Below are positions 1 through 64,000 of a DNA stretch of 64,000 nucleotides, piece after piece. Location of the stretch: the IMG/VR virus record IMGVR_UViG_3300046673_000114, positions 1 to 64,000 of that record; one strand, 5' to 3'. The position numbers and the translations under genes are program-made. Position 1 is the first letter of the stretch. Each line of letters starts with the position of its first letter. Origin of the DNA: a virus. Below the pieces are notes generated by a model, which saw only the letters and a list, made by a program, of their open reading frames with translations, was not told the DNA's origin and ran no database searches.

Positions 1-1
1 C

Positions 2-322
2 GTCGACACGATGACAATTCCCGGAAGACTTCAGCTTCTTATGGGTTTTTGGTGGGATTACTACGTTTTTGGCTATTATACGGTCGAATACGTAGCTGGA
101 TTCGGGGATGACCCAAGCGCAGTCCCGCCGGAGATTAAACAAGCGATATTAGCACAGACCTCTCAAATTTATCAATCTGCGGAAGATTTCGATTATGCAA
201 TGGCACCACAAGCCGAGGTTCTATTACAGGATTGGAAACTAGACGAATTCGACTACACCGACAGCTCAGCCGTGAAGTGGAGTCCGTTCGGCACGGCCTC
301 GCTTGGCTACGGGTATCGATGA
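2..322 (+). CDS. Head-tail connector (gp6-like), 5' truncated by window edge
   Basis: The frame is open to the left edge, so the ATG at 11 need not be the start and the gene is probably partial. The visible part holds a short beta region, then VPPEIKQAIL and a helix, which is the pattern of gp6-type head-tail connector (head completion) proteins of tailed viruses. These form a ring below the portal. Position fits: head closure and tail completion genes follow directly. The stop overlaps the next start (ATGA). The family call is inferred from pattern and order, not from a search. Confidence 0.6.
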   Translation, partial: VDTMTIPGRLQLLMGFWWDYYVFGYYTVEYVAGFGDDPSAVPPEIKQAILAQTSQIYQSAEDFDYAMAPQAEVLLQDWKLDEFDYTDSSAVKWSPFGTASLGYGYR

Positions 323-414
323 CGAAAATAAAAGGGGAGTCGCTTAGCTTAAAAGCGCGCTTAGCGAAGAAATTCCCGAACGGGTTTCGAAAGAAGAAGA
401 AGGCTAGAAAATGA
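319..414 (+). CDS. Small very basic peptide (31 aa)
   Basis: The ATG overlaps the stop of the connector gene and the stop overlaps the ATG at 411, so translation would be coupled on both sides. Of 31 residues, 13 are Lys or Arg, ending KKKKARK. A longer reading from 232 is possible but lies inside the connector gene. It may bind nucleic acid or be a minor virion component; I recognise no family. Confidence 0.45.
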   Translation: MTKIKGESLSLKARLAKKFPNGFRKKKKARK

Positions 415-854
415 CGATAACCGACATCAGGTTTGACCCGTCACCAGCGCCAACTAAACGAAACCCGCGAAACACCCTTTATCAGTTACGTAGAAAAATC
501 GTCTTTCAGCGCTATAATGGTCTAAAAACCGGCGATGAACTCCACGGTCACCCGTATAACGACTATCAAGATTATCTAGTAGGTATAGATGGCACCGGCA
601 TAGACGCGGACATTCAGACGCCCAACCCAAGCGACGTAATAATAGCCGGTCAAATGCAAGAGATTCTTACTCATTCGATTCTTGTGCGTTACGACCCTCG
701 AATAGACCCGCGAATGATTATTAAATATACAAATCAGGACACCGGCGTATCGAGGTACTGGTATATCGTAACGCTTACGAATCCCGACTTTGAGTGGCAT
801 TATTGGAGAATCGGCGCGGTAGAAATCGTAGAATTCGACGACGAGGGAATATAA
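411..854 (+). CDS. Head-tail adaptor / head closure protein (SPP1 gp16-like)
   Basis: 147 residues. After an LRRKIVFQRY segment come beta strands including ILVRYDP and RYWYIVTLTNP, ending in an acidic strand. This is the usual layout of phage head-tail adaptors: a small barrel with an R-Y-W-x-I strand. Such proteins form the head closure ring between connector and tail. It sits between the connector and the HK97 gp10-like gene, the conserved order for siphoviruses, and its TAA overlaps the next ATG (TAATG). Good on context, moderate on sequence. Confidence 0.6.
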   Translation: MTITDIRFDPSPAPTKRNPRNTLYQLRRKIVFQRYNGLKTGDELHGHPYNDYQDYLVGIDGTGIDADIQTPNPSDVIIAGQMQEILTHSILVRYDPRIDPRMIIKYTNQDTGVSRYWYIVTLTNPDFEWHYWRIGAVEIVEFDDEGI

Positions 855-1330
855 TGGTAGGCGCAGGTTGTGATGTCACAGGCATATCGGCAGTCGTCGC
901 ACGATTCGGCGACCTTCAAGCGACAGGCACATCAACCGCGTTAGTAGCCGCGATAAACGCAGGTTTAGCAATCGTAGAAACGTCGGCTAAGGTGAAGGTT
1001 CATTCAAAGAGCGGTCAGCTTAAAATTAGTATTCACACGATACCGGCAACACCCGGCAATTTAGAAGGGCGTGTCGTCACCGGAAAGACATACGGGTGGT
1101 ATGTAGAGAAAGGAACGAAACCACACATCATTGTTCCGGTAAACAAGTTAGCGTTACACTTTGAATGGGAAGCGTACGGCGCGGAAGTGTTCACAAAGCA
1201 GGTTAATCATCCGGGTTCTCAGGCGTATCCGTTTCTACAACCTGCGTTAGAAGAGAACGTAGAAGACATAAAAGCTTCCGTTATGCTCGCGCTTCAAATG
1301 GAATTTATGAAGAATGGTCTTTCACTATGA
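854..1330 (+). CDS. HK97 gp10-family tail completion protein
   Basis: 158 residues from the ATG at 854. An upstream extension to 794 is open but lies inside the previous gene, and the TAATG junction favours 854. Features typical of the gp10 family are a long N-terminal helix, a YGWYVEKGTKPHII segment (the family signature is close to Y-x-x-x-V-E-x-G-T-x-x-x), a proline-aromatic turn PFLQPALE, and a C-terminal helix. These proteins join the head-completion ring to the tail tube. It overlaps the next gene by 4 bp. Confidence 0.75.
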   Translation: MVGAGCDVTGISAVVARFGDLQATGTSTALVAAINAGLAIVETSAKVKVHSKSGQLKISIHTIPATPGNLEGRVVTGKTYGWYVEKGTKPHIIVPVNKLALHFEWEAYGAEVFTKQVNHPGSQAYPFLQPALEENVEDIKASVMLALQMEFMKNGLSL

Positions 1331-1824
1331 GCAGCTCAGGAATTCTAGTTAAACGCCACGCAGGCTATGATTTGCGCTTATTACTCGTAAACGTACTCAT
1401 GAACGACCCGACGCTCACAACGGCAACATACGAAGACGAGCACGGTAATAACATTAAAGTTAGAATTTACGACACCGTACCACCGGGCGTAAAGAAACCA
1501 TATATTGCTATCGGTAAAGCGGCGATTAACATTGATGAGCGTCAGACGAAAGACCTCTTCATTGATAAATATCTCGTCGAGATTGACATATTCACGCACT
1601 ACGGCGGGAAAAAACAGGTTTCCGAGATAATGAATGATGTTATTTTTGCGCTATCGTCGGCGTGGGCGAGTGACCCTCAACAGCTACAATTCCCCGAAGA
1701 GAGCCCCTTCTTAATCGGAACATTTGAAATCGGTGTGCGCGGCGAGGACGTTAGCGTATGGGGCGCGAAAGAAGCAGAACACGACGTCCTAACGTGCAAC
1801 GTACAGGTCGCGCAGGTACTATAA
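1327..1824 (+). CDS. Tail terminator / completion protein (DUF3168-like)
   Basis: 165 residues. The segment YDTVPPGVKKPYIAIG is the recognisable part of DUF3168/SPP1 gp17-type proteins, which cap the head-proximal end of the tail tube and set tail length with the tape measure. It is followed by alternating strand and helix, also typical. It overlaps the gp10-like gene by 4 bp and precedes the tail tube gene, as expected. Whether this or the following gene is the true terminator is uncertain. Confidence 0.65.
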   Translation: MSSSGILVKRHAGYDLRLLLVNVLMNDPTLTTATYEDEHGNNIKVRIYDTVPPGVKKPYIAIGKAAINIDERQTKDLFIDKYLVEIDIFTHYGGKKQVSEIMNDVIFALSSAWASDPQQLQFPEESPFLIGTFEIGVRGEDVSVWGAKEAEHDVLTCNVQVAQVL

Positions 1825-1838
1825 AATTAATCGAGGTT

Positions 1839-2303
1839 ATGATGGAAGAAAAGAAGAACGAAATTAAAGAACAGGTCGTGCTTGCGGCCGCAGAAAAGGC
1901 AACGGTCGAGGCAATACCAGTAGAGTCTAAAAACGTGTCTTCCACAGTGCGCGACTTAGCGAAGACTCTACGTGATAGATTAACAGGTGTTAATATCATC
2001 GTTAACCCGTCGGAGAAAAAGTATCCCTACGTAGAAATCGGAGACGACTTCGGCGAGTGTGAGTTATCATTTGAAAAAGTAGCAAATACGCAGGTAAGGC
2101 TGCATTGCTACGTAGAAAAAGGATATGATAGCGAACGCCGCGCAAGAGCGTTCTCTCAGCGCGTGCTTAAAGTAGTGGCTGATGAGTATCGTCTCGGCGC
2201 TACGCGCGTTAAAACAACTTTTTCACAACATACTGAACATAGCGAAGGTGGCGCGCGATACGTGACGTTATGCCTCACCGTCATGCGAGCCCCGAACGCT
2301 TAG
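1839..2303 (+). CDS. Second small tail protein, terminator-like
   Basis: 154 residues from ATG 1839, with a second ATG at 1842 and a GAGGT motif at 1833-1837. An upstream reading from 1758 would overlap the previous gene. A charged helical N-terminus is followed by YPYVEIGDDFGECELSF, strands with LHCYVEKGYD, and a helix RRARAFSQRVLKVV. The PYVEIGD strand and overall layout recall the tail-terminator fold, so it could be a diverged partner of the previous gene. Function is inferred from position. Confidence 0.5.
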   Translation: MMEEKKNEIKEQVVLAAAEKATVEAIPVESKNVSSTVRDLAKTLRDRLTGVNIIVNPSEKKYPYVEIGDDFGECELSFEKVANTQVRLHCYVEKGYDSERRARAFSQRVLKVVADEYRLGATRVKTTFSQHTEHSEGGARYVTLCLTVMRAPNA

Positions 2304-2333
2304 AATTTAAAATAAATTATAGGAGATTAGAAG

Positions 2334-2840
2334 ATGACTATTAGTAAAAGCACTGCGTCCGGTTTTCTAAATGGGCGTTTTACTCGATTCTTCGTCGATA
2401 CGAGCGGTTCAAATACCGGCGTGCCGTCGTGGACAATAGTCGGCGGTGAGTTGACCGGCAAGTGGACAATCGACCCACAGCTCGAGGATTATACAACCAA
2501 AGACGCAGACGCAATCGTTTACTACCCAACCCGATATAAGTGGAACGGCAGTTTTGATACAAATTATCTAGACGACGACACTGGTCAAGAGATGTGCCGA
2601 GACGTTATTCTCTCGGTAGGGCAGTCCGCACCAATCGGTAAAGCACCCGGCCCAGTTGTAAGAGTTGGTTGGAGAATTCAAGAGGATATACAGGGCGTTA
2701 CGCCTTCGACGCAAGCACATATGGTCGGACTCGTAGCGCTGAAAGTCGATTACCAGATGGACGACGCTAAGATGGGTAAAATGACGATTACCTTCACCGG
2801 CAGCGGCGCAATCGACCTCGCGACAGACCCGGGTACATAA
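2334..2840 (+). CDS. Major tail (tube) protein
   Basis: 168 residues with an AGGAGA ribosome binding site 7 to 12 bases upstream. Pattern and position match phage tail tube subunits: after the terminator and before the chaperone pair. The protein is beta-rich with WTIVGGEL, KWTIDPQLEDY and a C-terminal DDAKMGKMTITFTGSG strand. Tube subunits polymerise as hexameric rings around the tape measure. It should be one of the most abundant virion proteins. Confidence 0.7.
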   Translation: MTISKSTASGFLNGRFTRFFVDTSGSNTGVPSWTIVGGELTGKWTIDPQLEDYTTKDADAIVYYPTRYKWNGSFDTNYLDDDTGQEMCRDVILSVGQSAPIGKAPGPVVRVGWRIQEDIQGVTPSTQAHMVGLVALKVDYQMDDAKMGKMTITFTGSGAIDLATDPGT

Positions 2841-2857
2841 TCTGGTGGTGAAGAAGC

Positions 2858-3256
2858 GTGACTGTAACATATACAAACAACTCAGTTCAAGCGATTAACA
2901 CGACGTGGAACTCAGACGCGACGCTCGTGGGGCTTACACCAACACTAACAAACGCGTGCCACACCGGCGGCAGCGCGGGTGATAGCTTCACTAACACAGG
3001 TCGCGAGTTTATCTATATCACGAATGGCGCGTCTTCAGAAGCGCTTACCGTGACGGTAAACGACCAATCGGCCTGCGACCACGGATTCGACCACAATGTT
3101 ATCGCAAACATCGCACCGAACACGGGGCGGATGCTCGGCCCATTCCCGGTTAACTGGTTTACGGCTACAGCGTTAGTCACGTATACCGGCGATGTAACGG
3201 GAACCCCTGAAATAAGCGTAATACAACTACCGCAAACCTCACCATTCCCCGAGTGA
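2858..3256 (+). CDS. Virion structural protein, beta-rich (tail decoration?)
   Basis: 132 residues with GTG start, six bases after a strong GGTGGTGA site at 2844-2851. The sequence is Thr/Asn-rich beta and contains GREFIYITNG, ALTVTVNDQSACDHG and MLGPFPVNWF. A small protein with this NG...VTV...GPFP pattern recurs in many tailed phages near the tail tube gene. It may be a tube decoration domain encoded separately. Expression coupled to the tube gene fits. Exact role unknown. Confidence 0.5.
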   Translation: MTVTYTNNSVQAINTTWNSDATLVGLTPTLTNACHTGGSAGDSFTNTGREFIYITNGASSEALTVTVNDQSACDHGFDHNVIANIAPNTGRMLGPFPVNWFTATALVTYTGDVTGTPEISVIQLPQTSPFPE

Positions 3257-3346
3257 GCTAAAACGAAGCGCGCACGAGTGACAGAAAGTGTCTCGATGAG
3301 TGCGCGTGAGTCTTTCTTGTTACCCAATAGGAGGTACAAAAAGAAA

Positions 3347-3799
3347 ATGAAGTTAAAGAATCCGCAACGCGGCTTTATCGAATTAGACATAGATAAAGAT
3401 AGAGAGTTTCTAGACTTACCAGAAGACGAACCGATATATCTAAAATACACTTATAATGCAATCTCATTAGCTGACCGTCAGTTAAAGAAAGCAAGCGGCG
3501 CTAGTATGATGCTACTCTTAACTAATCCGAGGTCGATAACGACCGACGACTTACGAATCCTACTCGCTGAAGGGTTACGGCATCAATTTCCGGGTATCTC
3601 TATCGACGTATGTGGCGATATTCTCGAGCACGAGAAATTCTTTAAGATACTCCCGAAGATTATCGAGGCCGCTAGTATCATTATGGAAGAGTGGTTCGAT
3701 GGCGACGCAGCAGCGGATATTAAAAATATGCGCGTGCGTGCAGTTGCCGTAAGTGGTAAGGAAGACCCCGCTGAAGCGGTGGGGGAACCAAAAAACTAG
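3347..3799 (+). CDS. Tail assembly chaperone G (short frameshift-partner product)
   Basis: 150 residues from ATG 3347, preceded by AGGAGGT at 3329-3335; a reading from 3278 is open but lacks a good site. The protein has LKYTYNAISLADRQL and a helical C-terminal part, ending in acidic EAVGEPKN. This fits gpG-type chaperones, which bind the tape measure during tail assembly. The last codons CCA AAA AAC contain the heptamer A_AAA_AAC directly before TAG, so a fraction of ribosomes should shift -1 into the following frame. Context is tail tube, G/GT, tape measure. Confidence 0.7.
   Translation: MKLKNPQRGFIELDIDKDREFLDLPEDEPIYLKYTYNAISLADRQLKKASGASMMLLLTNPRSITTDDLRILLAEGLRHQFPGISIDVCGDILEHEKFFKILPKIIEAASIIMEEWFDGDAAADIKNMRVRAVAVSGKEDPAEAVGEPKN
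3790..3796 (+). promoter_or_regulatory. Programmed -1 frameshift site A_AAA_AAC
   Basis: The zero frame reads CCA AAA AAC TAG, giving the canonical X_XXY_YYZ slippery heptamer immediately before the stop. The -1 frame is closed by TGA at 3772-3774, so the shift must happen between 3775 and 3799. This heptamer is the only perfect candidate in that interval. Confidence 0.75.
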
Positions 3800-4326
3800 A
3801 ATACGACTTTAAAGCGCTACTAAAGATAGCTACGGGGCCGCTAAACCTAACTCCCGAGCAGTTTTGGGAGTTATGCCCGTTTGAGTTTCAGCTACTCTAT
3901 GATGGCTACGAGTTTCGAAGAAGAGAAACCGAATATCGTACCGCGTGGGCGTTAGCGAACGTACTCAATGCGTGGAAAGGTAAAGACGATAAGGCGATAA
4001 AAGTCTCTACGTTGCTACCGTGGGCGAAAGAAGACGAATTAGAGCGCGAAGAAAACTTAGACCGTGAGGAAATAAAGCGTCGTAAGAAATCGCTTAAATC
4101 ACGTAAATCTAGTAAACCTCGAGATTTACCTAAACAAAAAAGCATCGACGAATTAGTTGATACATATCTCATAACGGCCGGTAAGAAAAAGGAAGACCTA
4201 ACACCGGAAGAACTCGCAGAAATTCGCGTGAATGCGATAAATCAATCAGTCGCGAATGAAGTAGACGCGCCGGGTCTTAGACTCTTTAGAAAAGCGCCGA
4301 AGGAATGGTGTAACTTTCCCGATTAG
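3796..4326 (+). CDS. Tail assembly chaperone T domain (made only as GT frameshift fusion)
   Basis: In the -1 frame after the slip, an open segment of 176 codons runs to TAG at 4324-4326. Its beginning encodes LTPEQFWELCPFEFQLLYDG, then YEFRRRETEYRTAWALANVL, a textbook gpT pattern (L-T-P-x-x-F-W-x-L-x-P-x-E-x-x-x-L). No ATG, GTG or TTG occurs in frame before 4012, so this conserved part cannot be made without a frameshift. The rest is highly charged and helical. The long fusion normally recruits the tape measure and tail tube subunits and is absent from the virion. Confidence 0.75.
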   Translation, partial: LEYDFKALLKIATGPLNLTPEQFWELCPFEFQLLYDGYEFRRRETEYRTAWALANVLNAWKGKDDKAIKVSTLLPWAKEDELEREENLDREEIKRRKKSLKSRKSSKPRDLPKQKSIDELVDTYLITAGKKKEDLTPEELAEIRVNAINQSVANEVDAPGLRLFRKAPKEWCNFPD

Positions 4327-4333
4327 GTGAAAC

Positions 4334-4654
4334 GTGGTAAAGAAAGCTAAAGCGGTAAAACACGCCAAAGCACACGCTAAAGCACACGCAACCGCGAGTA
4401 AAACCGCTAAAGCACATCATAAGACTACGGAAGCGGCACACCACAAAACCACAACGAAAACACACCATAAGACGACCGTAGAAGCACACCCACAAACAAA
4501 GACAAAAGCGAGCCATCTATCAAAAAAATCGGGAGACACATCGACGAAACCGACGCTTCACGTTAAAATAAAGGTACAGAAACAGAAGAAACGCGCACCG
4601 ACGAGCTTCGTCGCGAAAACAACGGCGCAAGCACGGCACATAGCTAAGTTTTAA
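4334..4654 (+). CDS. Lys/Ala/His/Thr-rich low-complexity basic protein
   Basis: 106 residues with GTG start after AGGTGA at 4325-4330. The first two thirds are built of AKAHAKAH- and HHKTT-type repeats. Composition resembles histone H1-like tails but with unusual His content, which could bind nucleic acid or metal. It lies between the chaperone pair and the tape measure, normally an empty junction. I recognise no family. Codon use matches its neighbours. Confidence 0.55.
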   Translation: MVKKAKAVKHAKAHAKAHATASKTAKAHHKTTEAAHHKTTTKTHHKTTVEAHPQTKTKASHLSKKSGDTSTKPTLHVKIKVQKQKKRAPTSFVAKTTAQARHIAKF

Positions 4655-4666
4655 AGAAAGGTAAAC

Positions 4667-7600
4667 ATGGCAAGTCTCGGCGAATTGATGGTCATTATCA
4701 CCGGCAACGCTGATGGTTTAAAGGCCGCGTTAGCCGAAGGTAGCGAGTCGACAGAAGCGTTCGGCGGCGAAATGGACGCGGCTGGCGCTAGTGCAACTGG
4801 TTTCGCTGCGGGTACTGGTGAAGCAGAAGCGTCGGCAACTGGTATGGCTGCCGGTATGGATGATGCGACCGCGAGTGCAGGAGAGCTAGAAGGTGGTTTA
4901 GGCGACGCTGCGGTAGCTGGTGGCGCTGCTGCTGGCGGATTAAAAGACACAGAAGCGGCAGCTACCGACGCGAAAGCGGGAATGAGCGACGCAGCTACCG
5001 AAGCTGGTGGCCTAGGTAGTGCGCTTACAAGCGCGGGTACGTTAGGTGCAGCAGGTATAGGTATCGCCACCGTTGCCGTTGCGGCGTTCGCTATTAAGTC
5101 CGGTGAAACCGTTGATAATGCTTATTCTCAGATGGGAAAAGCAACTGGCTTACAGGGTACTCAACTTCAATCACTTGAGACGCAGTGGGGTAACGTTTAT
5201 GCGAACGTTCCTGCAAGCGCGAGCACCGTAGCGACGGTTATTGATAAAGTAAATAACTCGCTTGGATTACAGGGTGACGCGTTAGGAAAAGCAACGCAAG
5301 ATATTATTGATTATAGTATTGCGACCGGAACCGACGCCACTAGCGATACCGACTCTTTTACGACCGGCTTAACAGAAGCGAATCGTGGGCTCCAAGCGAT
5401 GCACGAGCCCCTTATGACGACCGCGCAGTTATCTGATATGTCTACCGTAGCGTTTCAGAAGACCGGAAAGGGAATCCAAGATTGGGGGCCGGCGTTCGAT
5501 AAAGCTACCGCGTCGATGACTGCGATGGGAATGTCTATTCCTCAGCAAGTCGCGGCTCTTTCTGCGTTCTCACAAGCTGGAATACCCGCTAGACAGTTAA
5601 CTTCTTTATTACAGGGAATCGGCCCCGCCGCCGATAAAGCGGGAGAGAGTCAACAGGCGTTTTGGCAACACTTACTCGAAGATGGAAAGACGGGTGTTTA
5701 TACTCAAGATGAGCTTAAGCTTCTCGGCAAGAACCAAGATAACTTCACCGCAGCGGTTAAGTCGGGGACTATCACTAATCAGGCGTATATAAGCTCTCTT
5801 CAGAATAGCGGTGGTGCGACTGAAAAAGCCGCCGAATCAAACGAGACGTTTGGCGAAGCGTTAACCGAGCTTGAAAATAAGTTAACATTAGCGTTTGCCC
5901 CGCTTGGGACTACTATACTTACCATATTAAAGAACTTCATCGTCGCGTTAACGCCGGTAATTAGTTTTATTGGTCTTTTAGCGAAAGGCTTCGCGGCTCT
6001 ACCTATGCCAATACAAGCGGGTATGCTCGCTATAGGGCTTATAGCCGGTGGTGTCGCTGCTGCCGGACTCGCGCTTAAAATGTTTAATATTAATATTGGA
6101 GATATTATTACGAGCATCACGAAGCTAAAAGGTGCAGGTCTTAGCGATATAACTAATCAACTTAAAGAATTTGTTGGTTTAGGTGGTAGTGGTGCGGCTA
6201 AAGGCGTAGAGGCCGAAGCAGAGAGCGCCGTTGGCAGTGCAAGCTCGAAAAGACCGTGTCCGATAGACCCCGCGTGTTTTGATAAGTGTACTCAGAACGC
6301 GAAAGGCACGACGAGCGAACTAGAGAATATGCAGAATAAGGGGCAGGGCTTCGATAATCTTCTTCAAGACGCTACAGGAAAAACGTCGAATCTCGGTGAT
6401 GTTATAGGTGACGCGTCTGGAGAAACGGGAGAGCTTGCCGCCGGTGCAGGTGACGTTGGCGAAGGATTAGCCGCCGCCGGTGAAGGTGGGGGGATTCTAA
6501 GCGGTATAATGGGTGCTCTTCCGGGGCCGCTCGCGGGAATTCTCGGTAGCGTAGGCGGAATAGGTGAAGGACTACTTGGTGGTGCCGGTGCGGCAGGGGG
6601 ACTAACGGGTGGCTTAGGTGCTGCTGTAGCAGCGTCAGGGCCGTTAATACCAATAACCGGCGCTGTAGCTCTTGGTTTAGGTACAATGGCCGCTACGTCT
6701 GGAACGTTTAGAGGTATGCTCGGCGGTGCGGCTACTGCTGCTGGCGGCGTTATGACTCAAGTGCAGGGCATAGCTGGCGCGCTGATGAGCGGTAACTTCT
6801 CACAAGCAGGTCAATTACTTCAACAGGGATTTCAAGGCGCGATAGACTCACTTAAGAACTTCGATTTCGGTGAGTGGGCCGCGCAGATGATTCAGTCGAT
6901 TAAAGAATCCGTTGGTAATATCGGCGGAATGATTCTTAACGGGCTTTCTAGCTTATCTAACATAGCCGATACGATAATGAACTGGCTAAACGGCATTGAT
7001 TGGAACAGCGTCGTAGATGGTCTTGTAAAAGCAATCACCGGCTTATTCGGCGGTGGTGGCGGTGGCGGTGGCAAGTCTGCTACGACTTCAGTAAGTACCG
7101 GAATGAATAAATCACTCGTAGACGGCGCGACACAAGCAGCGCCTACGGTTTTAATGAAACTCGTGGGGGCGTTGGGGGGTCTCGCTGTTGCGTTATTATC
7201 GATATTCCCGAAGATAGCGATGGCACTTGGTCAGGCGATTCTTAATTATTTAGTAACGCTCGATTGGGGAAGCATCGCGAATCAGCTATGGAGTGCGATA
7301 CAGGGGGCTTTAGGAACGTTAGGCACGTGGGTGTGGGGTTTGCTCGTGCAGGTTCCGGGTCTTCTATGGCAGGGATTCACTTCAGCTCTAGGAACGTTAG
7401 GCACGTGGTTATGGGGACTGCTTACACCGATTCCGGGCGAATTATGGAACGCTTTCGTTAGCGCTATTGGAACGTTTGGAACATGGTTATGGGGTCTACT
7501 TTCACCGATTCCGGGTGAGTTATGGAATTCGGTAACGACACAGAACTGGGGACAGATAGGGCAAAACATTCTAACAGGCGTTGTAAGTATCGGTGGTAGC

Positions 7601-8143
7601 GTTTTAAGCGCCATTACGGGTCAAGATTGGGGGCAGATAGGGCAGAATATCCTAAACGGCATCACGAGTTTAGGTGGACAGATGGGAAGCGCAATATCTG
7701 GTGCCGTAACGAGCGCGCTTTCGGGCGCGAATATCACGTTTACTATCCCGATTATTAATAAAACAGTCTCGTTTAACTTAGCCGAGGGTGCGTATATCGC
7801 AGCCCGTTCGGGCGGCGTTTTAGCGGTTATCGGTGAAGGTGGCGAAGATGAATACGTTATTCCCGCTTCGAAGATGGGCGACCCGACGGCTATATCGGGT
7901 CTACCGAGATTAGCAGGCGGAGCGCTAGTCACTGGGAGCGTTGGTAACACGAACGTTTCAAACGTTATGAGATTAAGCGCGGCTACACCGAGCACGAGCG
8001 CACAACAGAGCGGTGGCGATATGCACATTCATTTCGATGGCCCAATTCATACGGTATCTGTGCAAGAAGCGCGACAGTATGCGAAAATTGTCGGCAATGA
8101 ATTCGATAGCTATCGACGTCGGAAAGGGCAGATGAGAGGTTAA
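4667..8143 (+). CDS. Tail tape measure protein
   Basis: 1158 residues with AAAGAAAGG just upstream. The N-terminal part is Ala/Gly-rich and helical. The middle holds hydrophobic helical segments around residues 415-475 and a Cys cluster near residue 530 (RPCPIDPACFDKC). Gly-rich linkers follow, then three 26-residue Trp-rich tandem repeats (7312-7545). The C-terminal part has a VIGEGGEDEYVIP segment, common at tape measure C-termini. Length, position after the G/GT pair and composition all fit. By the usual 1.5 angstrom per residue the tail would be about 170 nm. Confidence 0.85.
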   Translation: MASLGELMVIITGNADGLKAALAEGSESTEAFGGEMDAAGASATGFAAGTGEAEASATGMAAGMDDATASAGELEGGLGDAAVAGGAAAGGLKDTEAAATDAKAGMSDAATEAGGLGSALTSAGTLGAAGIGIATVAVAAFAIKSGETVDNAYSQMGKATGLQGTQLQSLETQWGNVYANVPASASTVATVIDKVNNSLGLQGDALGKATQDIIDYSIATGTDATSDTDSFTTGLTEANRGLQAMHEPLMTTAQLSDMSTVAFQKTGKGIQDWGPAFDKATASMTAMGMSIPQQVAALSAFSQAGIPARQLTSLLQGIGPAADKAGESQQAFWQHLLEDGKTGVYTQDELKLLGKNQDNFTAAVKSGTITNQAYISSLQNSGGATEKAAESNETFGEALTELENKLTLAFAPLGTTILTILKNFIVALTPVISFIGLLAKGFAALPMPIQAGMLAIGLIAGGVAAAGLALKMFNINIGDIITSITKLKGAGLSDITNQLKEFVGLGGSGAAKGVEAEAESAVGSASSKRPCPIDPACFDKCTQNAKGTTSELENMQNKGQGFDNLLQDATGKTSNLGDVIGDASGETGELAAGAGDVGEGLAAAGEGGGILSGIMGALPGPLAGILGSVGGIGEGLLGGAGAAGGLTGGLGAAVAASGPLIPITGAVALGLGTMAATSGTFRGMLGGAATAAGGVMTQVQGIAGALMSGNFSQAGQLLQQGFQGAIDSLKNFDFGEWAAQMIQSIKESVGNIGGMILNGLSSLSNIADTIMNWLNGIDWNSVVDGLVKAITGLFGGGGGGGGKSATTSVSTGMNKSLVDGATQAAPTVLMKLVGALGGLAVALLSIFPKIAMALGQAILNYLVTLDWGSIANQLWSAIQGALGTLGTWVWGLLVQVPGLLWQGFTSALGTLGTWLWGLLTPIPGELWNAFVSAIGTFGTWLWGLLSPIPGELWNSVTTQNWGQIGQNILTGVVSIGGSVLSAITGQDWGQIGQNILNGITSLGGQMGSAISGAVTSALSGANITFTIPIINKTVSFNLAEGAYIAARSGGVLAVIGEGGEDEYVIPASKMGDPTAISGLPRLAGGALVTGSVGNTNVSNVMRLSAATPSTSAQQSGGDMHIHFDGPIHTVSVQEARQYAKIVGNEFDSYRRRKGQMRG
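7312..7545 (+). repeat. Three 78-bp tandem repeats in the tape measure gene
   Basis: Units start at 7312, 7390 and 7468, each encoding a 26-residue LGTxGTWxWGLLxxxPGxLW module. Spacing is exactly 78 bp. Copies are similar at DNA level, implying internal duplication that lengthens the tail in steps. Confidence 0.8.
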
Positions 8144-8144
8144 G

Positions 8145-9581
8145 ATGGGAAGCTCGCAGAAACTAACTTTCGCCGGTCAAGACATCACGCAAGCACCGTA
8201 TAATGCAGTTATGACGATGCAAGCGAAGTATTGGTGGTTAGACGGCTTCACGTCGACACAGTATCCGACAAGCGCCACTTCTTTAGTGAATTCTAAGACC
8301 TATCTAAAGGATTGGGTTATCACGATTTATCTAAGAATCATCTCTCCTGATATGACTCGCGCGACGATGCAATCAAGTTATAATGCGCTTGCACAGCTTT
8401 TTAATCCGCTAAATGGTGACCAGCAGCTTATCTTCGATGAGTTTCCTCTATCGTATTTCATAGCGAAAGGTCAGAAGTTCGCTATAACGAAAGAGGATTC
8501 TGCGAAGCATATCATAGAACTCGAAGTCGATTTTGCCTGCACCGGCCCACCGCGTAGCTTAAGCGAAACGGTCGTGTCGAAAAACATAGCAACCTCACCA
8601 CAGAGTCTACCGATTTTTTCATTAGGCGACGTGCAAAGTTCTCCACGGTATCGCTTCACGGCCGCGCAGGCATACACCGGAAACGTTACAATTAGTAATT
8701 CCGTCACGAATGAGCAAGTCATATGGAATGGTGCGCTTGCAGCAAACGACGTCCTAGATTTTATTATGGACGTTGACTACGGAACGCCTTATACAGTTTT
8801 ACATAACGGCAATCTTTCTATTTCAACAATACAGGGGCCAGCGTGGCCTCATATACCACCTAACGATTCTAGAGTTTCATTAATGGGGCCACATAGCGGC
8901 ACGTTTGAAATTCGGTGGCGCGATAGGTGGCTAGTTGGACAACAGTCGTTAGGCTTACCGACGAATATCTTATTAAGCGCTAATTACGGCACGCCGTCTC
9001 TAGGACAAAACGTTACGTTTAACGTTCAGTTAAATAACACAATGGGGCCAATGTCGAAACCTATCATCGTTTATCATTATACCAATGGTCTTCGCGTTGA
9101 TGATTTCACTGCGACGACCGACGTAAACGGTCAGTATAGCCAGCCTCTTGAGATGGGCTTACCCGAAGACGCCGTTTATTATGCAGGATATAGCGGCGAC
9201 GATAAATATTCTCCAAGCATTAGTAGCGCGGTAACGGTAATTACTCGAGCGAATTCGAGACTTACGTTCACTGTATCGCAGACTAACGTTCACGTAAACA
9301 CAAATACGGTATTCTCCGGTCAGCTACAGTGGTGGAATCCGCTTAATAACGAATGGGAAACCGTACCTGTGCCGAACGAACCAATTCAATTATATTATTA
9401 TCCTAAAAGCGGTGGCGCAACCGTTGGCCCAACTACCTTCTTCACAGACGTTAGTGGTAATTTTACGTTTAACGGAAATTGGAGTAAGATTATAGATAAC
9501 GTCTATTACGTGTACTTCCCGGGCGACGGCGTATATGGCGCGGCACAAAGTCAGAACATAGAAGTTAGTACTTATGCGTAG
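8145..9581 (+). CDS. Distal tail protein (Dit-like) with C-terminal Ig-like domains
   Basis: 478 residues, starting one base after the tape measure stop, with GAGAGGT upstream. Residues 1 to about 290 match the Dit plan: an N-terminal belt strand region, a LTFAGQDIT opening, DFACTGPPR, and a later galectin-like part ending in FEIRWRDRW. Residues about 290-478 form two Ig-like beta domains with TTDVNGQYSQPL and FTDVSGNFTFNG, the signature of Big-type domains that bind surface sugars. Dit forms the hexameric hub at the tail tip. The added domains suggest extra host contact. Confidence 0.65.
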   Translation: MGSSQKLTFAGQDITQAPYNAVMTMQAKYWWLDGFTSTQYPTSATSLVNSKTYLKDWVITIYLRIISPDMTRATMQSSYNALAQLFNPLNGDQQLIFDEFPLSYFIAKGQKFAITKEDSAKHIIELEVDFACTGPPRSLSETVVSKNIATSPQSLPIFSLGDVQSSPRYRFTAAQAYTGNVTISNSVTNEQVIWNGALAANDVLDFIMDVDYGTPYTVLHNGNLSISTIQGPAWPHIPPNDSRVSLMGPHSGTFEIRWRDRWLVGQQSLGLPTNILLSANYGTPSLGQNVTFNVQLNNTMGPMSKPIIVYHYTNGLRVDDFTATTDVNGQYSQPLEMGLPEDAVYYAGYSGDDKYSPSISSAVTVITRANSRLTFTVSQTNVHVNTNTVFSGQLQWWNPLNNEWETVPVPNEPIQLYYYPKSGGATVGPTTFFTDVSGNFTFNGNWSKIIDNVYYVYFPGDGVYGAAQSQNIEVSTYA

Positions 9582-9765
9582 TAACGAAAGCAAAGACGAG
9601 CCGGTTATTAAGCTCGTCGAAAAAAATAGAATGTTAGTAATTCCCGAAGCGTTTTACGCGGGGGGATTGTATCGAACACCCTTCGATTTAGGGGTGAAAG
9701 AGTGGGAGCGCGTGCATTATCTGTACGCCTCAGATATTGAAATACTTCAAGAAAAAGGAGAGTAA
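9574..9765 (+). CDS. Small tail-operon protein (63 aa)
   Basis: ATG overlaps the previous stop by 8 bp. The charged N-terminus is followed by RMLVIPEAFYAGGLYRTPFDLG. No recognised family. Tight packing between the distal tail gene and the adhesin genes suggests a minor tail-tip component or assembly factor. Confidence 0.5.
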   Translation: MRSNESKDEPVIKLVEKNRMLVIPEAFYAGGLYRTPFDLGVKEWERVHYLYASDIEILQEKGE

Positions 9766-9770
9766 GTTAA

Positions 9771-10148
9771 ATGAGTTTAACTCAAACAGGATGGGCGTGC
9801 ATCGCATCATCTCTTGTTAACGACGCCTCATATAACCCGTTTAATAATGCAAACGCGTTTCTAGGTGTTGGCGACTCGAGCAATGCGTTCGTAAACACGC
9901 AAACGGATTTGCAGGGTTCGAATAAAACGCGGCAGGGAATGAACGCGAACTATCCCTCGAGAGCGAGTAACGTAATAACGTTCCAAGCGACATTCGGAAC
10001 AAGTCAGGCAAACTATCAGTGGAACGAAGACGGTATTTTTAACGCTTCGTCTGGTGGACAGATGCTCACGAGAGCCGTGGAAACGCTCATCACGAAAACG
10101 AGCGCAGTCTCGGTGGTTTTCACTAAAACTTTAACGATACAATCTTAA
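9771..10148 (+). CDS. Tail-tip / fibre-associated protein, WNEDGIFNA type
   Basis: 125 residues after a GGAGAG site. The segment YQWNEDGIFNASSGGQMLTR followed by a TKT...VVFTKTLTI strand is a recurring pattern in small structural proteins of phages and archaeal viruses near tail fibre genes. I infer a tail-tip structural role. It is followed after one base by the next gene. Confidence 0.55.
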   Translation: MSLTQTGWACIASSLVNDASYNPFNNANAFLGVGDSSNAFVNTQTDLQGSNKTRQGMNANYPSRASNVITFQATFGTSQANYQWNEDGIFNASSGGQMLTRAVETLITKTSAVSVVFTKTLTIQS

Positions 10149-10149
10149 A

Positions 10150-10596
10150 ATGAGTTATAGGCGCTTCTATAATCACAAGCGGCGTTATAAGAAAGAACGC
10201 AACGCGGAACTAGAACAACACCACGCACATAGCGACACGTATTACATACGAAACCCCGAGCACGCGGCTAACGTCGCGACGCCGGAGGGCGTTAAGGAGT
10301 TTAACATCGATAAGGAGAACTTCTCTGACGGGGTGAATATGCGTTTTAAAGTGATAGAACCAACCGTTACGGTAAAGAACTACACTAGCGACTTACCGCC
10401 GGATAAACGGACTATCTGCAAGACGTGTTTTCATAGTAAGAACCCGCGCGACATAAACGACGGGTTTTATAGGGTCTGGTGCAACGACGCGTTTAGGAAA
10501 GGCGGTAACGCAGAAAAACGCGAGCCCACTGATTCTAAATTTGTTAATAACGGCTGCCGTGATTGGCGACCTAAAAACGTAGATTGTATAGGTTAA
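10150..10596 (+). CDS. Cys-containing protein in tail operon, unknown
   Basis: 148 residues. A very basic N-terminus (SYRRFYNHKRRYKKER) is followed by a hydrophilic stretch and a C-terminal region with CKTCFHS, WCNDA and NGCRDW. Four or five cysteines could form a zinc site. No family recognised. The C-terminal pattern resembles the tiny Cys proteins of the accessory region (for example 53479 and 59276). Confidence 0.5.
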   Translation: MSYRRFYNHKRRYKKERNAELEQHHAHSDTYYIRNPEHAANVATPEGVKEFNIDKENFSDGVNMRFKVIEPTVTVKNYTSDLPPDKRTICKTCFHSKNPRDINDGFYRVWCNDAFRKGGNAEKREPTDSKFVNNGCRDWRPKNVDCIG

Positions 10597-10608
10597 GGAG
10601 AAAAGAAA

Positions 10609-10965
10609 ATGTTGGATATTACATTAACGAAAGAACAAGAAGAGCAATGTCGCTGTCCGACGTGCTCGACGCTTACACTAAATAAGCTCACCGGCGCACC
10701 ATTTTGTGCAAAAGGCACGAGTAAAAAAGCAATGGGGCTTAAGCTTCATAACGGCTGCTCGTGTATTGGCTGTCAAATGAGAAAAAAGCACGATATAGTC
10801 TGTAGGGGGGTTTTATATTGTATGCTCGAAGACGGAAAACATACACCCGGCGCGTTCGAAGAAGGCAATAAAGTAGGCGAAGCGTCGAAAGATGCACCGA
10901 ATAAAGTGGAAGTTGAAGTTACACCCGCTGGTGCGGATGCTGGCGCCATTGAATTAGAGAGGTAA
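10609..10965 (+). CDS. DUF2769-like Cys-rich protein
   Basis: 118 residues with AAGGAGA upstream. Cysteines follow C-x-C-x-x-C, F-C-x-x-G, G-C-x-C-x-x-C and Y-C, which is close to the archaeal DUF2769 pattern that I associate with methanogen genomes. The C-terminal 40 residues are acidic and Ala/Glu/Val-rich. A metal site is likely. Why such a protein sits in a tail operon is unclear; it may be a structural or redox component. Family call is from memory of the pattern. Confidence 0.5.
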   Translation: MLDITLTKEQEEQCRCPTCSTLTLNKLTGAPFCAKGTSKKAMGLKLHNGCSCIGCQMRKKHDIVCRGVLYCMLEDGKHTPGAFEEGNKVGEASKDAPNKVEVEVTPAGADAGAIELER

Positions 10966-10970
10966 AAAAG

Positions 10971-11516
10971 ATGGCAAGTCATATGTGGTCTAACGGAATA
11001 AATTACCTAACGGCCGGTCTATCGACAGGGGCAACTATTACACCTGCCGATATGGTTTCGTGGACGCAACCATATACAGGGGTTTCTGCTACCGCGACGG
11101 CACCGTATAACGCGTGGTCTGGTTACCTTCGTTGTTCGCTTAACTCGGGCATGGGAACCTACACCTCGAGCACGTTCGAAAACACACAAACAGAAATCAC
11201 CGGAACAAGTTACATCTCACTTGGTGCAGATATTACCGGCGCGGGCCACAATCAGACAAGCGTCTCGGTTAATAGCTCGCATATCGACTACGTAGCGAGT
11301 CAATCAGATACGTCACCAGAATGGCTAACGATGACGACAAATTCTCCGTATCCACAGTACGGCTCGATATTCGCGTCTACAGGGACTCGAAGCTCAAGTC
11401 CGGTTCTTTGTGTGTTCGACTTCGGTACTACGTATCAATGCACGGCTGGTACTTTTAGTATCACATTCGGCACAGACTCGGTTGCTCACACCGTATTCGC
11501 AATAACTGTATCGTAG
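10971..11516 (+). CDS. Putative tail fibre / adhesin protein (181 aa)
   Basis: Ser/Thr/Gly-rich beta protein of 181 residues. The only clear composition signal is the low charge and high Thr/Ser typical of fibre knobs and virion decoration proteins. The last strands FSITFGTDSVAHTVFAITVS suggest an Ig-like or jelly-roll domain. It begins the run of adhesin genes. A short imperfect hairpin follows at about 11549-11564 (CCCTT/AAGGG). Confidence 0.5.
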   Translation: MASHMWSNGINYLTAGLSTGATITPADMVSWTQPYTGVSATATAPYNAWSGYLRCSLNSGMGTYTSSTFENTQTEITGTSYISLGADITGAGHNQTSVSVNSSHIDYVASQSDTSPEWLTMTTNSPYPQYGSIFASTGTRSSSPVLCVFDFGTTYQCTAGTFSITFGTDSVAHTVFAITVS

Positions 11517-11588
11517 ATGAGGCGGGTTAATGCTCGTCTCGACCCTTTATTCTAAGGGACGTTCTATTCTAGCGGAGCTTATCATTAA

Positions 11589-11897
11589 ATGACACTTTAC
11601 TCGAAAGTCGGCACATTTACGACGCCAACGAGTACCGGCAATCAGACGGTTAGCGGCATAGGCTTTACGCCAGTTGCGGTTATTATATGGGGAATTGCAG
11701 ACGACGGCAATGGGTGGGTTAGTGACTCACAATTCGGTATGGGGTTTTCTGCATATAACTCGGCAAAAAGCGCATTTCAACAGGGTGCGACCTCAACGGC
11801 GGGGGCCAGTGGTGTAACTACTCGACAAACCCTTTTTCTTTTAACTAGCGGAGGTTATTTAGGACAGAGGCCTCAATTAGCGGAGCGTATATGGTAG
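11589..11897 (+). CDS. N-terminal adhesin fragment, probably broken from the next gene
   Basis: 102 residues. YSKVGTFTTPTSTGNQTVSG and FTPVAVIIWG are the opening strands of a fibre domain that normally is longer. The frame then ends at TAG 11895-11897, while the next ORF starts at 11891 in the -1 frame. That frame is open from 11849, so the two could once have been one protein, or be joined by a frameshift. Codon style also changes near 11840. Confidence 0.5.
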   Translation: MTLYSKVGTFTTPTSTGNQTVSGIGFTPVAVIIWGIADDGNGWVSDSQFGMGFSAYNSAKSAFQQGATSTAGASGVTTRQTLFLLTSGGYLGQRPQLAERIW

Positions 11898-14356
11898 TAG
11901 GGATTCCAACATACATTGCAGCGGTAGCAAGTGGAACGAGTGTCCTTACGGTATTTAACGTAGGCGCTGATGCAGTACCCTACGCAACGTACTCTATTGA
12001 TGGGGGGGCTACGTGGACCGCGTGGACTAATACTAACATAGGGGGTTATGGTGTCGTAGCCCCCCCAATAGCTGTTTCTTCCGCGAGCAACACCATCGAC
12101 CTTTTTGTTTATAACGGCACCTCTATTTATTGGAATCGTTGTACAAACGTTACAAGTCATACTTGGGCGGGTTTTACAGCACTCGCTTCACTTCCTTATG
12201 CCCCTTACACTGGCACTAATATGGCCGTCTCTTCACCAGGGAGCGGCGTTCTAGATATAGTATATACTGCTTCAACACAGGCCGTCTACTGGAACCATTA
12301 TAACGGTTCAACATGGAGCGGCTGGTCAACTCTCAGTGGTGGTACTACCTACACCGCCTCAGTTATGTCTCTCAGCACCACTAGCTTAATTGTAGGTGTA
12401 GCTGGTGGTGCTGGTGTTTTTTATTACAAACTGTATTCGGGCAATTGGGGGCCATGGACAAGTATTAGTGGGGCCACCCTCACAGGTGCTCCGTCTTCCA
12501 CTAAGTATTCCACCAACAACGTATTTTTTGCCATAGACGCCTCTAACAAGGTTTGGTGTTCAGTTAATTATGGCACCTTCGCCCAAATATCTTCCGGAGT
12601 AGGTTCACCCGTAGCCGTTGGGGCGGCCCGTACCTCGTCTGATACTGTTGTTGTTATACGGAATACTGCTGCAAGCAACTACCTTTATGCTGCTCATGAT
12701 ACAGGTTCGTGGGGTTCGTGGGCCGCAGTTGACTCAACGCACGCGCTTTCGACGTTTGGTCCGGTAATCATCGCAGGAGCAGCGGCAAACCAAGTAGACG
12801 TCTTTTATATCGATACAAATGGAGCTATATGGCACACCGCTTATGCGGGTACAAGCTGGACCACCCCCAACTCAGTACCAAATATTGCTCAAGATGCCAC
12901 AGTATCGCTTACACCAATCTCAAGCGCTGCGGCAACACAAGCACCGACGTTACGTGGTGACGCTAACGTACCCACACTTACTTCAATTTCAAGCGCGGCA
13001 GCGACACAAGCACCGACGATAGCGCGAGCGGACGCTAAATTAGCTACACTTACCCCGATTTCAAGCGCAGCAGCAGCTCAAGCACCGACGATAGCCGAAG
13101 CAGATTGTAACATACCAGCATTATCACCCATCACAAGCGCGGTCGCACCCGTCGCACCAGCATTGCGGGGTGACGCTAATATACCGACTTTAACGCCGGT
13201 TTCTAACTCAGCCGCGAGCGTGGCGGCTACTATCGCGCGAGCGGACTGTAACATACCCGCGCTCACACCGATTAGCTCAACTGCGGCGACAATTTCGTTA
13301 TCTTCTCTTATAATAAGCGTTGGTCTTACGTTATCCACAATTACTAACACCGTTGCACCTATTACGCCGACGGCCCGAGCTGATGCTATAGTACCCACGC
13401 TTACACCTATTAGCTCATCGGCTTCGATTATTTCGCCTACGACAGTAGTAAGCGTAGCTGTTTTATTAGCCGCGATTAACGCAACGGCCGCAGCTATAGA
13501 CGCTTCTATAGCTCAAGCAGATGCAATATTATCCCTCTTATCACCCCCGGGTGCGGTAGCGAGCGTCACATCACCAGCTCTCACAATTAGCGCCGCACTC
13601 ACACTTTCACCCATTAATGTTAATTCGTCTATAATAGCACTTTCTTCTCTACGTGCAGATGCTATTATCCCCTCACTTACACCGATAACAAGCACGGCAG
13701 CGACCGTAGGCGTAACCGTATCGACCGGCTCGTTTGTACATATTCTTCTCACACCTATTGGTTCAAACGCGGGGGTTATCGCTCCCGCGCTTCGTTCTGA
13801 CGCGGTTTTACCTACGTTAACACCCGTAACGAGCACCGCTGCGCCAGTTACCCCGCTAATATCGACGAGTGTGGCAATCATCTTAGCGACGATTGGTGCA
13901 ACTGCTATAGCAGTAGACGCAAGTGTTTCACAGGCAGACTCATTCATAAACGTTTCACCAATTCTCTCTTCAGCATCTACTTTCGATGTTTCGGTTTATG
14001 TTGGTGCGCTTCTTAGCATATTAGCCTCGGAAGCGCTCGTAATAAACATTCTCGACACGCAAAATGGTTTGTACTTACCAGAGAGCGGTCAATTATTCCA
14101 ATACGAACAAATAAGTCTTAATACAACTCTTGATAGAGTTATCTTAGTCGCTAGTGACATAATAAACGAAATTGCACTACTTACACCGATTGAATTTATA
14201 CTTCCCGAGACGCGAGTAGGTGAAAGCATAACACTTACCGATGAAGAAGGAAACGAAACCGATACGAGTGTATTAGAGAAAATATGGCGACCCGCTTCGA
14301 TACCGGAACCGGCTACGATTATTGTATTAGAGACGTCAAACGTGGAGGAAATCTAA
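11891..14356 (+). CDS. Large adhesin: lectin-like propeller plus tandem Ala/Thr/Pro repeats
   Basis: 821 residues. Residues 1 to about 330 show repeated W-x-x-W blades (for example YWNHYNGSTWSGW and GNWGPWTSI), the pattern of PLL-type fucose-binding beta propellers. Then come 23-24 residue repeats of the TPISSAAATQAPT type (12911-13264 and degenerate copies beyond), probably a long stalk. The C-terminal 120 residues are acidic with LTPIE-like motifs that recur in the next gene. The role is likely host surface binding at the tail tip. The propeller region (about 11890-12715) uses fewer CpG codons than flanking genes, suggesting recombinational replacement. Confidence 0.65.
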   Translation: MVVGIPTYIAAVASGTSVLTVFNVGADAVPYATYSIDGGATWTAWTNTNIGGYGVVAPPIAVSSASNTIDLFVYNGTSIYWNRCTNVTSHTWAGFTALASLPYAPYTGTNMAVSSPGSGVLDIVYTASTQAVYWNHYNGSTWSGWSTLSGGTTYTASVMSLSTTSLIVGVAGGAGVFYYKLYSGNWGPWTSISGATLTGAPSSTKYSTNNVFFAIDASNKVWCSVNYGTFAQISSGVGSPVAVGAARTSSDTVVVIRNTAASNYLYAAHDTGSWGSWAAVDSTHALSTFGPVIIAGAAANQVDVFYIDTNGAIWHTAYAGTSWTTPNSVPNIAQDATVSLTPISSAAATQAPTLRGDANVPTLTSISSAAATQAPTIARADAKLATLTPISSAAAAQAPTIAEADCNIPALSPITSAVAPVAPALRGDANIPTLTPVSNSAASVAATIARADCNIPALTPISSTAATISLSSLIISVGLTLSTITNTVAPITPTARADAIVPTLTPISSSASIISPTTVVSVAVLLAAINATAAAIDASIAQADAILSLLSPPGAVASVTSPALTISAALTLSPINVNSSIIALSSLRADAIIPSLTPITSTAATVGVTVSTGSFVHILLTPIGSNAGVIAPALRSDAVLPTLTPVTSTAAPVTPLISTSVAIILATIGATAIAVDASVSQADSFINVSPILSSASTFDVSVYVGALLSILASEALVINILDTQNGLYLPESGQLFQYEQISLNTTLDRVILVASDIINEIALLTPIEFILPETRVGESITLTDEEGNETDTSVLEKIWRPASIPEPATIIVLETSNVEEI
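12911..13264 (+). repeat. Five 23-24 residue tandem repeats in the adhesin stalk
   Basis: Units of 69 or 72 bp encode T-P-I-S-S-A-A-A-x-x-A-P-T-(I/L)-x-x-x-D-(A/C)-x-(I/V/L)-x-x-L. Five units fill this span exactly. More diverged copies continue to about 13900. Confidence 0.75.
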
Positions 14357-14357
14357 T

Positions 14358-17300
14358 ATGTTACCGCTTATTTATTACGTTCCTCAGAATAGCTCAACGT
14401 GGACGAATCTCGGCTCAGCAGGAACCGCGTATAACGGAAGCGTTAGTGTAAATAGATATAACGCACCAGACTCGACGCACGGCGCGCCGTTTTGGGGCCG
14501 AACTGATACGAACGATTATATTTGTTATAAAGGTACTGATATTGATAATCTAAATACAATCGGTTTCGAAATCGGTTTCGAATATGCTGCCTATAACGGA
14601 ACCGGCCTCGCAAAACTTTGGGATAAAGGCGTTGGCACGTTTTTCCTACAGATTAACGAAAACACACATAAACTACTTCTCTATCGAACAACTAATCTTT
14701 CCGGCGGCGGTCAGGGTGAGGTCTATTGGACCGCAACAACAACGTCACTCACATCAGGTAATGAGTATTATATCCAAGTTGGCTGGACGTGCGGCACGCC
14801 AGCGAGTCCGGGTACTCCGCACATATACATAAGCGCTAACGGCGGAACACCAGCATTACAGAGCCTAACATATTCGGGCGCGTCGAGTGGAACGTGGGCG
14901 AGCGACGCAGGCCTACCTGCAAATGTCTTTAACTATAGCTCAAGTTCTAATTGTCCGAGCAGTTCCGGCAGCTATGGTTTAACAGGATATCTATACGTAT
15001 TTCGACAGTACAACACCGACATATCGAGTTATATCACTAGCGCGAGTAATGGTTCATGGTACATAGATAAGCGTCGAATGTATTCGTGGATTACAAACTA
15101 TGGTAGTGGACTTAATACTTTCTTCGGCTATGAGACGATTAGCGGCAACTCGGCTTTCCCTAAAAGCGGCACGGCTATTGGAAACGTCGACCAACTTGCG
15201 GGATTTACCGGCCATTCTCATTACGATGGTTCATTATGTTATGCGCCACTAGGCACGAGTTACGCGCAGTGGGTATGGCAGAATAATAACGATTATATCT
15301 ACACAAACGGCGCGTATTCGCTTACGGCCCCGGCAATTAACGATGTAGCCGTTTTTTCGTCAGAGATTGCCTTTTATTATGACGGTAATTGGGGTTCCGC
15401 GACGTATCCGCGAATATTTTCGAAAATGGATTCTAGCTCAGGAGAGTTCACACTATATCTCGATGCGTCCGGCGGCGCTGACACTGGTAACCTTATTCTT
15501 CAGCGAGAGTGTACCGACGGTAGCATTGACACGTGGATGACTACCACGACAAAGTTAACGGCGGGTAACTGGTATGAAGTACAAGTCTTGTGGGTGTGTG
15601 GGTGTGGCCCTAGCTCGCCCCCGTACAGCGCACCAGTTATTCACATTAACACCGTCACTCAATACGTCGCTCATAATCAAATCGGCGGGGCGGATTGGGT
15701 TTTCGACGGAGCGGGTAATTTAGTAATTGGTAACCGCGACGGTTCGCTCGGGCTTGGCGAATGTATGCAGGGAAGCCTCGTTATCTTTAGATGGTATCCT
15801 TATAATGCGTCGAGTCTTTTCGCGTCGGATTACGCGAGCGATAGCCAGCAGTGGCCGCTAACCGCAAGTTCGATTTCGATTAGCGCACCGGCTTCGGCTA
15901 TACAGAGTCAGAACTTTACGATTAGCGGCACGCTTTCTTATGCGTCCGGCGGAATCTCCGGTGCGACTATCTCACTCTTAAACGCGGATACTATGGGTGT
16001 TATTACTACTACCACCACAGACGGTAGTGGCAACTATTCGTTTAGTATTAGTTCATCGACATTAGGCTCTAGCGACTTTAAAACCTCTTTTGCCGGTAAT
16101 TCTACGTATTCTAGTTCAATAAGTGCGGAAGTAACCGTTACTATATCATCCGGCATCATTTACGACGTCGACGGTGCGATTGTAACTAACTGTCAAGTAG
16201 AGTTTATAGGCTCGTCTTTTCCATCATCCGGCACAACGATAACAAACGTCGGACAAGCTTCGGGTGAGAACGGAACTGCATATCAAAATGATTATACGTT
16301 AGTAGCTGCCGGAGACGCGGGATGGGTGTTCCCGAATAATCCATCTGATATGATAACCGTACCTGCTAATGCGGTCTTAGATGATATGCAGGCGGTGACG
16401 TATGAATTTCTTGTTTATTATGCGGGTGGTAGTGGAAATTTATATTCTAAAGGGGACGCCTCAAATCTAAATTACCCCTTAATGTCTATACAGTTTAATT
16501 CCACAAGTAACTGCCTACAAGTTAATAAAGTCGCTTCTACTGGCACGCGTTGGAATACGTGGTTTACAACTACTACACCAGTAACGGCCGGTAACTGGTA
16601 TTTTATTCAGATAACGTGGAACGTCGGCACAACTGAAGGAACTGCAAATCCGATTTGTTATATTAATAATGTTAATCAAACGATTTCTCAGGCGCTAACG
16701 AACACTGGAAGTTGGACTACCGATGCAGGGGGTATCATATGTATCGGGAATGAGTACCCCGCTGCAAATCCGAGTCAGTTCTACGGGACTCTAGTAGTAG
16801 CTAGAATTCATAACGTTATCCTTACCTCCGGTGCAGGTAGTCAGCTAGAAGGTAATTATAACGCGAGTAAATGGCGCGCACCTACAATTAAAAACGCATA
16901 TGTAAACGTTGATGTGCCGGGTGCCGCTGCTGCACTAATCACACTAAGCAAAATACGAACCGACGCGAAGCTTAACGTTTCATCTATCGTTTCTAATGCG
17001 ACAGCAGTTAGTTCCGTTGTTTCTCGCGCAGACGCGAAAATTAACGTTGCCACTATTACGAGTACGGCCGCACCTGTAACGTGTATTCCGGGACTCGGGC
17101 ATTCTATTACCGTAGACGTACCGGGCGCGGTAGCTGCACCCATCACGCCATCCGCGTTTACTACCGGCATTACCTCGCCGGAAACCGACTCACTCGCCGC
17201 GTCTACAGAAGCGGGAAGTTTAAGTAACGTAACCGTAACCATAGCTGAAGCCGATTCCCTAGCGCCGTCTGAAAACGTTTTATCGAATACTTCAATAGCC

Positions 17301-20300
17301 GAAACGGATGCGCTCATAGCGTCAGAGACGCCGAACGTCGCGCTCGAGGCCGATGAGGTTAGTACCCTTACACCAATCGAGGCACCATCAACCGTAGCTA
17401 CATTAGCCTCTACCGAAATAGACACACTTATACCAATAGAAGCGTTAACGATTGAAGAAGATATAACGATAGGAGAAACCGACGCGCTAAGCGAAGTAGA
17501 ACAATCGGGAGTCGGTGGTAATTATGAGTACGTTAACGCATCAGAAGACATTATATTACTCAACCTCGAAACGCAAGCGTTAAGTGCGACCGCAGAAGCA
17601 GACGAGACGCAGGTTCTAACACCGGACGAAGAGGTTATAGATGAAGCTGATTTAACTGAAATCGATACGATTATACCCATAGAAGCGCCAGCAGGCGAGG
17701 TAGATGTCGGCGAGACTACTTTAATATCATCAACAACTGAGACTATCGATACCGAGGCGTACTATTCGCCGGTTATACACGAAACCGTTGTACTTACGCC
17801 GATAGAAGCAACCGGCACGGATAGCGGAATCGTAGCATCGGTAATCGTTAACGAGTTTATTACACTAAAACCTCTTGAATTAACCACCCCTCAGATTCCG
17901 GTGCTTGTCGCCGAACCGGAAATACTCGTCACTTTCGAAGAGATATTACCCGAGGTTGTTATCGATTATGCCGATAGCGATACGCTAGACATAACCGAAT
18001 CTATAAGCATCGAAGCGAAGTTCTCTCCGTTACAGGGACTCGTAGAAAGTGACGCGCTTAATCCTCTAGAAACGTCAACGTTCGCGTCGACGCTTAGTAT
18101 TAATGAATCTACGAAACTCGCGCCGTCTGAAACCGCGCATCTTACACTAGCAGAAGTCGAATATATAACGCATAACGAAGTGATATACCTCGACGCCGAG
18201 GACTCAACGCTTAACGACCCCGTTGTACTAATACAGACGCCACACGGTCCCGCGACGATAGACGCGCTTGAGGTACAAATTAACACTACTGAATCTAACA
18301 AGCTTAATTCTATAGAAGTCGCAGATATTAATCCGAATGTCTATCACGCACCACCTCCGCTAGTTGATTATGTCTTAGAAGTTCGAAAGAAGGACGGTAA
18401 AAATTGGGATTTAGTAGGCGTATTAGAAAACCGCGTCGCACCAGAGTTACAATGTGAAGTAGGTGCGGCCGACCAGCTTACCTTTAACCTCCCACTTTCC
18501 GACCCAAAATCGCTTTTATTTAACGCATCTAACACGCGTGGATTAGAGGTATGGTATTACGGTAGAGACTCGAAGCTTAAACAAGTTTTTACGATTACCG
18601 GCGGCGGTAAGACAGAAGGCTATCGAGACTACGGCGGAAACCCAGGTGGAAGCGGTAGCACGCTCGGAACCGGCTCGGGAGATTGGCTCTACGTTACCGC
18701 GATTGGGCCTGAGGCATATCTAACAATGTATTATGTCGCAGACTACACCGCAACGCAAAAGTATGTTTCTTCGATATTAAACGCTATTTGTGGAGAAATA
18801 ATAGATGATGGATATATAACCGCCATTCTCGTTGACCCTGCTCTTAATAAACTAATTGATATTGACTTATCGTGGGAAAACCTACAGAGTGCGTTAGGTA
18901 ACATCATTCAACAAACCGGCGGCTATATGCGCGTCTTAGTAAACTCGAATAACCCGTCGAGTCGAGTACTATATCTCTCAAGTGAAGTCGCTTCAGACAT
19001 ATTCCCGATTAATCTCGGCGGCGTGACGGCTGATTCGGTGGGCGTTTGCTCGTGGGGGCCAAATAGATTAGACTTATTCGCGCGAGGCGAAAACTCGAGT
19101 ATCTATCATAAATATTGGAACGGTACTTCGTGGTCTGGTTGGGCTACTCTTGGCGGAACCACTGATAGCGCGCCTACCGCGTGCTCGTGGGGGCCGAATA
19201 GAATAGACGTTTTCGTTCGCGGAACTGATAATATATTATATCAAAAATATTGGAACGGTGCGTGGTCTACATGGATACCACTCGGTGGCACGCTCACCTC
19301 TGCACCAGCCGCAGCTTCGTGGGGGCTAAATCGCATCGATGTAGTTGCTCGCGGAACGAACAATCAACTATACCACATATACTGGAACGGTATAAATTGG
19401 TCAACGTGGGGTACTCTAGGCGGCGACTGCACGAGCGACCCGGCTATAGTATCGTGGGGTGAAAACAGACTAGACGTCTTCGTGCGCGGCACCACTATGG
19501 AGTTGTATCATACGCGATGGGACGGTTCAACGTGGTCGACGTGGGAAAACCTCGGCGGTTATCTAACCACCGGCCCGGGCGCTGCGTCGTGGGGGGAGAA
19601 TAGAATAGACGTTTTCGCTGGCGGAGAGGATAACGAGCTAGAATGGCAATATTGGGGTGGCGACGTTGGTACTCCAATTCACCAGCAGGGAATCGCGTTC
19701 GACGGGACGTATTATTATTATACAACGGATTCTACGATTTATAAGCTCGACGCAAGTTATAACGTCATTGCGTCTAACGCAAACGCGGCCACGCAGTGTG
19801 GTGGTGACCACCTCGGCGGTTTAGGCATACATAGCGGAACTATATACCAATTCTGCACAACGGATGAGACGCCGCAAGTTATGATGGTTGGATTATTTAA
19901 TACGAGCGATTTAAGCTTTATAAGAAATGTCGATTTAACGAAAGTCGCCGGGAATCCGCCGACGTGGAGTACTTATAACATCGGCGGCGTGGGTGTAGAC
20001 GCTGCGAATAACGAACTTGTAGCGATTCACTTCGGTGACGCCGGTAGTCTGTCAGTCGTGGCCCCAAAGGTGTTTAAATTCAACTTGAGCACGTTTGCGT
20101 ACTTAGGTTACATTACTGGAACGGGCGACTTAGGAATCTATTATCAAGGCATCTGCCCGTATGATGGGGTTTATTATTACACCGTCGATAATTCGTCAAA
20201 CGCCAACTCACCTACGCATCTACTCGGCGGCGTGTATATGATGAACCCTGACGGAACGGGCCAGACGATGATAATACCTGCGTCTGTTTTCAATAATGCG

Positions 20301-21530
20301 GTATCCGATTTAGCGTGGAGTGGTGAGATAGAATCACTCAGCGTGACGGACGCGGGTATTGTTGTGCTTTGTGGTGGCTATATCTTTACCTTCTCTCTTG
20401 AACCGCCATATACATTACAAAGCGTCACACCGGGACTACAAGAATTAACGCCTGTGTGGTCTGGATGGGAGTCTTTAGGTGGTTACGTTCAATCATCACC
20501 GGCCGCTTGTAGTTGGGGATATGGAAGAATCGACGTGTTTCTCGAGGGGCCGGATGGTGCAGTCTATCAAATGATATACCAAGAAGACGTGTGGCAGCTA
20601 AAGAAAAAGAATAGCCTAACTAAACACGGACGCGTAGACTGTCCTAAATGCCCGAAGGCCGTGAGAAAAGAAGCAGCCGAGCGTAAAGAAGCAGCCGGAG
20701 ACGTAGAACCGCAAAACGTATGGTCTAATTGGAACGCGCTCGACGTAGACCAGATTCAGCCACCGGTCCCGATTATAAAATACGATGTATTCCCGAGTAT
20801 GGGTGACGTGATAAATAACGACTTAGGCGATAGCGCATACGACGGAGTTGCGTTTAATAACGGTTTCACACAACTTCAATGCGGCGTTGGTGCGTGGGTG
20901 TTTAACGCGCCGCAAGACGTCACGTGGACGAATAACATTCAAATTACGAGTGGGCCGGATATTACGGGATTAGCAGATATGACCCTTAGTATGTGCGTAT
21001 ATATCGACGCGAATCAAACGGCGGTAAATAACCCGAGGCTATTCTCGAAACAACAGGAGAACGGCGCGTTTGAGCTAATCTACGACACGTTTAACCAAGC
21101 ACTCATACTTAGACGATACACAACAAATAACGATTATGACGAGTGGAGAAGCGCACAGAACTCAGTTCCGATAGGCGATTGGTATTATATTCAGTTAATA
21201 TGGCAAAGTAGCGTTAGCCCGGAAACAGAGAGTCCGCCGGTTATTATCGTTGATAACGAGCAGTTAACACTTGTTAATACAGAAGCCGGAACGGGATGGT
21301 GGTCGCCCGACTACTCCAACAATCTCTATATCGGTAATAGCTACTTATTAGATGGCAGCGGTGATTTCGTTGGCATAATGAGCTTCTTTAGCCTATATGG
21401 CGCGGCTATAGTAGACCCAACAGACGACTTTAACACTAACGCGTGGCGGCGAGACCCCGCCGACGTAGACGCGCAGCTTGTTTATAATTTCTTCCCACAA
21501 ATAGTAACTTCCGAGGTGGCAAGTCAGTGA
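14358..21530 (+). CDS. Giant tail-tip protein: LamG domains, acidic repeats, N-terminal half of tail hub, PLL propeller
   Basis: 2390 residues. Approximate order: LamG-like (1-225), LamG-like (245-490), Ig-like (505-600), LamG-like (620-840), acidic E-T-D-x-L-x-P-x-E repeats (940-1330), tail hub N-terminal half (1335-1555), PLL propeller with SWGxNRxDVFxRG blades (1557-1770), an inserted second propeller-like domain (1773-2030), a last PLL blade (2031-2070), then another LamG-like domain (2140-2385). The hub part starts VLEVRKKDGKNWDLVGVLEN and includes LTFNLPLSDP, the classic opening of Tal/gp44-type baseplate hubs. The hub then stops where the family expects its second half, which lies in the next gene. 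The LamG, Ig and PLL domains probably bind glycans. Confidence 0.7.
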   Translation: MLPLIYYVPQNSSTWTNLGSAGTAYNGSVSVNRYNAPDSTHGAPFWGRTDTNDYICYKGTDIDNLNTIGFEIGFEYAAYNGTGLAKLWDKGVGTFFLQINENTHKLLLYRTTNLSGGGQGEVYWTATTTSLTSGNEYYIQVGWTCGTPASPGTPHIYISANGGTPALQSLTYSGASSGTWASDAGLPANVFNYSSSSNCPSSSGSYGLTGYLYVFRQYNTDISSYITSASNGSWYIDKRRMYSWITNYGSGLNTFFGYETISGNSAFPKSGTAIGNVDQLAGFTGHSHYDGSLCYAPLGTSYAQWVWQNNNDYIYTNGAYSLTAPAINDVAVFSSEIAFYYDGNWGSATYPRIFSKMDSSSGEFTLYLDASGGADTGNLILQRECTDGSIDTWMTTTTKLTAGNWYEVQVLWVCGCGPSSPPYSAPVIHINTVTQYVAHNQIGGADWVFDGAGNLVIGNRDGSLGLGECMQGSLVIFRWYPYNASSLFASDYASDSQQWPLTASSISISAPASAIQSQNFTISGTLSYASGGISGATISLLNADTMGVITTTTTDGSGNYSFSISSSTLGSSDFKTSFAGNSTYSSSISAEVTVTISSGIIYDVDGAIVTNCQVEFIGSSFPSSGTTITNVGQASGENGTAYQNDYTLVAAGDAGWVFPNNPSDMITVPANAVLDDMQAVTYEFLVYYAGGSGNLYSKGDASNLNYPLMSIQFNSTSNCLQVNKVASTGTRWNTWFTTTTPVTAGNWYFIQITWNVGTTEGTANPICYINNVNQTISQALTNTGSWTTDAGGIICIGNEYPAANPSQFYGTLVVARIHNVILTSGAGSQLEGNYNASKWRAPTIKNAYVNVDVPGAAAALITLSKIRTDAKLNVSSIVSNATAVSSVVSRADAKINVATITSTAAPVTCIPGLGHSITVDVPGAVAAPITPSAFTTGITSPETDSLAASTEAGSLSNVTVTIAEADSLAPSENVLSNTSIAETDALIASETPNVALEADEVSTLTPIEAPSTVATLASTEIDTLIPIEALTIEEDITIGETDALSEVEQSGVGGNYEYVNASEDIILLNLETQALSATAEADETQVLTPDEEVIDEADLTEIDTIIPIEAPAGEVDVGETTLISSTTETIDTEAYYSPVIHETVVLTPIEATGTDSGIVASVIVNEFITLKPLELTTPQIPVLVAEPEILVTFEEILPEVVIDYADSDTLDITESISIEAKFSPLQGLVESDALNPLETSTFASTLSINESTKLAPSETAHLTLAEVEYITHNEVIYLDAEDSTLNDPVVLIQTPHGPATIDALEVQINTTESNKLNSIEVADINPNVYHAPPPLVDYVLEVRKKDGKNWDLVGVLENRVAPELQCEVGAADQLTFNLPLSDPKSLLFNASNTRGLEVWYYGRDSKLKQVFTITGGGKTEGYRDYGGNPGGSGSTLGTGSGDWLYVTAIGPEAYLTMYYVADYTATQKYVSSILNAICGEIIDDGYITAILVDPALNKLIDIDLSWENLQSALGNIIQQTGGYMRVLVNSNNPSSRVLYLSSEVASDIFPINLGGVTADSVGVCSWGPNRLDLFARGENSSIYHKYWNGTSWSGWATLGGTTDSAPTACSWGPNRIDVFVRGTDNILYQKYWNGAWSTWIPLGGTLTSAPAAASWGLNRIDVVARGTNNQLYHIYWNGINWSTWGTLGGDCTSDPAIVSWGENRLDVFVRGTTMELYHTRWDGSTWSTWENLGGYLTTGPGAASWGENRIDVFAGGEDNELEWQYWGGDVGTPIHQQGIAFDGTYYYYTTDSTIYKLDASYNVIASNANAATQCGGDHLGGLGIHSGTIYQFCTTDETPQVMMVGLFNTSDLSFIRNVDLTKVAGNPPTWSTYNIGGVGVDAANNELVAIHFGDAGSLSVVAPKVFKFNLSTFAYLGYITGTGDLGIYYQGICPYDGVYYYTVDNSSNANSPTHLLGGVYMMNPDGTGQTMIIPASVFNNAVSDLAWSGEIESLSVTDAGIVVLCGGYIFTFSLEPPYTLQSVTPGLQELTPVWSGWESLGGYVQSSPAACSWGYGRIDVFLEGPDGAVYQMIYQEDVWQLKKKNSLTKHGRVDCPKCPKAVRKEAAERKEAAGDVEPQNVWSNWNALDVDQIQPPVPIIKYDVFPSMGDVINNDLGDSAYDGVAFNNGFTQLQCGVGAWVFNAPQDVTWTNNIQITSGPDITGLADMTLSMCVYIDANQTAVNNPRLFSKQQENGAFELIYDTFNQALILRRYTTNNDYDEWRSAQNSVPIGDWYYIQLIWQSSVSPETESPPVIIVDNEQLTLVNTEAGTGWWSPDYSNNLYIGNSYLLDGSGDFVGIMSFFSLYGAAIVDPTDDFNTNAWRRDPADVDAQLVYNFFPQIVTSEVASQ

Positions 21531-24043
21531 GTATAGTAACCGTAGAATCCGATGAGATTGCAGTTTTATTACCGTATGAACAGATTCCTTTTTCGAGTAT
21601 AGAAGCGGACGAAGTGTCTACGCTACTACTCGATGAGGTAACGCTTCCCGAATCGTGGTATCTAGAAGAAGCAGGAGTAAGCGTCGTTAGCACGCTTGTT
21701 CCGAACTTCGGTGCCGCTGGAACGGACTATCACGCTTATGGCGCGCAAAATGACTTTATAACGCTTCCGAGCGGCGCGACAGCGTGGCAGCTTAGCGGCA
21801 ATATGGATTATATAGCGATTCCTCGCGGCGTTAGTATTGATAACGTAACGCAAACGACCTTCGAATGGTTGTTCATCCTTAATGATTATAGTGGTAACCA
21901 CGCCGGTAGATTATGGTCAAAACGTCAGACTCACGACGGAAGTTTTGATGTTTACGTAGACGATATAAACGGCTGTATCGTAATTCAACGAGGCACGATT
22001 CTAAACGAGCTAGACGTGTGGCAGACGCCAAATAACGTAATAGACGTAGGTCAGTGGTGCAACCTTCAGATAACGTGGAACTGTGATATTTCGGCCGGTG
22101 GCGACGCGCCGATAATTATAATAAACGATACACCTCAAGAACTTCTTCACACGAACGTTGCGAATCCTGCTCTATGGGCGGATGATAGTAACGACGACGC
22201 GTTTATTGGAAATGTTATAGGTGGCGGCTATAATCTAAATGCGACAATAGCGGTATTTAGACATTTTACGACCATAAAAACCCCGTCGAAGCTTACTACG
22301 GACTATCTCGCCGACGTGTGGCGCACGAGTAATAAACAATTAGGCCCGATTACCGTCTCATCGGGACCAAGTAACGACACCGACCCGATACTCACTATTG
22401 AAAAGAATCTTAGTAACATCTACGCACAGACTGATTTCTCGACGGTCGTCACGCAATGCGAGCCGCGAGGCATAGGACAAAAGCCAGCAGAGCTTCGATT
22501 TAATAATCCTAATTATTATCCTAATGCACAAGCGTTACAGCTCTATACAACCGACACGAGTTGGGCGTATTTTAGACTTCAAAGTCCTTATGTTTATGCT
22601 AACGCTACATATTCTGGACAGCCGTTGCCTAGCACTATGCTCGTAGGAACCGGATTAACTGATTTCTGCAATATTTCGCCTACATTACAAGCCGATAGTA
22701 CATACCCCGACCCTAACATGGGAGAGTCACCGCCAGCACCTTATGACGGTCAGCCGATTGGACGTGATGACTTTGCTGGACACGGACTCGTTTTTAAACT
22801 AAACGCTAATACGCGTTTCACCGACGCTAGTTTTTTCTTATATAAAAAACCGGCAGCGACGGCCGGTCAAAAAGCGCATCAGTTTCTAGTAGGAATTTAT
22901 TATATACAAAACACCCCCGACGCGGCCCTAAATGAATACGTTCCATCTCAGGGGCCGTTAGTTTGGTATATCGGTGACCTCGACCAGATTCAGCCGGATA
23001 CGTGGGCGTGGTACACATTCCCCTTACAACAAGCAGCGATAAGTCATACACCGTGGGATTGGTACGCTCTAGTGATTTCAGTGTATCCGACGACCGGCGC
23101 GAATTGGGAAGGCGACATTCTTTGGGTCGGTTTTAAGATGACGAATGTAGAACCGACACAAAATACCCCGTATCAGTTTATGTGGACGTTCGCAGGTAAT
23201 CCCGCGTACTCTGCCGGAAGTAATGTTAAGAATTGGGCAAGCGCAGCAATGGCCGCGAAAGCACCGGGTGCTATGTCGCGCCCTGCTTGCGTTCTTCATT
23301 CAATAACAACAGATTTAACGAGCGAGTTTCAACAGAGTCTAAACGCGTGTCCGGGCTGGCAGCTTAAAATGCCGATAGCAAAATACTCGCCGACTTCGCA
23401 ATATTGGGCGCATTACCAACAAGCGCCGTGGCTTATCGATTGGGAGGCGTATTCGACAATGGGTAAAGTAGAAGGAACCTATAAATCAGACACGCTTTCC
23501 TCACACGACGCGCTCTTTAATGCCGGTGCAAATTATCTATCAACGGTGTCTAACCCGACTTATACAATTTCGCTAAGTGCATTAGACTTATACGATTTAG
23601 ACCCACAGAAGAATTGGGCGGAAGAGCTTCGTCTCGGAACGACGGTTATGGTACTCGACGCCGAGCTTAATATTCAAGAACAATGTCTCGTAACGAAAAT
23701 TACTAAAGATAACCTCGAGCAGCCTCACGACATACAGATAGAATTAAACAGTTTATACGCGACTGCGGCGAGGTCGATGGCGAACATAAATCAATCGAGT
23801 ATTACCTATCCAAAGTATCTAAGCGGCCAAACGGTCTCTGCACCGTATATAATGAGTGGTGCTTGCACTGATACGACCCCGGCATCACTCTACTTTGAGA
23901 TAAAAGAAGGGAGTACGCTTGTTCCGTCGGTTACGATAAGCATAAACCCGACACCATATCAGGTGGCGACGAGCACCGGCGTTACCTCTGATACAAGTAC
24001 CTCTACCGCGTTTAAAATGAAAATAGACGGTGTAGTGGTGTAG
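21527..24043 (+). CDS. Second tail-tip protein: LamG domain plus C-terminal half of tail hub
   Basis: 838 residues with GTG start overlapping the previous stop (GTGA) and GAGGTGG upstream, so the two are coupled. Residues 1-40 carry one more acidic E-x-D-E repeat and 45-265 a LamG-like domain. From about 275 it matches the second half of Tal-type hubs: ILTIEKNLSNIYAQTDFSTV, then VTQCEPRGIG, ending with ALDLYDLDPQKNW, LRLGTTVMVLDAEL and a DIQIELNSLY strand. Together with the previous gene it would rebuild a full baseplate hub with about 1100 foreign residues between its halves. Confidence 0.65.
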   Translation: MSIVTVESDEIAVLLPYEQIPFSSIEADEVSTLLLDEVTLPESWYLEEAGVSVVSTLVPNFGAAGTDYHAYGAQNDFITLPSGATAWQLSGNMDYIAIPRGVSIDNVTQTTFEWLFILNDYSGNHAGRLWSKRQTHDGSFDVYVDDINGCIVIQRGTILNELDVWQTPNNVIDVGQWCNLQITWNCDISAGGDAPIIIINDTPQELLHTNVANPALWADDSNDDAFIGNVIGGGYNLNATIAVFRHFTTIKTPSKLTTDYLADVWRTSNKQLGPITVSSGPSNDTDPILTIEKNLSNIYAQTDFSTVVTQCEPRGIGQKPAELRFNNPNYYPNAQALQLYTTDTSWAYFRLQSPYVYANATYSGQPLPSTMLVGTGLTDFCNISPTLQADSTYPDPNMGESPPAPYDGQPIGRDDFAGHGLVFKLNANTRFTDASFFLYKKPAATAGQKAHQFLVGIYYIQNTPDAALNEYVPSQGPLVWYIGDLDQIQPDTWAWYTFPLQQAAISHTPWDWYALVISVYPTTGANWEGDILWVGFKMTNVEPTQNTPYQFMWTFAGNPAYSAGSNVKNWASAAMAAKAPGAMSRPACVLHSITTDLTSEFQQSLNACPGWQLKMPIAKYSPTSQYWAHYQQAPWLIDWEAYSTMGKVEGTYKSDTLSSHDALFNAGANYLSTVSNPTYTISLSALDLYDLDPQKNWAEELRLGTTVMVLDAELNIQEQCLVTKITKDNLEQPHDIQIELNSLYATAARSMANINQSSITYPKYLSGQTVSAPYIMSGACTDTTPASLYFEIKEGSTLVPSVTISINPTPYQVATSTGVTSDTSTSTAFKMKIDGVVV

Positions 24044-24047
24044 AACG

Positions 24048-25055
24048 ATGACAACATACGCAGCGTATCAATTATGTGCAGAATCATTCTCAAACTATGC
24101 TCAACTTAAAAGTCAGGGATTTATTGACCTCGTTCTAATTGAAAATATAAATAGTAGTTGTAACGCGTGTCCGGTTCCGCAGGGCTTTATAAACGGATGT
24201 ACTGCGCAGGGAATGGGTTCGCTCTTAAATAACGGTAATGACGCTGGCGGAGGTGGGGGTGGCGCGAATCAGTCATACTATGCCGGACTAAAAAAGCAGG
24301 GATTAAGTGGGGCCGGTGGTGAGTCTGAAAGTCTAGATGAAGTTAACGCCATTTTAGCAAACACAGATAGTACGTTTGTCTTTATGAACTATGGTGGACA
24401 GGGAACCGGCGGCCCAACAGGTAATAATAACATATGGGCTTCGCAGGGTGGTCACTGCTCGTATAGTGGTGGTGCAACGATAGGCTCAGGACAAAAAGTC
24501 TCTTCGTTTATAGAACCTTACGCACCGGGACTAATGTCGACTGAAGAGGTAGAAACCGAAGCCGGGTACAATAAAGACGCTGGTTGTTTTGAGGTTGGGA
24601 TTTTAATAGTAGATTGGTTCCCCGGTGCTAATTATGCGGGATATGCAGACGCGGTAATATCCTCAGGAGCTACCTTCGGGGGTTTTCAGTTCTGGTATGT
24701 AGAAGGAGACAGCGCGAGCGGAAGTAATAATTGGGGACCCGGAAGTAGCGATATAAATAATATGATGAAACAGTTTCCGCCGAATACTAAAAACATAGTG
24801 CAGCGCGCCGGTGGGTCGTCACCCGGTGGCGGCGGAGGTGGGGGGTCGGGGCCCGGTAGTAATATTCCGGCAATCACAGGCGGTAATACGTTCGGCGGTA
24901 ATAGTGAGGTTGATATTTTACCATATCTAACGCAAAATCATCAGGGTCAGCCAACGCCGGGTGTACACTACGTAGAGCTTAGTTCGGCAGATGGAATACG
25001 CGCACAAGTAACCGCTTCAGTACGCGTACGAACTTGGCAGCCAAAGGAGATGTAG
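24048..25055 (+). CDS. TIM-barrel-like putative glycan-degrading tail enzyme
   Basis: 335 residues. The first 250 alternate strand and helix: FIDLVLIEN, LLNNGNDAGG (59-68), LSGAGGESES (86-95), FVFMNYGGQGTGG (110-122), VGILIVDWFPG and GFQFWYVEG (about 211-219). Strand ends rich in Asp, Glu, Asn and Gly fit a (beta/alpha)8 hydrolase such as GH25-like lysozymes, but I recognise no known family. A Gly-rich hinge leads to a 68-residue C-terminal domain that is duplicated in the next gene and may anchor both to the tail. A paralog of the catalytic part is at 49838. Function is inferred. Confidence 0.5.
   Translation: MTTYAAYQLCAESFSNYAQLKSQGFIDLVLIENINSSCNACPVPQGFINGCTAQGMGSLLNNGNDAGGGGGGANQSYYAGLKKQGLSGAGGESESLDEVNAILANTDSTFVFMNYGGQGTGGPTGNNNIWASQGGHCSYSGGATIGSGQKVSSFIEPYAPGLMSTEEVETEAGYNKDAGCFEVGILIVDWFPGANYAGYADAVISSGATFGGFQFWYVEGDSASGSNNWGPGSSDINNMMKQFPPNTKNIVQRAGGSSPGGGGGGGSGPGSNIPAITGGNTFGGNSEVDILPYLTQNHQGQPTPGVHYVELSSADGIRAQVTASVRVRTWQPKEM
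24852..25055 (+). repeat. 204-bp direct repeat, copy 1 (C-terminal tail-anchor domain)
   Basis: Aligns without gaps to 25856-26059 at an offset of 1004 bp, both ending at a stop codon. Differences are mostly at third codon positions. It encodes a 68-residue domain ending VRVRxWQPKxM. Confidence 0.85.
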
Positions 25056-25063
25056 ATTAGATA

Positions 25064-26059
25064 ATGTCGCAATATATCTACTACAAGTTTGATAAAAGTT
25101 CGACTACAATCACAAATTATGGTAGTGGTGGTGCTGGTTGGAACGGAGCCGCTGCACGAAATCAGTATGCTACCGACTCAGCAGGGCATCCGAGGTGGGG
25201 GCCGCTAACCGGTAATCAAGATGTGATACACGTTCCCGGCGGTCTTAGCAATCCATATCAGCACACGTGGCAGATTGGATTAAATATTCAGCAGTGGTGG
25301 CCGGTTAAAGGTATAGACTCTAGTGGCATCCTTTGTGGTAACGACGGAAAGCTCTTTTCTTACGCTAATGACCAGTACTACGCCTACCTTCACGAAGAAG
25401 GGTCAACCGCAAGCGGGTCGCTAGTTGAAACAGGCATACATCATTTTACTGTTGAAATTGCGGACGTCGGTAGTGGTAGTGTTGAGTTTTGGCTTGGTGT
25501 GGGTAGTAGTAAACCCGTTCAAATATCTACTGATGGAGGCGAAGGTGACGAGGGTGGGCGACACTGGTGGGATTTCGACTACAACTTACAGTTAAACACT
25601 AATTACTATTTTCAGATTGTGATAAACCTTAGTAGCGGCGTGACGGGAAGCGATTATTATATTGGCAATTGTGCGCCGGGGTGTGCTGATACGATGGTAG
25701 TCGGCTTTCCGTGCGGATGTTACATTTACTCGTGGCGTGAAGATAACACAGTTCTTGACCTATCGGGCGGTGGCAACTGGAAAGACGACGTTGGCTGTTG
25801 GGCTGGTGGAACGTGCGGGGGCGCAGCCGGTGGCGGCGGCGGCGGTGGTGGTGGTCCCGGTAGCGTAATTCCAGCAATTACAGGTGGTAACACGTTCGGG
25901 GGTAATAGCGAGATTAACATTCTACCTTATCTAACGCAAAATCATCAGGGTCAGCCAACGCCGGGTATGCACTCTGTCGAGCTTAGTTCAGCAGATGGAA
26001 TACGCTCGCAAGTAACCGCTTCGGTGCGCGTACGTGATTGGCAACCTAAGAATATGTGA
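25064..26059 (+). CDS. LamG-like tail protein with shared C-terminal anchor domain
   Basis: 331 residues. The N-terminal 235 residues form a LamG-like sandwich opening with YIYYKFDKSSTTITNYGSGG, the same opening style as the LamG units of the giant tail genes (LIYYVPQNSSTWTNLGSAG). A Cys-containing Gly-rich hinge follows (GGTCGGAAGGGGG), then the 68-residue domain shared with the previous gene. Probably a second carbohydrate-binding spike attached at the same virion site. Starts 8 bp after the previous stop. Confidence 0.6.
   Translation: MSQYIYYKFDKSSTTITNYGSGGAGWNGAAARNQYATDSAGHPRWGPLTGNQDVIHVPGGLSNPYQHTWQIGLNIQQWWPVKGIDSSGILCGNDGKLFSYANDQYYAYLHEEGSTASGSLVETGIHHFTVEIADVGSGSVEFWLGVGSSKPVQISTDGGEGDEGGRHWWDFDYNLQLNTNYYFQIVINLSSGVTGSDYYIGNCAPGCADTMVVGFPCGCYIYSWREDNTVLDLSGGGNWKDDVGCWAGGTCGGAAGGGGGGGGGPGSVIPAITGGNTFGGNSEINILPYLTQNHQGQPTPGMHSVELSSADGIRSQVTASVRVRDWQPKNM
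25856..26059 (+). repeat. 204-bp direct repeat, copy 2
   Basis: Second copy of the domain-coding repeat described at 24852-25055. Perfect register (68 codons) shows duplication of a protein module rather than of random DNA. Confidence 0.85.
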
Positions 26060-26070
26060 AGGTTATAAAA

Positions 26071-26163
26071 TTGGCTTCAGACAAGAAAAGAAACGGTAAA
26101 TCGGCGGGACTTCGTAAAAAGAAACGAAAACGCTCGCGGAATAGTAAACAAGATGACTTCTAA
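26071..26163 (+). CDS. Tiny basic peptide (30 aa), TTG start
   Basis: Reading from TTG 26071 gives 30 residues, about half Lys or Arg (RKKKRKRSRNSK), ending in TAA just before the next AGGAG site. AAGGT lies 7 bases upstream. No family. Low confidence because it is short and starts with TTG. Confidence 0.35.
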   Translation: MASDKKRNGKSAGLRKKKRKRSRNSKQDDF

Positions 26164-26175
26164 AGGAGAAAAGAA

Positions 26176-26304
26176 ATGGACGCTCTTACTATCACGTTTA
26201 TAATAATCTGCGTCGCTGCTGGCGCGGATATTGCTATAGTTGGCACGAGTCTTTTAAGGATAATTCGACTCTTAAAACAGTATTTAGCCGCGCAGGAGAT
26301 ATAA
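26176..26304 (+). CDS. Small membrane protein (42 aa), possible holin partner
   Basis: ATG follows AAAGGAGA by six bases. Residues 4-26 form one membrane segment (TITFIIICVAAGADIAIVG) and the tail is basic and helical. The stop touches the next start (TAAATG). Position at the end of the tail operon beside two other membrane proteins suggests a lysis function. Confidence 0.5.
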   Translation: MDALTITFIIICVAAGADIAIVGTSLLRIIRLLKQYLAAQEI

Positions 26305-26673
26305 ATGGAAGACGTTGTAAAGTGCATAGACGCAAGACTCGACGAACATCAGGAAAATATCTCTCGTATTAGTACTAGCGTCGAAGACTGCGAAGTTACC
26401 ATAGGGAAACAAGACGTTCGTATCGACCATCTCGAAGAGGGACTTAACGACGTGAAAGCGCACCTCGACCTACAAGATGAGACGACGGACAACCGCTTTA
26501 ACGAATTAAGCGATAAGATAGATTCAATCCAAGTTAATAACGTACAAGCAGAGTCAAACACGCGAAACGCATTACTCACTAAGCAAAACGCGTTTTATGT
26601 CTCACTAATCCTAGCGCTTATCTCACTCATCGGCTACTTACTCTATAACTCGATAAACATAGCGCATATCTAA
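26305..26673 (+). CDS. XhlA-like coiled-coil protein with C-terminal membrane anchor
   Basis: 122 residues. Residues 1-90 are a continuous heptad-rich coiled coil (VEDCEVTIGKQDVRIDHLEE). Residues about 96-114 form one membrane segment (FYVSLILALISLIGYLLYN). This is the plan of XhlA-type hemolysin enhancers that work with holins in phage lysis. The sequence identity to any known XhlA is not established; the call rests on architecture and neighbours. Confidence 0.5.
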   Translation: MEDVVKCIDARLDEHQENISRISTSVEDCEVTIGKQDVRIDHLEEGLNDVKAHLDLQDETTDNRFNELSDKIDSIQVNNVQAESNTRNALLTKQNAFYVSLILALISLIGYLLYNSINIAHI

Positions 26674-26721
26674 ATTGGTATTCGGTGTTAAATTATAAAA
26701 TAAAAGGTGGTGATAAAAAAA

Positions 26722-26916
26722 ATGGGTATAAAGTTAAGTTTAGGTGGTTCGCTTCCGAGCACGGCCGAGTGGCTTCTAATTATCGGTTTTATAGTCGGCG
26801 CACTTGGAATTGCCTCGCAGACGTTTTCATTTAGCGGACAAGACAGCGCAATAATCCTATTTGTGGTCGGCGTTCTGACGTTGCTCGCGAAGACCATTAC
26901 CTCTACATCTGCTTAA
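26722..26916 (+). CDS. Two-helix membrane protein, holin-like
   Basis: 64 residues from ATG 26722, eight bases after GGTGGTGA at 26706-26713; the GTG at 26707 lies inside that site and is unlikely. Two membrane segments (WLLIIGFIVGALGIASQTF and AIILFVVGVLTLLAKTI) are separated by a short polar turn, the usual class II holin plan. It is the last gene of the late operon, directly before a terminator. Lysis role is inferred. Confidence 0.55.
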   Translation: MGIKLSLGGSLPSTAEWLLIIGFIVGALGIASQTFSFSGQDSAIILFVVGVLTLLAKTITSTSA

Positions 26917-26957
26917 GCGTTAGACTTCATTCTAACGCCCTTCTCTCTTTTTTTTAA
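26917..26957 (+). terminator. Late-operon terminator (8-bp stem plus T tract)
   Basis: GCGTTAGA and TCTAACGC (26917-26924 and 26931-26938) pair perfectly around a six-base loop, followed by a T-rich tract to 26957. It ends the 26-kb structural operon. Confidence 0.75.
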
Positions 26958-27045
26958 TACCTACATACTTTAACACATACGTTATAGTTACTATGTTTAC
27001 ATATTTTGACATAACTAAACATAATGGGTAGCTACCACGGCCTAA

Positions 27046-27059
27046 TTAACAACTGTTAA
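27046..27059. promoter_or_regulatory. TTAACANNTGTTAA dyad, copy 1
   Basis: Perfect dyad TTAACAACTGTTAA in non-coding DNA, extended by A and T on its two sides. One of six similar sites in the window. Candidate operator of a viral repressor, or an origin-binding dyad. Confidence 0.55.
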
Positions 27060-27300
27060 TCTACAAACCGCTCGGTTTCGCGCTAAAGTATGTTGCGGAG
27101 TATGGTTTCAACGCACTAAATAGGGGGGGGTTAGACGCTTGAAACATAGCTGCAAGCACTTTTCCATTTAGAGCGTGTTATGTTGTTTATTAAGCTTCTA
27201 AACCAATATTAACGCGCCGTTTCGAAATGTGGATAATTGCGTGGTAACGGCCGATTATTTTTCATCATTTTATGCTCTTTTCTTTATGGTTACATAGTTA

Positions 27301-27315
27301 TATATAGTTAGACAT
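27301..27315 (+). promoter_or_regulatory. TATA-type promoter block, copy 1
   Basis: TATATAGTTAGACAT, nearly identical to blocks at 28640 and 34230 that lie about 40 bases before real genes. Here the sequence behind it is the right end of a tnpB element, so an insertion may have separated this promoter from its gene. Confidence 0.5.
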
Positions 27316-27330
27316 AGTAGTATATACTAG

Positions 27331-27362
27331 GTCAATTACCCACGCTAAAGCGATGGGCTTGT
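27331..27362 (-). mobile_element. tnpB 1 right end with guide-RNA (omega/reRNA) 3' hairpin
   Basis: CCCACGC-TAAA-GCG-A-TGGG folds into a hairpin at 27339-27357, just past the tnpB stop, and ends in AATTGAC on the minus strand. In IS200/IS605 elements the 3' end of tnpB and the right end encode the guide RNA. The GCTAAAGC core also occurs next to tnpB 3 and at 28505. Confidence 0.6.
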
Positions 27363-28454
27363 ATCTCCTTCAACTTTTAGGGATACAATAGGCTGATTGA
27401 CGGCAGCCCTCGAAGCGATGTTCTTTGCCGCATTTATATCGGCGTTTTCAGTGTATCCACACGCAACGCAAACAAACTCGCTCTGTGTCTTGCGGTTCTT
27501 CTTGTCAATGTGTCCACACTCTGAACACTGCTTCGACGTGTTTCGCGGGTCGATTAGATGGACGGGAACGCCGTTGAGTTTCGCTTTGTAGTCTACGAAC
27601 CATCTCAACTGGCCGAACGCCCACTTACCGAGTCTACCACGCTGTGCCTTTCTAACCGTTGTCCGAGAGCGTATGTGCGTCAAGTCCTCTAATACAATCG
27701 CTCTCTTTGTGTCTTTGGCTATTCCAACAATAACTTTTGAAATACAATGATTGAGATTCGTCTTAAACTTCCGTTCTTTGCCGCTCGTCCGCTTCAGATG
27801 CCGCTTCGCGCTCTTGGTTCCTTTCGACTGAAGTGCTGACTTTAGCTTCGTGTAGCGCGTTCTAACAGCATCGGCCTTATCGCCACTGAAGTGCTGACCG
27901 TCGCTTGTGGTTGCGATATTGACAATTCCCAAGTCTACACCTAAGTAGCCTTCCGCGTTGTATTCTGTCACCCCTTCAACTTCCACGACCACGCAGAGAT
28001 AGAACGTTCCCTTTTGAAGTATCAAGTCGGCTTGTCCTCTGACTCGTCGCTGTTCAAGTTGGGCGTAGTCCCCGATTGAGAACGGTATGAGCTTTCGACC
28101 GTCGAGAGTCAAGATTGAAACCGAATCGAGAGACTTGAACGATAATATTCTTTGGTCATAGACAACAGCGCTGTGTGGTTTGAACGTGTGTAGCTCTTGC
28201 CGGTGTCCTTTGCCACGGTATGACTCTGAGACTTTGGCTATCGCTCTGACTGCTAACTGTGCCGATAAACCGTAGGTATCTCGAATATAACGATAATGCT
28301 GCTTTTGAAGCGTCCGTTTACCGAATACTCCTTCTTGATAGGAGACTGACGAAACGTAGTTGCACGCTTCGTTGAACCGTTCCATTGTGGTTAAGAGGGC
28401 AGCATATTGCTCGTCGGTCGGATTGAGCTTTGCTTTAACGGTTAGCAGCATCAT
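27345..28454 (-). CDS. tnpB: TnpB RNA-guided endonuclease (IS200/IS605 family) 1
   Basis: 369 residues. Conserved parts are visible: a helical N-terminal region, RuvC-I GYLGVDLGIVNIA, RuvC-II AIVLEDLTHIR, a four-Cys zinc finger (KQCSECGH and FVCVACGY) and RuvC-III NADINAAKNI. All acidic catalytic residues (D, E, D) are present, so it is probably active. TnpB uses RNA from the element's right end to cut DNA and retain or spread the element. No tnpA is adjacent. It faces its neighbours, and the element seems to interrupt a promoter region. Confidence 0.9.
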   Translation of the reverse strand: MMLLTVKAKLNPTDEQYAALLTTMERFNEACNYVSSVSYQEGVFGKRTLQKQHYRYIRDTYGLSAQLAVRAIAKVSESYRGKGHRQELHTFKPHSAVVYDQRILSFKSLDSVSILTLDGRKLIPFSIGDYAQLEQRRVRGQADLILQKGTFYLCVVVEVEGVTEYNAEGYLGVDLGIVNIATTSDGQHFSGDKADAVRTRYTKLKSALQSKGTKSAKRHLKRTSGKERKFKTNLNHCISKVIVGIAKDTKRAIVLEDLTHIRSRTTVRKAQRGRLGKWAFGQLRWFVDYKAKLNGVPVHLIDPRNTSKQCSECGHIDKKNRKTQSEFVCVACGYTENADINAAKNIASRAAVNQPIVSLKVEGDTSPSL

Positions 28455-28504
28455 AGAATATATGGCTCTATTCTTAGTTAAGTTTTGTGTTAGACGCGAT
28501 TCCT

Positions 28505-28525
28505 CTCAACGCTAAAGCAGTTGAG
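28505..28525. mobile_element. Orphan TnpB-type right-end hairpin
   Basis: CTCAAC-GCTAAAGCA-GTTGAG followed by CTTCCTCGCTCG closely matches the hairpin after tnpB 3 (CCCCC-AGCTAAAGCA-GGGGG then CTTCTATCG). In that orientation a minus-strand tnpB should lie to the right, but none does. Probably a relic or non-autonomous end. Confidence 0.45.
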
Positions 28526-28639
28526 CTTCCTCGCTCGAATAAATGTGACGAGCCCGACGGCGACGAAAAGTTAAAACGTCGCCTTATCTTTCTTTTTCGA
28601 TTTAAAGCTTAATACGTAACGCATAGTAGCATATAGCTT

Positions 28640-28654
28640 TATATAGTTAAACAT
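28640..28654 (+). promoter_or_regulatory. TATA-type promoter block, copy 2
   Basis: TATATAGTTAAACAT lies about 40 bases before ATG 28693, which has GAGGTGA as ribosome binding site. Identical to the block at 34230. Confidence 0.6.
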
Positions 28655-28692
28655 CTATCTATAATATGTCGAAAGACGAGGTGACTACAAAA

Positions 28693-28821
28693 ATGCAAGA
28701 ACGTGAATCCGTTTATCAACGCGCGATGCGCGAGGGCTACAAGCCGTGGAAGGGTTCGAACGCTACGAAGCCTGCAAACTACTGGTTCGCGCCGAGAGAA
28801 GCGAAGAATACAAGGCGTTAA
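28693..28821 (+). CDS. Small protein (42 aa), leader of the SWIM operon
   Basis: ATG follows GAGGTGA at 28679-28685. 42 residues, rich in Arg, Lys and aromatic residues (YKPWKGSNATKPANYWFAPR). It ends three bases before the next ATG. No family known. The strong promoter and site make it likely to be expressed. Confidence 0.5.
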   Translation: MQERESVYQRAMREGYKPWKGSNATKPANYWFAPREAKNTRR

Positions 28822-28823
28822 AA

Positions 28824-29354
28824 ATGACCGTATCAGATGAAGAACTACACGTCCGCACGCACGGACGGCTTTTTTACTGTAAAGCGTGCGGATATAAAGT
28901 TATCGCGCTCGAGGACGAAGCGCGCGGTAGTCTCTGTCCGAAGTGTAATAAGAGAAAACTTGTAGTAGAAGACGAAGAGCAGGCCGAGAAGCAGAAGAAA
29001 ACGACCGATACGCGGATGAATAAAGCAAAGAAGATGTACAACTCGGGAATGAGGGCATACCCCGCAGCAGAGAATATGTGGTATGTTAAGGGAAGTAAAG
29101 GAGACGTCTACAGCGTAGCGCGAAAAGGAGACGAAGACTTTTCTTGCACGTGTACCGACTTCACCATTCGCGGCGGTAACTGCAAACACATTTACTTAGT
29201 TAAACTATGTTTACCTATACAAGAATTAGACGGGCTTATTATCCTCCCTAAAAATGAAACAAAAGAGGCTAGAGCCGAATTTGGCGCAAACGAAGCGATG
29301 AGTTTCTATGAGAATAAGAAACTTAAAAAACTACATCACGGAATCGATTGGTGA
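28824..29354 (+). CDS. Zinc ribbon + SWIM zinc finger protein
   Basis: 176 residues from ATG 28824. A longer reading from GTG 28746 overlaps the previous small gene and is less likely. An N-terminal ribbon has FYCKACGYK and CPKCNK. At about residues 108-123 lies CTCTDFTIRGGNCKHI, the C-x-C-x(n)-C-x-H SWIM signature of nucleic-acid or protein-binding domains. A Lys-rich helical middle separates the two. A role in DNA handling or regulation is plausible. It begins an early-type operon of tiny genes. Confidence 0.75.
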   Translation: MTVSDEELHVRTHGRLFYCKACGYKVIALEDEARGSLCPKCNKRKLVVEDEEQAEKQKKTTDTRMNKAKKMYNSGMRAYPAAENMWYVKGSKGDVYSVARKGDEDFSCTCTDFTIRGGNCKHIYLVKLCLPIQELDGLIILPKNETKEARAEFGANEAMSFYENKKLKKLHHGIDW

Positions 29355-29360
29355 GTTAAG

Positions 29361-29903
29361 ATGGATATACGGGCAGAACGAATAAAAAATGGATTATGTA
29401 TGTATTGCGGGGTCGAACCTGCGCGTAAAGGAGTAAAGACTTGCGTAGTATGTTACAATAAATTTAAAGCTACACGCGAATCTTTAAAATCTAGAGGAAT
29501 ATGTCCTAGATGTCAAAAAAACCCTATAAAAAAGGGGCGCGGCACCTGCGAAGTATGTCTTAAACGGCAATTAGATATACGAAACCGTGATGCGAAAAAA
29601 GAGAGATACGATTCTCTTTACGGTCTTACTAACGGTCAATTACGCTGTACAAATTGTGGTTTACCATTTTATGAGGTATTACAAGTACATCATTTAGGAA
29701 ATAATGGTAAGAAACATAGAGAGAAGATTCATAAAGGTACATCGATACATCGTTTTATTATAAAACAAAACTTCCCAACCGACTATCTCGTTCTCTGCTC
29801 TAACTGTCACGATTTTTGGCATAAAGAAGGGCAACTTCCAACAAAGGAAGAATTAACTAAACTATATCGTGTAGCTCTAAAATTTTGTGAGGCTTCACAA
29901 TGA
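29361..29903 (+). CDS. HNH endonuclease, viral homing type (copy 1)
   Basis: 180 residues. N-terminal Cys pairs (CMYCG, CVVCY, CPRCQ, CEVCL) form zinc fingers that would bind DNA. The C-terminal part has RCTNCGLPFYEVLQVHH, then HRFIIKQNFPTDYLVLCSNC, the HNH nuclease plan with its own zinc pair. It is a paralog of genes at 39613, 43808, 47064, 47981 and 51904. AT-rich codons stand out from the neighbouring genes, indicating recent entry. It is placed between two small genes of one operon. Confidence 0.8.
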   Translation: MDIRAERIKNGLCMYCGVEPARKGVKTCVVCYNKFKATRESLKSRGICPRCQKNPIKKGRGTCEVCLKRQLDIRNRDAKKERYDSLYGLTNGQLRCTNCGLPFYEVLQVHHLGNNGKKHREKIHKGTSIHRFIIKQNFPTDYLVLCSNCHDFWHKEGQLPTKEELTKLYRVALKFCEASQ

Positions 29904-29992
29904 CGCGCCTCGATAACTACGAAAAATACCTCACGCTCACGCTTGAAGAGCTAGATAACGCGATACGCGGAACCGATTTCGAGATAATATAA
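29900..29992 (+). CDS. Tiny acidic peptide (30 aa)
   Basis: ATG overlaps the HNH stop (ATGA). 30 residues, LTLTLEELDNAIRGTDFEII at the end. No family. It could be the remaining part of a gene cut by HNH insertion. Confidence 0.35.
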   Translation: MTRLDNYEKYLTLTLEELDNAIRGTDFEII

Positions 29993-30007
29993 GACGACGA
30001 GGAAGAA

Positions 30008-30214
30008 ATGGTCTTTCTCTACGATAAGCTAAGATTTCATATAGAGGATATGACGTCTCCTTTAAATTATGATTTAGTCGATAGCGCTAGACTATGTGTC
30101 ACGAATCGAGATGATATAGTCCTCGAGAAAGATATTTTAAACCACGCGAGCGCGGACTATTCGCTTGCTCACGTGAAAGGGTTATACGAGTTTCTAGAAG
30201 TATCGAGGTGGTAA
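30008..30214 (+). CDS. Small acidic protein (68 aa), unknown
   Basis: Starts MVFLYDKLRFHIEDM and is acidic and helical throughout. GAGGAAG lies before the ATG. No family or motif recognised; part of the tiny-gene string. Confidence 0.45.
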   Translation: MVFLYDKLRFHIEDMTSPLNYDLVDSARLCVTNRDDIVLEKDILNHASADYSLAHVKGLYEFLEVSRW

Positions 30215-30216
30215 AA

Positions 30217-30333
30217 ATGCCAAAAACTAAAGAATGTAGGTGCAATCCGTATCAACAAGTTCCGAAAGACGCGTATTATTTAACGTTATATCACCTCTTT
30301 CGTTGCTCTAGATGTGGTGGAAAAAGGGGGTAA
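30217..30333 (+). CDS. Tiny zinc-ribbon-like protein (38 aa)
   Basis: GAGGTGG site then ATG 30217. Two Cys pairs, CRC near residue 7 and CSRCG near residue 31, could bind one zinc ion. Ends two bases before the next start. Confidence 0.45.
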   Translation: MPKTKECRCNPYQQVPKDAYYLTLYHLFRCSRCGGKRG

Positions 30334-30335
30334 AC

Positions 30336-30521
30336 ATGCCAGCGTGCGAAGGTTGTAAAACTAAAAAGATTTCTTTAATAGTCACACACACAAACGAAGA
30401 CGGCATAACCACCGGATTCGAGATTAATCCGTGTAACGAACTCGGCTGGAATAAGAAGGATATGGTAAAAGCCGAACGATTAGCATATTGTATAAAGAGA
30501 TACCATAAAGGGGTGCGATGA
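30336..30521 (+). CDS. Small Cys-containing protein (61 aa)
   Basis: ATG 30336 chosen over the in-frame ATG at 30312 inside the previous gene. Begins MPACEGCKTKK and later has PCNELGWNKKDM. Possible zinc site. Unknown role. Confidence 0.45.
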   Translation: MPACEGCKTKKISLIVTHTNEDGITTGFEINPCNELGWNKKDMVKAERLAYCIKRYHKGVR

Positions 30522-30524
30522 AAA

Positions 30525-30704
30525 ATGACAGAAGATAAAACACAACATATAACGTGGGACTCGTGCGAAACTGTAACTGACGCGCTTCTATTTAACATAT
30601 GGAACGCGCTCGAGCGGCTTATCGACGTCGAGAAAGAACGAAATAAGATAATGCAAAATACGACATTCAACGGCGCGATACTCGTGCAGAAGCGAGGTAA
30701 CTAG
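30525..30704 (+). CDS. Small helical protein (59 aa), unknown
   Basis: Starts after TGAAAA linking it to the previous gene. Sequence predicts two helices (VTDALLFNIWNALERLIDVE). No family recognised. Confidence 0.45.
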   Translation: MTEDKTQHITWDSCETVTDALLFNIWNALERLIDVEKERNKIMQNTTFNGAILVQKRGN

Positions 30705-30705
30705 A

Positions 30706-30831
30706 ATGGATAGAACAAGTATAATAATTTCGAAAGACACACGCGAACGGTTAAAACATTTCGCGCGAAAGGATGAAACGTACGACGCCGCAATACAACG
30801 AATGATTAGTCAATGCGAGGGTGAAAGATGA
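30706..30831 (+). CDS. Ribbon-helix-helix protein (41 aa)
   Basis: TSIIISKDTRERLKHFARKD followed by ETYDAAIQRMI matches the short archaeal RHH plan: one beta strand, then two helices with the E-T-Y-D-x-x-I turn. Such dimers bind operator DNA, as CopG or VapB-type antitoxins do. No toxin gene is adjacent, so a transcription regulator is more likely. Start overlaps the next gene by 4 bp at its end. Confidence 0.7.
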   Translation: MDRTSIIISKDTRERLKHFARKDETYDAAIQRMISQCEGER

Positions 30832-31034
30832 GAGTATTTAAGCACTTTAATTCTATAACCGACGCGTCGTGTCCGATATGTAACACGAAAGACGATAAGA
30901 AAGTCGTTTTAGTGGCGAAATGCGGCACAAAAGAAGGATGTAACGCAGAAGCGGTTCAGGTGCATCTAGATTGTTTAGAGCTATGGTACGCGGTTACAGA
31001 CGAAAATATAAATGTTATATACCAATCGTGGTGA
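30828..31034 (+). CDS. Small zinc-binding protein (68 aa)
   Basis: Contains CPICNTKDDKK near residue 15, then KCGTKEGCNAEAVQVHLDCL. The C-x-x-C...C...C...H-x-x-C pattern suggests a treble-clef or RING-like zinc site. Unknown partner. Confidence 0.5.
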   Translation: MRVFKHFNSITDASCPICNTKDDKKVVLVAKCGTKEGCNAEAVQVHLDCLELWYAVTDENINVIYQSW

Positions 31035-31040
31035 TGAAAA

Positions 31041-31214
31041 ATGACTGAAAAGATTAGACCATTTGGGAGACAGCTTTCTACGTTTTGCGTTCATACTCAA
31101 GAAACGACGTTTCGGTATTGCGTAAAAGGTTACGCGAGTACGCCGTTAAAGAGAGAGTGCGAGGAATGTCTTGAGGGTTTAGATTTAGTCGATAAAGTGA
31201 GGTTACATCAATGA
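31041..31214 (+). CDS. Small Cys-containing protein (57 aa)
   Basis: ATG after TGATGAAAA. Four Cys, including TFCVHTQ and CEECLEGL. Stop overlaps the next ATG (ATGA). Likely zinc-binding, role unknown. Confidence 0.45.
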   Translation: MTEKIRPFGRQLSTFCVHTQETTFRYCVKGYASTPLKRECEECLEGLDLVDKVRLHQ

Positions 31215-31486
31215 ACGTCACTCAGGACGAAGAAGGAAAGAATAAACTAACGTATGAGAGCGACCCCGAAGTCGTAAAAAGATGGGTTGATGATATTCTC
31301 CTAGAGGATAAAATGTACTACGAAAAAGGTCGGGGCTGCCCCGGTTTAACCGTCGATGAGTTAGCGATTCTTTCTACCGGCAAAAAGCCGATGTGGTTCT
31401 ATCAGGAGCTATATAGGCTTATCGATACCGGAAAGTATAGAATCGTGCGAAACGAAGACCACGACGCGGAGTATGATGTGAAATGA
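31211..31486 (+). CDS. Hypothetical protein (91 aa)
   Basis: Acidic protein with VVKRWVDDILLEDKMYYEKG and KKPMWFYQELYRLIDTGKY. The second part resembles a winged-helix or small helical bundle. No clear family. Overlaps neighbours on both sides by 4 bp. Confidence 0.5.
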   Translation: MNVTQDEEGKNKLTYESDPEVVKRWVDDILLEDKMYYEKGRGCPGLTVDELAILSTGKKPMWFYQELYRLIDTGKYRIVRNEDHDAEYDVK

Positions 31487-31692
31487 ACTGCGGGGATTGT
31501 AAAGGTAATACGAGCTGCGAGGGTCTAAGACCGGCCGGTACGCTAGAACTCTGTAAAGAGTGTAAATGGTTTGTTTCATTCGTCGGACAACTTGAAGCGA
31601 AGCATTGTCAAATCGGCCGCGAGAAAGTAGAGATATATTGTAAAGACTACGTTCCTAAACGATGGGAAAACGAACCATGGGAGAATGAATAA
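31483..31692 (+). CDS. Cys-rich small protein (69 aa)
   Basis: Eight Cys, arranged MNCGDCKG, LCKECKWF, KHCQIGRE and YCKDYVP. This resembles the other tiny Cys proteins in the window (53095, 59276, 60326), which share a C-x-x-C-K-x-x...C-x-x-Y/F-x-P type layout. Probably zinc-binding. Confidence 0.5.
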   Translation: MNCGDCKGNTSCEGLRPAGTLELCKECKWFVSFVGQLEAKHCQIGREKVEIYCKDYVPKRWENEPWENE

Positions 31693-31884
31693 ATGTTAGC
31701 GTTTCAGTGTAAATACGATTTAGATGCGCGGTGTAACTTTTCGTTTATTGGTGATAAGAACACACCAACGATTGAAGAGTGTAAACTATGCGTCGAGATT
31801 AGACAGATGAAACTCGAGAAAGAAATACTAGAGTGGTCGAAACAAAAAACAACGGAAGTAGGAGAGTCAATTACCACGCCCTGA
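31693..31884 (+). CDS. Small protein (63 aa), 3' end altered by tnpB element
   Basis: Has QCKYDLDARCNFSF and CKLCVEIRQMKLEK. The last codons (ESITTP) are read from the right end of the following tnpB element, AGTCAATTACCACGCCC, so its original C-terminus was probably replaced by insertion. Confidence 0.5.
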   Translation: MLAFQCKYDLDARCNFSFIGDKNTPTIEECKLCVEIRQMKLEKEILEWSKQKTTEVGESITTP

Positions 31885-31898
31885 CGGACGTGGCTTGT
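31866..31898 (-). mobile_element. tnpB 2 right end with guide-RNA hairpin
   Basis: CCACGCC-CTGAC-GGACGTGG folds at 31874-31893 next to the tnpB 2 stop. It shares the flank TCAATTACC with tnpB 1, so the two elements have related ends although loops differ. Confidence 0.6.
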
Positions 31899-31905
31899 AA
31901 CTGTG

Positions 31906-32997
31906 TCAAGAACACGCTACATTCGGCTGATTGACAGGCAGCCTACTCACATTGGATATACCATCATGAGCGATATTGCGAGAAGCGTTAAGGTCGGCAT
32001 TGAGCGAGAACCCGCACTTACGGCAGCGGTAGCTAGAGCCATCCCTATTCCTTTTATAGACGTGGCCGCAGTTAGAACACTTCTGCGATGTGTAACGAGC
32101 ATCGACAAGCAAAACGTGCTTACCGACGGCTTCTGCTTTATACCGCAGGAACTGTTCAAGCTGGTAGAACGCCCACGAGTTAAGAAGACCGTTGAACTTT
32201 CTACCACGCCGCTTTTGTACCCTAACCTTACTCAAGTCTTCGAGCGCATAGACACCGAAGGGCAACGAGACAAGCTCCTTACTAATGCAGTGGTTAACGT
32301 CAGTCACAAACCGAGTTTCCCGTTTACTCATACGCTTAAGCTTGCGTTTAGCGGAACGGGTGCCTTTGGACTGAAGCTCTGCACGAAGGTGTGCATACTT
32401 TCCTCGCACGTTCTTGACCTGCTTTCCGTTGAAAAAAGAGTTGTTAGATGTAACAGCGATGTTTTTGATTCCGCGGTCGATACCGAGGACTGCACCGTTA
32501 TTAGCCGCTGGCACATTAGCAGACTCCATCGAGACGTGCATAAAAAAGCCGTTGCGATACGAGATTGTAACGCTTTTCAACATCCATCCCAAATACTGCG
32601 AATAGCACGACGGAACCGAGAAACACGCTTTAACGCGCCCCGCAACGGTGGCGATGGTAGCAAATCCTTCGTGGACTTTGATACGAGCAACTCTGTGGTT
32701 ATACCGCAGAGCCGAACGCGGTTTCTTTTGGGGCAACGTTTTGCACTTATCCCGTTTCAGCGATTCGCAAGCGCAGTCTCTCGCACATTGCACGAGCGAA
32801 GACGGAAGCGGAGAAGTAGCACGAAATTGGTGATACGTGCCTTTGTGGTTCTCGACTTTATTCCACGAGTGGTTCTCAAAGCCCCACTGTGCCGAAGCGT
32901 TGAACGCTTTGGTGTATTCGTCCATCGTGGTAAGGAGTTTTTGAGTATCCTCATCGGCACAATGCAGCTTAAGCGTAATAGTCCGTATCACGTTCAT
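31906..32997 (-). CDS. tnpB: TnpB RNA-guided endonuclease (IS200/IS605 family) 2
   Basis: 363 residues with RuvC-I VLGIDRGIKNIAV, RuvC-II VYALEDLSKV, zinc Cys pairs (KCSNCGH and YRCRKCGF) and RuvC-III LNADLNASRNI. Catalytic D, E, D are intact. It shares the block RAELQSKGTRSAKRKLKR with tnpB 1 (KSALQSKGTKSAKRHLKR), so the two are closer to each other than to tnpB 3. No tnpA is present. It lies against the direction of the tiny-gene operon it interrupts. The plus-strand reading of this span (402 codons) is a shadow. Confidence 0.9.
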   Translation of the reverse strand: MNVIRTITLKLHCADEDTQKLLTTMDEYTKAFNASAQWGFENHSWNKVENHKGTYHQFRATSPLPSSLVQCARDCACESLKRDKCKTLPQKKPRSALRYNHRVARIKVHEGFATIATVAGRVKACFSVPSCYSQYLGWMLKSVTISYRNGFFMHVSMESANVPAANNGAVLGIDRGIKNIAVTSNNSFFNGKQVKNVRGKYAHLRAELQSKGTRSAKRKLKRMSKRETRFVTDVNHCISKELVSLPFGVYALEDLSKVRVQKRRGRKFNGLLNSWAFYQLEQFLRYKAEAVGKHVLLVDARYTSQKCSNCGHVYKRNRDGSSYRCRKCGFSLNADLNASRNIAHDGISNVSRLPVNQPNVACS

Positions 32998-33069
32998 ATA
33001 TTAGACACGATAGAAGATAAAGGTTTTGAGTGTATGGAAAAAGTAAAAGGAGGACAGGTACGGTCTTCT

Positions 33070-33089
33070 CTCCCTGCGATAGCGGGGAG
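33070..33089. mobile_element. Hairpin at left end of tnpB 2 element
   Basis: CTCCC-TGCGATAGC-GGGGAG lies about 70 bases upstream of the tnpB 2 start. Similar short hairpins occur before tnpB 3 (38077) and before the tnpA remnant (41362), fitting IS200/IS605 left ends. Confidence 0.5.
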
Positions 33090-33101
33090 TCTCCGACCTG
33101 A

Positions 33102-33302
33102 ATGGCAATGATAGACATATGTATCCGTTGCCGTGGAAACCGAGGAATACACTTTGTGCGCTCACAATACGGTAAAAAATACCTATGTGACTCGCAGCAT
33201 AATAGTTGGTTAGCGTATGAGCGACGACTAGAAGACCTAAACGCCACGTGGCCGAAAGAGCGACTTTCGAGGATTTGCTTATGTCTCGGCGGTCGGTTTT
33301 AA
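33102..33302 (+). CDS. Small zinc-binding protein (66 aa)
   Basis: Begins MAMIDICIRCRGNRGIHFV, with LCDSQ and ICLCLGG further on. A second in-frame ATG at 33108 is equally possible. The first codons follow the left end of the tnpB element directly, so the gene may use a new start. Confidence 0.45.
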   Translation: MAMIDICIRCRGNRGIHFVRSQYGKKYLCDSQHNSWLAYERRLEDLNATWPKERLSRICLCLGGRF

Positions 33303-33312
33303 GAGGTGAAAA

Positions 33313-33549
33313 ATGACTAAAAAAGAGTTAGACAAACCAAAAAGTGTGGAACCCTATGACCCCACCGAGCAAACAATTCATGCGGGGGATTGGTGGTACT
33401 CAGTCAGTTATATTGCTGAGAATGGAATGGCTGGAGATGGCTGCGAGGATTGTAAGCACCTAAAGGTTCTTGACCCGAACGACACGTGTCATGAAAACTA
33501 TAATAACCGACCTTCGTTGCCGTGTTACTCATATGAGACAGAAGAATGA
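33313..33549 (+). CDS. Hypothetical small protein (78 aa)
   Basis: Starts at the first GAGGTGAAAAATG module. Contains GDGCEDCKHLKVL, DTCHEN and LPCYSYE: four Cys and a His that could bind zinc, with the same layout as the 59276 gene product (CLTCEHVKL). Confidence 0.5.
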   Translation: MTKKELDKPKSVEPYDPTEQTIHAGDWWYSVSYIAENGMAGDGCEDCKHLKVLDPNDTCHENYNNRPSLPCYSYETEE

Positions 33550-33557
33550 GGTGAAAA

Positions 33558-33683
33558 ATGAACTGTGACGAGACATTAGAGACTATCAAAGGTTATCTCG
33601 ATAGTGATTTAGATAGCGAAACTAAAATCGTAGCCATCAAAACCATTTTGCGAGTTTATACGGGAAAAAGAGGTGAAAAATGA
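33558..33683 (+). CDS. Tiny protein (41 aa), unknown
   Basis: Starts at the second junction module. Helical, LETIKGYLDSDLDSETKIVA. Its last residues, RGEK, are read from the next junction module, showing how the modules shape protein ends. Confidence 0.4.
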   Translation: MNCDETLETIKGYLDSDLDSETKIVAIKTILRVYTGKRGEK

Positions 33684-33796
33684 CTAAAGACTATATGGAG
33701 TTATATTGGTTTAGTGAGAAAGAAGGAGATTACGGTTGGTGGAGAAAAAAAGAAGCTGGAGAATTTGATGTTAAAAATGAGGTGAAAAATGACTAA
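33680..33796 (+). CDS. Tiny protein (38 aa), unknown
   Basis: Overlaps the previous stop (ATGA). Sequence MELYWFSEKEGDYGWWRKKE is aromatic and charged. Ends NEVKND from the next junction module. Confidence 0.4.
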   Translation: MTKDYMELYWFSEKEGDYGWWRKKEAGEFDVKNEVKND

Positions 33797-33896
33797 TGAA
33801 CCAATAGCAGTAATAGACGGCAGGGTTGAGATAATCCCGCAGTTCTTTGACGGGGTATGGATATTCGTTATGGCGGAAGAGGTGAAAAATGACTGA
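33789..33896 (+). CDS. Tiny protein (35 aa), unknown
   Basis: Starts at the fourth junction module and ends AEEVKND from the fifth. The core PIAVIDGRVEIIPQFFDG looks like a small beta unit. No family. Confidence 0.4.
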   Translation: MTNEPIAVIDGRVEIIPQFFDGVWIFVMAEEVKND

Positions 33897-34209
33897 TTTA
33901 GAACGATTTGAATTATTAAATGAACTCATAGAACGGTTCTCTCGATTCGAGATTCCGGAATCAATAATTTGTAGTGATTTATTAAATGAACTCATAGAAC
34001 GGTTCTCTCGATTCGAGATTCCGGAATCAATAATTTGTACTGAGTTACAGGAATTTCCAACAGAAGATTTACTTGCAGAACTAAAAAGACGAGAGCGAAA
34101 TAATAAAAGTATGGATGATACGAAAAAAGTGGTTAGGCATATTCCACTATTAGATGAAGTTGAACAAGATGGGGTAACCCTAAAAAAGAAGAAGAAAAAT
34201 GAGGTTTAA
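33889..34209 (+). CDS. Hypothetical protein with 22-residue duplication (106 aa)
   Basis: Starts at the fifth junction module. Two consecutive copies of LLNELIERFSRFEIPESIIC precede a charged tail rich in Lys and Glu. The duplication is nearly perfect at DNA level (33915-34046). No family recognised. Confidence 0.5.
   Translation: MTDLERFELLNELIERFSRFEIPESIICSDLLNELIERFSRFEIPESIICTELQEFPTEDLLAELKRRERNNKSMDDTKKVVRHIPLLDEVEQDGVTLKKKKKNEV
33915..34046 (+). repeat. 66-bp tandem duplication
   Basis: Two 66-bp copies start at 33915 and 33981, identical apart from a few bases at the 3' end (GTAGTGA versus GTACTGA). It keeps the reading frame, so it is a recent in-frame duplication. Confidence 0.9.
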
Positions 34210-34229
34210 TGCTAAACGCACCCTATTAT

Positions 34230-34244
34230 TATATAGTTAAACAT
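34230..34244 (+). promoter_or_regulatory. TATA-type promoter block, copy 3
   Basis: TATATAGTTAAACAT, identical to 28640-28654, 35 to 49 bases before ATG 34279. It probably drives the lipoprotein gene. Confidence 0.6.
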
Positions 34245-34278
34245 AGTATCATATATCAATTACGAGGTGACTTTAAAA

Positions 34279-35148
34279 ATGATACAAAAAAAGTTTTGTT
34301 TAATAGGAATTGTACTAGCGGCATTAATGCTCGTGAGTGTGTGCGGCTGTTTAACGCCTCAACCTCAGAGTGTGCCTTTAGCACCAGAAAACGTTTCGAT
34401 TAAGCCAACGACCGTAACTACGCACGTAACGGCGAAAGCGTCGGTTATACCTTCGGTTACGCCATCAGTTGCACCATCGGCGACACCATCACCAACGGCT
34501 ACGCCTACACAGACTACACTTAGCATAAGCGGCCCCACGACGATGATAGAAGGCGGCGGCGGTGTATGGATTGTTTACATTAACGGCCAGCTACCAACCG
34601 CGTCACAATCAAACCAGATAGTGTGGAATAGCGGCGGTCTGCCCGGCGGCGAAGTTACTGCGACGGGACACCCACTCGGCCCGAGCGGACCCTACGGTTC
34701 GTGGGTTATAGACGCTAACGGCGCTGCAACTACAGCTCAGGGAACGCATACGTTAGTAGCGACGTATCAAGGTGTAAGCGCGTCTTATACTATTACGCGG
34801 CTTCCTAATTCGAATACAGCGACGCCAACGGTAGGCACGGTTCAAACCGGACTAGAGGTTATAATGAGCGCTTCGGGACCGGGGGGCAATATAATCTACA
34901 TAAACCAAACAGCTACCGGAACCATAACTATCAATCCCGCAAGTGCTTCAAGTGAGGGTACCCCGACAGCTACAATTGACGGGAGTGCTTACCCCGCGGT
35001 CACCATAACACCATCTAGCATAGGTTCGTGGTCTATTAGTTTTAATCCTAGTGACCTTTCAGTTGGTCAACACGAACTCGTAGTAGTGTATCCTAGTAAT
35101 TCACATTACTTATCTTCGGATATGGCCGTAGTGCTTAACGTTGTATAG
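34279..35148 (+). CDS. Lipoprotein with Pro/Thr linker and two Ig-like domains
   Basis: 289 residues from ATG 34279, eight bases after GAGGTGA; GTG 34267 lies in that site. A signal peptide (KKFCLIGIVLAALMLVSVCG) ends at a lipobox, with Cys24 the likely lipid anchor. Residues about 35-80 are a Val/Thr/Pro linker. Two Ig-like beta domains follow, the second with TPTATIDGSAYPAVTI and SNSHYLSSD. It would be exposed on the host cell surface after infection, perhaps for superinfection exclusion or surface change. Own promoter upstream and T tract downstream suggest a single-gene unit. Confidence 0.65.
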   Translation: MIQKKFCLIGIVLAALMLVSVCGCLTPQPQSVPLAPENVSIKPTTVTTHVTAKASVIPSVTPSVAPSATPSPTATPTQTTLSISGPTTMIEGGGGVWIVYINGQLPTASQSNQIVWNSGGLPGGEVTATGHPLGPSGPYGSWVIDANGAATTAQGTHTLVATYQGVSASYTITRLPNSNTATPTVGTVQTGLEVIMSASGPGGNIIYINQTATGTITINPASASSEGTPTATIDGSAYPAVTITPSSIGSWSISFNPSDLSVGQHELVVVYPSNSHYLSSDMAVVLNVV

Positions 35149-35712
35149 TATGTGAAATAGCGACACCCTAGCAGCGACCTAAACCTCTTTTTTTTGGCTT
35201 TCTTTTGTAATACAGCGTCCGCTATAGAAGTGGGACTAATACTCTAGGGTTTTCGTGTCGAAAAGAGTGTTGTAGAAGCGTAGAAGAATGAAAGACGAGA
35301 CCCTAGAAAATAACGTGGCGGAAATGGAGGTTGTGGGATGCTACAAATTTATCTCGTCTTTGTTTCTTCTAGGGATTAGCTAAGCGGCCAAACCCTATAG
35401 GTATAGACACAGTGAAACGTTATATAGATTTAGTAATGGGTTAACAAGTGTTAAGACGTGAAGGGGGGGAGGGTTACTTTAGGTTGTAACACTAAAAACG
35501 ACACCACCCGCTAAATCTCGAAATTGTGTGAAAGAAGAGCATACTATTATTATCTTATTATTATTATTATTATTATTAAATAAAAATCTTTATTAATATA
35601 TATACTACAAGCTAAACTAGACCCTAGTCGTCTACCCGTAAGCTGTTAGAACTAAAACTAACCCCCACCCCCTCGCGCAGCGAATCTTTAAATACTTGTT
35701 TCATTCAAAACA
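35149..35712. other. Candidate replication origin / intergenic region before orc1
   Basis: About 560 bp without a gene. It holds a T8 tract after the lipoprotein gene (about 35189-35197, likely terminator), several CCCTAG/CTAGGG elements that can pair, a TTAACANNTGTTAA dyad at 35441 followed within 20 bases by a GAAGGGGGGGAGGG run, TTA/ATT triplet repeats at about 35540-35580, and a very AT-rich stretch. A dyad plus G-run beside an Orc1/Cdc6 gene resembles archaeal origin recognition boxes. Confidence 0.5.
35441..35454. promoter_or_regulatory. TTAACANNTGTTAA dyad, copy 2
   Basis: TTAACAAGTGTTAA, 292 bases before orc1. It is followed by a G-run at 35463-35469, which gives it the look of an origin recognition box. 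Confidence 0.55.
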
Positions 35713-35725
35713 AAATTATATAAGC
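35713..35725 (+). promoter_or_regulatory. TATA box of orc1/cdc6
   Basis: AAATTATATAAGC lies about 25 to 30 bases before the ATG at 35747, with no ribosome binding site between them. Transcription would begin at or near the start codon, giving a leaderless mRNA. Confidence 0.6.
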
Positions 35726-35746
35726 TAAAGTATCTAACTATTCTCT

Positions 35747-36889
35747 ATGAGTTATATCCTAGACCTAGCAAAAAGTTCGTCACCAATCATTAAAGACGAG
35801 CATATTCTAGAATCGAATTATATTCCAGATACAATCGTCGGTCGACATAAGCAGCAAGAAGAGATGTGGCCGCCACTTTCTCATCTTATGAAAGGTCAAC
35901 CAGCGCATCATTTACTCTTAATGGGGCATAACGGTTCCGGTAAAACGGTTGTCATTCGTAGCGTTCTTCGGGACCTCGAGACGGTAACCGACTTTCAGAC
36001 GATATATCTCCCAAGCGTGCGCGACCCTAAGCCTAACTCGGTAATGCGTCGACTTCTAGAAGCATCAGGCGTGGCGCTCCCACCGAAAGACGAGTCGGTA
36101 GCGAGTCTAATAAATCTTCTTGATAAGCATTTATCCACCATAGATAAGCCCATTATATTCATATTCGACGAAATAGACTTCTTTATCTCAAAGGATATGT
36201 GGACGGTTCTTAATTATATCGTGCGCGAAAGAGATATGGCGACCGTCGTAGGCACGACGAACGACCCGAGGCTTCTAAGTAAGATACCGGATAAAAAGTT
36301 AATCTCGGCATATAGACCCTCAACCGTAACATTTCCGCCGTATAACACAGACGAACTACGAGAAATACTCGAGTCGAGAGCTGAGAAAGCGCTTTATGCG
36401 AACGTATTAGAAGCTGAGGTTATACCTCGATGTGCTGCGTTGGCGGTTAGGTTAAATAACGGTGATGCTCGTTACGCTATCTCATTGCTTTCGAAGGCCG
36501 CCGAGATATGTCATACAAACCTTCAAAAGAAAGTTACTAGCGAAGATGTTATACAAGCGGTGCAAGAGCTAGAGAACGAAGAATATGATAAAATAGCCTC
36601 GTTATTATCGGAGCGGCATAAGAACATTCTACGCATATTAATTATTAAAGATAACATACGACGAGCAGAACTACAGGAAGTCTACGAAACTAATAATTCC
36701 TATGATGTTATTTCCGATGTGTGGTTCGCGAGAGAGCTAAGAACGTTAGAAGAATTTGGTCTTATAATCCGATGGTCTAAAGGTAAGGGTCGCGGACTAG
36801 GCGTTACGTGGTTTGTTTCGTTACACGAGGACATTGATAAAGAGAAACTTAAAGAAGTTTTATACCGTGATTTAGGTGGCGGGGCGTGA
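35747..36889 (+). CDS. orc1/cdc6: Orc1/Cdc6 replication initiator
   Basis: 380 residues. AAA+ ATPase with Walker A GHNGSGKT (60-67), Walker B FIFDEID (138-144), a sensor-1 strand TVVGTTNDP, and lid helices with NNGDARYAISLLSKAA (sensor-2 Arg). The C-terminal 100 residues form a winged helix (RHKNILRILIIKDNIRRAEL). These proteins bind origin boxes and load the MCM helicase in archaea. Viral copies usually recruit the host replisome. The gene is probably leaderless, and the right end of a tnpB element follows its stop after a few bases. Confidence 0.9.
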   Translation: MSYILDLAKSSSPIIKDEHILESNYIPDTIVGRHKQQEEMWPPLSHLMKGQPAHHLLLMGHNGSGKTVVIRSVLRDLETVTDFQTIYLPSVRDPKPNSVMRRLLEASGVALPPKDESVASLINLLDKHLSTIDKPIIFIFDEIDFFISKDMWTVLNYIVRERDMATVVGTTNDPRLLSKIPDKKLISAYRPSTVTFPPYNTDELREILESRAEKALYANVLEAEVIPRCAALAVRLNNGDARYAISLLSKAAEICHTNLQKKVTSEDVIQAVQELENEEYDKIASLLSERHKNILRILIIKDNIRRAELQEVYETNNSYDVISDVWFARELRTLEEFGLIIRWSKGKGRGLGVTWFVSLHEDIDKEKLKEVLYRDLGGGA

Positions 36890-36892
36890 CTT

Positions 36893-36921
36893 CTCCCCCA
36901 GCTAAAGCAGGGGGCTTCTAT
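36893..36921 (-). mobile_element. tnpB 3 right end with guide-RNA hairpin
   Basis: CCCCC-AGCTAAAGCA-GGGGG folds at 36895-36914, overlapping the tnpB 3 stop. Its GCTAAAGC core is shared with tnpB 1 and the orphan hairpin at 28505. Confidence 0.65.
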
Positions 36922-38020
36922 CGATTGAACGAACAGAGGCAAGCCCACCTCTGAGTATGTTGATTGCAGCGTTCTCATCGCGGTCAGCGACATAGCCGCA
37001 GTCACACGAATGTATGCGGTCTTTCAGTTCCTTCTTGACTATTTGACCACACCTGCTACATTCCTGAGTAGTATTCTTAGGATTCACCAGCACCACTATT
37101 GAACCAGCTTCCTCCGCTTTGTTCTGTGTTGCGTTAATGAATTGAGTCCACGCAGCGTCGCCTATCGATTTGGCGAGGTAGTGATTCTGCTGCATACCTT
37201 TGACGTTCAAATCTTCAAAGGCGATTATGCCGAATCTGTTAACGATTGCACGGCTCAGTTGATGCGCGAAGTCGTTTCGTCTGTTAGCTATCCGTTCGTG
37301 GATTCTTGACACCACCTTTCGGGCTTTCTTCCTTTGTGGTGCGCCTTTCGCTTGAGCTGAGAGTTTACGCTGCGCTTTCGCTAACGCTTTTTCATCGTGC
37401 CTAAAGAATCGTGGGTTCTCGACTTTCTCACCATTAGACAGCGTGGCAAACGACGTTAGTCCTACGTCTACCCCAACAACAGCCCCGTCTTTGAATGTTT
37501 GGGTCTTAGGTTCGTATTCTGTGGTGAAACAAGCAAACCACTTCCCCATAGAACGCTTGTTTATGTTCAGCCGTTTTATCACACCTTCAATCGGGCGATG
37601 CAACACTATCTTGACGTTTCCTATCTTTGACAGCATTAAATCATCTGCTTTAAGAGCGAATCCCATTTGTGGGTAGGTGAATGAATCATAGCGCCCTTTG
37701 CCTTTGAACCTCGGATAACCTGCTTCTTTCTCTCCTGCTTTGACACGTCTAAAGAACGCTTTGAAGGCTAAGTCCACACGTTGAGAGACTTCTTGTAGCA
37801 CTTGCGAATGAACGCTTGTCAGCTCCGGTCTATCACGCTTCCATATTGGTATCAACTTGTTCGTGTCATATCTGCCAAGTGTCACACCCTTTGACTCATA
37901 TGCGGTCTTTCGCGTGGCTAATACCTCATTATATACCCATCGGCACAACTCTAAGGTTTGATTCATCTTAGTTTCCTGTGCCTTTGTCGGATAGAGCCGA
38001 TAGCGATAGACCTTATGCAT
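36902..38020 (-). CDS. tnpB: TnpB RNA-guided endonuclease (IS200/IS605 family) 3
   Basis: 372 residues, the most canonical of the three. N-terminal YRYRLYPTKAQETKMNQTLE and the helix-turn-helix part with YPRFKGKGRYDSF are typical OrfB features. RuvC-I VGVDVGLTSFA, RuvC-II IIAFEDLNVKGM, a zinc finger (QECSRCGQ and CDCGYVADRD) and RuvC-III RDENAAINIL are intact. It is probably active as an RNA-guided nuclease. It is inserted directly after the orc1 stop and is a different lineage from copies 1 and 2. No tnpA is present. Confidence 0.9.
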   Translation of the reverse strand: MHKVYRYRLYPTKAQETKMNQTLELCRWVYNEVLATRKTAYESKGVTLGRYDTNKLIPIWKRDRPELTSVHSQVLQEVSQRVDLAFKAFFRRVKAGEKEAGYPRFKGKGRYDSFTYPQMGFALKADDLMLSKIGNVKIVLHRPIEGVIKRLNINKRSMGKWFACFTTEYEPKTQTFKDGAVVGVDVGLTSFATLSNGEKVENPRFFRHDEKALAKAQRKLSAQAKGAPQRKKARKVVSRIHERIANRRNDFAHQLSRAIVNRFGIIAFEDLNVKGMQQNHYLAKSIGDAAWTQFINATQNKAEEAGSIVVLVNPKNTTQECSRCGQIVKKELKDRIHSCDCGYVADRDENAAINILRGGLASVRSIDRSPLL

Positions 38021-38297
38021 TGTTTATCTATTGGCATTATTAGCATAAGAATGTTAGGGTTAGGAACGCTCTGTATCCCCACCTTAAAAGGTTGGGGTTT
38101 TATCGCTGCTCACTCATAAAGAAAGCATCATAGCAAAATACGGCCAAATAGGCGACGACGAGCAGGTACACATAGTTCAGTTTAGAAGAGAGTAAAAACT
38201 ATTAACAAGTGTTAACCTATCTAAAGTGAGGGATTTCGTTCCTAGGCTCAACGAGACGGGAATGGATTCCCGTTTTTCACTTTAGGAGGAAGACACC
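38021..38297. other. Region between tnpB 3 and the PT-repeat gene
   Basis: Contains the element's left-end hairpin (38077-38097, CCCCACC/GGTTGGGG), a TTAACANNTGTTAA dyad at 38202, an inverted repeat around 38253-38275 (ACGGGAATGGATTCCCGT) that may terminate or regulate, and AGGAGG for the next gene. No gene seen. Confidence 0.5.
38202..38215. promoter_or_regulatory. TTAACANNTGTTAA dyad, copy 3
   Basis: TTAACAAGTGTTAA, the same 14 bases as the orc1 copy, 83 bases before the PT-repeat gene start. Confidence 0.55.
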
Positions 38298-38555
38298 ATT
38301 CGAAAAAGAACTAAAGTTTTAATAATCGGCGTTCTCGTGCTACTTCTCATACTTGGCGTTTATCTGGTGATTAGTCCGCCGTCGGTTACCCCTACACCAA
38401 CACCGTCACCAACGCCATTAGTCACACCAACGCCGACACCCACCCCGACACCATCACCAAGCCCGACACCGACACCGAACCCGCCAGCGCCAGCACCAAA
38501 ACCTACACCCACTCCAACGCCAACGTGTCGACCGTGTTACGTGACTTATGGATAA
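38298..38555 (+). CDS. Membrane-anchored Pro/Thr-repeat protein, ATT start
   Basis: 85 residues if read from ATT 38298, eight bases after AGGAGG (38284-38289). The frame is closed upstream by TAG at 38283. The only later candidates are ATA 38322 and GTG 38337, which would remove the basic residues (RKRTK) before the membrane segment [18 protein letters not shown]. The rest is (T/S)P repeats ending CRPCYVTYG. Probably a surface stalk or cell-envelope spacer. The ATT start is an inference from the site and topology. Confidence 0.55.
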
Positions 38556-38661
38556 GTGCGATAGCTGCGCGAACTATCTTCATTGCGACATAAAACCTAG
38601 AGAGAACTGCGACGCGTATCGATACAGCGAGCTTCGTGATACGGCGCGGTGGGTCTGCTAA
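38548..38661 (+). CDS. Tiny zinc-finger-like protein (37 aa)
   Basis: ATG overlaps the previous stop by 8 bp. [20 protein letters not shown] then CDAY: C-x-x-C...C...C layout as in other tiny Cys genes here. Confidence 0.45.
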
Positions 38662-38803
38662 ACTTCTAAGCTAGAAAAAGCACCTACCGCTTTTATTCTT
38701 CTTTTTCTCTTAACTATCATAATATCAAAATAGCATTAGCTATTTATACAGGGGCGGCCTTTAGTAATTTGTGTGAAGTGTAAGCTTCACGAGGTGACTA
38801 ACA

Positions 38804-39091
38804 ATGCCTACAACCGAAGAAAACTGGGAATTCCTCGAGAACCTCGTTCTTAAGGAAATCGACCGTGAAAACGAAAAACTCGCGTACTGGGTAGAAGTGC
38901 TCGCAGAATATGGCGCAGACCTTCATAAGATTAGCGAGGAAGAACTAACTTCCGTTCCCGCGCACGTCGAGGTCAACGAAAAGCTCATCGGTACTCTTAC
39001 GGGTATAAAGACCGCAGTAGCCGCCGCTGAGAAGTCGAACAACGCGCTTCTTATCGCGAAGCACCAGCTTCTCGAGCTTTACAACGCGTAA
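38804..39091 (+). CDS. Acidic helical protein (95 aa), unknown
   Basis: Strong GAGGTGA site seven bases before ATG. All-helical and acidic, NWEFLENLVLKEIDRENEKL. A T-rich terminator-like tract (38694-38712) and an AT-rich promoter precede it, so it is its own unit. Codons are very regular and GC-ending (GAC, CTC, AAC), unlike neighbours, suggesting high expression. No family recognised. Confidence 0.55.
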   Translation: MPTTEENWEFLENLVLKEIDRENEKLAYWVEVLAEYGADLHKISEEELTSVPAHVEVNEKLIGTLTGIKTAVAAAEKSNNALLIAKHQLLELYNA

Positions 39092-39136
39092 CAGCAGACG
39101 AGATGGTTAAGAGGCTTATACGAACGTGGAGGTCGG

Positions 39137-39577
39137 TCACCTCATAACTTCGCGAATTAAATCCTCTTTCGTATCGTTCTCTTTTTCTTTTTCTATAACC
39201 CTAACTACATTAAGTAGGTCATAGAAAATAATACGTCGAAGGTGAATCTCTTCGTATAAAAAAGTTTTAAGGTCTTCATCGCGCACGTTGCTCGCGAGAT
39301 GTTCAGCGTCTTGGATAAGTCCTAGGATATGTTCTACTTGCGCTAAGTGCGACTCGTGAGGCACATACTCCTGCGGGTCGTACCTCGCAGGGAAGTACAC
39401 CTGCCAAACGCCACCAAACTCTGAATCGATTCGTCGAAACTTAGTTATACAACGCGCGTGGCAGGTTCTATCTCTAGAATCTAGAATTATACTCTCGTCA
39501 AAGCCAGCTCTATCGGTTATTCTATGCGCCGTGCTTTCACGAATCTTAGGTTTTTCTTTCTGTGTCATAACCTGCAC
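39137..39577 (-). CDS. Hypothetical protein (146 aa)
   Basis: Minus-strand gene convergent with 38804. A second in-frame ATG at 39568 could be the start. N-terminal half has SIILDSRDRTCHARCITKFR, the C-terminal half is helical. No family recognised. It shares direction with the HNH gene to its right. Confidence 0.5.
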   Translation of the reverse strand: MQVMTQKEKPKIRESTAHRITDRAGFDESIILDSRDRTCHARCITKFRRIDSEFGGVWQVYFPARYDPQEYVPHESHLAQVEHILGLIQDAEHLASNVRDEDLKTFLYEEIHLRRIIFYDLLNVVRVIEKEKENDTKEDLIREVMR

Positions 39578-39612
39578 TCGATTTCATAAATGTGCGCGAT
39601 TCATTATAAAGT

Positions 39613-40197
39613 CTACGGTTCACTTGTAGCCGCATCATCTTTATCGTGGGGACAAAAACCGTAGTGGCCTATTGAGGTGTTACAGTTATGACATAAAACA
39701 CGATAGCCACTCGGAAAGTTATTCTTCTTTAGCCACCTAAAGATTCCGTTTCCGCGGTAGCCTAGCTCATTTAGTTTAGCTCTATGTTTCGCACCACCGC
39801 CGTCTTTATGGTCTATCGCTAAAAATTGAATATGAGATTCGCCACAACACGCGCATCTTAGCGTACCGTTAGAATAATGAGAAAGAACCTCTTTTCTAAG
39901 TTTTTCTCTATGTTGTTGCTTTAATTCTTTATTATTTAATACGCGGCAGCTATTACAATAGTCCGTTGTATTACTTCTTATGCTTCTTGGTCTAAACTCT
40001 ACTCCACATCGCTTACATAGCTTTTGCGGTGGTTGGATTAAGTATGTATAACACTCGTCGCAATAATAAAGCGTGAAATGTGGCACAGCATTACCGTGTC
40101 TGGTAGTGGTAAAGATTGTACCACAACGTTTACATGGCTTAGGTTCTGTCCCTATGCGTCGCGATTGATTGTACTCAGCTACCTTACCTCGTTGCAT
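39613..40197 (-). CDS. HNH endonuclease, viral homing type (copy 2)
   Basis: 194 residues. Zinc pairs CKRCG (twice) and YCNSCR, then LRCACCGESHIQFLAIDHKD, GGGAKHRAKL and RVLCHNCNTSIGHYGFCPHD. The D-H-x-D/N-G-G-G-x-x-H-R core and the Cys pairs are those of this virus's HNH family. The only full-length minus-strand copy. It transcribes away from the replication genes. Confidence 0.85.
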   Translation of the reverse strand: MQRGKVAEYNQSRRIGTEPKPCKRCGTIFTTTRHGNAVPHFTLYYCDECYTYLIQPPQKLCKRCGVEFRPRSIRSNTTDYCNSCRVLNNKELKQQHREKLRKEVLSHYSNGTLRCACCGESHIQFLAIDHKDGGGAKHRAKLNELGYRGNGIFRWLKKNNFPSGYRVLCHNCNTSIGHYGFCPHDKDDAATSEP

Positions 40198-40569
40198 TAT
40201 AGAGATGTATGATATACTAGCTTATAGATATTACGCGCTATCGAAATTAACCATATGTTAATTATACACGATAAATCTCACTCTCATAAAAACACTTAAA
40301 TACGATATAGGCGCTCTATGTATTGAAAACTCTAAAGGAGGTAGTATATCAGGAAACGTGCAAAAGTTCGGTGCAATAGAGAAATTCGGAGACGTGCGTC
40401 TTTAAACATTCATCTCCAAAAGATAGAGCTTTCGACACACGTCTTTTAAATTTATCGACTTTGTCACCTCAGCGCCTAGGGTGCGACTCTGTAACCTCAC
40501 CTCCCGCAGTGTCGCGCCCTCGTATCTCAAAGAGTTTTTATCGAAACATAAAAAAAGGAAAACAATATA
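40198..40569. other. Divergent promoter region before the ssDNA-binding gene
   Basis: A dyad at 40247, a TATA-like CTTAAATACGATATAG at about 40290-40305 and a perfect AAAGGAGGT at 40335-40342. After that site a short frame runs from ATA 40346 (or GTG 40358) to TAA 40403-40405, possibly a leader peptide of 16 to 19 residues. The 160 bases before ATG 40570 have no gene; they may be a structured leader. Confidence 0.45.
40247..40261. promoter_or_regulatory. TTAAC-N5-GTTAA dyad, copy 4 (one-base longer)
   Basis: TTAACCATATGTTAA, with a spacer one base longer than in the other copies. It lies between divergent genes, where one bound regulator could control both. Confidence 0.45.
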
Positions 40570-41076
40570 ATGCCTAAATTCTATACCGCAGAGGAAGTTA
40601 GCGAAATGAACAGCGCAGAAACTTCCGAAGACCAATCAGACAACGACGCCCCGTCGAACGGAAGCTATGAATCTTCCTTCGAGCATCAGTCTTTTAAGCT
40701 GCAACGCCCGAAGAGAGTAGCTAAGATTCCCGTAGGCGAATACGAAGCAACGATTTCTAAGATAAAACAAACTCGAGAGCCGAGTTATGAAGACCGCGAG
40801 ATTCTTGTTGATAGAGTTGCGGTTCTACTCGAGTTAGACTATAAGTCGCTCGTAACGGGAAAAGAAGAACATGGCTTCGTTCAAAAGAGAATGAATCTAA
40901 GCTTCCACGAGAAAGCTAAACTTTCCGAGTTTCTACGAGCCGCCACTGGCGACCTGCCGGATGAGGTCGATAGCGACGCACTCATAGGAAAGAAGGTTAA
41001 AATAACTATTCTACATAACGAGTCAAAAGCAGGAGATACGTACGATAACGTAGCTAAGTTTTCGAAGGTGAAGTAA
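40570..41076 (+). CDS. Single-stranded-DNA-binding-like protein
   Basis: 168 residues. The acidic Ser-rich N-terminus is followed by KIPVGEYEATISKIK, an OB-like strand set, RMNLSFHEKAKLSEFLRAAT, then LIGKKVKITILHNESKAGDTYDNV in two parts. This P-x-G-x-Y-x-A-x-I...H-E-K...G-K-x-V pattern is that of phage recombination-linked ssDNA-binding proteins. Overlaps the next start by one base. Replication or recombination role is likely. Confidence 0.6.
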   Translation: MPKFYTAEEVSEMNSAETSEDQSDNDAPSNGSYESSFEHQSFKLQRPKRVAKIPVGEYEATISKIKQTREPSYEDREILVDRVAVLLELDYKSLVTGKEEHGFVQKRMNLSFHEKAKLSEFLRAATGDLPDEVDSDALIGKKVKITILHNESKAGDTYDNVAKFSKVK

Positions 41077-41345
41077 TGTCTCAGCTCAAATACGACGATG
41101 TAATGGGTAAAGAGGCACAAGATAAGCTAACCGGGCTTAAAGGGATTATTGTAGCCGTAGGGGAATACTATAACGGCTGCGTTCAGTACCTCGTTAAACC
41201 GGCAGAGATAAAGGACGGTAAACGCATCGAGGGCGAATGGATTGATAGAGAATTCTTAGAAATTCTCGGTCAGAAGCTCACACGCGAGAACGTTAAACCG
41301 GCCGGTGGTCCTAGTTCTAGTGACCCGCCGTTGGGTGTTATTTAA
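41076..41345 (+). CDS. Conserved phage-type protein (89 aa), GLKGII...GC pattern
   Basis: Contains GKEAQDKLTGLKGIIVAVGE then YYNGCVQYLVKPAE and WIDREFLEIL. A small protein with D-K-x-T-G-x-x-G-x-V...Y...G-C occurs in many tailed phages, usually uncharacterised. It is coupled to the ssDNA-binding-like gene (TAATG). Confidence 0.6.
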   Translation: MSQLKYDDVMGKEAQDKLTGLKGIIVAVGEYYNGCVQYLVKPAEIKDGKRIEGEWIDREFLEILGQKLTRENVKPAGGPSSSDPPLGVI

Positions 41346-41361
41346 CGTTTCAGGCGGGAAG

Positions 41362-41383
41362 TCTCCTTCCGAAAGGTGGGAGA
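41362..41383 (+). mobile_element. Left-end hairpin of an IS200/IS605 relic
   Basis: TCTCCTTCC-GAAA-GGTGGGAGA folds with a GAAA loop, about 60 bases before the tnpA remnant, as in IS200/IS605 left ends. Confidence 0.5.
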
Positions 41384-41440
41384 TGAGAGCCGCTCTTATC
41401 CAACACAAACCTTTATAGTTATAGAAAACAATGAGGAACT

Positions 41441-41629
41441 ATGAAATATCAACTAAGCAAAGGCGCTCATTCCGTCTACGCACTCCAATACCACTTCGTT
41501 CAGTGTGTCAAATATAGGCGCGATGCTTTGGTTGAGCCATGGCTCAGTGAGAACGATTATCCTGTCTTGAAAAAAGTAGACGGCGTTCTTAACTGGGAAT
41601 GGGTTATGTGGCAACTTAGGCAATTATGA
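41441..41629 (+). pseudogene. Truncated TnpA (IS200/IS605 Y1 transposase) N-terminal remnant
   Basis: The first residues KGAHSVYALQYHFVQCVKYR match the N-terminus of IS200/IS605 TnpA (H-S-x-Y-x-L-x-Y-H-x-x-x-x-x-K-Y-R). The family is about 130 residues with HUH and catalytic Tyr later; all that is missing here. After about residue 29 the 62-residue frame continues in unrelated sequence (EPWLSENDYPVLKKVDGVLN). It overlaps the methyltransferase start. It shows that a complete element once existed in this genome. Confidence 0.75.
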
Positions 41630-42315
41630 TAGACACAATAATCTGCGGCGACTGCCTTGAGGTTTTAGAAGAGATGCCTGATAACTATGTGGATGCAATT
41701 ATAACTGACCCCCCTTACTCAAGCGGTGCGCGACGTGACGCAAACGCGAATCTGCGACAGGCGCGTCGTCGAGGGGAAGATAAGCGCGCGTTCAGCAATG
41801 ATACACTCACAAGCAAAACGTTCGCGTGGTTTATGCGGGCGTGCGGCTTACAATGGGCGCGCGTCTTAAAACCAGACGGCCATTTATTAATATTTATTGA
41901 CTGGTATCACGGATATAATATAGCAAACGCATTAGAAACGGCTGGGCTGAAACAGGTTAATTTAGTTGTATGGGACAAGCAGTACTTTGGTATGGGGCAT
42001 TACTTCCGCAATCAGCATGAACTAATATTACATTTTTTAAACTACGAACGTCCAAAACCGTTTGCGCAGAACGTAGGAAACGTTATCTCAATAAAACCAA
42101 TCCGTAACGGAATACACCCAACGGAAAAACCAGTTGAGTTGATAGAACGTATGTTACCCGTGGTAACTAATGAATACGACACCGTTCTCGACCCCTTTGC
42201 GGGCAGCGGCACAATCGCAGTCGCATGCCGTCGCAGCAACCGCCACTATATCTGCATCGAAAAAGAACCAGAATACTGCGCGATTGCTGAGAAACGAATC
42301 GCGGAGATGTTGTGA
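41626..42315 (+). CDS. DNA methyltransferase, beta class (N6-A or N4-C)
   Basis: 229 residues. Motif IV DPPY at 28-31 precedes motif I DPFAGSGTIAVAC at about 187-200, the beta-class order. Between them is the target-recognition region. GIHPTEKPVELIERML before motif I is typical. No restriction enzyme is adjacent, so it is likely an orphan viral methyltransferase for host mimicry, anti-restriction or regulation. ATG overlaps the tnpA remnant by 4 bp. Confidence 0.85.
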   Translation: MIDTIICGDCLEVLEEMPDNYVDAIITDPPYSSGARRDANANLRQARRRGEDKRAFSNDTLTSKTFAWFMRACGLQWARVLKPDGHLLIFIDWYHGYNIANALETAGLKQVNLVVWDKQYFGMGHYFRNQHELILHFLNYERPKPFAQNVGNVISIKPIRNGIHPTEKPVELIERMLPVVTNEYDTVLDPFAGSGTIAVACRRSNRHYICIEKEPEYCAIAEKRIAEML

Positions 42316-42404
42316 ACGCGCGATAAAATCGGAATGGAGCGTATTCCAGAATATAAAGAACTAATGATAGAAACAAATAAAAGAACGAACGTGTTAAAGC
42401 ATTA

Positions 42405-42500
42405 GCTGTTATCGGTGGGTTCTCCGTCGCTGGTCAGCTCACCAATAACGTCGACCGCCGACTTACATTCGGTTAGTCACCTCGTAAGCGGCGGTTAACT
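42405..42500 (+). other. Two stem-loops between methyltransferase and next gene
   Basis: TTATCGGTG pairs with CACCAATAA (about 42408-42449), then ACCGCCGACTTAC with GTAAGCGGCGGTT (42454-42466 and 42484-42496, one bulge), followed by AACTTTTATT. This could be a terminator or a structured leader of the next gene, whose ATG is at 42510. Confidence 0.5.
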
Positions 42501-42509
42501 TTTATTCAT

Positions 42510-42878
42510 ATGAAAAAACAATGCGCGTGCGGGACGGTTTTGCTCTATGCTAAAGAGCGGGGTATTGTTATTCTTCAGTGTCCTAACTGTGGTCGACACT
42601 ATTCTCTTGGATATATCTATAACGAGATAGAAACCTCATTACCGCTCGACGTCACCGATAGAAAAATACTATCGTATCTATGCGCGAAACCGTGTTGCAC
42701 ACCCCTAGAGATATGCGCGCTCTTCGACGACGAAGCACCGTCATATGATACGATTCTACGTAAAGTGCAAAGACTAGCTAGACACGGCTACGTTGAAGCG
42801 CAGAAAAGAAAGAACGGCCGGTGGATTTACTACGCCACCGAAAAGCTAGAGAGTTTAAATCGAGGTGAAAGGCGCTGA
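42510..42878 (+). CDS. Zinc ribbon + winged-helix regulator
   Basis: 122 residues. CACGTVLLYAKERG and LQCPNCGRHY form a zinc ribbon (residues 4-28). The C-terminal half, VTDRKILSYLCAKPCCTPLE to RLARHGYVEAQKRKNGRW, is a winged helix with a basic wing. A DNA-binding transcription regulator is likely. The close stem-loops upstream could be part of its control. Confidence 0.65.
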   Translation: MKKQCACGTVLLYAKERGIVILQCPNCGRHYSLGYIYNEIETSLPLDVTDRKILSYLCAKPCCTPLEICALFDDEAPSYDTILRKVQRLARHGYVEAQKRKNGRWIYYATEKLESLNRGERR

Positions 42879-42959
42879 GTTGCCACTAAGAAACAGCTTA
42901 GAAAACCCTTTATACGTAACCTTTAAAGAATTAAGCAGCTCATCGCCCACCAAATATAT

Positions 42960-43496
42960 ATGCAAAAACCAAACTTCTCGGAAGACCTCGCATTTTCATT
43001 AGACCCATTACACGCTGAGATGATGGATACATTTTATATCGATTTCTTCGGCGCGATGGGTCTAGAAGTAGTAGAGGTTAAACACATCACCGACCGAGCA
43101 GAACAGAAAAAAGGCTACGATAAGCTCATTAAGCTCGATAACGGGCAGTTTATCCGCGTGGAAGAAAAACGAGATAGATACGTTACAGGAAATTTAGTAC
43201 TAGAGTTATGGTCGGACTCGGATAGAAAAAGAGGGTGGTTGTACACCAGTACTGCCGATTTTCTTTGTTATCATTTCATTAATACGGGAATCACTCATAT
43301 GCTTCCAATGCCGCTATTACGGCGCGCGTGGATGCTTAACGAAAAGTTATGGCTAGACGTCTACGACGAGAAACATATTAAAAATCGCGCATGGACGACG
43401 ATAATACTTCCCGTACCTGTGACCGTTCTTCGTGCTGCGCTTATGGAAGCGATGGAGCACGACCACGTTTTAATAGCTGAGAAGTGTTTAGTTTAA
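42960..43496 (+). CDS. PD-(D/E)XK-like nuclease candidate
   Basis: 178 residues. QKKGYDKLIKLDNGQFIRVE followed by EKRD gives a D...(x)n...E-x-K pattern. This with LVLELWSDSDRKRGWLYTST and ADFLCYHF is the arrangement of phage PD-(D/E)XK nucleases of the Holliday-junction or recombination type. A TATA-like CTTTATACG at about 42907-42915 is upstream. Catalytic residues are inferred. Confidence 0.5.
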   Translation: MQKPNFSEDLAFSLDPLHAEMMDTFYIDFFGAMGLEVVEVKHITDRAEQKKGYDKLIKLDNGQFIRVEEKRDRYVTGNLVLELWSDSDRKRGWLYTSTADFLCYHFINTGITHMLPMPLLRRAWMLNEKLWLDVYDEKHIKNRAWTTIILPVPVTVLRAALMEAMEHDHVLIAEKCLV

Positions 43497-43808
43497 ATGA
43501 TTCACCCACGACCTAAACCACTATCGTCATATCCTGCTCACGAGAAAAACAGCCTAGAGCAGATACCGATATTAACCTATGAAGTAGGCGATTTGGCTAA
43601 GATGTTTGCTTATGCTCATCGCTATAGGTTGGTCGATAAAGAGAGAAGTAAAGGCTATAGAATCGAAGCGCGAATAGCCGCTTCTGATGTTATAGCTCAA
43701 ATGGTCGTGATGTGTGAGCGCGAAGGCTGGAATTTTTATGAAGTGAAGAAGCTCGGCGAGGAACGCTTTAGGGAGAAAATAGAGCGGCATAGGCTCTATA
43801 AAGAATAA
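43497..43808 (+). CDS. Helical protein, faintly MazG-like (103 aa)
   Basis: TAA of the previous gene touches its ATG. The part YEVGDLAKMFAYAHRYRL and IEARIAASDVIAQMVVMCER resembles the E-x-G-D-L-A-K and E-x-A-D helices of MazG-like NTP pyrophosphohydrolases, but the full E-E-x-x-E motif is not clear. It may be a nucleotide-pool enzyme or a diverged relative. Overlaps the next start by one base. Confidence 0.4.
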   Translation: MIHPRPKPLSSYPAHEKNSLEQIPILTYEVGDLAKMFAYAHRYRLVDKERSKGYRIEARIAASDVIAQMVVMCEREGWNFYEVKKLGEERFREKIERHRLYKE

Positions 43809-44374
43809 TGGCATACAAAGACCCCGAGAAGAAAAAGGAACGCGATAAAGCGTATCACATAGCGAATAGAGAAAAACGAAACGCGTATGCTCGGCAATGG
43901 CGTGAGAAAAATCGAGAGAAACTTTATATAACTCAAAAAGCGTGGCGAGATTCTCATAGAGAGCACATCTTACAAAATAAAAAGGAGTATTATCAGAAGA
44001 ACCGCGAGAAAATTCTAGAACGTGAAAAAGAGCGCTATAACGAGAAGCGGGGTAATCCGAAATATATCGCGAAGCATAGAGAGTACGGTCGTAAGCATCG
44101 TCAAAAAATACGCGATATAGTTATTGCGCACTACGGTGGCGATTCACCCCACTGTATGTGTTGCGGCGAAACAACTCTACAGTTCTTAACAGTGCATCAT
44201 ATTAATGGAGATGGTGCGGCCCATAGGCGCTCGATTGGTAATTCTGGTTTATATGAGTGGATTATAAAGCATAACTATCCTACGGGGTTAGAATTACAAT
44301 GTTGGAACTGTAATCTAGCAAGTTATCAGTATGGGATATGTCCTCATAAAATAAAAGAAGGCGATAAATTTTGA
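43808..44374 (+). CDS. HNH endonuclease, viral homing type (copy 3)
   Basis: 188 residues. Residues 1-100 are a Lys/Arg/Glu coiled segment with YARQWREKNREKLYITQKAW-type repeats. Then CMCCGETTLQFLTVHHINGD, GAAHRRSIG, and LELQCWNCNLASYQYGICPH. It overlaps the glycosyltransferase start by 4 bp. The charged repeat N-terminus replaces the zinc fingers of copies 1 and 2. Confidence 0.85.
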   Translation: MAYKDPEKKKERDKAYHIANREKRNAYARQWREKNREKLYITQKAWRDSHREHILQNKKEYYQKNREKILEREKERYNEKRGNPKYIAKHREYGRKHRQKIRDIVIAHYGGDSPHCMCCGETTLQFLTVHHINGDGAAHRRSIGNSGLYEWIIKHNYPTGLELQCWNCNLASYQYGICPHKIKEGDKF

Positions 44375-45363
44375 AAATATTATTTGTATGCAGAAAGCGC
44401 GGCCCCTACGGATACTTATCATCGGGGCTTTTTAATTCGGTGAAGTTTCTCGTCGATATGCTCGACGATATGGGGATAGACTCGAGAATGGTCGACGTGG
44501 TTAATAACAACCAAATCGATAAAGAAGTTAAGTCGTACCAGCCGACTCATGTTATAATAGAAGCGCTATGGGTCGTTCCTAAGAAGTTTAAAGTTCTCAT
44601 GGAACTTTACCCTAATGTGGAGTGGGTCGTGAGACTTCATTCGGACATACCATTCCTAGCAAACGAGGGTATAGCTTTTGAATGGTTATTCGAGTATATA
44701 ACAAACGGGGTAACAATCGCTTCGAATAAAGAAAGCGTGGCTAAGTTGCTTACGAAGGTTCTTCGAACGGAAGTAAAGTACCTACCGAATTATTATCCCG
44801 TCACGAATGAACCCTTCGAGCACGGTGCTAAGCACGGCGACACGCTAAACGTGGGTTGTTTCGGCGCGATTCGCCCCCTAAAGAATCAGCTCGCACAGGC
44901 GTTCGCGGCCATTCGATTCGCCGATGAACAAAATAGAAGACTAAGATTCCATATGAACGTCGGGAGGGTCGAGGCGTGCGGCGAGACAATCGAGAGAAAC
45001 ATACGTGCCGTTTTTAAGAACCTTCCGGGGCATCACGAGCTTATAACTCATAAATGGTACGACCACGACGAATTCACGAAATTATGTAAAAAGATGAATG
45101 TAGGTATGCAGGTTTCTTTTTCTGAGACCTATAATCTAGTTACTGCTGATTTCGTAAACGTAAATGTGCCAGTGGTGGTTTCTAGTGAAGTGCGGTGGGT
45201 TTCTAAAGAGTGCGTAACGAGTCCGAATAACATAGAGAGCATAGTTAAAACGATGAGTCGAGTATTCAACGATGGTAAACTCGTTCGCGCGAATCGTGAG
45301 TTGCTCATTTGGGAAGACGTAAAAACTAAAACCGCGTGGGCGGCATTTTCACTCGAGGGATAA
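44371..45363 (+). CDS. Glycosyltransferase, GT-B fold
   Basis: 330 residues with TTG start overlapping the HNH stop. N-terminal MKILFVCRKRGPYGYLSSGL is a GT-B nucleotide-free domain opening. LNVGCFGAIRPLKNQLAQAF marks the second domain (G-x-x-x-x-x-K-N), and SFSETYNLVTADFVNVNVPV is the GT4-like sugar-nucleotide site with its E. It probably adds a sugar to host surface glycans, virion proteins or DNA. Immediately followed by a nucleotide-sugar dehydrogenase, which suggests a joint pathway. Confidence 0.75.
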   Translation: MKILFVCRKRGPYGYLSSGLFNSVKFLVDMLDDMGIDSRMVDVVNNNQIDKEVKSYQPTHVIIEALWVVPKKFKVLMELYPNVEWVVRLHSDIPFLANEGIAFEWLFEYITNGVTIASNKESVAKLLTKVLRTEVKYLPNYYPVTNEPFEHGAKHGDTLNVGCFGAIRPLKNQLAQAFAAIRFADEQNRRLRFHMNVGRVEACGETIERNIRAVFKNLPGHHELITHKWYDHDEFTKLCKKMNVGMQVSFSETYNLVTADFVNVNVPVVVSSEVRWVSKECVTSPNNIESIVKTMSRVFNDGKLVRANRELLIWEDVKTKTAWAAFSLEG

Positions 45364-46682
45364 TGGACGCGTTTAAAGGGCTTATTTCTGAAAAATCCGC
45401 GAGAATAGCGGTAATTGGATTAGGCTACGTCGGCTTATCTACTGCTGTTGCGTTCGCAGACGCTGGCTTTCAAACGGTCGGCGTCACGCGCACACAGAGC
45501 AAAGTAGACACATTAAACGCCGGGAATAGTTACCTACCCGACGTGCAGCGGGACACTATAATTAGCTCACTCGTCGGTAGCGGATTATTAAAGGCAACAA
45601 CTAATGTAGAAGAAGCAGTTGAATGTAGCGATGTTATTATTATTACGGTTCCTACGCCGCTCACGAAGTCAATGGAACCCGACCTAACGGCGATTAAAGA
45701 TGTAGGTAAACAAATAGGTAAAACATTAGATACGGGGCAGCTTATCATCCTAGAATCGACCGTCTATCCCGGCGTTACCGAAGACGTGTTAGCACCACTT
45801 CTCGAAGAATCGGGGCTTAAAGCAGGTAAAGATTTCGGATTAGCCTATTGTCCCGAGAGATATAACGTAGGAGATATAGCTCATTCTATATCGAATACGC
45901 CTCGAATCGTGGGCGGCATAACCGATGAATGGGGTAGCTTAGCGGTAGAGCTGTATCTTCATATTACAAAATACGTGTCTCTCGTTAAGAACATTAAGAC
46001 CGCAGAAGCCACGAAGTTAACAGAGAACATTCAACGAGACGTAAACATTGCCTTAATGAACGAACTAGCGGTAGCATATCCAGAGATGGGGGTTGACATA
46101 GAAGACGTCATAGACGCAGCGAGCACGAAATGGAACTTTAACGTTTATAATCCGGGCGCAGGGGTTGGTGGAGAATGTTTACCAGTTAACGCGTATTATC
46201 TCACCTACCGCGCGCAGCAGCTCGGGCATTATCTCCCACTCATACGAACCGCGCGATTAGCGAATGATGCTATGCCTTATCATGTCGTTAAACTCACACT
46301 CGACGCACTACGACAACATCAGTGTAAGATAGACGATTCGCGCGTAACGGTTCTAGGGGTGTCATACAAACCAAACATTGCAGACCGGCGCGGAAGCCCG
46401 AGCTATGAAGTTATAGATACGTTAAAGAACCACGGTGTTGAGGTGCGCGTTAGCGACCCGTACCTTCCATATAATGAGATAGAAGTTGACGTTCTCGACG
46501 ACACCGATGTAATAATTCTTATGACCGCGCATATGGAATACCTAACGCTCGATTTTAAAGAAATAAAAGAATGGGTAAGAACGCCGATTATCATCGACGG
46601 GCGTCGAAGGCTTAATGGTGAATATCTAAAAAGTTTAGGATTTACGTATAAAGGGGTAGGCGTGGTAAATGGAAGTTATTGA
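45363..46682 (+). CDS. UDP-sugar 6-dehydrogenase (UDP-GlcDH / WecC type)
   Basis: 439 residues from ATG 45363 (TAATG with the glycosyltransferase; an open frame upstream lies in that gene). Rossmann motif VIGLGYVGL (18-26), VPTPLT, ESTVYPG, YCPER, the conserved ELLKLTEN-like KTAEATKLTEN region and the catalytic Cys272 in GVGGECLP, then a C-terminal NAD-binding part VLGVSYKPN. The usual GGHC is GGEC here. It oxidises UDP-hexose C6 to a uronate. Best guess is WecC-like or UDP-glucose dehydrogenase, making an acidic sugar donor for the linked transferase. Confidence 0.85.
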   Translation: MDAFKGLISEKSARIAVIGLGYVGLSTAVAFADAGFQTVGVTRTQSKVDTLNAGNSYLPDVQRDTIISSLVGSGLLKATTNVEEAVECSDVIIITVPTPLTKSMEPDLTAIKDVGKQIGKTLDTGQLIILESTVYPGVTEDVLAPLLEESGLKAGKDFGLAYCPERYNVGDIAHSISNTPRIVGGITDEWGSLAVELYLHITKYVSLVKNIKTAEATKLTENIQRDVNIALMNELAVAYPEMGVDIEDVIDAASTKWNFNVYNPGAGVGGECLPVNAYYLTYRAQQLGHYLPLIRTARLANDAMPYHVVKLTLDALRQHQCKIDDSRVTVLGVSYKPNIADRRGSPSYEVIDTLKNHGVEVRVSDPYLPYNEIEVDVLDDTDVIILMTAHMEYLTLDFKEIKEWVRTPIIIDGRRRLNGEYLKSLGFTYKGVGVVNGSY

Positions 46683-47061
46683 ACCGAATCTAGTTACTAT
46701 CCCCGCTGAAGACCAAATCTATGAGCTAATTAAGCTCATTAAAGATAGTCGCGGTAATAAAGTTGATTTTCTAATGGGGCCTCTATGGCGCGAAGATACG
46801 ATAACATATGATGGAAAGCTCGTATCGCGTATCTATCATTTAATAAACCACCATATTTACATTGTGCAGACTCTCGGCGTAGCGGGTAAGAATGTTTACC
46901 TACGTGTCTCAGGCCGTGGAAACGTGAATGAGATTACAAAAGAAGAAGCAATAGAAATAATAGGTCTACGTAAAGGCTACATTGAAGACAGCGACTTAAG
47001 GGATATTGGGCCGAATGATGACCCCGAAATACCATATCTAACATCGACATGCGACTGGTGA
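46669..47061 (+). CDS. Hypothetical protein (130 aa)
   Basis: Overlaps the dehydrogenase by 14 bp. Begins MEVIEPNLVTIPAEDQIYEL and has a beta-rich middle with IYIVQTLGVAGKNVYLRVSG. No family recognised. Coupled to the glycan genes by overlap. Confidence 0.5.
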   Translation: MEVIEPNLVTIPAEDQIYELIKLIKDSRGNKVDFLMGPLWREDTITYDGKLVSRIYHLINHHIYIVQTLGVAGKNVYLRVSGRGNVNEITKEEAIEIIGLRKGYIEDSDLRDIGPNDDPEIPYLTSTCDW

Positions 47062-47063
47062 AA

Positions 47064-47645
47064 ATGACGGAAAGGGTTTGTTCTAATTGTCATAAGCCGT
47101 TCGACGAACCTCACGAGTTTAAGCAGTGTGATAGGTGCCGCAAAATAGGGCGCGAAACTAAGCTCAAATGGTGGCACGAAAAAAGAAGAACGGCGGCAGG
47201 TCCCGTGTGCTCAATATGTCTTAAACCACACGACGGAAAATACAAAACTTGTGAGCGATGCCTTAGCTATAAGCGAAAATTTCGTAAAGAGCATCCAGAA
47301 GCCGACAATGAATGGTATCTAGCGCACCGGGACGAACTGCTTAAGAAATCTAAAGAATACCGTGAACAGACCCGCTTGATGGTTTTGACACATTATTCTA
47401 ACGGGGAAACTCCGCGCTGCGCTTGTTGTAACGAACAAAATATTGAGTTTCTTTGTATAGACCATATAAACGGAGGGGGGCGTCAGCATAGAAAACAGCT
47501 AATAAAGAGCGGGATAACCCCGTATCTTTGGCTTGTTAGGAATGATTTTCCAGAAGGTTATCGGGTTCTTTGTTGGAACTGTAACTCATCACTCGGACTT
47601 TACGGATATTGTCCCCACGATAAGGTGCCAAACTGTGATTTTTAA
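47064..47645 (+). CDS. HNH endonuclease, viral homing type (copy 4)
   Basis: 193 residues from ATG 47064 after CTGGTGAAA; ATG 47049 in the same frame is possible. Zinc pairs CSNCHKPFD, CDRCRK, CSICLKPHDGKYKTCERC, then CACCNEQNIEFLCIDHINGG, RQHRKQL and RVLCWNCNSSLGLYGYCPHD. Strong paralogy to 47981, which shares the C-x-x-C-x-K-x-H-D-G-K-x-K-T-C start. Confidence 0.85.
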   Translation: MTERVCSNCHKPFDEPHEFKQCDRCRKIGRETKLKWWHEKRRTAAGPVCSICLKPHDGKYKTCERCLSYKRKFRKEHPEADNEWYLAHRDELLKKSKEYREQTRLMVLTHYSNGETPRCACCNEQNIEFLCIDHINGGGRQHRKQLIKSGITPYLWLVRNDFPEGYRVLCWNCNSSLGLYGYCPHDKVPNCDF

Positions 47646-47646
47646 A

Positions 47647-47844
47647 ATGCAAGAGCTAAGATTAATCGGTGAAGAACTACACGAGGTCCCGATACAGTGG
47701 GAGGGACACATCGGTAGGCTACGTTGTCGAAAAAGTTGTTGGCAGCCTATTCGTGGTATTACGCTTCGACGCTGCTACGATTGTAAAAACTATGCCGGTC
47801 GGACTAAAAAGGTGGTATTTTGCGTGCTAAAAGTAAAAGAGTGA
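47647..47844 (+). CDS. Small Cys/basic protein (65 aa)
   Basis: ATG 47647 just after the HNH stop. RLRCRKSCWQPIRGITLRRC and YDCKNYAGRTKKVVFC carry five Cys. Possible zinc site. Unknown role. Confidence 0.45.
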   Translation: MQELRLIGEELHEVPIQWEGHIGRLRCRKSCWQPIRGITLRRCYDCKNYAGRTKKVVFCVLKVKE

Positions 47845-47981
47845 ATAGAATAAAGTGTGAGTGTGAGGCGAGCCACAATTTTAATTATATTTACGTTAGT
47901 GGTTTTACGGTAGATGATAAAAAGTCGGGCATCCGGCAGCATTGTGAAAAATGCGTACGCGCACAAAAAGATGAGGATTAA
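47841..47981 (+). CDS. Tiny zinc-binding protein (46 aa)
   Basis: GTG start overlapping the previous stop. KCECEASHNFNYIY and RQHCEKCVRAQ form two Cys pairs. Its TAA overlaps the next HNH ATG. Confidence 0.45.
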   Translation: MNRIKCECEASHNFNYIYVSGFTVDDKKSGIRQHCEKCVRAQKDED

Positions 47982-48502
47982 TGAATATCTGTTCTCAGTG
48001 TCATAAGTCACACGACGGTAAGTTTAAAACGTGCGAGCCGTGTTTAGACCACACTCGTAAATGGCGAAAGGAGAATCTTAGAAGAAATCGAGAGATAGGT
48101 CTTACGTATTATTATGCACATCAAAAAGAAATATTAGAGAAAGGCCACATATACCGTCAAGTAAATCGAGAGAAAGAAAACGCACGTCAGCAACGGTGGC
48201 GCAAAGAGAATCCAGAACGATTAAAAGAACAGAGACAAGATAAACGATTTATGGTGCTACAGTACTATTCGCGTAGTGATATACCCTTCTGCGACTGCTG
48301 CGGCGAAAAAACATTAGAGTTTCTATGTATCGACCATATAAGTGGAAATGGTAATGAGCATAGGCGCGAAACTAAAAAAGCGCCGATTTATGCTTGGTTA
48401 ATTCAGCATAACTTTCCAGACGGATTTCGAGTTTTATGTCATAATTGTAATCTATCATTAGGTTTTTATGGCTATTGTCCGCATAAGAGTAAAGAGGTAT
48501 AA
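47981..48502 (+). CDS. HNH endonuclease, viral homing type (copy 5)
   Basis: 173 residues. CSQCHKSHDGKFKTCEPC, an Arg/Glu-rich linker, CDCCGEKTLEFLCIDHISGN, NEHRRETK and RVLCHNCNLSLGFYGYCPHK. It lies only about 340 bp after copy 4, so the two may come from local duplication and both cut near here. Confidence 0.85.
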   Translation: MNICSQCHKSHDGKFKTCEPCLDHTRKWRKENLRRNREIGLTYYYAHQKEILEKGHIYRQVNREKENARQQRWRKENPERLKEQRQDKRFMVLQYYSRSDIPFCDCCGEKTLEFLCIDHISGNGNEHRRETKKAPIYAWLIQHNFPDGFRVLCHNCNLSLGFYGYCPHKSKEV

Positions 48503-48503
48503 A

Positions 48504-49298
48504 ATGGTGCTTAGAAGAGAATATAAGGGAGGGATAGGTCGCGTTTATGTGGATGAGAATGACCGAGAGTACCCCTCAGTAACTACCGTCTTACAGACGC
48601 TCTCAAAGGGGCCGTGGTTAGAACGGTGGCAAGACACGATGCGCGTTAACCACTTTACAGAGACATTCGATAAACACATTGAAAGCCTCGACGGAGATAC
48701 GCGTAATAAAGTAAATAAAGAAAAGGTTCATCGTATCTTTAAAAGCGCACTAGCCGCGCCTAATAATTATAGAGATATGAAGGGCGCACAGGGTGACTTT
48801 TATCATAAGATGCTCGAGTCGTATTTAAAAGACGATAAAGGCGAACATCCGGTAGAGTGGTATCTCGCGCAGGACGAGAGAGCGGAAAAGGTATTAAATA
48901 ACTTTAAAAAATGGGTGTGGAAGACGCAGTTAAAACCGATAAAGGTCGAACATTATCTACACTCAACGAAATACGGTTTCGCTGGAACCGTTGATTTAGT
49001 TGGTACGCAGACAACAAAAGACGGCGATAAGGAGTTAGTTCTAGTAGATTTTAAGACGGGAAGCGTGCAGAAAGACCAGTTGCTTCAATTAGCCGCGTAT
49101 GCTAAAGCATACGAAGAACGATTCTTCTTACGACCTAAACGAGCTTTCTTTTTAAAGGTCGACGTCGATGCGGGGTCGGTAGGTGAACAATTACGGGTAG
49201 AAAATGGCACCCTAGAACAATTATTTGAGCTATATATGTGCTCATTTAGATTATGGTGCTGGCGGAATGATGTTAAGTTTCAAGTGTTAGATGAGTGA
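48504..49298 (+). CDS. RecB/Cas4-like PD-(D/E)XK exonuclease
   Basis: 264 residues from ATG 48504 (an open start at 48468 lies in the HNH gene). YPSVTTVLQTLSKGPWLERW, an early part with GAQGDFYHKMLESYL (the H-x-x-x-E helix), then GFAGTVDLV and LVLVDFKTGSVQKDQLLQLA at about residues 160-190. The G-x-x-D...D-x-K-T-G...Q-L-x-x-Y motifs are those of RecB-family nucleases used for recombination in phages. Probably works with the ssDNA-binding-like protein at 40570. Confidence 0.8.
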   Translation: MVLRREYKGGIGRVYVDENDREYPSVTTVLQTLSKGPWLERWQDTMRVNHFTETFDKHIESLDGDTRNKVNKEKVHRIFKSALAAPNNYRDMKGAQGDFYHKMLESYLKDDKGEHPVEWYLAQDERAEKVLNNFKKWVWKTQLKPIKVEHYLHSTKYGFAGTVDLVGTQTTKDGDKELVLVDFKTGSVQKDQLLQLAAYAKAYEERFFLRPKRAFFLKVDVDAGSVGEQLRVENGTLEQLFELYMCSFRLWCWRNDVKFQVLDE

Positions 49299-49512
49299 AT
49301 TCGATAATTTGGATAGGCTTTCTATCGAGGAATTCAATAAACTATTAAACGATTTAGCGCGTAGTAACATAACGAGTAAAACAAAAGTAAGAGTATATGA
49401 CGCACGATTTACGGTCGACCACACAATTAACACGTGTAAATATGACACTAAGGCTATGCAGAGGCTCGAGCGAAGAGTAGTTCGTGAGAGCTGGAACTTT
49501 AAAGGGGTGTAA
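49291..49512 (+). CDS. Small protein (73 aa), unknown
   Basis: Overlaps the exonuclease by 8 bp. DNLDRLSIEEFNKLLNDLAR then a basic beta part. Contains TTAACACGTGTAAA-like DNA within the coding region. No family. Confidence 0.45.
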   Translation: MSEFDNLDRLSIEEFNKLLNDLARSNITSKTKVRVYDARFTVDHTINTCKYDTKAMQRLERRVVRESWNFKGV

Positions 49513-49513
49513 G

Positions 49514-49738
49514 ATGGCTAAAGAGTATGTGGTTCAGGATTTAGAAGACGAGAACCGTACCTTAAAAGAAGATGTGGAGTTTTTAGGGGCGATTCACGAA
49601 ACCGATAGAAAACGAATCGAAAAACTCGAAGAAACAATTTCTATACTACGTAGTCAGCTCGAGGACGAGGCCGATAAGAAATGGGAGCTTCAACAAGAAT
49701 TAAATCGACTTAAACCTGATACGGGGATGAAGATATGA
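49514..49738 (+). CDS. Coiled-coil protein (74 aa)
   Basis: ATG 49514 after GGGGTGTAAG. Heptads run through residues 8-68 (KLEETISILRSQLEDEADKK). Possibly a scaffold or partner for the recombination genes. Unknown role. Confidence 0.5.
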   Translation: MAKEYVVQDLEDENRTLKEDVEFLGAIHETDRKRIEKLEETISILRSQLEDEADKKWELQQELNRLKPDTGMKI

Positions 49739-49815
49739 GCTGGTTTAGTAATAAGGGAAAAGAATTAAAGATAGTGGAATGTAAAAAAATGCCGGAATTA
49801 ACCGAAGAAGAATAA
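49735..49815 (+). CDS. Tiny peptide (26 aa)
   Basis: ATG overlaps the coiled-coil gene end. 26 residues, Lys/Glu-rich. It could be only spacer; weak support. Confidence 0.25.
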   Translation: MSWFSNKGKELKIVECKKMPELTEEE

Positions 49816-49837
49816 TAAAAGTTGGAGAACATAAAAC

Positions 49838-51007
49838 ATGAATCATACGTGTGTTTACTTCATCGCGGGGGATTCGTATTCGAACCTTCCCGAGATTAGA
49901 AGTGCAGGAATTATAGACGCCCACCTAGTTATTCATGGTGGGGGCGTAACACCGCCAAGCCAATTCGTAAAAGACTGCATTGCAGCCGGTCTAAGCCCGA
50001 TATGCAATAACGGGAACGATGGTGGTGCAGGTTGGGATGGCTCAGCTAGTTACTACCCTAATCTATTTAATATGGGCTATCACGCGGCCGGTGGCGAATC
50101 CGAGCAAGCAAACGAGATTGATGCGATAATGAATTCTGGTATATTCCTCGACTACGGTGGAGAAGGAACCGGCGGGGGAACCAACGACGATGTTTGGAAG
50201 GAAACACATACCGCGCCCGTTCACGGCGGGGGCTGTGCCGGTTACTACGAAACCTACGATGGTTCCGATAACTTTTGGGGTTGGGACGTCGTAGGTAGTG
50301 GAATGAAAGACGCGAAAGCGCACGGCGTGAAAGAAATAGGCATAATGATTGGCTCGTGGATGCTAGACCACTCGACTGTGCAAGACTACATAACACTCGC
50401 GCAGACGATGGAATCTAACGGAATCACTTGTGCGGGTTTCGGGGTGTGGTCGGGCTATAATAATAACATGAATAACGTCTATAACGAGTTTGCGAGCTGG
50501 TATCAACAGCTAATGGCGATTTGGCCGCCAACAAGCATCACAATGAAGAATCGGTTTAGTGGTCCGACACCAACGCCAACACCCACACCGGCACCAGTAG
50601 CCGCCGACGGCTCTAATCCCGCAGTAACGTATCTAAACGGCGTGAAGTATTCATTCGCTCGTGGCCTAAGTAACGCGCTATATTACCTCACCGATGGCGC
50701 GACGAAGTGGCTCTCTCTCGGTGGTACGTTAACCTCGGGAGTAGCGGCCGAAACAGTCGGTAACGAGATTTACATATTCGGTAGAGGGGCCGATAAGAAA
50801 ACAACATACTATCGAACACTCACGAAAGAATGGACTTCAATCGGTGGAATCGCTACGAGTTCGCCCGGCTTAACACTCGACAGCAACGGTAAGACACTTC
50901 TCGTAGAAGTTCGCGGTGGTGATAAAGCAGTCTGGTATAGGACTCTCGATACCACAACAGGCGCAGTATCGCCGGAGTGGCTTTCTCTCGGTGGGGTGCT
51001 TAATTGA
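49838..51007 (+). CDS. TIM-barrel-like putative glycan hydrolase fused to lectin propeller
   Basis: 389 residues. The N-terminal 235 residues are a paralog of the 24048 product: NNGNDGGAG (57-65), GGESEQANEI (85-94) and DYGGEGTGGG (105-114) align with its NNGNDAGG, GGESES and NYGGQGTGG. Then EIGIMIGSWML and CAGFGVWSG follow. A (T/P)-repeat linker ([12 protein letters not shown]) joins it to a PLL-like propeller with WLSLGG, GRGADKKTTYYR and EWTSIGG. A free enzyme with a sugar-binding domain suggests an endolysin- or depolymerase-like protein. No signal peptide is evident. A GGAGAA site is upstream. Confidence 0.5.
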   Translation: MNHTCVYFIAGDSYSNLPEIRSAGIIDAHLVIHGGGVTPPSQFVKDCIAAGLSPICNNGNDGGAGWDGSASYYPNLFNMGYHAAGGESEQANEIDAIMNSGIFLDYGGEGTGGGTNDDVWKETHTAPVHGGGCAGYYETYDGSDNFWGWDVVGSGMKDAKAHGVKEIGIMIGSWMLDHSTVQDYITLAQTMESNGITCAGFGVWSGYNNNMNNVYNEFASWYQQLMAIWPPTSITMKNRFSGPTPTPTPTPAPVAADGSNPAVTYLNGVKYSFARGLSNALYYLTDGATKWLSLGGTLTSGVAAETVGNEIYIFGRGADKKTTYYRTLTKEWTSIGGIATSSPGLTLDSNGKTLLVEVRGGDKAVWYRTLDTTTGAVSPEWLSLGGVLN

Positions 51008-51129
51008 GTTCAGTAGAAGAGATGCTAAAGCGCGAGCCGAGTTGGCGACCAACAAAATGGTATGAGGAAGCCGTGATGAAAGACGAGATTCGCAAACGAA
51101 TCGTTAATAGAAAGAAAAATGACGGCTGA
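51004..51129 (+). CDS. Tiny basic protein (41 aa), TTG start
   Basis: TTG overlaps the previous stop (TTGA). MSSVEEMLKREPSWRPTKWY then a Lys/Arg helix. No family. Confidence 0.4.
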   Translation: MSSVEEMLKREPSWRPTKWYEEAVMKDEIRKRIVNRKKNDG

Positions 51130-51235
51130 GATATACTATACTCGAGATGGGGTGCGCTATCGGCGCGTCCCGCCTTTTTTTAAAGAAGAGGAAGATGAGC
51201 AACAAAAAGAAGATACCGACGAGAACGCCGTGTAG
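51119..51235 (+). CDS. Tiny protein (38 aa), unknown
   Basis: Aromatic beta start (AEIYYTRDGVRYRRVPPFF) and an acidic tail. Overlaps both neighbours in other frames, so some reading overlap exists. Confidence 0.35.
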   Translation: MTAEIYYTRDGVRYRRVPPFFKEEEDEQQKEDTDENAV

Positions 51236-51377
51236 GTGTGAATCCTGCGGGAGAGTTAACGGAGATATGGGAATTATAATATTCGAAGATTGGGGCGAAT
51301 CGGTGTATTGTCAACTAAAAGACGCGTGGTTTCCGATGGGCTACACGTGTTATAGCTTTTTATCGTCTGCGTGGTGA
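51195..51377 (+). CDS. Small zinc-binding protein (60 aa)
   Basis: ATG 51195 preferred to 51147. TPCRCESCGRVNGDMG then VYCQLKDAW and TCYSF. Overlaps the previous gene by 41 bp in another frame. Likely zinc site. Confidence 0.45.
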   Translation: MSNKKKIPTRTPCRCESCGRVNGDMGIIIFEDWGESVYCQLKDAWFPMGYTCYSFLSSAW

Positions 51378-51380
51378 ACT

Positions 51381-51518
51381 ATGGGAAGTGTGTACTATAG
51401 AGTACCCGTATGCGACGACATACTTAAGTCGATTAAGATAAAAGCCAACGAAGAAATGGCCACGGTTTCGGCGGTAGCAGAAAAGCTCATTGACCAATTT
51501 ATCGCGGAGCTTGAATGA
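51381..51518 (+). CDS. Ribbon-helix-helix-like protein (45 aa)
   Basis: VYYRVPVCDDILKSIKIKAN followed by EEMATVSAVAEKLIDQFI has one strand then two helices with the T-x-S turn of RHH proteins. Probable small DNA-binding regulator. ATG of the next gene overlaps the stop. Confidence 0.55.
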   Translation: MGSVYYRVPVCDDILKSIKIKANEEMATVSAVAEKLIDQFIAELE

Positions 51519-51907
51519 GAAAATGTACTAAATGTAGTAATATGATTAATGCCGACGATAGGCATAAGCTATGTCCTCGTTGTCGTGAAAAGAATAAAGA
51601 AATAAAGCTTAGAGTAAGAAAAGGCCGCGAAGAAAGAGGCGTCTGTACGCAATGCGGTAAAAAAAGAGATAGTGAGTTGTACCTCTTATGCGCTAAATGT
51701 CGTGATAAAAAAAGTCATAGTCCCTCTCGCGTAAAGCGTGGCGTTAATAAAACAAATCCAGTTCGCGTGTATCCTACACACATTAACCTAAGTAAAGCGT
51801 ATATCATCAAAGTAGACGAGGTGGCCGCGAGAGCGCACCTAACTAGAACGGATATAATGGAAACGCTCATCTCGAAATATATAAATCGCGTTGAGGTCTG
51901 GAAGTGA
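51515..51907 (+). CDS. Zinc-finger plus RHH-like regulator
   Basis: 130 residues. CTKCSNMI, LCPRCRE, VCTQCGKK and LCAKCRD are four Cys pairs in the same style as the HNH N-termini. The C-terminal 45 residues (PTHINLSKAYIIKVDEVAAR, then AHLTRTDIMETLISKYI) look like RHH. It may have arisen by fusing an HNH-type DNA-binding half to an RHH domain. Confidence 0.55.
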   Translation: MRKCTKCSNMINADDRHKLCPRCREKNKEIKLRVRKGREERGVCTQCGKKRDSELYLLCAKCRDKKSHSPSRVKRGVNKTNPVRVYPTHINLSKAYIIKVDEVAARAHLTRTDIMETLISKYINRVEVWK

Positions 51908-52566
51908 GTTCTAATTCGCAAGAATATAATCAACGGTGGCGGGAAGCAAATAAAGAGGCCATACGCGACTCAAACCAAAAATATCGTTTAGCTCACGCAG
52001 AAAAGATTTCTAAGCAAATTAAGATACGGTATCAACGGCTTCGCGATAGTGGGTTATGTGTCAGGTGCACTAATCCGCGCGAAAAACATAAGCAGTATTG
52101 TGATAGCTGTCTTAAAAAGCATAACGCCGAAGTTAAAAAATGTCGAGAAAAACATATTAAAAGTGGATTATGTCGCGCTTGCGGCCTCCCGCGCGAACAA
52201 GAAAATAAAGTACATTGTAATAAATGTCTTATGAAGTATCGCGACGATACAAGAAAGAATCAGGAACGATTTAGACACACCGCGCTTTCTTTTTTAACGG
52301 ACGGAAAAATGTGCTGTAGTAACTGCGGGTTGCCTATCTATCAAACTCTTGAGTTCGACCATATAAATAACGACGGGGCTGAGCATAGACGACGAGAAGC
52401 TGGTAGGTGGTTCAGTTTTCCTAAATGGCTTATCGATAATAACTTTCCTAATGGCTTTCAGGTTCTTTGTGCGAATTGTCATAGTTTTAAAACAAAAGGG
52501 GGTAAGTTACCAACTAAAAATGAACTTATCGCGGCGTATGAAACCGCGATTAAGTTTTTGGAGTAA
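51904..52566 (+). CDS. HNH endonuclease, viral homing type (copy 6)
   Basis: 220 residues. Basic N-terminus, zinc pairs CVRCTNPR, YCDSCLK, CRACGLPR and CNKCLMK, then MCCSNCGLPIYQTLEFDHIN, AEHRRREAG and FQVLCANCHSFKTKGGKLPT. C-terminal part is closest to copy 1 (KEGQLPTKEEL versus KGGKLPTKNEL). Overlaps the regulator by 4 bp. Confidence 0.85.
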   Translation: MSSNSQEYNQRWREANKEAIRDSNQKYRLAHAEKISKQIKIRYQRLRDSGLCVRCTNPREKHKQYCDSCLKKHNAEVKKCREKHIKSGLCRACGLPREQENKVHCNKCLMKYRDDTRKNQERFRHTALSFLTDGKMCCSNCGLPIYQTLEFDHINNDGAEHRRREAGRWFSFPKWLIDNNFPNGFQVLCANCHSFKTKGGKLPTKNELIAAYETAIKFLE

Positions 52567-52570
52567 GAAA

Positions 52571-52735
52571 ATGAAATTAAGCGACATTCTAGAGTTTATA
52601 ACGTTATTCGAATTAGAGCGACTTAGTGAGGGGATTGTGGAAGTTAAAACAGAGAATGACATTTTAGCGGTTTATCACGTGTATGTAATGATATACAGCG
52701 CTTGGGAACATTATTTTAAAAACGGTAATGTATAG
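52571..52735 (+). CDS. Small protein (54 aa), unknown
   Basis: ATG 52571 after GGAGTAAG. LSDILEFITLFELERLSEGI is helical. No family. Confidence 0.45.
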   Translation: MKLSDILEFITLFELERLSEGIVEVKTENDILAVYHVYVMIYSAWEHYFKNGNV

Positions 52736-52952
52736 TTATTTCATAGGTAACGATAAGCGAGAAGCTACCGGCTTCTGCACGAAGTGTCAGGTTCCGCTTA
52801 GTATGCGAGCTTCAACGATAGAGGGGCAGTTCTATTGTCCTTTCTGCGCGGACTTACTTATTAGACAATATCTAGAAACGTATGGGTTCGGCTTAGCTCT
52901 CGAGAAAGACTTTAGCACAGAAAAAACGGAAAACGTGAGTCACTATGGATAA
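52728..52952 (+). CDS. Zinc-ribbon protein (74 aa)
   Basis: GFCTKCQVPLSMRA and FYCPFCADLL form one C4 ribbon at residues 16-41. Overlaps neighbours on both sides. Function unknown. Confidence 0.5.
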   Translation: MYSYFIGNDKREATGFCTKCQVPLSMRASTIEGQFYCPFCADLLIRQYLETYGFGLALEKDFSTEKTENVSHYG

Positions 52953-53088
52953 GAAGAGCGAATATTGTAGAACCGGCTGCATGTGGCTTCTTTGGACTAA
53001 ACTGGGGAATCATAATAAATGTCTCTTAGATACAGAGCCGACACGGGCCGATAACGGTTACATTTACTGCGACGATTATAAAACTTAG
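52945..53088 (+). CDS. Tiny Cys protein (47 aa)
   Basis: EYCRTGCMWLLW, KCLLD and YCDDYKT. Four Cys with the spacing seen in 53095 and 31483. Probable metal site. Confidence 0.45.
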   Translation: MDKKSEYCRTGCMWLLWTKLGNHNKCLLDTEPTRADNGYIYCDDYKT

Positions 53089-53094
53089 AAGGAG

Positions 53095-53268
53095 ATGAGT
53101 AAGATACCCGCACACTATCATCCTTGTGCCAACTGTGCTAAGGCCCGAGAGTCGGGCTATCCGACTATGTTCTATTGTGAAGCAAAAAGCATACAAATTC
53201 CGAATGAAGAAACGATGCACGGTTGCATAACCTACGCGCCGAGAACGGACGGGCAGGTATACATATGA
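53095..53268 (+). CDS. Tiny Cys protein (57 aa)
   Basis: AAGGAG before ATG. PCANCAKARES, FYCEAKS and GCITYAPR match the C-x-x-C-K...C...C-x-x-Y-x-P layout shared by several tiny proteins of this virus. Confidence 0.5.
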   Translation: MSKIPAHYHPCANCAKARESGYPTMFYCEAKSIQIPNEETMHGCITYAPRTDGQVYI

Positions 53269-53486
53269 AACGCGACATTCTTGGCGAAACTAAGTTTTGT
53301 GTTGTATGTAAAAACGAGTTTCGAGATACGCTCGCACACTGGAATGGAAGACTTCTCGTGTGGAAGCGCGGCCGGTCACGAACAAACTGTTGCTCAGACG
53401 TGTGTGCAAAGAAACGTAAAGCCGCACGAGACTTAGCCTATAAACGCGCGCGAACCGTAAAAAATCGCGCGAGAGAATATGAGTGA
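53265..53486 (+). CDS. Small zinc-finger-like protein (73 aa)
   Basis: ATG 53265. KFCVVCKNEF then TNCCSDVCAKKRKAA, basic C-terminus. Its last codons (KNRARE...) are read from the CGCG junction repeat described for 59659-61643. Possible DNA binding. Confidence 0.5.
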   Translation: MKRDILGETKFCVVCKNEFRDTLAHWNGRLLVWKRGRSRTNCCSDVCAKKRKAARDLAYKRARTVKNRAREYE

Positions 53487-53715
53487 AGAAAAGCGGCATA
53501 TGTGTAGAGACTGCCTAAAGGCGCTTCGCACAAGAGAAGACACAAAGAGTAGACGGTCTGAAATAAAATGTACGGTTACTAATACGTGGCTTAGTCCTTT
53601 CGCGGACACGTGTAAGCATTTTAAGCTGCGCGGCGAAGACCGAGGCATAGGTAGGGCGCTTAAGACCCTAATAGACGGAAGAGTTCAATTAAAAGATGAG
53701 CGAAATAAATACTAA
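53479..53715 (+). CDS. Small Cys protein (78 aa)
   Basis: HMCRDCLKAL, IKCTVTNTW and TCKHFKLRG have the tiny-Cys-protein layout. Overlaps the previous gene by 8 bp and the ParB-like gene by 20 bp. Confidence 0.5.
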   Translation: MSEEKRHMCRDCLKALRTREDTKSRRSEIKCTVTNTWLSPFADTCKHFKLRGEDRGIGRALKTLIDGRVQLKDERNKY

Positions 53716-54280
53716 GGATAATCCTTATTTCATTCGTGAAGAGGAAGTTTCGTTAGACAAGCTTAAGCCTAACGAGAAAAACCCGCGAAAGCATCCCGAA
53801 GACCTTATAAAACGATTAGTCGCGAGTATAAAAGAATTCGGTAAGACCATGCCGATGATTGTCGACGAGGATTATAATATCATTGCGGGTCACGCGCGGC
53901 TTAAAGCAGCGCAGAGAATGGGCTTAACAACCTTTCCGGTTAGAGTATTCAAGTTTCCGGCCGGAAAGGATAGGGCGTATCTAATTGCCGATAATAAACT
54001 AGCCGAGATGAGTGAGTGGGATACCCCTCTTTTAGCAGATATGTTCGAAGAGCTATTAGAAGCAGGTATTCATCTCGATATAACCGCGTTTACCATAGAG
54101 GAACGCGATGAGATTATGGCCGAGCCTATGATGGCTCCCGATAGCGAATTCGGCGCGGGAGAAAAGGACTTCGTTATAGTCTCCTTTAGAATGACGAAGG
54201 ACGAATTCGAGTTATATAAAGCTGATGTTGATGAGTTCATAGGAAAAACCAATTTAACGCCCCACATACAGGAGATATAA
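53696..54280 (+). CDS. ParB/Srx-domain protein
   Basis: 194 residues. EVSLDKLKPNEKNPRKHPE, then IVDEDYNIIAGHARLKAAQR (55-74) and VRVFKFPAGKDRAYLIADNK are the ParB-like nuclease/CTPase signature (G-H-x-R-x-x-A). The C-terminal part lacks the HTH of plasmid ParB. In phages such genes stand next to terminase and methyltransferase genes and may act as small DNA-binding or nicking factors. Here it precedes the terminase pair. Confidence 0.8.
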   Translation: MSEINTKDNPYFIREEEVSLDKLKPNEKNPRKHPEDLIKRLVASIKEFGKTMPMIVDEDYNIIAGHARLKAAQRMGLTTFPVRVFKFPAGKDRAYLIADNKLAEMSEWDTPLLADMFEELLEAGIHLDITAFTIEERDEIMAEPMMAPDSEFGAGEKDFVIVSFRMTKDEFELYKADVDEFIGKTNLTPHIQEI

Positions 54281-54454
54281 ATGAGACTTACGGCGAGCCG
54301 AGTAGAAGAGTTAAACGTCTTCGTGTTTGTATTTTGTATGACCGTTGGAACGCTCGAATTAGTTCTAAATGTCCCTATTCTTTCGCCGGTGTTCGCGTCG
54401 CTCGTGTATTCTCTAGGAATTCTAAATCTTGTGTGCTTTATACAAGGATACTAA
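54281..54454 (+). CDS. Two-helix membrane protein (57 aa)
   Basis: AGGAGA six bases upstream. Two hydrophobic segments (VFVFVFCMTVGTLELVL and VFASLVYSLGILNLVCF). Possible holin or envelope protein. No family. Confidence 0.45.
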   Translation: MRLTASRVEELNVFVFVFCMTVGTLELVLNVPILSPVFASLVYSLGILNLVCFIQGY

Positions 54455-54496
54455 AAAATGCCGATTAAAGGCTGGCCGCTACCGTGGGAATAAATT

Positions 54497-54676
54497 ATGA
54501 AGCGAAACATTCATCAAAATACGGTTAAACGAATCATAAAAGGAAGCTCGACTATCGAGGATTGTCCTCTCTGCAAAGAGAAAGATTATATGTACCTAAC
54601 ATTCTGCTTAACGTGCCTCGATAACGAAGGCGTTAACCGCGAGAAAGGCTATGTCGAGTGCGGCCGGAAGAAATAA
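54497..54676 (+). CDS. Small zinc-binding protein (59 aa)
   Basis: EDCPLCKEKDYMYL and FCLTCLDNEG are two Cys pairs at residues 27-47. Stop overlaps the next ATG (TAATG). Confidence 0.5.
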   Translation: MKRNIHQNTVKRIIKGSSTIEDCPLCKEKDYMYLTFCLTCLDNEGVNREKGYVECGRKK

Positions 54677-55272
54677 TGAAATCAATAAAAAAAGAAAAGA
54701 GACTAACTAAAAAAGAGCAGCTTCAAAAAAGAAGATATGATTTTTGGAGACTTATGTCTCACGGCGCAACTCTAGCCGACGCCGTTAAGATGATTTCAGA
54801 GAAATACGGTGTCGGTAAAGCCGTTTTATATAGCGATTGGGCTAAACGAGAGGAATGGGGTGTCGTCGAGGAACCAGAGAAAAATAGAATAGTAAAAGAT
54901 GGTCTGTTTTCATTACAAGAAACAAGACGTTATCTTTGGAATCTTATTAACGCTTCACCAGAACAGCTTAACGAAGACGGGGTATTAGTCGACTCTCGAG
55001 GCGTGCCGATGTGGCCGTTTGAATTACCAGATGTTAAGTTAAGAGCTACTACGATAGCGAAGATTATAGAAACAGATTTCGCGGTTATCCGAATGACGCA
55101 AAGCATAGGCATCGTTCCGCAAAAGGGAATGACTATTTCTATGTTATCCGAAAACTCTGCTGAAATAGAAAAGAACCTAGACGCGTATTGCGGTGACGAT
55201 GTAGAGCTAAAAAGAGCGGTATTAGTCGCACTCGATACGATGGCGAGGGGTGTAAGTGGCGAAGACTCCTAA
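54676..55272 (+). CDS. Terminase small subunit-like protein
   Basis: 198 residues from ATG 54676. DFWRLMSHGATLADAVKMIS then EKYGVGKAVLYSDWAKREEW is a helix-turn-helix like those of small terminases, which bind the packaging site. The C-terminal part is helical. It overlaps the large-subunit gene by 17 bp. Identification rests on the HTH plus this neighbour. Confidence 0.6.
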   Translation: MKSIKKEKRLTKKEQLQKRRYDFWRLMSHGATLADAVKMISEKYGVGKAVLYSDWAKREEWGVVEEPEKNRIVKDGLFSLQETRRYLWNLINASPEQLNEDGVLVDSRGVPMWPFELPDVKLRATTIAKIIETDFAVIRMTQSIGIVPQKGMTISMLSENSAEIEKNLDAYCGDDVELKRAVLVALDTMARGVSGEDS

Positions 55273-56134
55273 ATACACACTAAAGAAAAGACCGCGCGGT
55301 AGGCCGCGTAAAGAGAAACCGGCAGCGAAAGAGAAGAAAGAATACTCTACCGATGCAGTTCGTTATCTAAAGTATAAGATGGCCCCGGACGTGTGGGTAG
55401 AAGAAAACTATGATATAACGCTCGATTCGTGGCAGAAAGAAGCATTAAACACCCAATCGAATCGCCTACTACTTAATTGTTCAAGACAGGCGGGAAAATC
55501 GACCGTTGTTTCTCTATTAGCGCTACACCATGCGTTATTTACACCTAAAGCATTAGTCCTCGTCGTCTCACATACGGATATTCAAGCGAAAGAAACGTTT
55601 AAGAAAATAGCCGATAGCTTCCACGACCTAAAGACCGAATGGTATAAAAGCGAAGTAGACACCGTTTATGAGATTAGGTTTAACAATAAAAGTCGTATCA
55701 TAGCACGAACGGGACAACAACCAGATAGCTTACGAGGGTATAGTGGTGTTACGCTTTTAATCATCGACGAAGCTGCATCAGTTTTAGAAGAAAGTTATAT
55801 GGTTCTTAAACCAATGCTTGCCGTCTCGAAAGGAAAGGTAGTTTTGCTTTCTACGCCTAAAGGTAAACGAGGTTTCTTCTATGATGCGTATAAAGACGCG
55901 CACGAGAATAACCGAGAGAGCTGGCATTACTTAGAAATAAAAGCCGACGATTGTCCTAGAATCACGCAAGAATACTTACTAAGTGAAAAAGAGCGCAATC
56001 CCGATTGGGTATTCGAGCAAGAATACTATTGTGTCTTCATTTCGAATGTGAGCAACATTTTTCCAAACGTTGCCGACTTATTTATAGAAATGCCCCTAGA
56101 CGACCACTGGTCATTCGATTTAGACTTGGATTAA
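55256..56134 (+). CDS. Terminase large subunit, ATPase part only
   Basis: 292 residues, against about 420-550 in the family. The N-terminus carries an AT-hook-like GRPRKEK. Walker A is LNCSRQAGKST (around 73-83), Walker B LLIIDEAA (167-174), coupling motif LLSTPKGKRG (197-206). The frame ends at TAA shortly after YYCVFISNVSNIFPN, where the RNase-H-like nuclease domain should begin. A promoter and an HNH gene follow at once. The nuclease domain is either lost, encoded elsewhere, or separated by the insertion. It still should power DNA packaging if a nuclease partner exists. Confidence 0.8.
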   Translation: MAKTPKYTLKKRPRGRPRKEKPAAKEKKEYSTDAVRYLKYKMAPDVWVEENYDITLDSWQKEALNTQSNRLLLNCSRQAGKSTVVSLLALHHALFTPKALVLVVSHTDIQAKETFKKIADSFHDLKTEWYKSEVDTVYEIRFNNKSRIIARTGQQPDSLRGYSGVTLLIIDEAASVLEESYMVLKPMLAVSKGKVVLLSTPKGKRGFFYDAYKDAHENNRESWHYLEIKADDCPRITQEYLLSEKERNPDWVFEQEYYCVFISNVSNIFPNVADLFIEMPLDDHWSFDLDLD

Positions 56135-56170
56135 GAATAAATATATAAGGTTATACGTCCTTTTGATATT

Positions 56171-56791
56171 ATGGATAAAAAAGAGTACCAAAAGCAGTAT
56201 CGAGCTAGGCATAGAGATAAGCTAGCCGAGTACAGCAAGCGGTACTACGCCGAGAACAAGGATAAATTTGCTAAATTAAATAAGCAATACCGCGAAGAGC
56301 ATAAGGAAGAGTTAGCTGCTAAGGCAAAAGAGTACAATAAGCATTACTACGTTGAGAATAGAGAGCAGGTACTAGAGCGTTCGAATAAATGGAAAGCCGA
56401 GCATAAAGAAGAGTTAAAAGTAAAGTCTAGAGAATATTATCTTAAGCATTACGAAGATACGTTAAAATGGAACGTCGAGCATCGAAAGAAAAAAGCAGAA
56501 ATCGCTAAACGTTATCGTGAGACTCTTAATAAACGAGTAGAAGAGATTAGTCCTAATATCTGTTTTTTTAATGACGAACACGCTTGTAGAAGTCGTAAAG
56601 GCTGGAAGCTAGACCTACACGAAAAAAGTGGAAACGGTCATAATAAATGGGCCGTTAGGATTATTCTCGACGATACATCGAAAGCTAATGATTTTGTACG
56701 CTTATGCTCAAAACATCACGATATGGTACACGCTTTAATGGAGCTAGGCCGAACGTGGGATGAGATAGAGACGTTTATTAACATATGTTAA
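56171..56791 (+). CDS. HNH-like protein with Lys/Glu repeat N-terminus
   Basis: 206 residues, with TATA box ATAAATATATAAGG at 56137-56150 about 25 bases before the ATG, so leaderless. Residues 1-120 are a repeat of Y-x-x-x-Y-x-x-(E/K)-(N/H)-(K/R)-(E/D)-(E/K) type (KQYREEHKEELAAKAKEY). The C-terminal 75 residues have LDLHEKSGNGHNKWAVRII and VRLCSKHHDMVHALMEL, a diverged nuclease or zinc core. It lies at the point where the terminase reading stops. Its TAA overlaps a TTAACATATGTTAA dyad. Confidence 0.6.
   Translation: MDKKEYQKQYRARHRDKLAEYSKRYYAENKDKFAKLNKQYREEHKEELAAKAKEYNKHYYVENREQVLERSNKWKAEHKEELKVKSREYYLKHYEDTLKWNVEHRKKKAEIAKRYRETLNKRVEEISPNICFFNDEHACRSRKGWKLDLHEKSGNGHNKWAVRIILDDTSKANDFVRLCSKHHDMVHALMELGRTWDEIETFINIC
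56778..56791. promoter_or_regulatory. TTAACANNTGTTAA dyad, copy 5
   Basis: TTAACATATGTTAA overlaps the stop of the HNH-like gene and lies just before the 56805 frame. Confidence 0.5.
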
Positions 56792-56804
56792 CATAGGTGA
56801 AGAA

Positions 56805-56936
56805 ATGACCTGCTACGAAGACTACGACTTTGGGCGCAGTGCTTCTCTCACCGCGTCAAGGGTGGGCTTTCGCTTGTCGCTAAACCGTCCCAAGACGAGC
56901 ACGACTTTCGAGGTCAGGGCATCAATGATATTGTGA
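56805..56936 (+). CDS. Short frame, possible relic of terminase nuclease domain
   Basis: ATG after AGGTGA at 56795-56800. 43 codons opening with CYEDYDFGRSASLTA, which looks like the first strand of a terminase nuclease domain (D-x-G-R-x-x-x-x-T-A). The following residues do not match and the frame soon stops. It may be a broken exon end. Weak evidence. Confidence 0.3.
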   Translation: MTCYEDYDFGRSASLTASRVGFRLSLNRPKTSTTFEVRASMIL

Positions 56937-57080
56937 GGCCTCTCATATGTTGTTAATAAGAAAATAAACTGAGCCATCTCAAACCCACACGTGGATAGCG
57001 GTAATTGAGAAAGAGCATAAGAAAATAGGCTATATTCTTATCACGAAGGAGATTATGAGAAAATTTAGTGGGTGATAATA
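56937..57080. other. Non-coding stretch after the terminase/HNH region
   Basis: No gene seen. Frames are short in all directions; a GC-rich potential fold lies just before (about 56860-56905). GGTGA at 57071-57075 serves the next gene. Confidence 0.4.
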
Positions 57081-57287
57081 TTGGACGATAAAGAGATATT
57101 AGATAACGTACTAGAGCTAGCAAAAGTTTACGCTATGCCGGGTATGCCCGGCGCACATCGCTTTACGCAAGTGTGTGAGTTTATCGTTGGGAGTAGAGCG
57201 GAGAACATACCTAAAATTGATAAGCGGTTAACTGCGCTAGAAGCTGAAATAGGTGCACTTCGCTGTTTAATTGCTAAGAAAGAATGA
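57081..57287 (+). CDS. Small protein (68 aa), unknown
   Basis: TTG 57081 five bases after GGTGA is preferred; GTG 57072 overlaps that site. Helical with PGMPGAHRFTQVCEFIVGSR and a C-terminal coil ERLTALEAEIGAL-like. Overlaps the HD gene start by 4 bp. Confidence 0.45.
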   Translation: MDDKEILDNVLELAKVYAMPGMPGAHRFTQVCEFIVGSRAENIPKIDKRLTALEAEIGALRCLIAKKE

Positions 57288-57766
57288 AACAAGAAGACGC
57301 CTATAAAATCGCCGAGAAACACTGCACAGGGATTCGGTGGGACGGAAGCCCGTCAATCAGTCACATAAGACGAACCGCGCAGCTCACCGAGGACATAGTT
57401 AGGGACGTTTTTAACGAAGACTATCTTAACGTAGTTAAATGCGCGGCGATACTTCACGACGTGATTGAGGATTGTTTAGATAAAGATGAGTTTGATAACT
57501 CCGCGCTTGACGATGTTATAATTTTTGACGACGTACATAGCGGGTTATTAGAGATAGTTTCTACACTTACACATCGTAAAGATGAACCTTATGAGAACTA
57601 TATTAGTAGAGTTATTAATTCGCCCAATCTAGCCCCAACGTGTATTAAAATAGCCGATATGATAGATAACTTAACCTCTAAAGGTGTAACCCTAAAGCAG
57701 CAGGCTAAGTATCGGAGAGCGCTACCGCGGTTAATTAAACGAATGTCTGGATTAGAAAAGAGGTAG
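57284..57766 (+). CDS. HD-domain phosphohydrolase (SpoT/MESH1-like)
   Basis: 160 residues. H27, H58-D59 (AAILHDVIED) and D125/D128 (KIADMIDNL) form the metal site of the RelA/SpoT HD family. This group hydrolyses (p)ppGpp or related nucleotides, and phage versions may alter host alarmone or nucleotide pools. Tightly followed by the ABC ATPase. Confidence 0.75.
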   Translation: MKQEDAYKIAEKHCTGIRWDGSPSISHIRRTAQLTEDIVRDVFNEDYLNVVKCAAILHDVIEDCLDKDEFDNSALDDVIIFDDVHSGLLEIVSTLTHRKDEPYENYISRVINSPNLAPTCIKIADMIDNLTSKGVTLKQQAKYRRALPRLIKRMSGLEKR

Positions 57767-57767
57767 A

Positions 57768-58490
57768 ATGAAAGCTCTTTGTCACGTTTCGTATGAGCTA
57801 AAACCTAAAAAACCGTCACTAGCCGCCGGAAAAGTATTCGGTAGCTTTGGGTTAGACTCGGAACAGGGTAAGCGCGAGTATGTGAAACCATTCACTCTCG
57901 AGTTTAAAGAGAGAGACATTATTGCGTTTGTTGGCACCTCTGGAACTGGTAAAACAACCTGCTTACAGCAGCTAAAAGCGCAAACGCTCGGGCTCGACCT
58001 AAACGAGTTAGTTTTCGATAATGATAAAACCGTTATAGAACATTTTAATGATTATGACGTTGGGCTAAAGAACCTAAGCATTTGTGGTCTAGCCGAAGCG
58101 CAACTTTTTATGCGGTATCCATTCGAGCTAAGCGACGGGCAAAGGTATAGGTTTAGAATGGCTCTCGGGCTTAGCGATAAACGAAACGTGTTAGTGTGCG
58201 ATGAGTTTCTAGCCACGTTAGACCGGATAAGCGCGAAAACTATTGCGTTTAGCATTAGAAAACTAATTTCGAATAGCGATAAAATCTTAGCGATAGCCAC
58301 CACACACGAAGATATTCTCGAAGACCTGCAACCGAACATAATCGTTAATTTCGGCCCCGAAGGCGTAGAAATCGCGAATAAAGAGATAATTAAAAAAAAA
58401 TCTCATTTTATAATAATCTCGTCATTGCACGGGGCTCTAGAGCAGATTGGAACCGGTTTAGTAAGTGGCACTACCGAGGAAAAGAAATAG
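57768..58490 (+). CDS. Soluble ABC-type ATPase
   Basis: 240 residues. Walker A GTSGTGKTT (56-64), signature LSDGQRYRFRMALGL (121-135), Walker B VLVCDEFLATLDR (141-153). No membrane partner is near. A GNAT acetyltransferase gene follows after five bases. This resembles a split form of the archaeal COG2401 type, in which an ABC ATPase is fused to an acetyltransferase domain. Role unknown; DNA or RNA modification is one proposal. Confidence 0.75.
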   Translation: MKALCHVSYELKPKKPSLAAGKVFGSFGLDSEQGKREYVKPFTLEFKERDIIAFVGTSGTGKTTCLQQLKAQTLGLDLNELVFDNDKTVIEHFNDYDVGLKNLSICGLAEAQLFMRYPFELSDGQRYRFRMALGLSDKRNVLVCDEFLATLDRISAKTIAFSIRKLISNSDKILAIATTHEDILEDLQPNIIVNFGPEGVEIANKEIIKKKSHFIIISSLHGALEQIGTGLVSGTTEEKK

Positions 58491-58495
58491 GTTTT

Positions 58496-59029
58496 TTGAA
58501 GTATGCGTATATCCTCATTCACGATGACGAACCGATTGCCTTCTGTGGCTTCTCACCACCGGGGCTCGCAAACTCAGTTAGAATTCGTATTTTTCGCGGT
58601 AGCTATAAGAAAATGACGACACGAACGGCAGAAATCATTAATTCTAGGTTTATAAACCTAAGTCGTATCGTTATCGACCCTAGATATAGGGGTGCCGGAA
58701 TTGCTAGTGATTTCGTTAAAGCGTGCTGCTTATATGATGATTTAGTAAAAGAGCGATTCATCGAACTTATTACCTCGATGGGACAGATAAATCAATTCTG
58801 GAAGAAAGCCGGATTTAAAGACTACGGGCAAACGATGAGCGACACCATCGGCGGAACAGTTTCAATCGGCGGTGCTTCGCGAAAGAAGAAAGCAAAGACC
58901 GGGCAACATAATTGGCCCCACGAGAATCAGGGTGGACACGTTCGCTCAGAAACGAAAGCTCAAAGTAAGTTGGCGGTCATGAGATACTATCTACTCGATA
59001 TAAAGAAGGCTAAAGGAGAGAATAAATGA
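58496..59029 (+). CDS. GNAT-family acetyltransferase, ABC-linked
   Basis: 177 residues with TTG start. LSRIVIDPRYRGAGIASDFV is the GNAT acetyl-CoA site (V-x-P-x-Y-R-G-x-G-I), and INQFWKKAGFKDYG is the usual end strand. The C-terminal 50 residues are basic. Mu Mom, which modifies adenine in DNA, is also GNAT-like, and with the ABC ATPase upstream this pair could act on nucleic acid. Overlaps the glutaredoxin start by 4 bp. Confidence 0.7.
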   Translation: MKYAYILIHDDEPIAFCGFSPPGLANSVRIRIFRGSYKKMTTRTAEIINSRFINLSRIVIDPRYRGAGIASDFVKACCLYDDLVKERFIELITSMGQINQFWKKAGFKDYGQTMSDTIGGTVSIGGASRKKKAKTGQHNWPHENQGGHVRSETKAQSKLAVMRYYLLDIKKAKGENK

Positions 59030-59274
59030 TAAAAATATATTCACTGCCGGTATGTCCGAATTGTAAAGTATTAAAAACCACCTTAAAAGAACGTAACATT
59101 ACGTTCGAAGAGGAAGAACTCGGAACACCCAAAGTAAAAACAGAAATGCTTATGCACCACGTTTTTACAGACATGGCACCAGTACTTCGTGTTGATGATA
59201 AATATTATACCTCTATAGAAATCTTTAATGAAAAAGGAGATGTAAAGGTAGACATACTAAATACGCTATCGTAA
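59026..59274 (+). CDS. Glutaredoxin-like protein
   Basis: 82 residues. MIKIYSLPVCPNCKVLKTTL has the CPNC redox centre at 10-13, then APVLRVDDKYY (cis-Pro strand). Full thioredoxin-fold length. Viral glutaredoxins commonly support ribonucleotide reductase, but no reductase is in this window. Confidence 0.8.
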   Translation: MIKIYSLPVCPNCKVLKTTLKERNITFEEEELGTPKVKTEMLMHHVFTDMAPVLRVDDKYYTSIEIFNEKGDVKVDILNTLS

Positions 59275-59275
59275 A

Positions 59276-59527
59276 ATGGCAGACCCTAATACATTAGTAA
59301 TAAACGACGGAGTAAGCGACTACTCGACTGAACCAATACTAGAACAGTGTCTAACCTGCGAGCACGTAAAACTAGACGACGTGCAGGGCGGGGGTCTAGT
59401 CTATAATGTTACGTGCGGCGCGTTTCATACGCCGTATCTTAAATTCACGGCAGAAGGAGAAGGAGATACACTTGTTGTTACCGAAGAGCATTGTAAATAT
59501 CGCGTACGAATAAGAGATGAAAAATGA
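59276..59527 (+). CDS. Small Cys protein (83 aa)
   Basis: EQCLTCEHVKLDDVQGGG, VTCGAFHTPY and HCKYRVR. The C-x-x-C-x-x...C...C-x-x-Y layout is that of the tiny Cys family. Starts one base after glutaredoxin. Confidence 0.5.
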   Translation: MADPNTLVINDGVSDYSTEPILEQCLTCEHVKLDDVQGGGLVYNVTCGAFHTPYLKFTAEGEGDTLVVTEEHCKYRVRIRDEK

Positions 59528-59679
59528 CAACATGGACATTTCCGCCGGAACTCCAAGTGGAAAAGCGATAAACTGTGGAACGATTGGCATTGTCTAGTAG
59601 AATATTATGGTACGATGTGTTTTCAAAAGAAAAGAAGGACTATATGGCTTCCTTAGACGAAAAATCCGCGAGAGAATAG
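59524..59679 (+). pseudogene. Small gene with in-frame TAA
   Basis: ATG 59524 overlaps the previous stop. The frame is open for 51 codons except for one TAA at 59569-59571, after MTTWTFPPELQVEKR. The second part reads ERLALSSRILWYDVFSKEKK and ends LDEKSARE, using the junction repeat. A GTG at 59575 could restart translation. Likely a recent nonsense mutation. Confidence 0.45.
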
Positions 59680-59680
59680 T

Positions 59681-60058
59681 ATGTGGATACTACACGACAC
59701 GACATTTACCTTTTTTGATGATGTATTTATTTTTAGTAAAGCGTTCGAAGTAATAGGCCGCCCTAGTTACGTGATTCTTCATTGGCAGAACGAAAATATT
59801 GCACATTCGATTGTTGATGAAGAGTCATATCGACAAACAAAGGATAAATTACATAATTTAGCTAAGAGATTGCTATCGAGAGATTTATGGCAAATGGCTG
59901 ATTATCATAAAGCGCTTGCTAGGCCGATTATAACGCCCGAAGTCGTTGAAAGACTAGAATCGCTTGTAGGCACGCGCATATATCGAGACTTAGTCACAGG
60001 CATAGAAACGCGCGAAGCCTACTACGGTGAAAAATCGCGAGGGAAAAGATATGACTAA
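59681..60058 (+). CDS. Hypothetical protein (125 aa)
   Basis: ATG right after a junction repeat. N-terminal WILHDTTFTFFDDVFIFSKA is beta-rich; the C-terminal half is helical. Its own end EKSRGKRYD is read from the next repeat. No family. Confidence 0.5.
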   Translation: MWILHDTTFTFFDDVFIFSKAFEVIGRPSYVILHWQNENIAHSIVDEESYRQTKDKLHNLAKRLLSRDLWQMADYHKALARPIITPEVVERLESLVGTRIYRDLVTGIETREAYYGEKSRGKRYD

Positions 60059-60302
60059 ACTAATAATTAGCATAAGTGATGAAAACATAGCGTGCTGGGA
60101 AGAATATAAACTAGATTTAGCTTATGAAGCGCGAAGATGGGCCGAAAAAAGAGAAGTTAAGCTCGGTAAAATAATAATAACCGACGATGAAGCTATCTCG
60201 GGACTTTTCGACTGCGTAGAAGAGGAAGGAATTTTCTGTTGGGACCTTCTATGGAAAATCGTAGAACGAAATGCTTTAGAAGGCGAATTAGAGCCACAAT
60301 AA
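60051..60302 (+). CDS. Acidic protein (83 aa), unknown
   Basis: ATG 60051 after the repeat. TKLIISISDENIACWEEYKL and helical, acidic remainder. Overlaps the previous gene by 8 bp. No family. Confidence 0.5.
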   Translation: MTKLIISISDENIACWEEYKLDLAYEARRWAEKREVKLGKIIITDDEAISGLFDCVEEEGIFCWDLLWKIVERNALEGELEPQ

Positions 60303-60325
60303 CGAAAAATCCGCGCGGGAATAAC

Positions 60326-60550
60326 ATGCCGAATTGTAAAGATTGTGAAAATAACGTATTACCTAACTATTGGCCTCCGTGTGCGTTTAGCGCGCCTAAG
60401 AACATAAAGATGCACGATAAAGAGTGTTCAAAATTTACTCCTATGAAGTTTCCGCATACCTTTTGGCGCGGAATGTCTCATGGCGGCTGTTACATCATAA
60501 ACGAAAAAAGAGAGGTCATAAACGACATTAAATTCGGCCCGTATGACTAA
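60326..60550 (+). CDS. Small Cys protein (74 aa)
   Basis: MPNCKDCENNVL, PPCAFSAPK and KECSKFTPM: tiny-Cys layout. ATG follows the repeat; an open frame to 60239 runs in the previous gene. Confidence 0.5.
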   Translation: MPNCKDCENNVLPNYWPPCAFSAPKNIKMHDKECSKFTPMKFPHTFWRGMSHGGCYIINEKREVINDIKFGPYD

Positions 60551-60570
60551 AAATCCGCGTGTGAGAAGAA

Positions 60571-60816
60571 ATGACTAACGAATCGTTTGATATAATAACA
60601 GAAATTAAATACGCCGACCGTATAACAGGGGATATCGTCGAATATGCTAAAGGCATGGACTCTACAGGAAAAATACATTATTTCTTATTAGAACCGATGG
60701 GTACTAAAACTCGCTGGACTGAATTAAACGAATATGCCTATGAGAAAAATAAATTCGATATGAAAGATTTATTTATGATTGTTCCGAACGAAATAAACCA
60801 CGTAAAGACTCTCTAG
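60571..60816 (+). CDS. Small protein (81 aa), unknown
   Basis: ATG follows the repeat at 60548. Beta-rich with IVEYAKGMDSTGKIHYFLLE. No family. Confidence 0.5.
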   Translation: MTNESFDIITEIKYADRITGDIVEYAKGMDSTGKIHYFLLEPMGTKTRWTELNEYAYEKNKFDMKDLFMIVPNEINHVKTL

Positions 60817-60842
60817 ACTAAAAAATCCGCGTGTGAGATGAA

Positions 60843-61025
60843 ATGACTAACGACACACAATTTATTATAAAAACATTCCATAACGATAGTGTGTATATTA
60901 ACGACGCTATAGACTTAGAAATATCCGACGTAGGCGAATACGACCTTTTAGCCTTAATGAGATTAATCATAATAGAACTAGAGACTCGGCATCTAATCCC
61001 GCAAGATATGGCGTATGAATACTAA
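60843..61025 (+). CDS. Small acidic protein (60 aa), unknown
   Basis: ATG after the repeat at 60819. TQFIIKTFHNDSVYINDAID then a helix. Start MTN-D matches the 60571 gene start (MTN-E), another sign of shared junction sequence. Confidence 0.5.
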   Translation: MTNDTQFIIKTFHNDSVYINDAIDLEISDVGEYDLLALMRLIIIELETRHLIPQDMAYEY

Positions 61026-61048
61026 AAAATCCGCGAGTGAGCTAAACG

Positions 61049-61396
61049 ATGATTAAAAAGTCTAAACGAACCGAAACTAAAGAAGTCGAGGACGTTACCT
61101 ACATCTGCGACCGCTGTGGTAAGGCGGCAAAACGAGGCAATTATACTCCCGCACTTCGAGAATGTTGCATATGTGGTCGGTGGATTTGTCGTTCCTGCGC
61201 TATCGGTTTTGACTCACTTGAATACGAGGGGTATGCTTATGACCGCCCGTATTATCGTGCCTGTCGTGAATGTTTAGATGCTGGCGATTATAGGCAACGA
61301 ATAAAAGAAGCACAAGAAAACGCAGATATGATAAAGGCCGCTGTTTTAAAAGAATGGAGAATGGCGTCTAAAGTGAAAAATTTCGCGAGAGAGTAG
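61049..61396 (+). CDS. Zinc-finger protein (115 aa)
   Basis: YICDRCGKAAKRG, CCICGRWICRSC and YYRACRECLDAG give a RING/FYVE-like double zinc site at residues 19-80. The end KNFARE comes from the next repeat. Could mediate protein contacts. Confidence 0.6.
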   Translation: MIKKSKRTETKEVEDVTYICDRCGKAAKRGNYTPALRECCICGRWICRSCAIGFDSLEYEGYAYDRPYYRACRECLDAGDYRQRIKEAQENADMIKAAVLKEWRMASKVKNFARE

Positions 61397-61400
61397 AATA

Positions 61401-61604
61401 ATGAGCCTAAGAGAAGTACCATGTATCACCTGTAACTATAACATGGAATATTACACTCGTAGTAACGGAAGACTAGAACACTGTGGAGCGAAATGTCTTC
61501 GATTAAGAAAAAGGAGAGCCGTGTATCTAAAAAACAATGGTTGGGTTTGTTGGCATCGTAAATGTGGCCCGAATCAACTAGAAATCGATAAAAGAAGGCT
61601 ATAG
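61401..61604 (+). CDS. Small Cys protein (67 aa)
   Basis: VPCITCNYNMEYY, EHCGAKCLRLRKRRAV and VCWHRKCG. Basic tail. Starts after the repeat at 61373. Confidence 0.5.
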   Translation: MSLREVPCITCNYNMEYYTRSNGRLEHCGAKCLRLRKRRAVYLKNNGWVCWHRKCGPNQLEIDKRRL

Positions 61605-61643
61605 CGCCTCTAGACCCTAAAAAATTCGCGCGTGAGTAGAATA

Positions 61644-61799
61644 ATGAGTAAATGGAGAAACAGATTAAAGAACGAATACGGTAAGAGTATATTATTATGT
61701 TGCTATGATAGGATTCTCTCTAATGAAGAATTAGCTAAACACTACATTAAAGTTAGAAATGCTGTTAACGTATATTGGCTATCATAAGCATATATAAAG
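61644..61799 (+). CDS. Tiny basic protein (51 aa)
   Basis: ATG after the last repeat. MSKWRNRLKNEYGKSILLCC then a helical part, ending in TAA 61797-61799. Last gene before the large non-coding region. Confidence 0.4.
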
Positions 61800-62552
61800 A
61801 AAATCTATATTTTTATTACTAATCATACTACTATTTTTGTATATACGAAAATTATCTCTCTTTTTATTCACATTTGTTATTTAAAACGATAAAATAACTA
61901 TATTTTCTTGATGAATGAGAAAAGCTTGCTAAGGCTATCATTTTAACGAAAGAAAGCTTCTGCTGTCTGCGTTATATAGAGAGCAACGCGAAGTAACAGA
62001 AGAAAAACATAGCTCAGGCGCCTCCAGCGACCTACTAAACTGAAAAAACATAGCTCGACCCTCTCGGCATACATCTTCACACACGAAAGGTATTAGGGTG
62101 GCGTATCATCCCTATAACGGCCTTCTTTGCACTTCGAAAAAAGAAAGGATAAGGTAGTTGCTAGGTGACGCTACATATCGATAGGTAGGGGTCGAAAAAA
62201 GAAAAGAAAGAATAACATCCGGCGAAGTTTAGGTTTAGGGGCTGTGAAGCGCTTCGATACCTCTTTTTCTAGATGAGCACCTAAGGTTAATAATGAATAA
62301 CGCCTACACTTCTTTCTTTTTTCTAACGAAGCAATATGTCTCGGGTAAGTTCTTTAACGAAGCCCGTAGCGGCCATTTCTGAAAATGTTGATAAAGAGAA
62401 ATAACGGTGACTGCCACACCTTCCGTTAGCGCTTTATTCCCGCGATGTAGGAACAATGCTCATCGGTGCGTGTGGTCGAGGCCGTTAAGATACAAAAGAA
62501 GGGTAAGGTATCTTCATCACCACGACTCGCGCGATGAACGTGCGGGTAGGTA

Positions 62553-62584
62553 ACGGACAACAGAACGGACAACCAACGGACAAC
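62553..62584 (+). repeat. Three ACGGACAAC iterons
   Basis: Copies start at 62553, 62565 and 62576, spaced 12 and 11 bases, about one helical turn apart. This spacing is typical of iterons bound by an initiator. Confidence 0.6.
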
Positions 62585-62589
62585 TAATC

Positions 62590-62919
62590 GGCCACTCTCA
62601 ACCCGACCACCCGGCTACAACCGATGACTCATTGGGTGGTGTGGCATTGGTGGAGTGTGGGCCTAGAGGCAAGAAGGCCACTAGGGGTAGTATGTCACCC
62701 ACTACACCATTAGACATAGCCACACTCTCCTTCTCTTCATCACGAGACGAGGGTGAGTCGGGTGGGTGAGGGCGAGTCGCGGGTAGAAGGCCACTCAGCG
62801 ACTTGGCCACTATGCCATCCGAGAAGGTAGGTGTAGTCTATAGATAGGCGGGTGGTGTAGAGTAGACTGATGGGTGTGATAAGGTGGTGGGCTAAAGGCC
62901 ACACGGCCACGTGGGCCAC
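62590..62919. repeat. Seven GGCCAC motifs
   Basis: At 62590, 62676, 62789, 62805, 62897, 62905 and 62914, all on the same strand. The last three lie within 23 bases and include a palindromic GGCCACGTGGGCC. Confidence 0.6.
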
Positions 62920-63180
62920 ATAGCAACAGAGATGAGGCTAGTCTTTGTTAGTTCGTGCATCGAAGAGACGACGAGCGATGGGCTAGGGAAAGAAATACTA
63001 GCAAGGCAACTATAGTATCATCCCTTTATTAATTCTTTAACCCAACCGAGCCACCGGCCTAGGTAGGGGGGTAGGTATACACGGAGAGTAGTTACGGGTG
63101 ACATATCTTGGGCTATAGGCCGACCGACGGATAAAAGGCCGGCGTTATGGCGACCAATTAAAAGAAATCTGCTGGAAAAA

Positions 63181-63345
63181 ATGAGTCTCGCCACCAATCA
63201 GGGCGTGCAAACAGGCAATACGCCCTTCGGGAACGGCGTCAATTTTTCGGAATTCTCTAGAATCTTCGTAGTAAATTCGAAAGTAGCAAAACGGCGATTC
63301 GGTTTCCTAGGCGGTGATAATTTTTCCGAAAATCGAGTCGAGTAA
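63181..63345 (+). CDS. Doubtful small frame (54 aa)
   Basis: ATG 63181 gives TNQGVQTGNTPFGNGVNFSE and stops at TAA 63343-63345. The opposite strand is also open (63198-63383). No ribosome binding site. Either could be a chance frame. Confidence 0.2.
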   Translation: MSLATNQGVQTGNTPFGNGVNFSEFSRIFVVNSKVAKRRFGFLGGDNFSENRVE

Positions 63346-63376
63346 GGAATCGTGCCTTTATATACCCCTACTCGTG

Positions 63377-63390
63377 TTAACATATGTTAA
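63377..63390. promoter_or_regulatory. TTAACANNTGTTAA dyad, copy 6
   Basis: TTAACATATGTTAA, identical to the 56778 copy, 11 bases before the TATA box of the next gene. A bound factor here would block TBP/TFB, as an operator should. Confidence 0.6.
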
Positions 63391-63400
63391 TTTCCTTTAC

Positions 63401-63413
63401 GAAATATATATAA
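63401..63413 (+). promoter_or_regulatory. TATA box of the right-end operon
   Basis: GAAATATATATAA lies about 27 to 35 bases before ATG 63438 without a ribosome binding site, so a leaderless transcript is likely. Confidence 0.6.
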
Positions 63414-63437
63414 CATATTCCGCACTATAGAAATTAT

Positions 63438-63653
63438 ATGTGGACGTGCAGTTGCGGTAGAAACTTTATCGCTCGACCTGACGCTACGGGTGAACTACGA
63501 ACAAAGTGCAGTACGTGTCTAAGTGAAGAGCACCGTAAACTTCCCGAAGTTATGGAACAAACGCGCGCGCGAGAAAGAAGATGGTATGCTAAACATATAG
63601 ACTACCGGCGAGAGTATCAGCGAAATTATCGCGCGCGTCGTAGGGGTGCGTAA
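63438..63653 (+). CDS. Zinc-finger protein, HNH N-terminal-type (71 aa)
   Basis: MWTCSCGRNFIARPD and TKCSTCLSEEHRK are Cys pairs, followed by a basic ARERRWYAKHIDYRREYQRN coil, like the N-terminal half of the HNH proteins without nuclease part. It may be an independent DNA-binding gene or a relic. Confidence 0.55.
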   Translation: MWTCSCGRNFIARPDATGELRTKCSTCLSEEHRKLPEVMEQTRARERRWYAKHIDYRREYQRNYRARRRGA

Positions 63654-63655
63654 CG

Positions 63656-63808
63656 GTGGCCCACTGTGCGGGTTGCGGTAAGACGTTTATCGCGAAGAAA
63701 AAGAAATTGGCTCGAGCTAATAAACGAATATTCGAAGCGCATACGCTATGTTCGCTATGTAAGCATAAAGAATATAATAAGGCGTGGAGAGATAAAGTTG
63801 TTATCTAA
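63656..63808 (+). CDS. Tiny zinc-finger protein (50 aa)
   Basis: GTG 63656. AHCAGCGKTFIAKKKK and LCSLCKHKEYNKAW repeat the plan of the previous gene (C-x-x-C...C-x-x-C plus basic helix). Probably its paralog. Confidence 0.45.
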   Translation: MAHCAGCGKTFIAKKKKLARANKRIFEAHTLCSLCKHKEYNKAWRDKVVI

Positions 63809-63815
63809 GGTAGTG

Positions 63816-63926
63816 ATGGAAATTGGAATATATTTCATAAGCGGTATTCTAGCGATAGGACTTATAATTACTGAAACTCTTTTATTTATAGAACTAAAGC
63901 TTAAGAACCAAAAGAATGCCACGTAG
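63816..63926 (+). CDS. Single-pass membrane peptide (36 aa)
   Basis: ATG 63816 (or TTG 63798). MEIGIYFISGILAIGLIITE is one membrane helix with a Lys-rich tail. No family. Confidence 0.4.
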   Translation: MEIGIYFISGILAIGLIITETLLFIELKLKNQKNAT

Positions 63927-64000
63927 AGCGCCAATTTGGGGTCTTGAACATCTTTCAGATGATGAATACAAGACATCTTTAGAGGGTCGATATAAGGATA
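63916..64000 (+). CDS. 3'-truncated gene at right edge
   Basis: ATG 63916 overlaps the membrane peptide. The visible 28 residues begin MPRRAPIWGLEHLSDDEYKT and the frame is open to the edge of the window. Family cannot be judged. Confidence 0.4.
   Translation, partial: MPRRAPIWGLEHLSDDEYKTSLEGRYKD

Follow-up and report, generated by a model that had tools for sequence, protein, structure and literature searches.

The window, which is the whole stretch of DNA that was analysed, covers positions 1 to 64,000 of a record of 80,483 bases from an uncultivated tailed virus. It holds a zero-frame gene, G, and an overlapping -1 frame that carries a second part, T, within a run of tail genes (Table 1). 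G is preceded by a Shine-Dalgarno-like GGAGGT at about 3331–3336, and its zero-frame ending reads CCA AAA AAC TAG (3788–3799). The -1 frame is closed on its 5′ side by a TGA and stays open from there until 4326. Read after a shift, the T part would span 3796–4323 and comprise 176 aa, beginning LEYDF. No ATG, GTG or TTG occurs in this frame before the TTG at 4012, some 70 residues after T begins. The initial annotation had described a -1 frame closed at 3772–3774, a canonical heptamer right before the zero-frame stop and a T part without a start codon at its beginning, and the letters bear out all three. It had delimited the feature as 3775–4326: the open -1 frame does begin with the codon at 3775, but the whole feature extends over 3347–4326.

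Table 1. Coordinates of the G/T locus, its neighbours and further genes of the virus (window positions unless L011 is given).
Feature	Position	Strand	Remarks
G, zero-frame gene, putative tail assembly chaperone	3347–3799	+	150 aa, ATG start, TAG stop
Slippery heptamer A_AAA_AAC, zero frame	3790–3796	+	context CC A_AAA_AAC TAG
Stop TAG of the zero frame, directly following the heptamer	3797–3799	+	position kept in all five lineages
-1 frame open region	3775–4326	+	T part, Phage_TAC_6
Probable major tail (tube) protein	2334–2840	+	PHROG 1407, E 0.0036, weak; order relative to tape measure
Small ORF between major tail protein and G	2858–3256		
Lys/His/Ala-rich small repetitive ORF between T and tape measure	4334–4654	+	106 aa
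Tape measure protein	4667–8143	+	1158 aa; PHROG 991, E 1.2e-19; tblastn to staphylococcal tape measure proteins
Cys/His-rich HNH-like proteins	29361–29903, 39613–40197 (-), 43808–44374, 47049–47645, 47981–48502, 51904–52566		
TnpB-like genes	27345–28454 (-), 31906–32997 (-), 36902–38020 (-); L011 17372–18472		two confirmed by NCBIfam

The T part matched the Pfam family PF09550 (Phage_TAC_6) above the curated cut-off (E 1.8e-6, residues 5–36 of T), and the family is matched by T in five lineages, namely all three family members plus L022 and L023. Because the match lies at the very N-terminus of T, translation from an internal start at 4012 would give a protein without this domain. G weakly matched a tail protein family, PHROG 2115 (E 2.4e-4), as do all three family members. 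The G/T pair sits between the gene of the probable major tail protein, which is conserved in all relatives, and the tape measure gene. A small ORF intervenes on each side, and a tail completion/terminator protein is encoded further upstream of the probable major tail protein. By analogy, the place and layout of these genes is that of lambda G/GT, the two small intervening ORFs aside. Pfam and PHROG profile searches gave no family match for the repetitive ORF behind T; an ORF of similarly biased composition follows T at the same place in L023 (8414–8701). Searching the phage records with G and T returned no useful relatives, and searching the genome collection with G returned no relative. The proposed assignment of the pair as tail chaperones G and GT is supported by the TAC_6 match, the weak tail PHROG match of G, the gene order, the conserved slip site and stop, and the lack of an alternative start.

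We compared the locus with that of related viruses, as the initial annotation had proposed. Three contigs from other metagenome datasets (L002–L004) carry the same site at 97.4–99.99% nucleotide identity over 8–10 kb. Four relatives are diverged. Two of them, L005 (73% identity in G) and L008 (66% identity in G), retain A_AAA_AAC_TAG exactly. The other two, L022 and L023, came from a search with the major tail protein; their G genes end in GGA AAA AAC TGA and GCA AAA AAG TAG, respectively, each with the T frame at -1. The heptamer is thus A_AAA_AAC in three of the four diverged relatives and A_AAA_AAG in L023, and a canonical heptamer with an adjacent stop is kept in all four. The zero-frame stop, as TAG or TGA, lies directly 3′ of the heptamer in 5/5 lineages. 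After the slip, L023 would read Val first, and the other four lineages Leu. An ordinary start codon for T in related viruses had been named as a possible refutation; no ATG, GTG or TTG occurs near the junction in any lineage. We aligned the window with L005 and L008, its two closest relatives, over 1022 columns; at 11 nt, AAAAAACTAGA exceeds every other invariant run, the second longest measuring 8. This heptamer-stop unit comes straight after the variable tail of G, where the G proteins barely agree. The pN/pS ratio is 0.26–0.40 in both frames: purifying selection acts on both.

We counted how often such a site occurs. The bare 7-mer AAAAAAC is not enriched in the window (17 observed versus 21.5 expected). 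Among 15,313 zero-frame codon positions in plus-strand ORFs of at least 100 aa, A_AAA_AAC occurs in frame twice and any heptamer of the form X_XXY_YYZ 57 times. Over an overlap of roughly 8 codons, these in-frame rates therefore give a chance of about 0.1% for A_AAA_AAC and about 3% for any canonical heptamer. The copy at 3790 is the sole heptamer that both lies no more than 10 codons from a stop and leads into a long -1 frame, here of 176 codons. A chance origin is untenable because the site is conserved in four diverged relatives, and this conservation is the decisive evidence that the slip site exceeds chance.

Candidate stimulatory elements fared less well. Folds of 64 and 114 nt downstream of the heptamer in three lineages were no better than shuffles (z from -1.4 to +0.6), leaving a downstream RNA structure unsupported. 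A hairpin at 3851–3870, 54 nt downstream of the heptamer, contains one compensatory pair and breaks in L008; its covariation does not go beyond shuffles, and we rejected it as a stimulator. We also rejected an internal Shine-Dalgarno sequence upstream of the heptamer: by inspection, the G-rich stretch of the window, Shine-Dalgarno-like at best, is absent in the relatives.

From the anatomy of the site, its conservation, the selection on both frames, the family matches and the gene order, we infer that ribosomes undergo a programmed -1 frameshift here, as in lambda G/GT, with a probability of about 0.93. The majority of ribosomes would translate G and terminate at the TAG at 3797. A minority would slip one base backward on A_AAA_AAC, with tRNA-Lys and tRNA-Asn re-pairing in tandem on AAA AAA. 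After the slip these ribosomes would read CTA GAA TAC and onward, yielding a GT fusion (...PKN-LEYDF...) of 326 aa as a minor product. By analogy with lambda (PMC5009743), G may coat the tape measure protein, and GT, via its TAC_6 T domain, may bring tail-tube subunits to the tape measure protein. If G and GT have these roles in tail assembly, the G:GT ratio set by the slip would matter, as the analogy predicts. We also considered that in archaeal viruses the adjacent stop may belong to the signal, such that slow termination on the archaeal ribosome would raise slippage without an RNA structure. All five lineages, as well as Haloarcula californiae tailed virus 2 (HCTV-2), have the stop directly behind the heptamer; we regard this idea as rather doubtful. 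The conserved placement of the stop is the only point here that may repay work.

The main rival is transcriptional slippage, in which the polymerase gains or drops an A in the A6/A7 run and some mRNAs encode the fusion in one frame. The site does offer an A6 run (A7 in L008), and the fusion protein would be nearly identical, but the run is short. Moreover, L023 has A_AAA_AAG and L022 has GGAAAAAAC, both with the phase of the heptamer exact and a stop right behind it; slippage in codon phase predicts that these are kept, whereas slippage of the polymerase does not require it. Archaeal G/GT sites also include G_GGA_AAC and G_GGA_AAG, which have no long homopolymers (PMC5009743). Slippage of the polymerase thus explains the conserved phase and adjacent stop less well than ribosomal slippage, and we consider it very unlikely.

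Alternatively, T may be a gene of its own. Its translation would then begin at an internal or non-standard start codon, or ribosomes would reinitiate once they had terminated at the end of G; compact viral genomes commonly use such stop-coupled reinitiation. Yet the first ATG, GTG or TTG lies at 4012 (a TTG) in the window and at 7503 in L005, past TAC_6 or at its distal edge; none of these codons is found close to the junction in any lineage, and a separate gene gives no reason for the conserved A run. This makes a separate T gene highly improbable. It is scarcely credible that an assembly or sequencing error split one ordinary gene, or that the gene has decayed. Homopolymers are the commonest places for indel errors and the site is a homopolymer, but L002–L004 have the same sequence and four diverged relatives the same arrangement. 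The near-identical contigs in three other metagenome datasets therefore rule out an assembly error, and the purifying selection on both parts speaks against decay.

How does the programmed frameshift compare with known systems? In lambda the heptamer is G_GGA_AAG and the stop lies further downstream, whereas the window has A_AAA_AAC and an adjacent stop. Lambda G/GT resembles the window in gene order, in its two overlapping ORFs and in its -1 shift, and lambda T is made only as a fusion (PMC5009743). The G/GT frameshift is conserved among tailed phages (PMC5009743), and it was published in 2013 for the archaeal viruses HVTV-1, HCTV-1, HCTV-2 and HCTV-5 (PMC5009743; PMC8211752). For Hardycor1 a frameshift has been predicted at G GGA AAT (PMC7911831), and for the HF1 group a +1 shift has been discussed (PMC7230728).

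The closest counterpart is the cultured virus HCTV-2, whose slip heptamer is given as A_AAA_AAC (PMC5009743). In its record (KC292028), the annotated tail assembly chaperone gene closes with GC A_AAA_AAC TGA; the annotation has two chaperone CDS with a common start, one of them joined to give the long form. HCTV-2 thus shares with the window the heptamer, the stop immediately behind it and a frameshift pair between tail tube and tape measure. It differs in that the G proteins have no detectable sequence similarity and in lacking the small ORF that separates T from the tape measure gene in the window; its host is haloarchaeal, whereas the virus of the window is not obviously so. Because HCTV-2 matches in heptamer, stop placement and gene order, the present case is already known in kind. 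The suggestion that an archaeal case was newly worth documenting therefore does not stand, since HVTV-1, HCTV-1/-2/-5 and Hardycor1 had already been reported or annotated. Outside tail genes, the alpha-L-fucosidase gene fucA1 of Saccharolobus solfataricus has a demonstrated -1 shift at A_AAA_AAT (PMC8211752). It is like the window in having an A-run heptamer and a -1 shift, made in fucA1 by archaeal ribosomes, and unlike it in encoding a cellular enzyme rather than a tail chaperone; most Sulfolobales relatives have the gene at full length (PMC8211752). What the window adds is an example of the G/GT frameshift, clean and well conserved, from a virus that is probably archaeal and not obviously haloarchaeal. 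One relative adds a natural variant of the slip site, with A_AAA_AAG in place of A_AAA_AAC. Both are useful for annotating archaeal tailed viruses and leave the general picture unchanged. The changed site (L023 8004–8013 versus window 3790–3799) is a dnaX-type heptamer and keeps the adjacent stop.

The virus had been labelled archaeal-type, and one Orc1/Cdc6 gene (35747–36889) supports the label, passing TIGR02928 with 195.3 bits versus a cut-off of 181.3. Searched against plasmids, its product found only archaeal proteins among the matches listed, the best being from Methanothermobacter tenebrarum (34%); against the phage collection, it gave a single match, a Haloferax virus. No MCM, PCNA or DnaB was found in the virus record, the two large relatives had no Cdc6 match, and the genome collection searched with Cdc6 yielded no relative. 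TnpB was rejected as a host marker because both archaea and bacteria occur among its best plasmid matches. Judged by the one Orc1/Cdc6 gene, an archaeal host is likely.

Several further features of the record were observed. The large terminase appears to be encoded in two pieces: the ATPase part lies at 55256–56134 of the window (PHROG 7579, E 2.5e-45), and a separate ORF about 7.8 kb beyond it, at 63916–64671 of the record (L011 1917–2672), has a weak Terminase_6C nuclease match. Directly after the ATPase part lies a possible HNH-like gene (56171–56791); a search for Rfam introns found none in the window. At least six similar Cys/His-rich proteins have an HNH-like C-terminal motif, e.g. CxCCGE...LxxHHINGDGAxHR. 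No confident Pfam match was found for them; on visual inspection, they resemble free-standing homing endonucleases of one family. One of the TnpB-like genes adjoins a TnpA-like ORF (L011 16971–17366).

Follow-up and report, generated by a model that had tools for sequence, protein, structure and literature searches.

The window, i.e. the 64,000 bases analysed here, covers bases 1-64000 of a virus record 80,483 bases long. The baseplate hub that it encodes is probably built from two proteins, the cut falling at one surface loop and lectin-type modules being carried on the cut ends. Hubs of the gp27 type are common to phage tails, tailocins and type VI secretion systems, and usually consist of one chain. 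The window record contains the gene order tape measure, Dit and hub that characterizes gp27/Tal-type baseplate hubs, and the hub parts lie in two genes, referred to as gene 1 and gene 2 (Table 1). An earlier note on this DNA had placed hub parts in these two genes, with a GTGA boundary between them and lectin-type domains at one hub loop, and all of this was borne out. Moreover, the rest of the 80.5-kb record yielded no intact hub, one of the findings that the note had named as counter-evidence.

Table 1. Features of the hub region and adjacent tail genes in the window.
Feature	Position	Strand	Evidence or content
Dit (distal tail protein)	8145..9581	+	weak SPP1_Dit and Sipho_tail Pfam matches; conserved in relatives
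Gene 1, 2390 aa	14358..21530	+	LamG-type modules, linker repeats, hub N-half, propeller region, LamG
Hub N-half, first beta-barrel and alpha/beta domain	18354..18998	+	AlphaFold2 model, Foldseek, VIA; homologous in L012-L016
DUF346 (PF03984) propeller region	19011..20750	+	5 PF03984 stretches, E 4.7e-22
LamG / ConA-like lectin domain closing gene 1	20763..21455	+	PF13385 over cut-off; alignment
Shine-Dalgarno-like GAGGTGG, 7 nt upstream of gene-2 GTG	21513..21519	+	sequence; duplex energy -7.4 kcal/mol
GTGA overlap, gene-2 start on gene-1 stop	21527..21530	+	sequence
Gene 2, 838 aa	21527..24043	+	linker, LamG-like domain, hub C-half
LamG-like domain opening gene 2	21680..22330	+	alignment to gene-1 LamG; blastp to L012
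Hub C-half start (TIEKNLSNIY...VTQCEPRG motif)	22382..22540	+	alignments; PF06605
Insert inside C-half, about 290 residues	22541..23419	+	present in split and unsplit relatives
Rest of C-half, second ring-domain region	23420..23866	+	46-47% identical to L013/L014; PF06605 to profile end
Gene after hub	24048..25055	+	conserved; 43% identical to L014 12410-13240

The N-terminal half of the hub (N-half) occupies residues about 1335-1545 of gene 1. Its sequence on its own had no Pfam match and no PDB sequence match, a profile search returned essentially antibody light-chain noise, HHalign against Listeria phage A118 gp18 gave no significant match, and annotated phages searched with the N-half and with the L014 genes yielded none. 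The AlphaFold2 model, built on an alignment of six rows, reached a pLDDT of 80.9 and a pTM of 0.77, and was ordered as far as its final strand (about residue 210 of 221), disorder setting in beyond. Foldseek matched this model to gp27-type hubs with E-values from 1e-6 to 1e-3, the solved structures including 80alpha Tal, Listeria gp18, T4 gp27 and VgrG, and the VIA Z-scores were 12.2 (80alpha chain 6v8i_AE), 9.8 (3gs9) and 8.7 (1k28_D, a chain of the T4 cell-puncturing device). The N-half is thus predicted from its model to adopt the gp27-type hub fold. In T4 gp27, a barrel is followed by an alpha/beta domain and then by a second barrel with an inserted domain; by analogy, the N-half would correspond to the first two domains in this order, presumably HDI and HDIII, and the C-terminal half (C-half) to the last two. 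This correspondence is approximate, as the VIA match ranges reach residue 280-310 in many single-chain hubs, beyond the inferred cut.

The C-half spans residues about 268-754 of gene 2, which matched PF06605 (Prophage_tail) above cut-off (E 1.9e-14) from profile position 62 or 88, in whole-gene and fragment scans respectively, to position 250. The same family was found above cut-off in L014 and L015, and in L013 only when scanned as a fragment. The AlphaFold2 model of the C-half was poor (pLDDT 39.9), so its fold assignment comes solely from PF06605. No match was obtained in a PDB search with the single sequence, the profile search found nothing, and annotated phages gave one weak match, in an Enterococcus phage; HHalign against A118 gp18 showed a weak match at the C-terminal end. 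The intact A118 gp18 (342 residues) has PF18994 at 5-90 and PF06605 positions 1-250 at 92-333. With the C-half beginning at profile position 88 in the window and 96 in L014, the interpolated cut site falls at about residue 180-188 of A118 gp18.

Five related records were compared: L012 (IMGVR_UViG_3300044470_000050), L013 (IMGVR_UViG_3300046673_000058), L014 (IMGVR_UViG_3300039326_000029), L015 (IMGVR_UViG_3300038428_000087) and L016 (IMGVR_UViG_3300041416_000014). L014 and L015 are close kin and were counted as one lineage, while L016 is clearly more distant. The search for relatives with an unsplit hub proposed in the earlier note retrieved L012 and L013. In L012, both halves lie within one uninterrupted ORF, at least 2,482 residues long, in which positions 970-1183 correspond to gene-1 residues 1342-1546 (45% identical, E 5e-51) and the beginning of the C-half matches around residue 2314 (42% identical). 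In L013, a 3,053-residue open frame holds every part. The hub of L014 and L015 is cut at the same loop into ORFs 9584-10642 and 10639-12408, which share an ATGA overlap, with no lectins and nothing inserted at the cut. In L016, the N-half ends in the same way, ATGA included, and the contig stops 14 bases later, before any C-half. The two parts are therefore halves of one hub, since L012 and L013 carry both in one ORF, the N-half model matches solved gp27-type hubs, and the C-halves of the window and L014 cover the latter part of the PF06605 profile of A118 gp18. A scan for the junction motif returned L014-L016 and no further records, and no relatives were found in the genome_contigs collection.

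About 1,110 residues separate the halves in the window (gene-1 residues about 1547-2390 and gene-2 residues 1-267), and the border between the genes sits between two LamG-type domains, inside neither. The earlier note had described two propellers and LamG domains in this interval. One propeller was confirmed as DUF346, while the second had no family match (segment 19656-20480, within the propeller region and followed by further DUF346-like sequence); the LamG domain of gene 1 passed the PF13385 cut-off, and that of gene 2, which had no Pfam match of its own, was assigned by alignment only. Judging from the PF13385 and PF03984 matches, modules appear to be inserted within a structural domain of the hub, as in evolved Tals. 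The same loop is filled in the unsplit hubs of L012 and L013 by about 990-1,130 residues of LamG-type and propeller modules. The earlier suggestion that lectin insertion split the hub was rejected, as L014 and L015 are split without lectins and L012 and L013 hold about 1,000 module residues unsplit; for the same reason, the cut can be regarded as natural, recurrent and separable from the lectins. No repeat of the linker DNA at the start of gene 2 was found elsewhere. In L012 (about 15170-16051) and L013 (about 8336-9988), another propeller interrupts the hub's first beta-hairpin, where the window has no insertion. The gene preceding gene 1 (11891-14356) contains many similar repeats of the type TPISSAAATQAP.

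An unrooted N-half tree placed, with strong support, the window between L012/L013 and L014/L015/L016, so that unsplit hubs with modules, the split hub with modules and the split hubs (compact in L014 and L015) follow one another along it. As the tree is unrooted, it is compatible with both fission and fusion. If the unsplit state were ancestral and the root lay towards L012/L013, one fission would suffice, the lectins having disappeared on the L014-L016 side or been acquired twice. For Dit and the tape measure, the window was nearest to L012 and L024, while its C-half was nearer to L014/L015, hence the hub and its neighbouring genes may differ in history.

Three other explanations of the gene border were weighed against a hub made of two chains. 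That the border reflects an indel introduced by sequencing or assembly, or a recent mutation disabling an otherwise fused gene, is unlikely. A single-base change could join the frames, L012 and L013 are unsplit, and the junction is covered by one assembly only: three near-identical contigs of the same phage from other samples (L006, L007 and L010; the first two 97-100% identical to the window) provide no check on it, because none extends into the hub region. However, the same kind of cut occurs at the same loop in three separate records (L014, L015 and L016), the boundary falls between two lectin-type domains rather than inside one, and the start of gene 2 has a good ribosome-binding site, its duplex energy being attained by only 2.7% of start-like codons in gene 1.

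Slightly less probable still is programmed -1 frameshifting at the overlap, which would also yield a full-length fused hub beside the short gene-1 product. The second frame is at -1 in all four split cases and open for 10-60 codons upstream of its start, and the junction codons of L014 and L016 are unusually conserved, the final codons being the same in 6 of 7 positions with identical residues compared to 28% elsewhere, a pattern noticed post hoc that could reflect exchange as well as constraint. Yet the -1 relation is automatic with any ATGA or GTGA overlap, a slippery heptamer (X XXY YYZ) is absent from all four junctions, and Shine-Dalgarno-like sites precede the second start in each of them. 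The two-chain hub also agrees with the differences between the N-half genes of L014 and L015, which concentrate on third codon positions (45/15/4 at positions 3/1/2) up to base 10609, 30 bases ahead of the overlap, indicating that this gene is translated nearly to its stop.

That the hub half in gene 1 is a decaying or alternative remnant, with another, unrecognised protein as the working hub, is very improbable: the window record (G000) is linear and may be incomplete, and the N-half alone is invisible to sequence libraries, but the N-half of the window shares 47-55% identity with those of the five other members, many positions being invariant, it follows the tape measure and Dit, and each record contains a single significant N-half and no more than one C-half, the latter being present wherever the contig extends that far. 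No second convincing N-half or second PF06605 match was found in any record examined; the N-half match at 50744-50923 was marginal (E 0.001, 14 bits) and is probably due to chance.

In the favoured two-chain hub, gene 1 would supply the first of the ring-forming barrels together with the alpha/beta domain after it, and gene 2 the remaining ring domain with the domain inserted in it, the cut lying in the loop between these halves. Separate translation of the two genes is expected to be coupled through the GTGA overlap and the ribosome-binding site, so that both chains would be made together and in more closely matched amounts. In gp27-type hubs, the ring in contact with the Dit hexamer is made up of the two barrels in alternation. 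A ring formed from two proteins is mechanically plausible here, since HDI of lambda gpL and HDII of gpJ form such a ring (PMC10721106). By analogy with lambda gpL/gpJ, three copies of each chain may interlock below the Dit ring, and the lectin-type modules on the new chain ends may project outward and bind sugars of the host surface.

The earlier statement that no hub like this had been described was too strong, as divided hubs and insertions in hub domains are already known. In lambda (gpL and gpJ) and RcGTA (gp13 and gp15), the four hub domains are divided between two proteins, gpL and gpJ jointly forming the last tail ring (PMC10721106). The window resembles these systems at the gene level, with hub domains split over two proteins from nearby genes. 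In lambda and RcGTA, however, the first protein comprises HDI and part of the HDII-insertion with an iron-sulphur domain (PMC10721106), whereas the first half in the window has two domains, inferred to be HDI and HDIII, and its N-half sequences contain no four-cysteine cluster and only a few scattered cysteines; it therefore lacks the combination of HDI and a four-cysteine iron-sulphur domain of the lambda type. The window genes also differ by their 4-nt overlap and by the lectin-type domains on the cut ends. Similarly, the core that is a single chain in T5 pb3 is formed in JBD30 by the hub gp53 and the upper baseplate protein gp50, so that one chain in one phage equals two proteins in another, but the JBD30 arrangement is that of a Gram-negative siphophage and no lectin cassette is described at its cut (PMC11445458). 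Evolved Tals of Brussowvirus SW13/TP-778L and other siphophages have modules within the gp27-like structural domain (PMC9437275, PMC7291167). In contrast with the window, these are single chains and carry lysin modules instead of LamG and DUF346, and their insertion, between sub-domains 3 and 4, is by motif order more like the insert inside the window's C-half (22541-23419) than the split loop. Listeria A118 gp18 (3gs9), which also matches PF06605, and 80alpha Tal share the hub fold of the window, but are intact, compact and single-chain.

What appears to be new, as far as the sequences indicate, is the cut site, the four-base overlap, and the occurrence of cutting and module insertion at the same loop in separable combinations. 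A non-exhaustive search of the open-access literature found no publication describing such a same-loop cut and module family. With somewhat less than even confidence, we tentatively propose a further type of hub division, in which the cut lies between the two domain pairs and is retained in divergent phages through a conserved stop-start element; the loop would have become a gene border at which the chain ends can exchange lectin cassettes, and relatives would have undergone fission or fusion. The natural series of unsplit hubs with modules, split hubs with modules and compact split hubs reveals a loop tolerating both breakage and very large insertions. It would inform how tail tips acquire host-binding modules, and offers natural cut points for tests of hub reassembly.

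Several other genes were observed in these records. L014 encodes, a short way downstream of the hub (13241-15235), a cysteine protease of the papain family (PF00112) whose sequence is broken by an intein (PF14890, E 7.3e-17) bearing an HNH motif. A papain-family protease is likewise present in the record of the window, at L009 7604-8851 (record position about 71604-72851; PF00112, E 3.4e-15); weak Kelch-like repeats follow it, and it gave no intein match. A TnpB-type gene (PF07282, PF01385) lies on the minus strand of the window at 27345-28454, and a pair of TnpA-like and TnpB-like genes occurs close to the end of the record (L009 14970-16471). Finally, several small HNH-like genes were found downstream of the terminase (L009 6542-7231 and 9089-9727), suggesting homing elements.

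Follow-up and report, generated by a model that had tools for sequence, protein, structure and literature searches.

The 64,000-nt window analyzed here, which comes from an 80,483-base virus record (IMGVR_UViG_3300046673_000114), encodes two related proteins of no recognizable sequence family, one among the tail genes and one fused to a lectin. What do these proteins do for the virus, and why would it carry both? A first-pass annotation proposed a new family of glycan hydrolases. We postulate, with a probability of roughly 0.62, that the two proteins belong to an unnamed family of TIM-barrel, glycan-hydrolase-like proteins that serves in the tail-entry and lysis kit of an archaeal virus. The unnamed family itself is real; its members are very probably enzymes and most probably cleave glycans. 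Both reading frames were present and open as claimed, and they contain the following features:

24048..25055, + strand: tail-module barrel protein (335 aa; BLASTP match to the 49838 protein; AlphaFold model)
24048..24815, + strand: predicted TIM-barrel domain of the 24048 protein, with candidate catalytic Glu92 (codon 24321-24323) and Glu156 (codon 24513-24515)
49838..51007, + strand: second barrel protein, composed of barrel, PT linker, and PLL-like lectin (389 aa)
49838..50563, + strand: predicted TIM-barrel domain of the 49838 protein, with candidate catalytic Glu87 (codon 50096-50098) and Glu138 (codon 50249-50251)
50564..50599, + strand: proline-threonine linker of the 49838 protein (direct reading of the sequence)
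50600..51004, + strand: PLL-like lectin domain of the 49838 protein (match to the peptidase lectin described below and to solved PLL lectins)

BLASTP aligned the two proteins at 27% identity over 262 aa (E=5e-18), with homology covering the first ~250 residues; judged from this alignment, the similarity is far above the chance level. The motifs NNGND, GGESE, and YGG(Q/E)GTGG, reported earlier as shared, were found in both proteins and lie at the C-terminal ends of β-3, β-4, and β-5 in both predicted models. NNGND is present in both copies, but its conservation across the whole family is incomplete (N57, N58, N60, and D61 at 86%; residue numbering here and below follows the 49838 protein in an alignment of 26 domains). 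The AlphaFold model of the 49838 domain (9 sequences; pLDDT of 90.4) has eight strands alternating with helices. The model of the 24048 protein (19 sequences) has eight strands in the same order within residues 1 to 256, forming a (β/α)8 barrel; its pLDDT is mostly 70 to 97 in the barrel and lower in loops, and the C-terminal ~75 residues were unresolved. A TIM barrel was thus predicted for both copies, as the first-pass annotation had supposed, and a non-barrel outcome did not arise.

The barrel domain had no credible match in searches of Pfam, PHROGs, NCBIfam, or PDB sequences, and nine family members compared with Pfam matched no family even at E values up to 10. Foldseek searches of the PDB with the 49838 model returned many TIM barrels at TM <0.6, mostly generic ones (aldolases and epimerases), and no specific family; the model of the tail copy retrieved generic barrels only. 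The best solved glycosidase among the matches listed was a GH26 lichenase (TM 0.57), and the best match among viral models to the 49838 protein was named GH5 (TM 0.58). No match to a known non-enzymatic family surfaced in the sequence libraries or in Foldseek.

Successive profile scans detected the barrel domain in 26 other viral contigs. Relatives were found in 0 of 50,697 phage records and in none of a plasmid collection, and a pattern scan of prokaryote genomes, which distant relatives could escape, also found none. Family members occur in the tail module and near the gene for the packaging enzyme:

55256..56134, + strand: terminase large subunit, ATPase part (PF03237, E=3.2e-18)

In a phylogenetic tree, the 49838 domain fell within a branch of ten copies of the near-terminase type (support, 99/98), and the 24048 domain grouped with the tail copies of two related contigs, L037 and L051, with further near-terminase copies close by. 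The tree mixes tail and terminase positions, with three changes between them. The long branch of 24048 makes its placement unsure, but the separate branches suggest an ancient split or independent acquisitions. The two proteins had been described as paralogs within one virus; they are homologous, but they do not look like a recent pair, and we rejected a recent duplication within the virus on the basis of these separate branches, subject to the same uncertainty about 24048. Diverged tail-module barrels with neither of the candidate glutamates occur at L081:2280-3023 and at L082:1040-1759 and 6264-8162, one of them in tandem with an intact copy; by sequence, these look like binding-only derivatives.

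In TIM barrels, the active site is formed at the C-terminal strand ends. Conserved polar residues of the family were enriched there (P=0.004, in a test that takes positions as independent). The most strictly conserved acids were E87, which is the first Glu of GGESE and a good candidate for catalysis, and E138. E87 (end of β-4) and E138 (end of β-6) were present in 23 of the 26 aligned domains, as were Y140 and W204 (end of β-8). In the 24048 protein, the counterparts E92 and E156 were invariant in the 19-sequence alignment and are placed by the model at the ends of β-4 (88-91) and β-6 (151-155). Both glutamates were lost in the other three domains, all diverged tail-module copies, where the pair reads A/R, A/D, and D/Y; although only three sequences are involved, this joint loss suggests that the two residues act together. 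We propose that the family would cut an archaeal envelope glycan by general acid/base chemistry, with the glutamates at the ends of β-4 and β-6 as the catalytic pair.

A TIM-barrel hydrolase or lyase could instead act on the host envelope by other chemistry, for example as an esterase, amidase, phosphodiesterase, or lyase. The top Foldseek matches were indeed non-glycosidase barrels (aldolases and mutases), and the catalytic motif of a known glycosidase family was not found in the barrel domains. However, the residues invariant in the family alignments include no conserved His or metal-ligand set, the Glu pair together with Tyr140 and Trp204 at the strand ends resembles a sugar-binding cleft, and barrels of this family are fused to lectins. 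We consider such chemistry unlikely.

We think it improbable that the barrel is a non-catalytic, glycan-binding pseudoenzyme that serves as a receptor-binding protein in the tail, with the 49838 protein in a similar binding role. The barrel domains do travel with lectins, and the three diverged tail copies indicate that binding-only members probably exist. Against this reading, the same Glu pair, Tyr, and Trp persist in the 23 intact domains at about 25 to 75% identity, and the near-terminase copies all retain these residues.

Several established families share the barrel and its acids in part. GH25 and GH18 enzymes are barrel hydrolases with a catalytic Glu at the end of β-4, and many phages use GH25 enzymes for lysis. 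E87 occupies the same place, but the residues at positions -2 and -4 from it are Gly and Ala in the 49838 protein. GH18 membership was rejected because DxxDxDxE is missing and GGESE has no Asp at -2 or -4; GH25 membership was rejected because DxE is missing from β-4 and PF01183 was not matched. In clan GH-A, which includes GH5 and GH26, the second catalytic Glu is on β-7, and Asn often precedes the acid/base Glu. The barrel family resembles GH5 and GH26 in fold, at the TM scores given above, but its second Glu is on β-6 and Gly precedes E87. No conserved Glu was found at the C-terminal end of β-7, E166 being at the N-terminal end of that strand, and clan membership was ruled out on these motif grounds.

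By its placement, the Glu pair fits a carboxylate-pair glycosidase of the GH114 type and not GH18, GH25, or clan GH-A. The endo-α-galactosaminidases of GH114, GH135, GH166, and GH191 carry their acid pair on β-4 and β-6 (strands inferred from residue numbers in PMC12054363), the same strand ends that hold E87 and E138, and a remote member of this group might act on a galactosamine-containing archaeal polymer. The group's nucleophile on β-4 is Asp, though, in contrast to the Glu in all 23 intact barrel domains, and its three-stranded insertion after β-3 has no counterpart in the 49838 model, where strand 53-60 is joined to helix 72-79 by a loop of only 11 residues. No Pfam profile of the four families was matched at E values up to 10, and none of the families appeared in the top 50 PDB fold matches; we regard membership as decidedly improbable.

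The nature of the host bears on the likely substrate, and a replication gene in the window is informative:

35747..36889, + strand: Cdc6/ORC-type replication initiator, an archaeal marker (PF22703, E=2.3e-19)

A Cdc6/ORC protein with the lid domain (PF22703) is encoded by this virus and by two relatives. To our knowledge, bacterial tailed phages normally lack Cdc6/ORC proteins, so the host of this tailed virus is, from its gene content, probably an archaeon. Archaea have no murein, and the substrate is therefore probably not peptidoglycan. A Cdc6 scan for placement of the host found nothing. Two TnpB (IS605-type) genes lie at 27345-28454 and 36902-38020, and a third TnpB-like gene, preceded by a TnpA-like gene, lies outside the window at record positions 78970-80471. 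A TnpB with 48% similarity to one from a Methanomethylovorans plasmid was discarded as host evidence because bacterial TnpBs are equally close.

The first copy sits in a tail module; this module and the genes just after it have the following features:

4667..8143, + strand: tape measure protein, tail module marker (PHROG 991, E=1.2e-19)
14358..21530, + strand: 2390-aa tail-module protein with PLL (DUF346) repeats at ~19080-19640 (PF03984, E=1.7e-16)
21527..24043, + strand: tail protein of the prophage endopeptidase tail family, directly upstream of 24048 (PF06605, E=1.9e-14; PHROG minor head and tail families)
24852..25052, + strand: C-terminal tail tag ("anchor") of the 24048 protein, 67 aa, unresolved in the model
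25064..26059, + strand: adjacent tail protein that shares this C-terminal tag (25856-26056); in L037 and L051, homologues adjoin the tail barrel
26305..26673, + strand: small protein with a coiled coil and one apparent transmembrane segment, a holin-like candidate (direct sequence reading)
26707..26916, + strand: 69-aa protein with two apparent transmembrane segments, a holin candidate (direct sequence reading; 69% conserved in L009)

The 24048 gene comes after the tape measure and tail-tip genes, as do its counterparts in L037 and L051, in agreement with its earlier assignment to the tail module. The feature earlier termed an anchor domain proved to be a tag of about 65 to 67 aa at the C terminus; the 25064 product ends in a sequence 88% identical to it. 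A C-terminal stretch of the L037 tail-tip protein matches part of this tag (63.6% over 33 aa). In the tail modules of L037 and L051, the barrel, a papain-family peptidase, and the 25064 homologue adjoin, and all three proteins end alike, with endings that differ between the viruses. We infer from these shared endings that the tag docks the proteins onto one tail structure. Of these three, only the barrel and the 25064 product were seen in the tail module of the window virus, with no tail peptidase. The N-terminal part of the 25064 product had no credible Pfam match, and the 26305 and 26707 products matched no holin family. The DNA coding for the tag forms a 234-nt direct repeat (24820-25053 and 25824-26057; 82% identical) that could permit recombination of tail cassettes.

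The second copy has a lectin in place of the tag. The proline-threonine linker and PLL-like (DUF346) lectin assigned to the 49838 protein were both recovered. A lectin-domain profile, to which the 14358 protein contributed one DUF346 stretch, retrieved solved PLL lectins at E=1.9e-120. The 49838 lectin resembles the 19212-19565 stretch of the 14358 protein. Over 148 aa that include the linker, it shares 64% identity with the lectin fused to a papain-family peptidase (PF00112, E=3.4e-15), whose gene lies beyond the window at record positions 71604-72851. Most near-terminase copies likewise carry lectin or Ig-like domains instead of a tag. The first-pass annotation had rightly seen a TIM barrel in each protein, the lack of a sequence match to known families, one copy in the tail module, and one fused to a lectin; it had missed E138, the archaeal signal, the lectin-bearing peptidase, and the tag on the 25064 product.

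A papain-family peptidase was found in 19 of the 22 barrel-bearing records, which are not independent, some being near copies, and these peptidases retain the Gln, Cys, His, and Asn of papain (aligned without the L037 intein). In G014, barrel and peptidase genes are each present twice: once in the tail module, where their products have a C-terminal tag in common, and once side by side at the opposite contig end. The second peptidase gene is cut off by one end of the contig and seems to continue at the other, suggesting a circular genome. A close relative, G016 (L044), has its second barrel-peptidase pair just before the terminase gene. The recurrent pairing suggests that the barrel and the papain-like peptidase form a shared kit for passage through the host envelope, inward and outward. 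It is highly improbable that the 49838 gene is an auxiliary polysaccharide-degrading gene for host nutrition, apart from lysis: it does lie close to genes for replication and packaging, ~24 kb away from the tail module, but its product has no apparent signal peptide, its place near the terminase gene is conserved and often beside the papain-like peptidase, and a homologous domain is found in the tail of the same virus.

Under our preferred reading of an envelope-directed glycan hydrolase, the catalytic module would remain constant and the C-terminal module would set the site of action. The 24048 protein, docked at the tail tip by its tag, would open the envelope or strip a surface polymer on entry. 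The 49838 protein, with its PLL lectin, would act like an endolysin at exit, together with the papain-like peptidase that bears the same lectin. An arrangement with one enzyme on the tail and another free with a binding domain recalls the virion-associated hydrolases and endolysins of tailed phages; it differs from them in the probable murein-free archaeal host, the putative new catalytic family, the papain-like partner, and the shared tail tag. The pseudomurein endoisopeptidases PeiW, PeiP, and PeiR are comparable as lysis enzymes of tailed archaeal viruses, a candidate role here; they cleave peptide bonds in pseudomurein, whereas the peptidase partner of the present barrel belongs to papain family C1, and the barrel itself would be a different, separate enzyme. 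In a recent survey, archaeal lysis proteins were mainly pseudomurein endoisopeptidases and virus-associated pyramid proteins (PMC12596118).

We speculate further, as a tentative and somewhat doubtful extension, that these barrels constitute a new clan of envelope glycan hydrolases specific to tailed viruses of archaea. Each virus would use the clan twice, both times with a papain-like peptidase, in a tagged tail set for entry and a lectin-bearing set for lysis, and the degenerate tail copies would have become receptor-binding proteins. If true, such viruses would have a two-enzyme route into and out of archaea that lack murein. How tailed viruses enter and leave such hosts is poorly known, and the barrel family offers a testable enzyme along with a partner protein and probable catalytic residues. 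Should activity be shown, the family would count as a new one among the glycoside hydrolases and might help to break open uncultivated archaea.

Several neighboring genes and relatives deserve mention. At L037:8808-10802, the catalytic part of the tail-module papain-like peptidase is interrupted by an intein that has an HNH endonuclease region (PF14890, E=4.6e-16). A papain-like protein related to the virus's peptidase is annotated as an endolysin in Alicyclobacillus phage MMB025 (INPHARED PV686781.1, 48102-48707). Just upstream of a barrel-lectin gene, L007:6393-7868 encodes a 491-aa protein whose C terminus is Ig-like and whose N-terminal part matched nothing in Pfam. At 44371-46682 in the window, a gene for a viral GT4-like glycosyltransferase (PF20706, a weak match) adjoins one for a UDP-glucose/GDP-mannose dehydrogenase (PF03721, E=1.7e-46), a pair that possibly modifies surface sugars.
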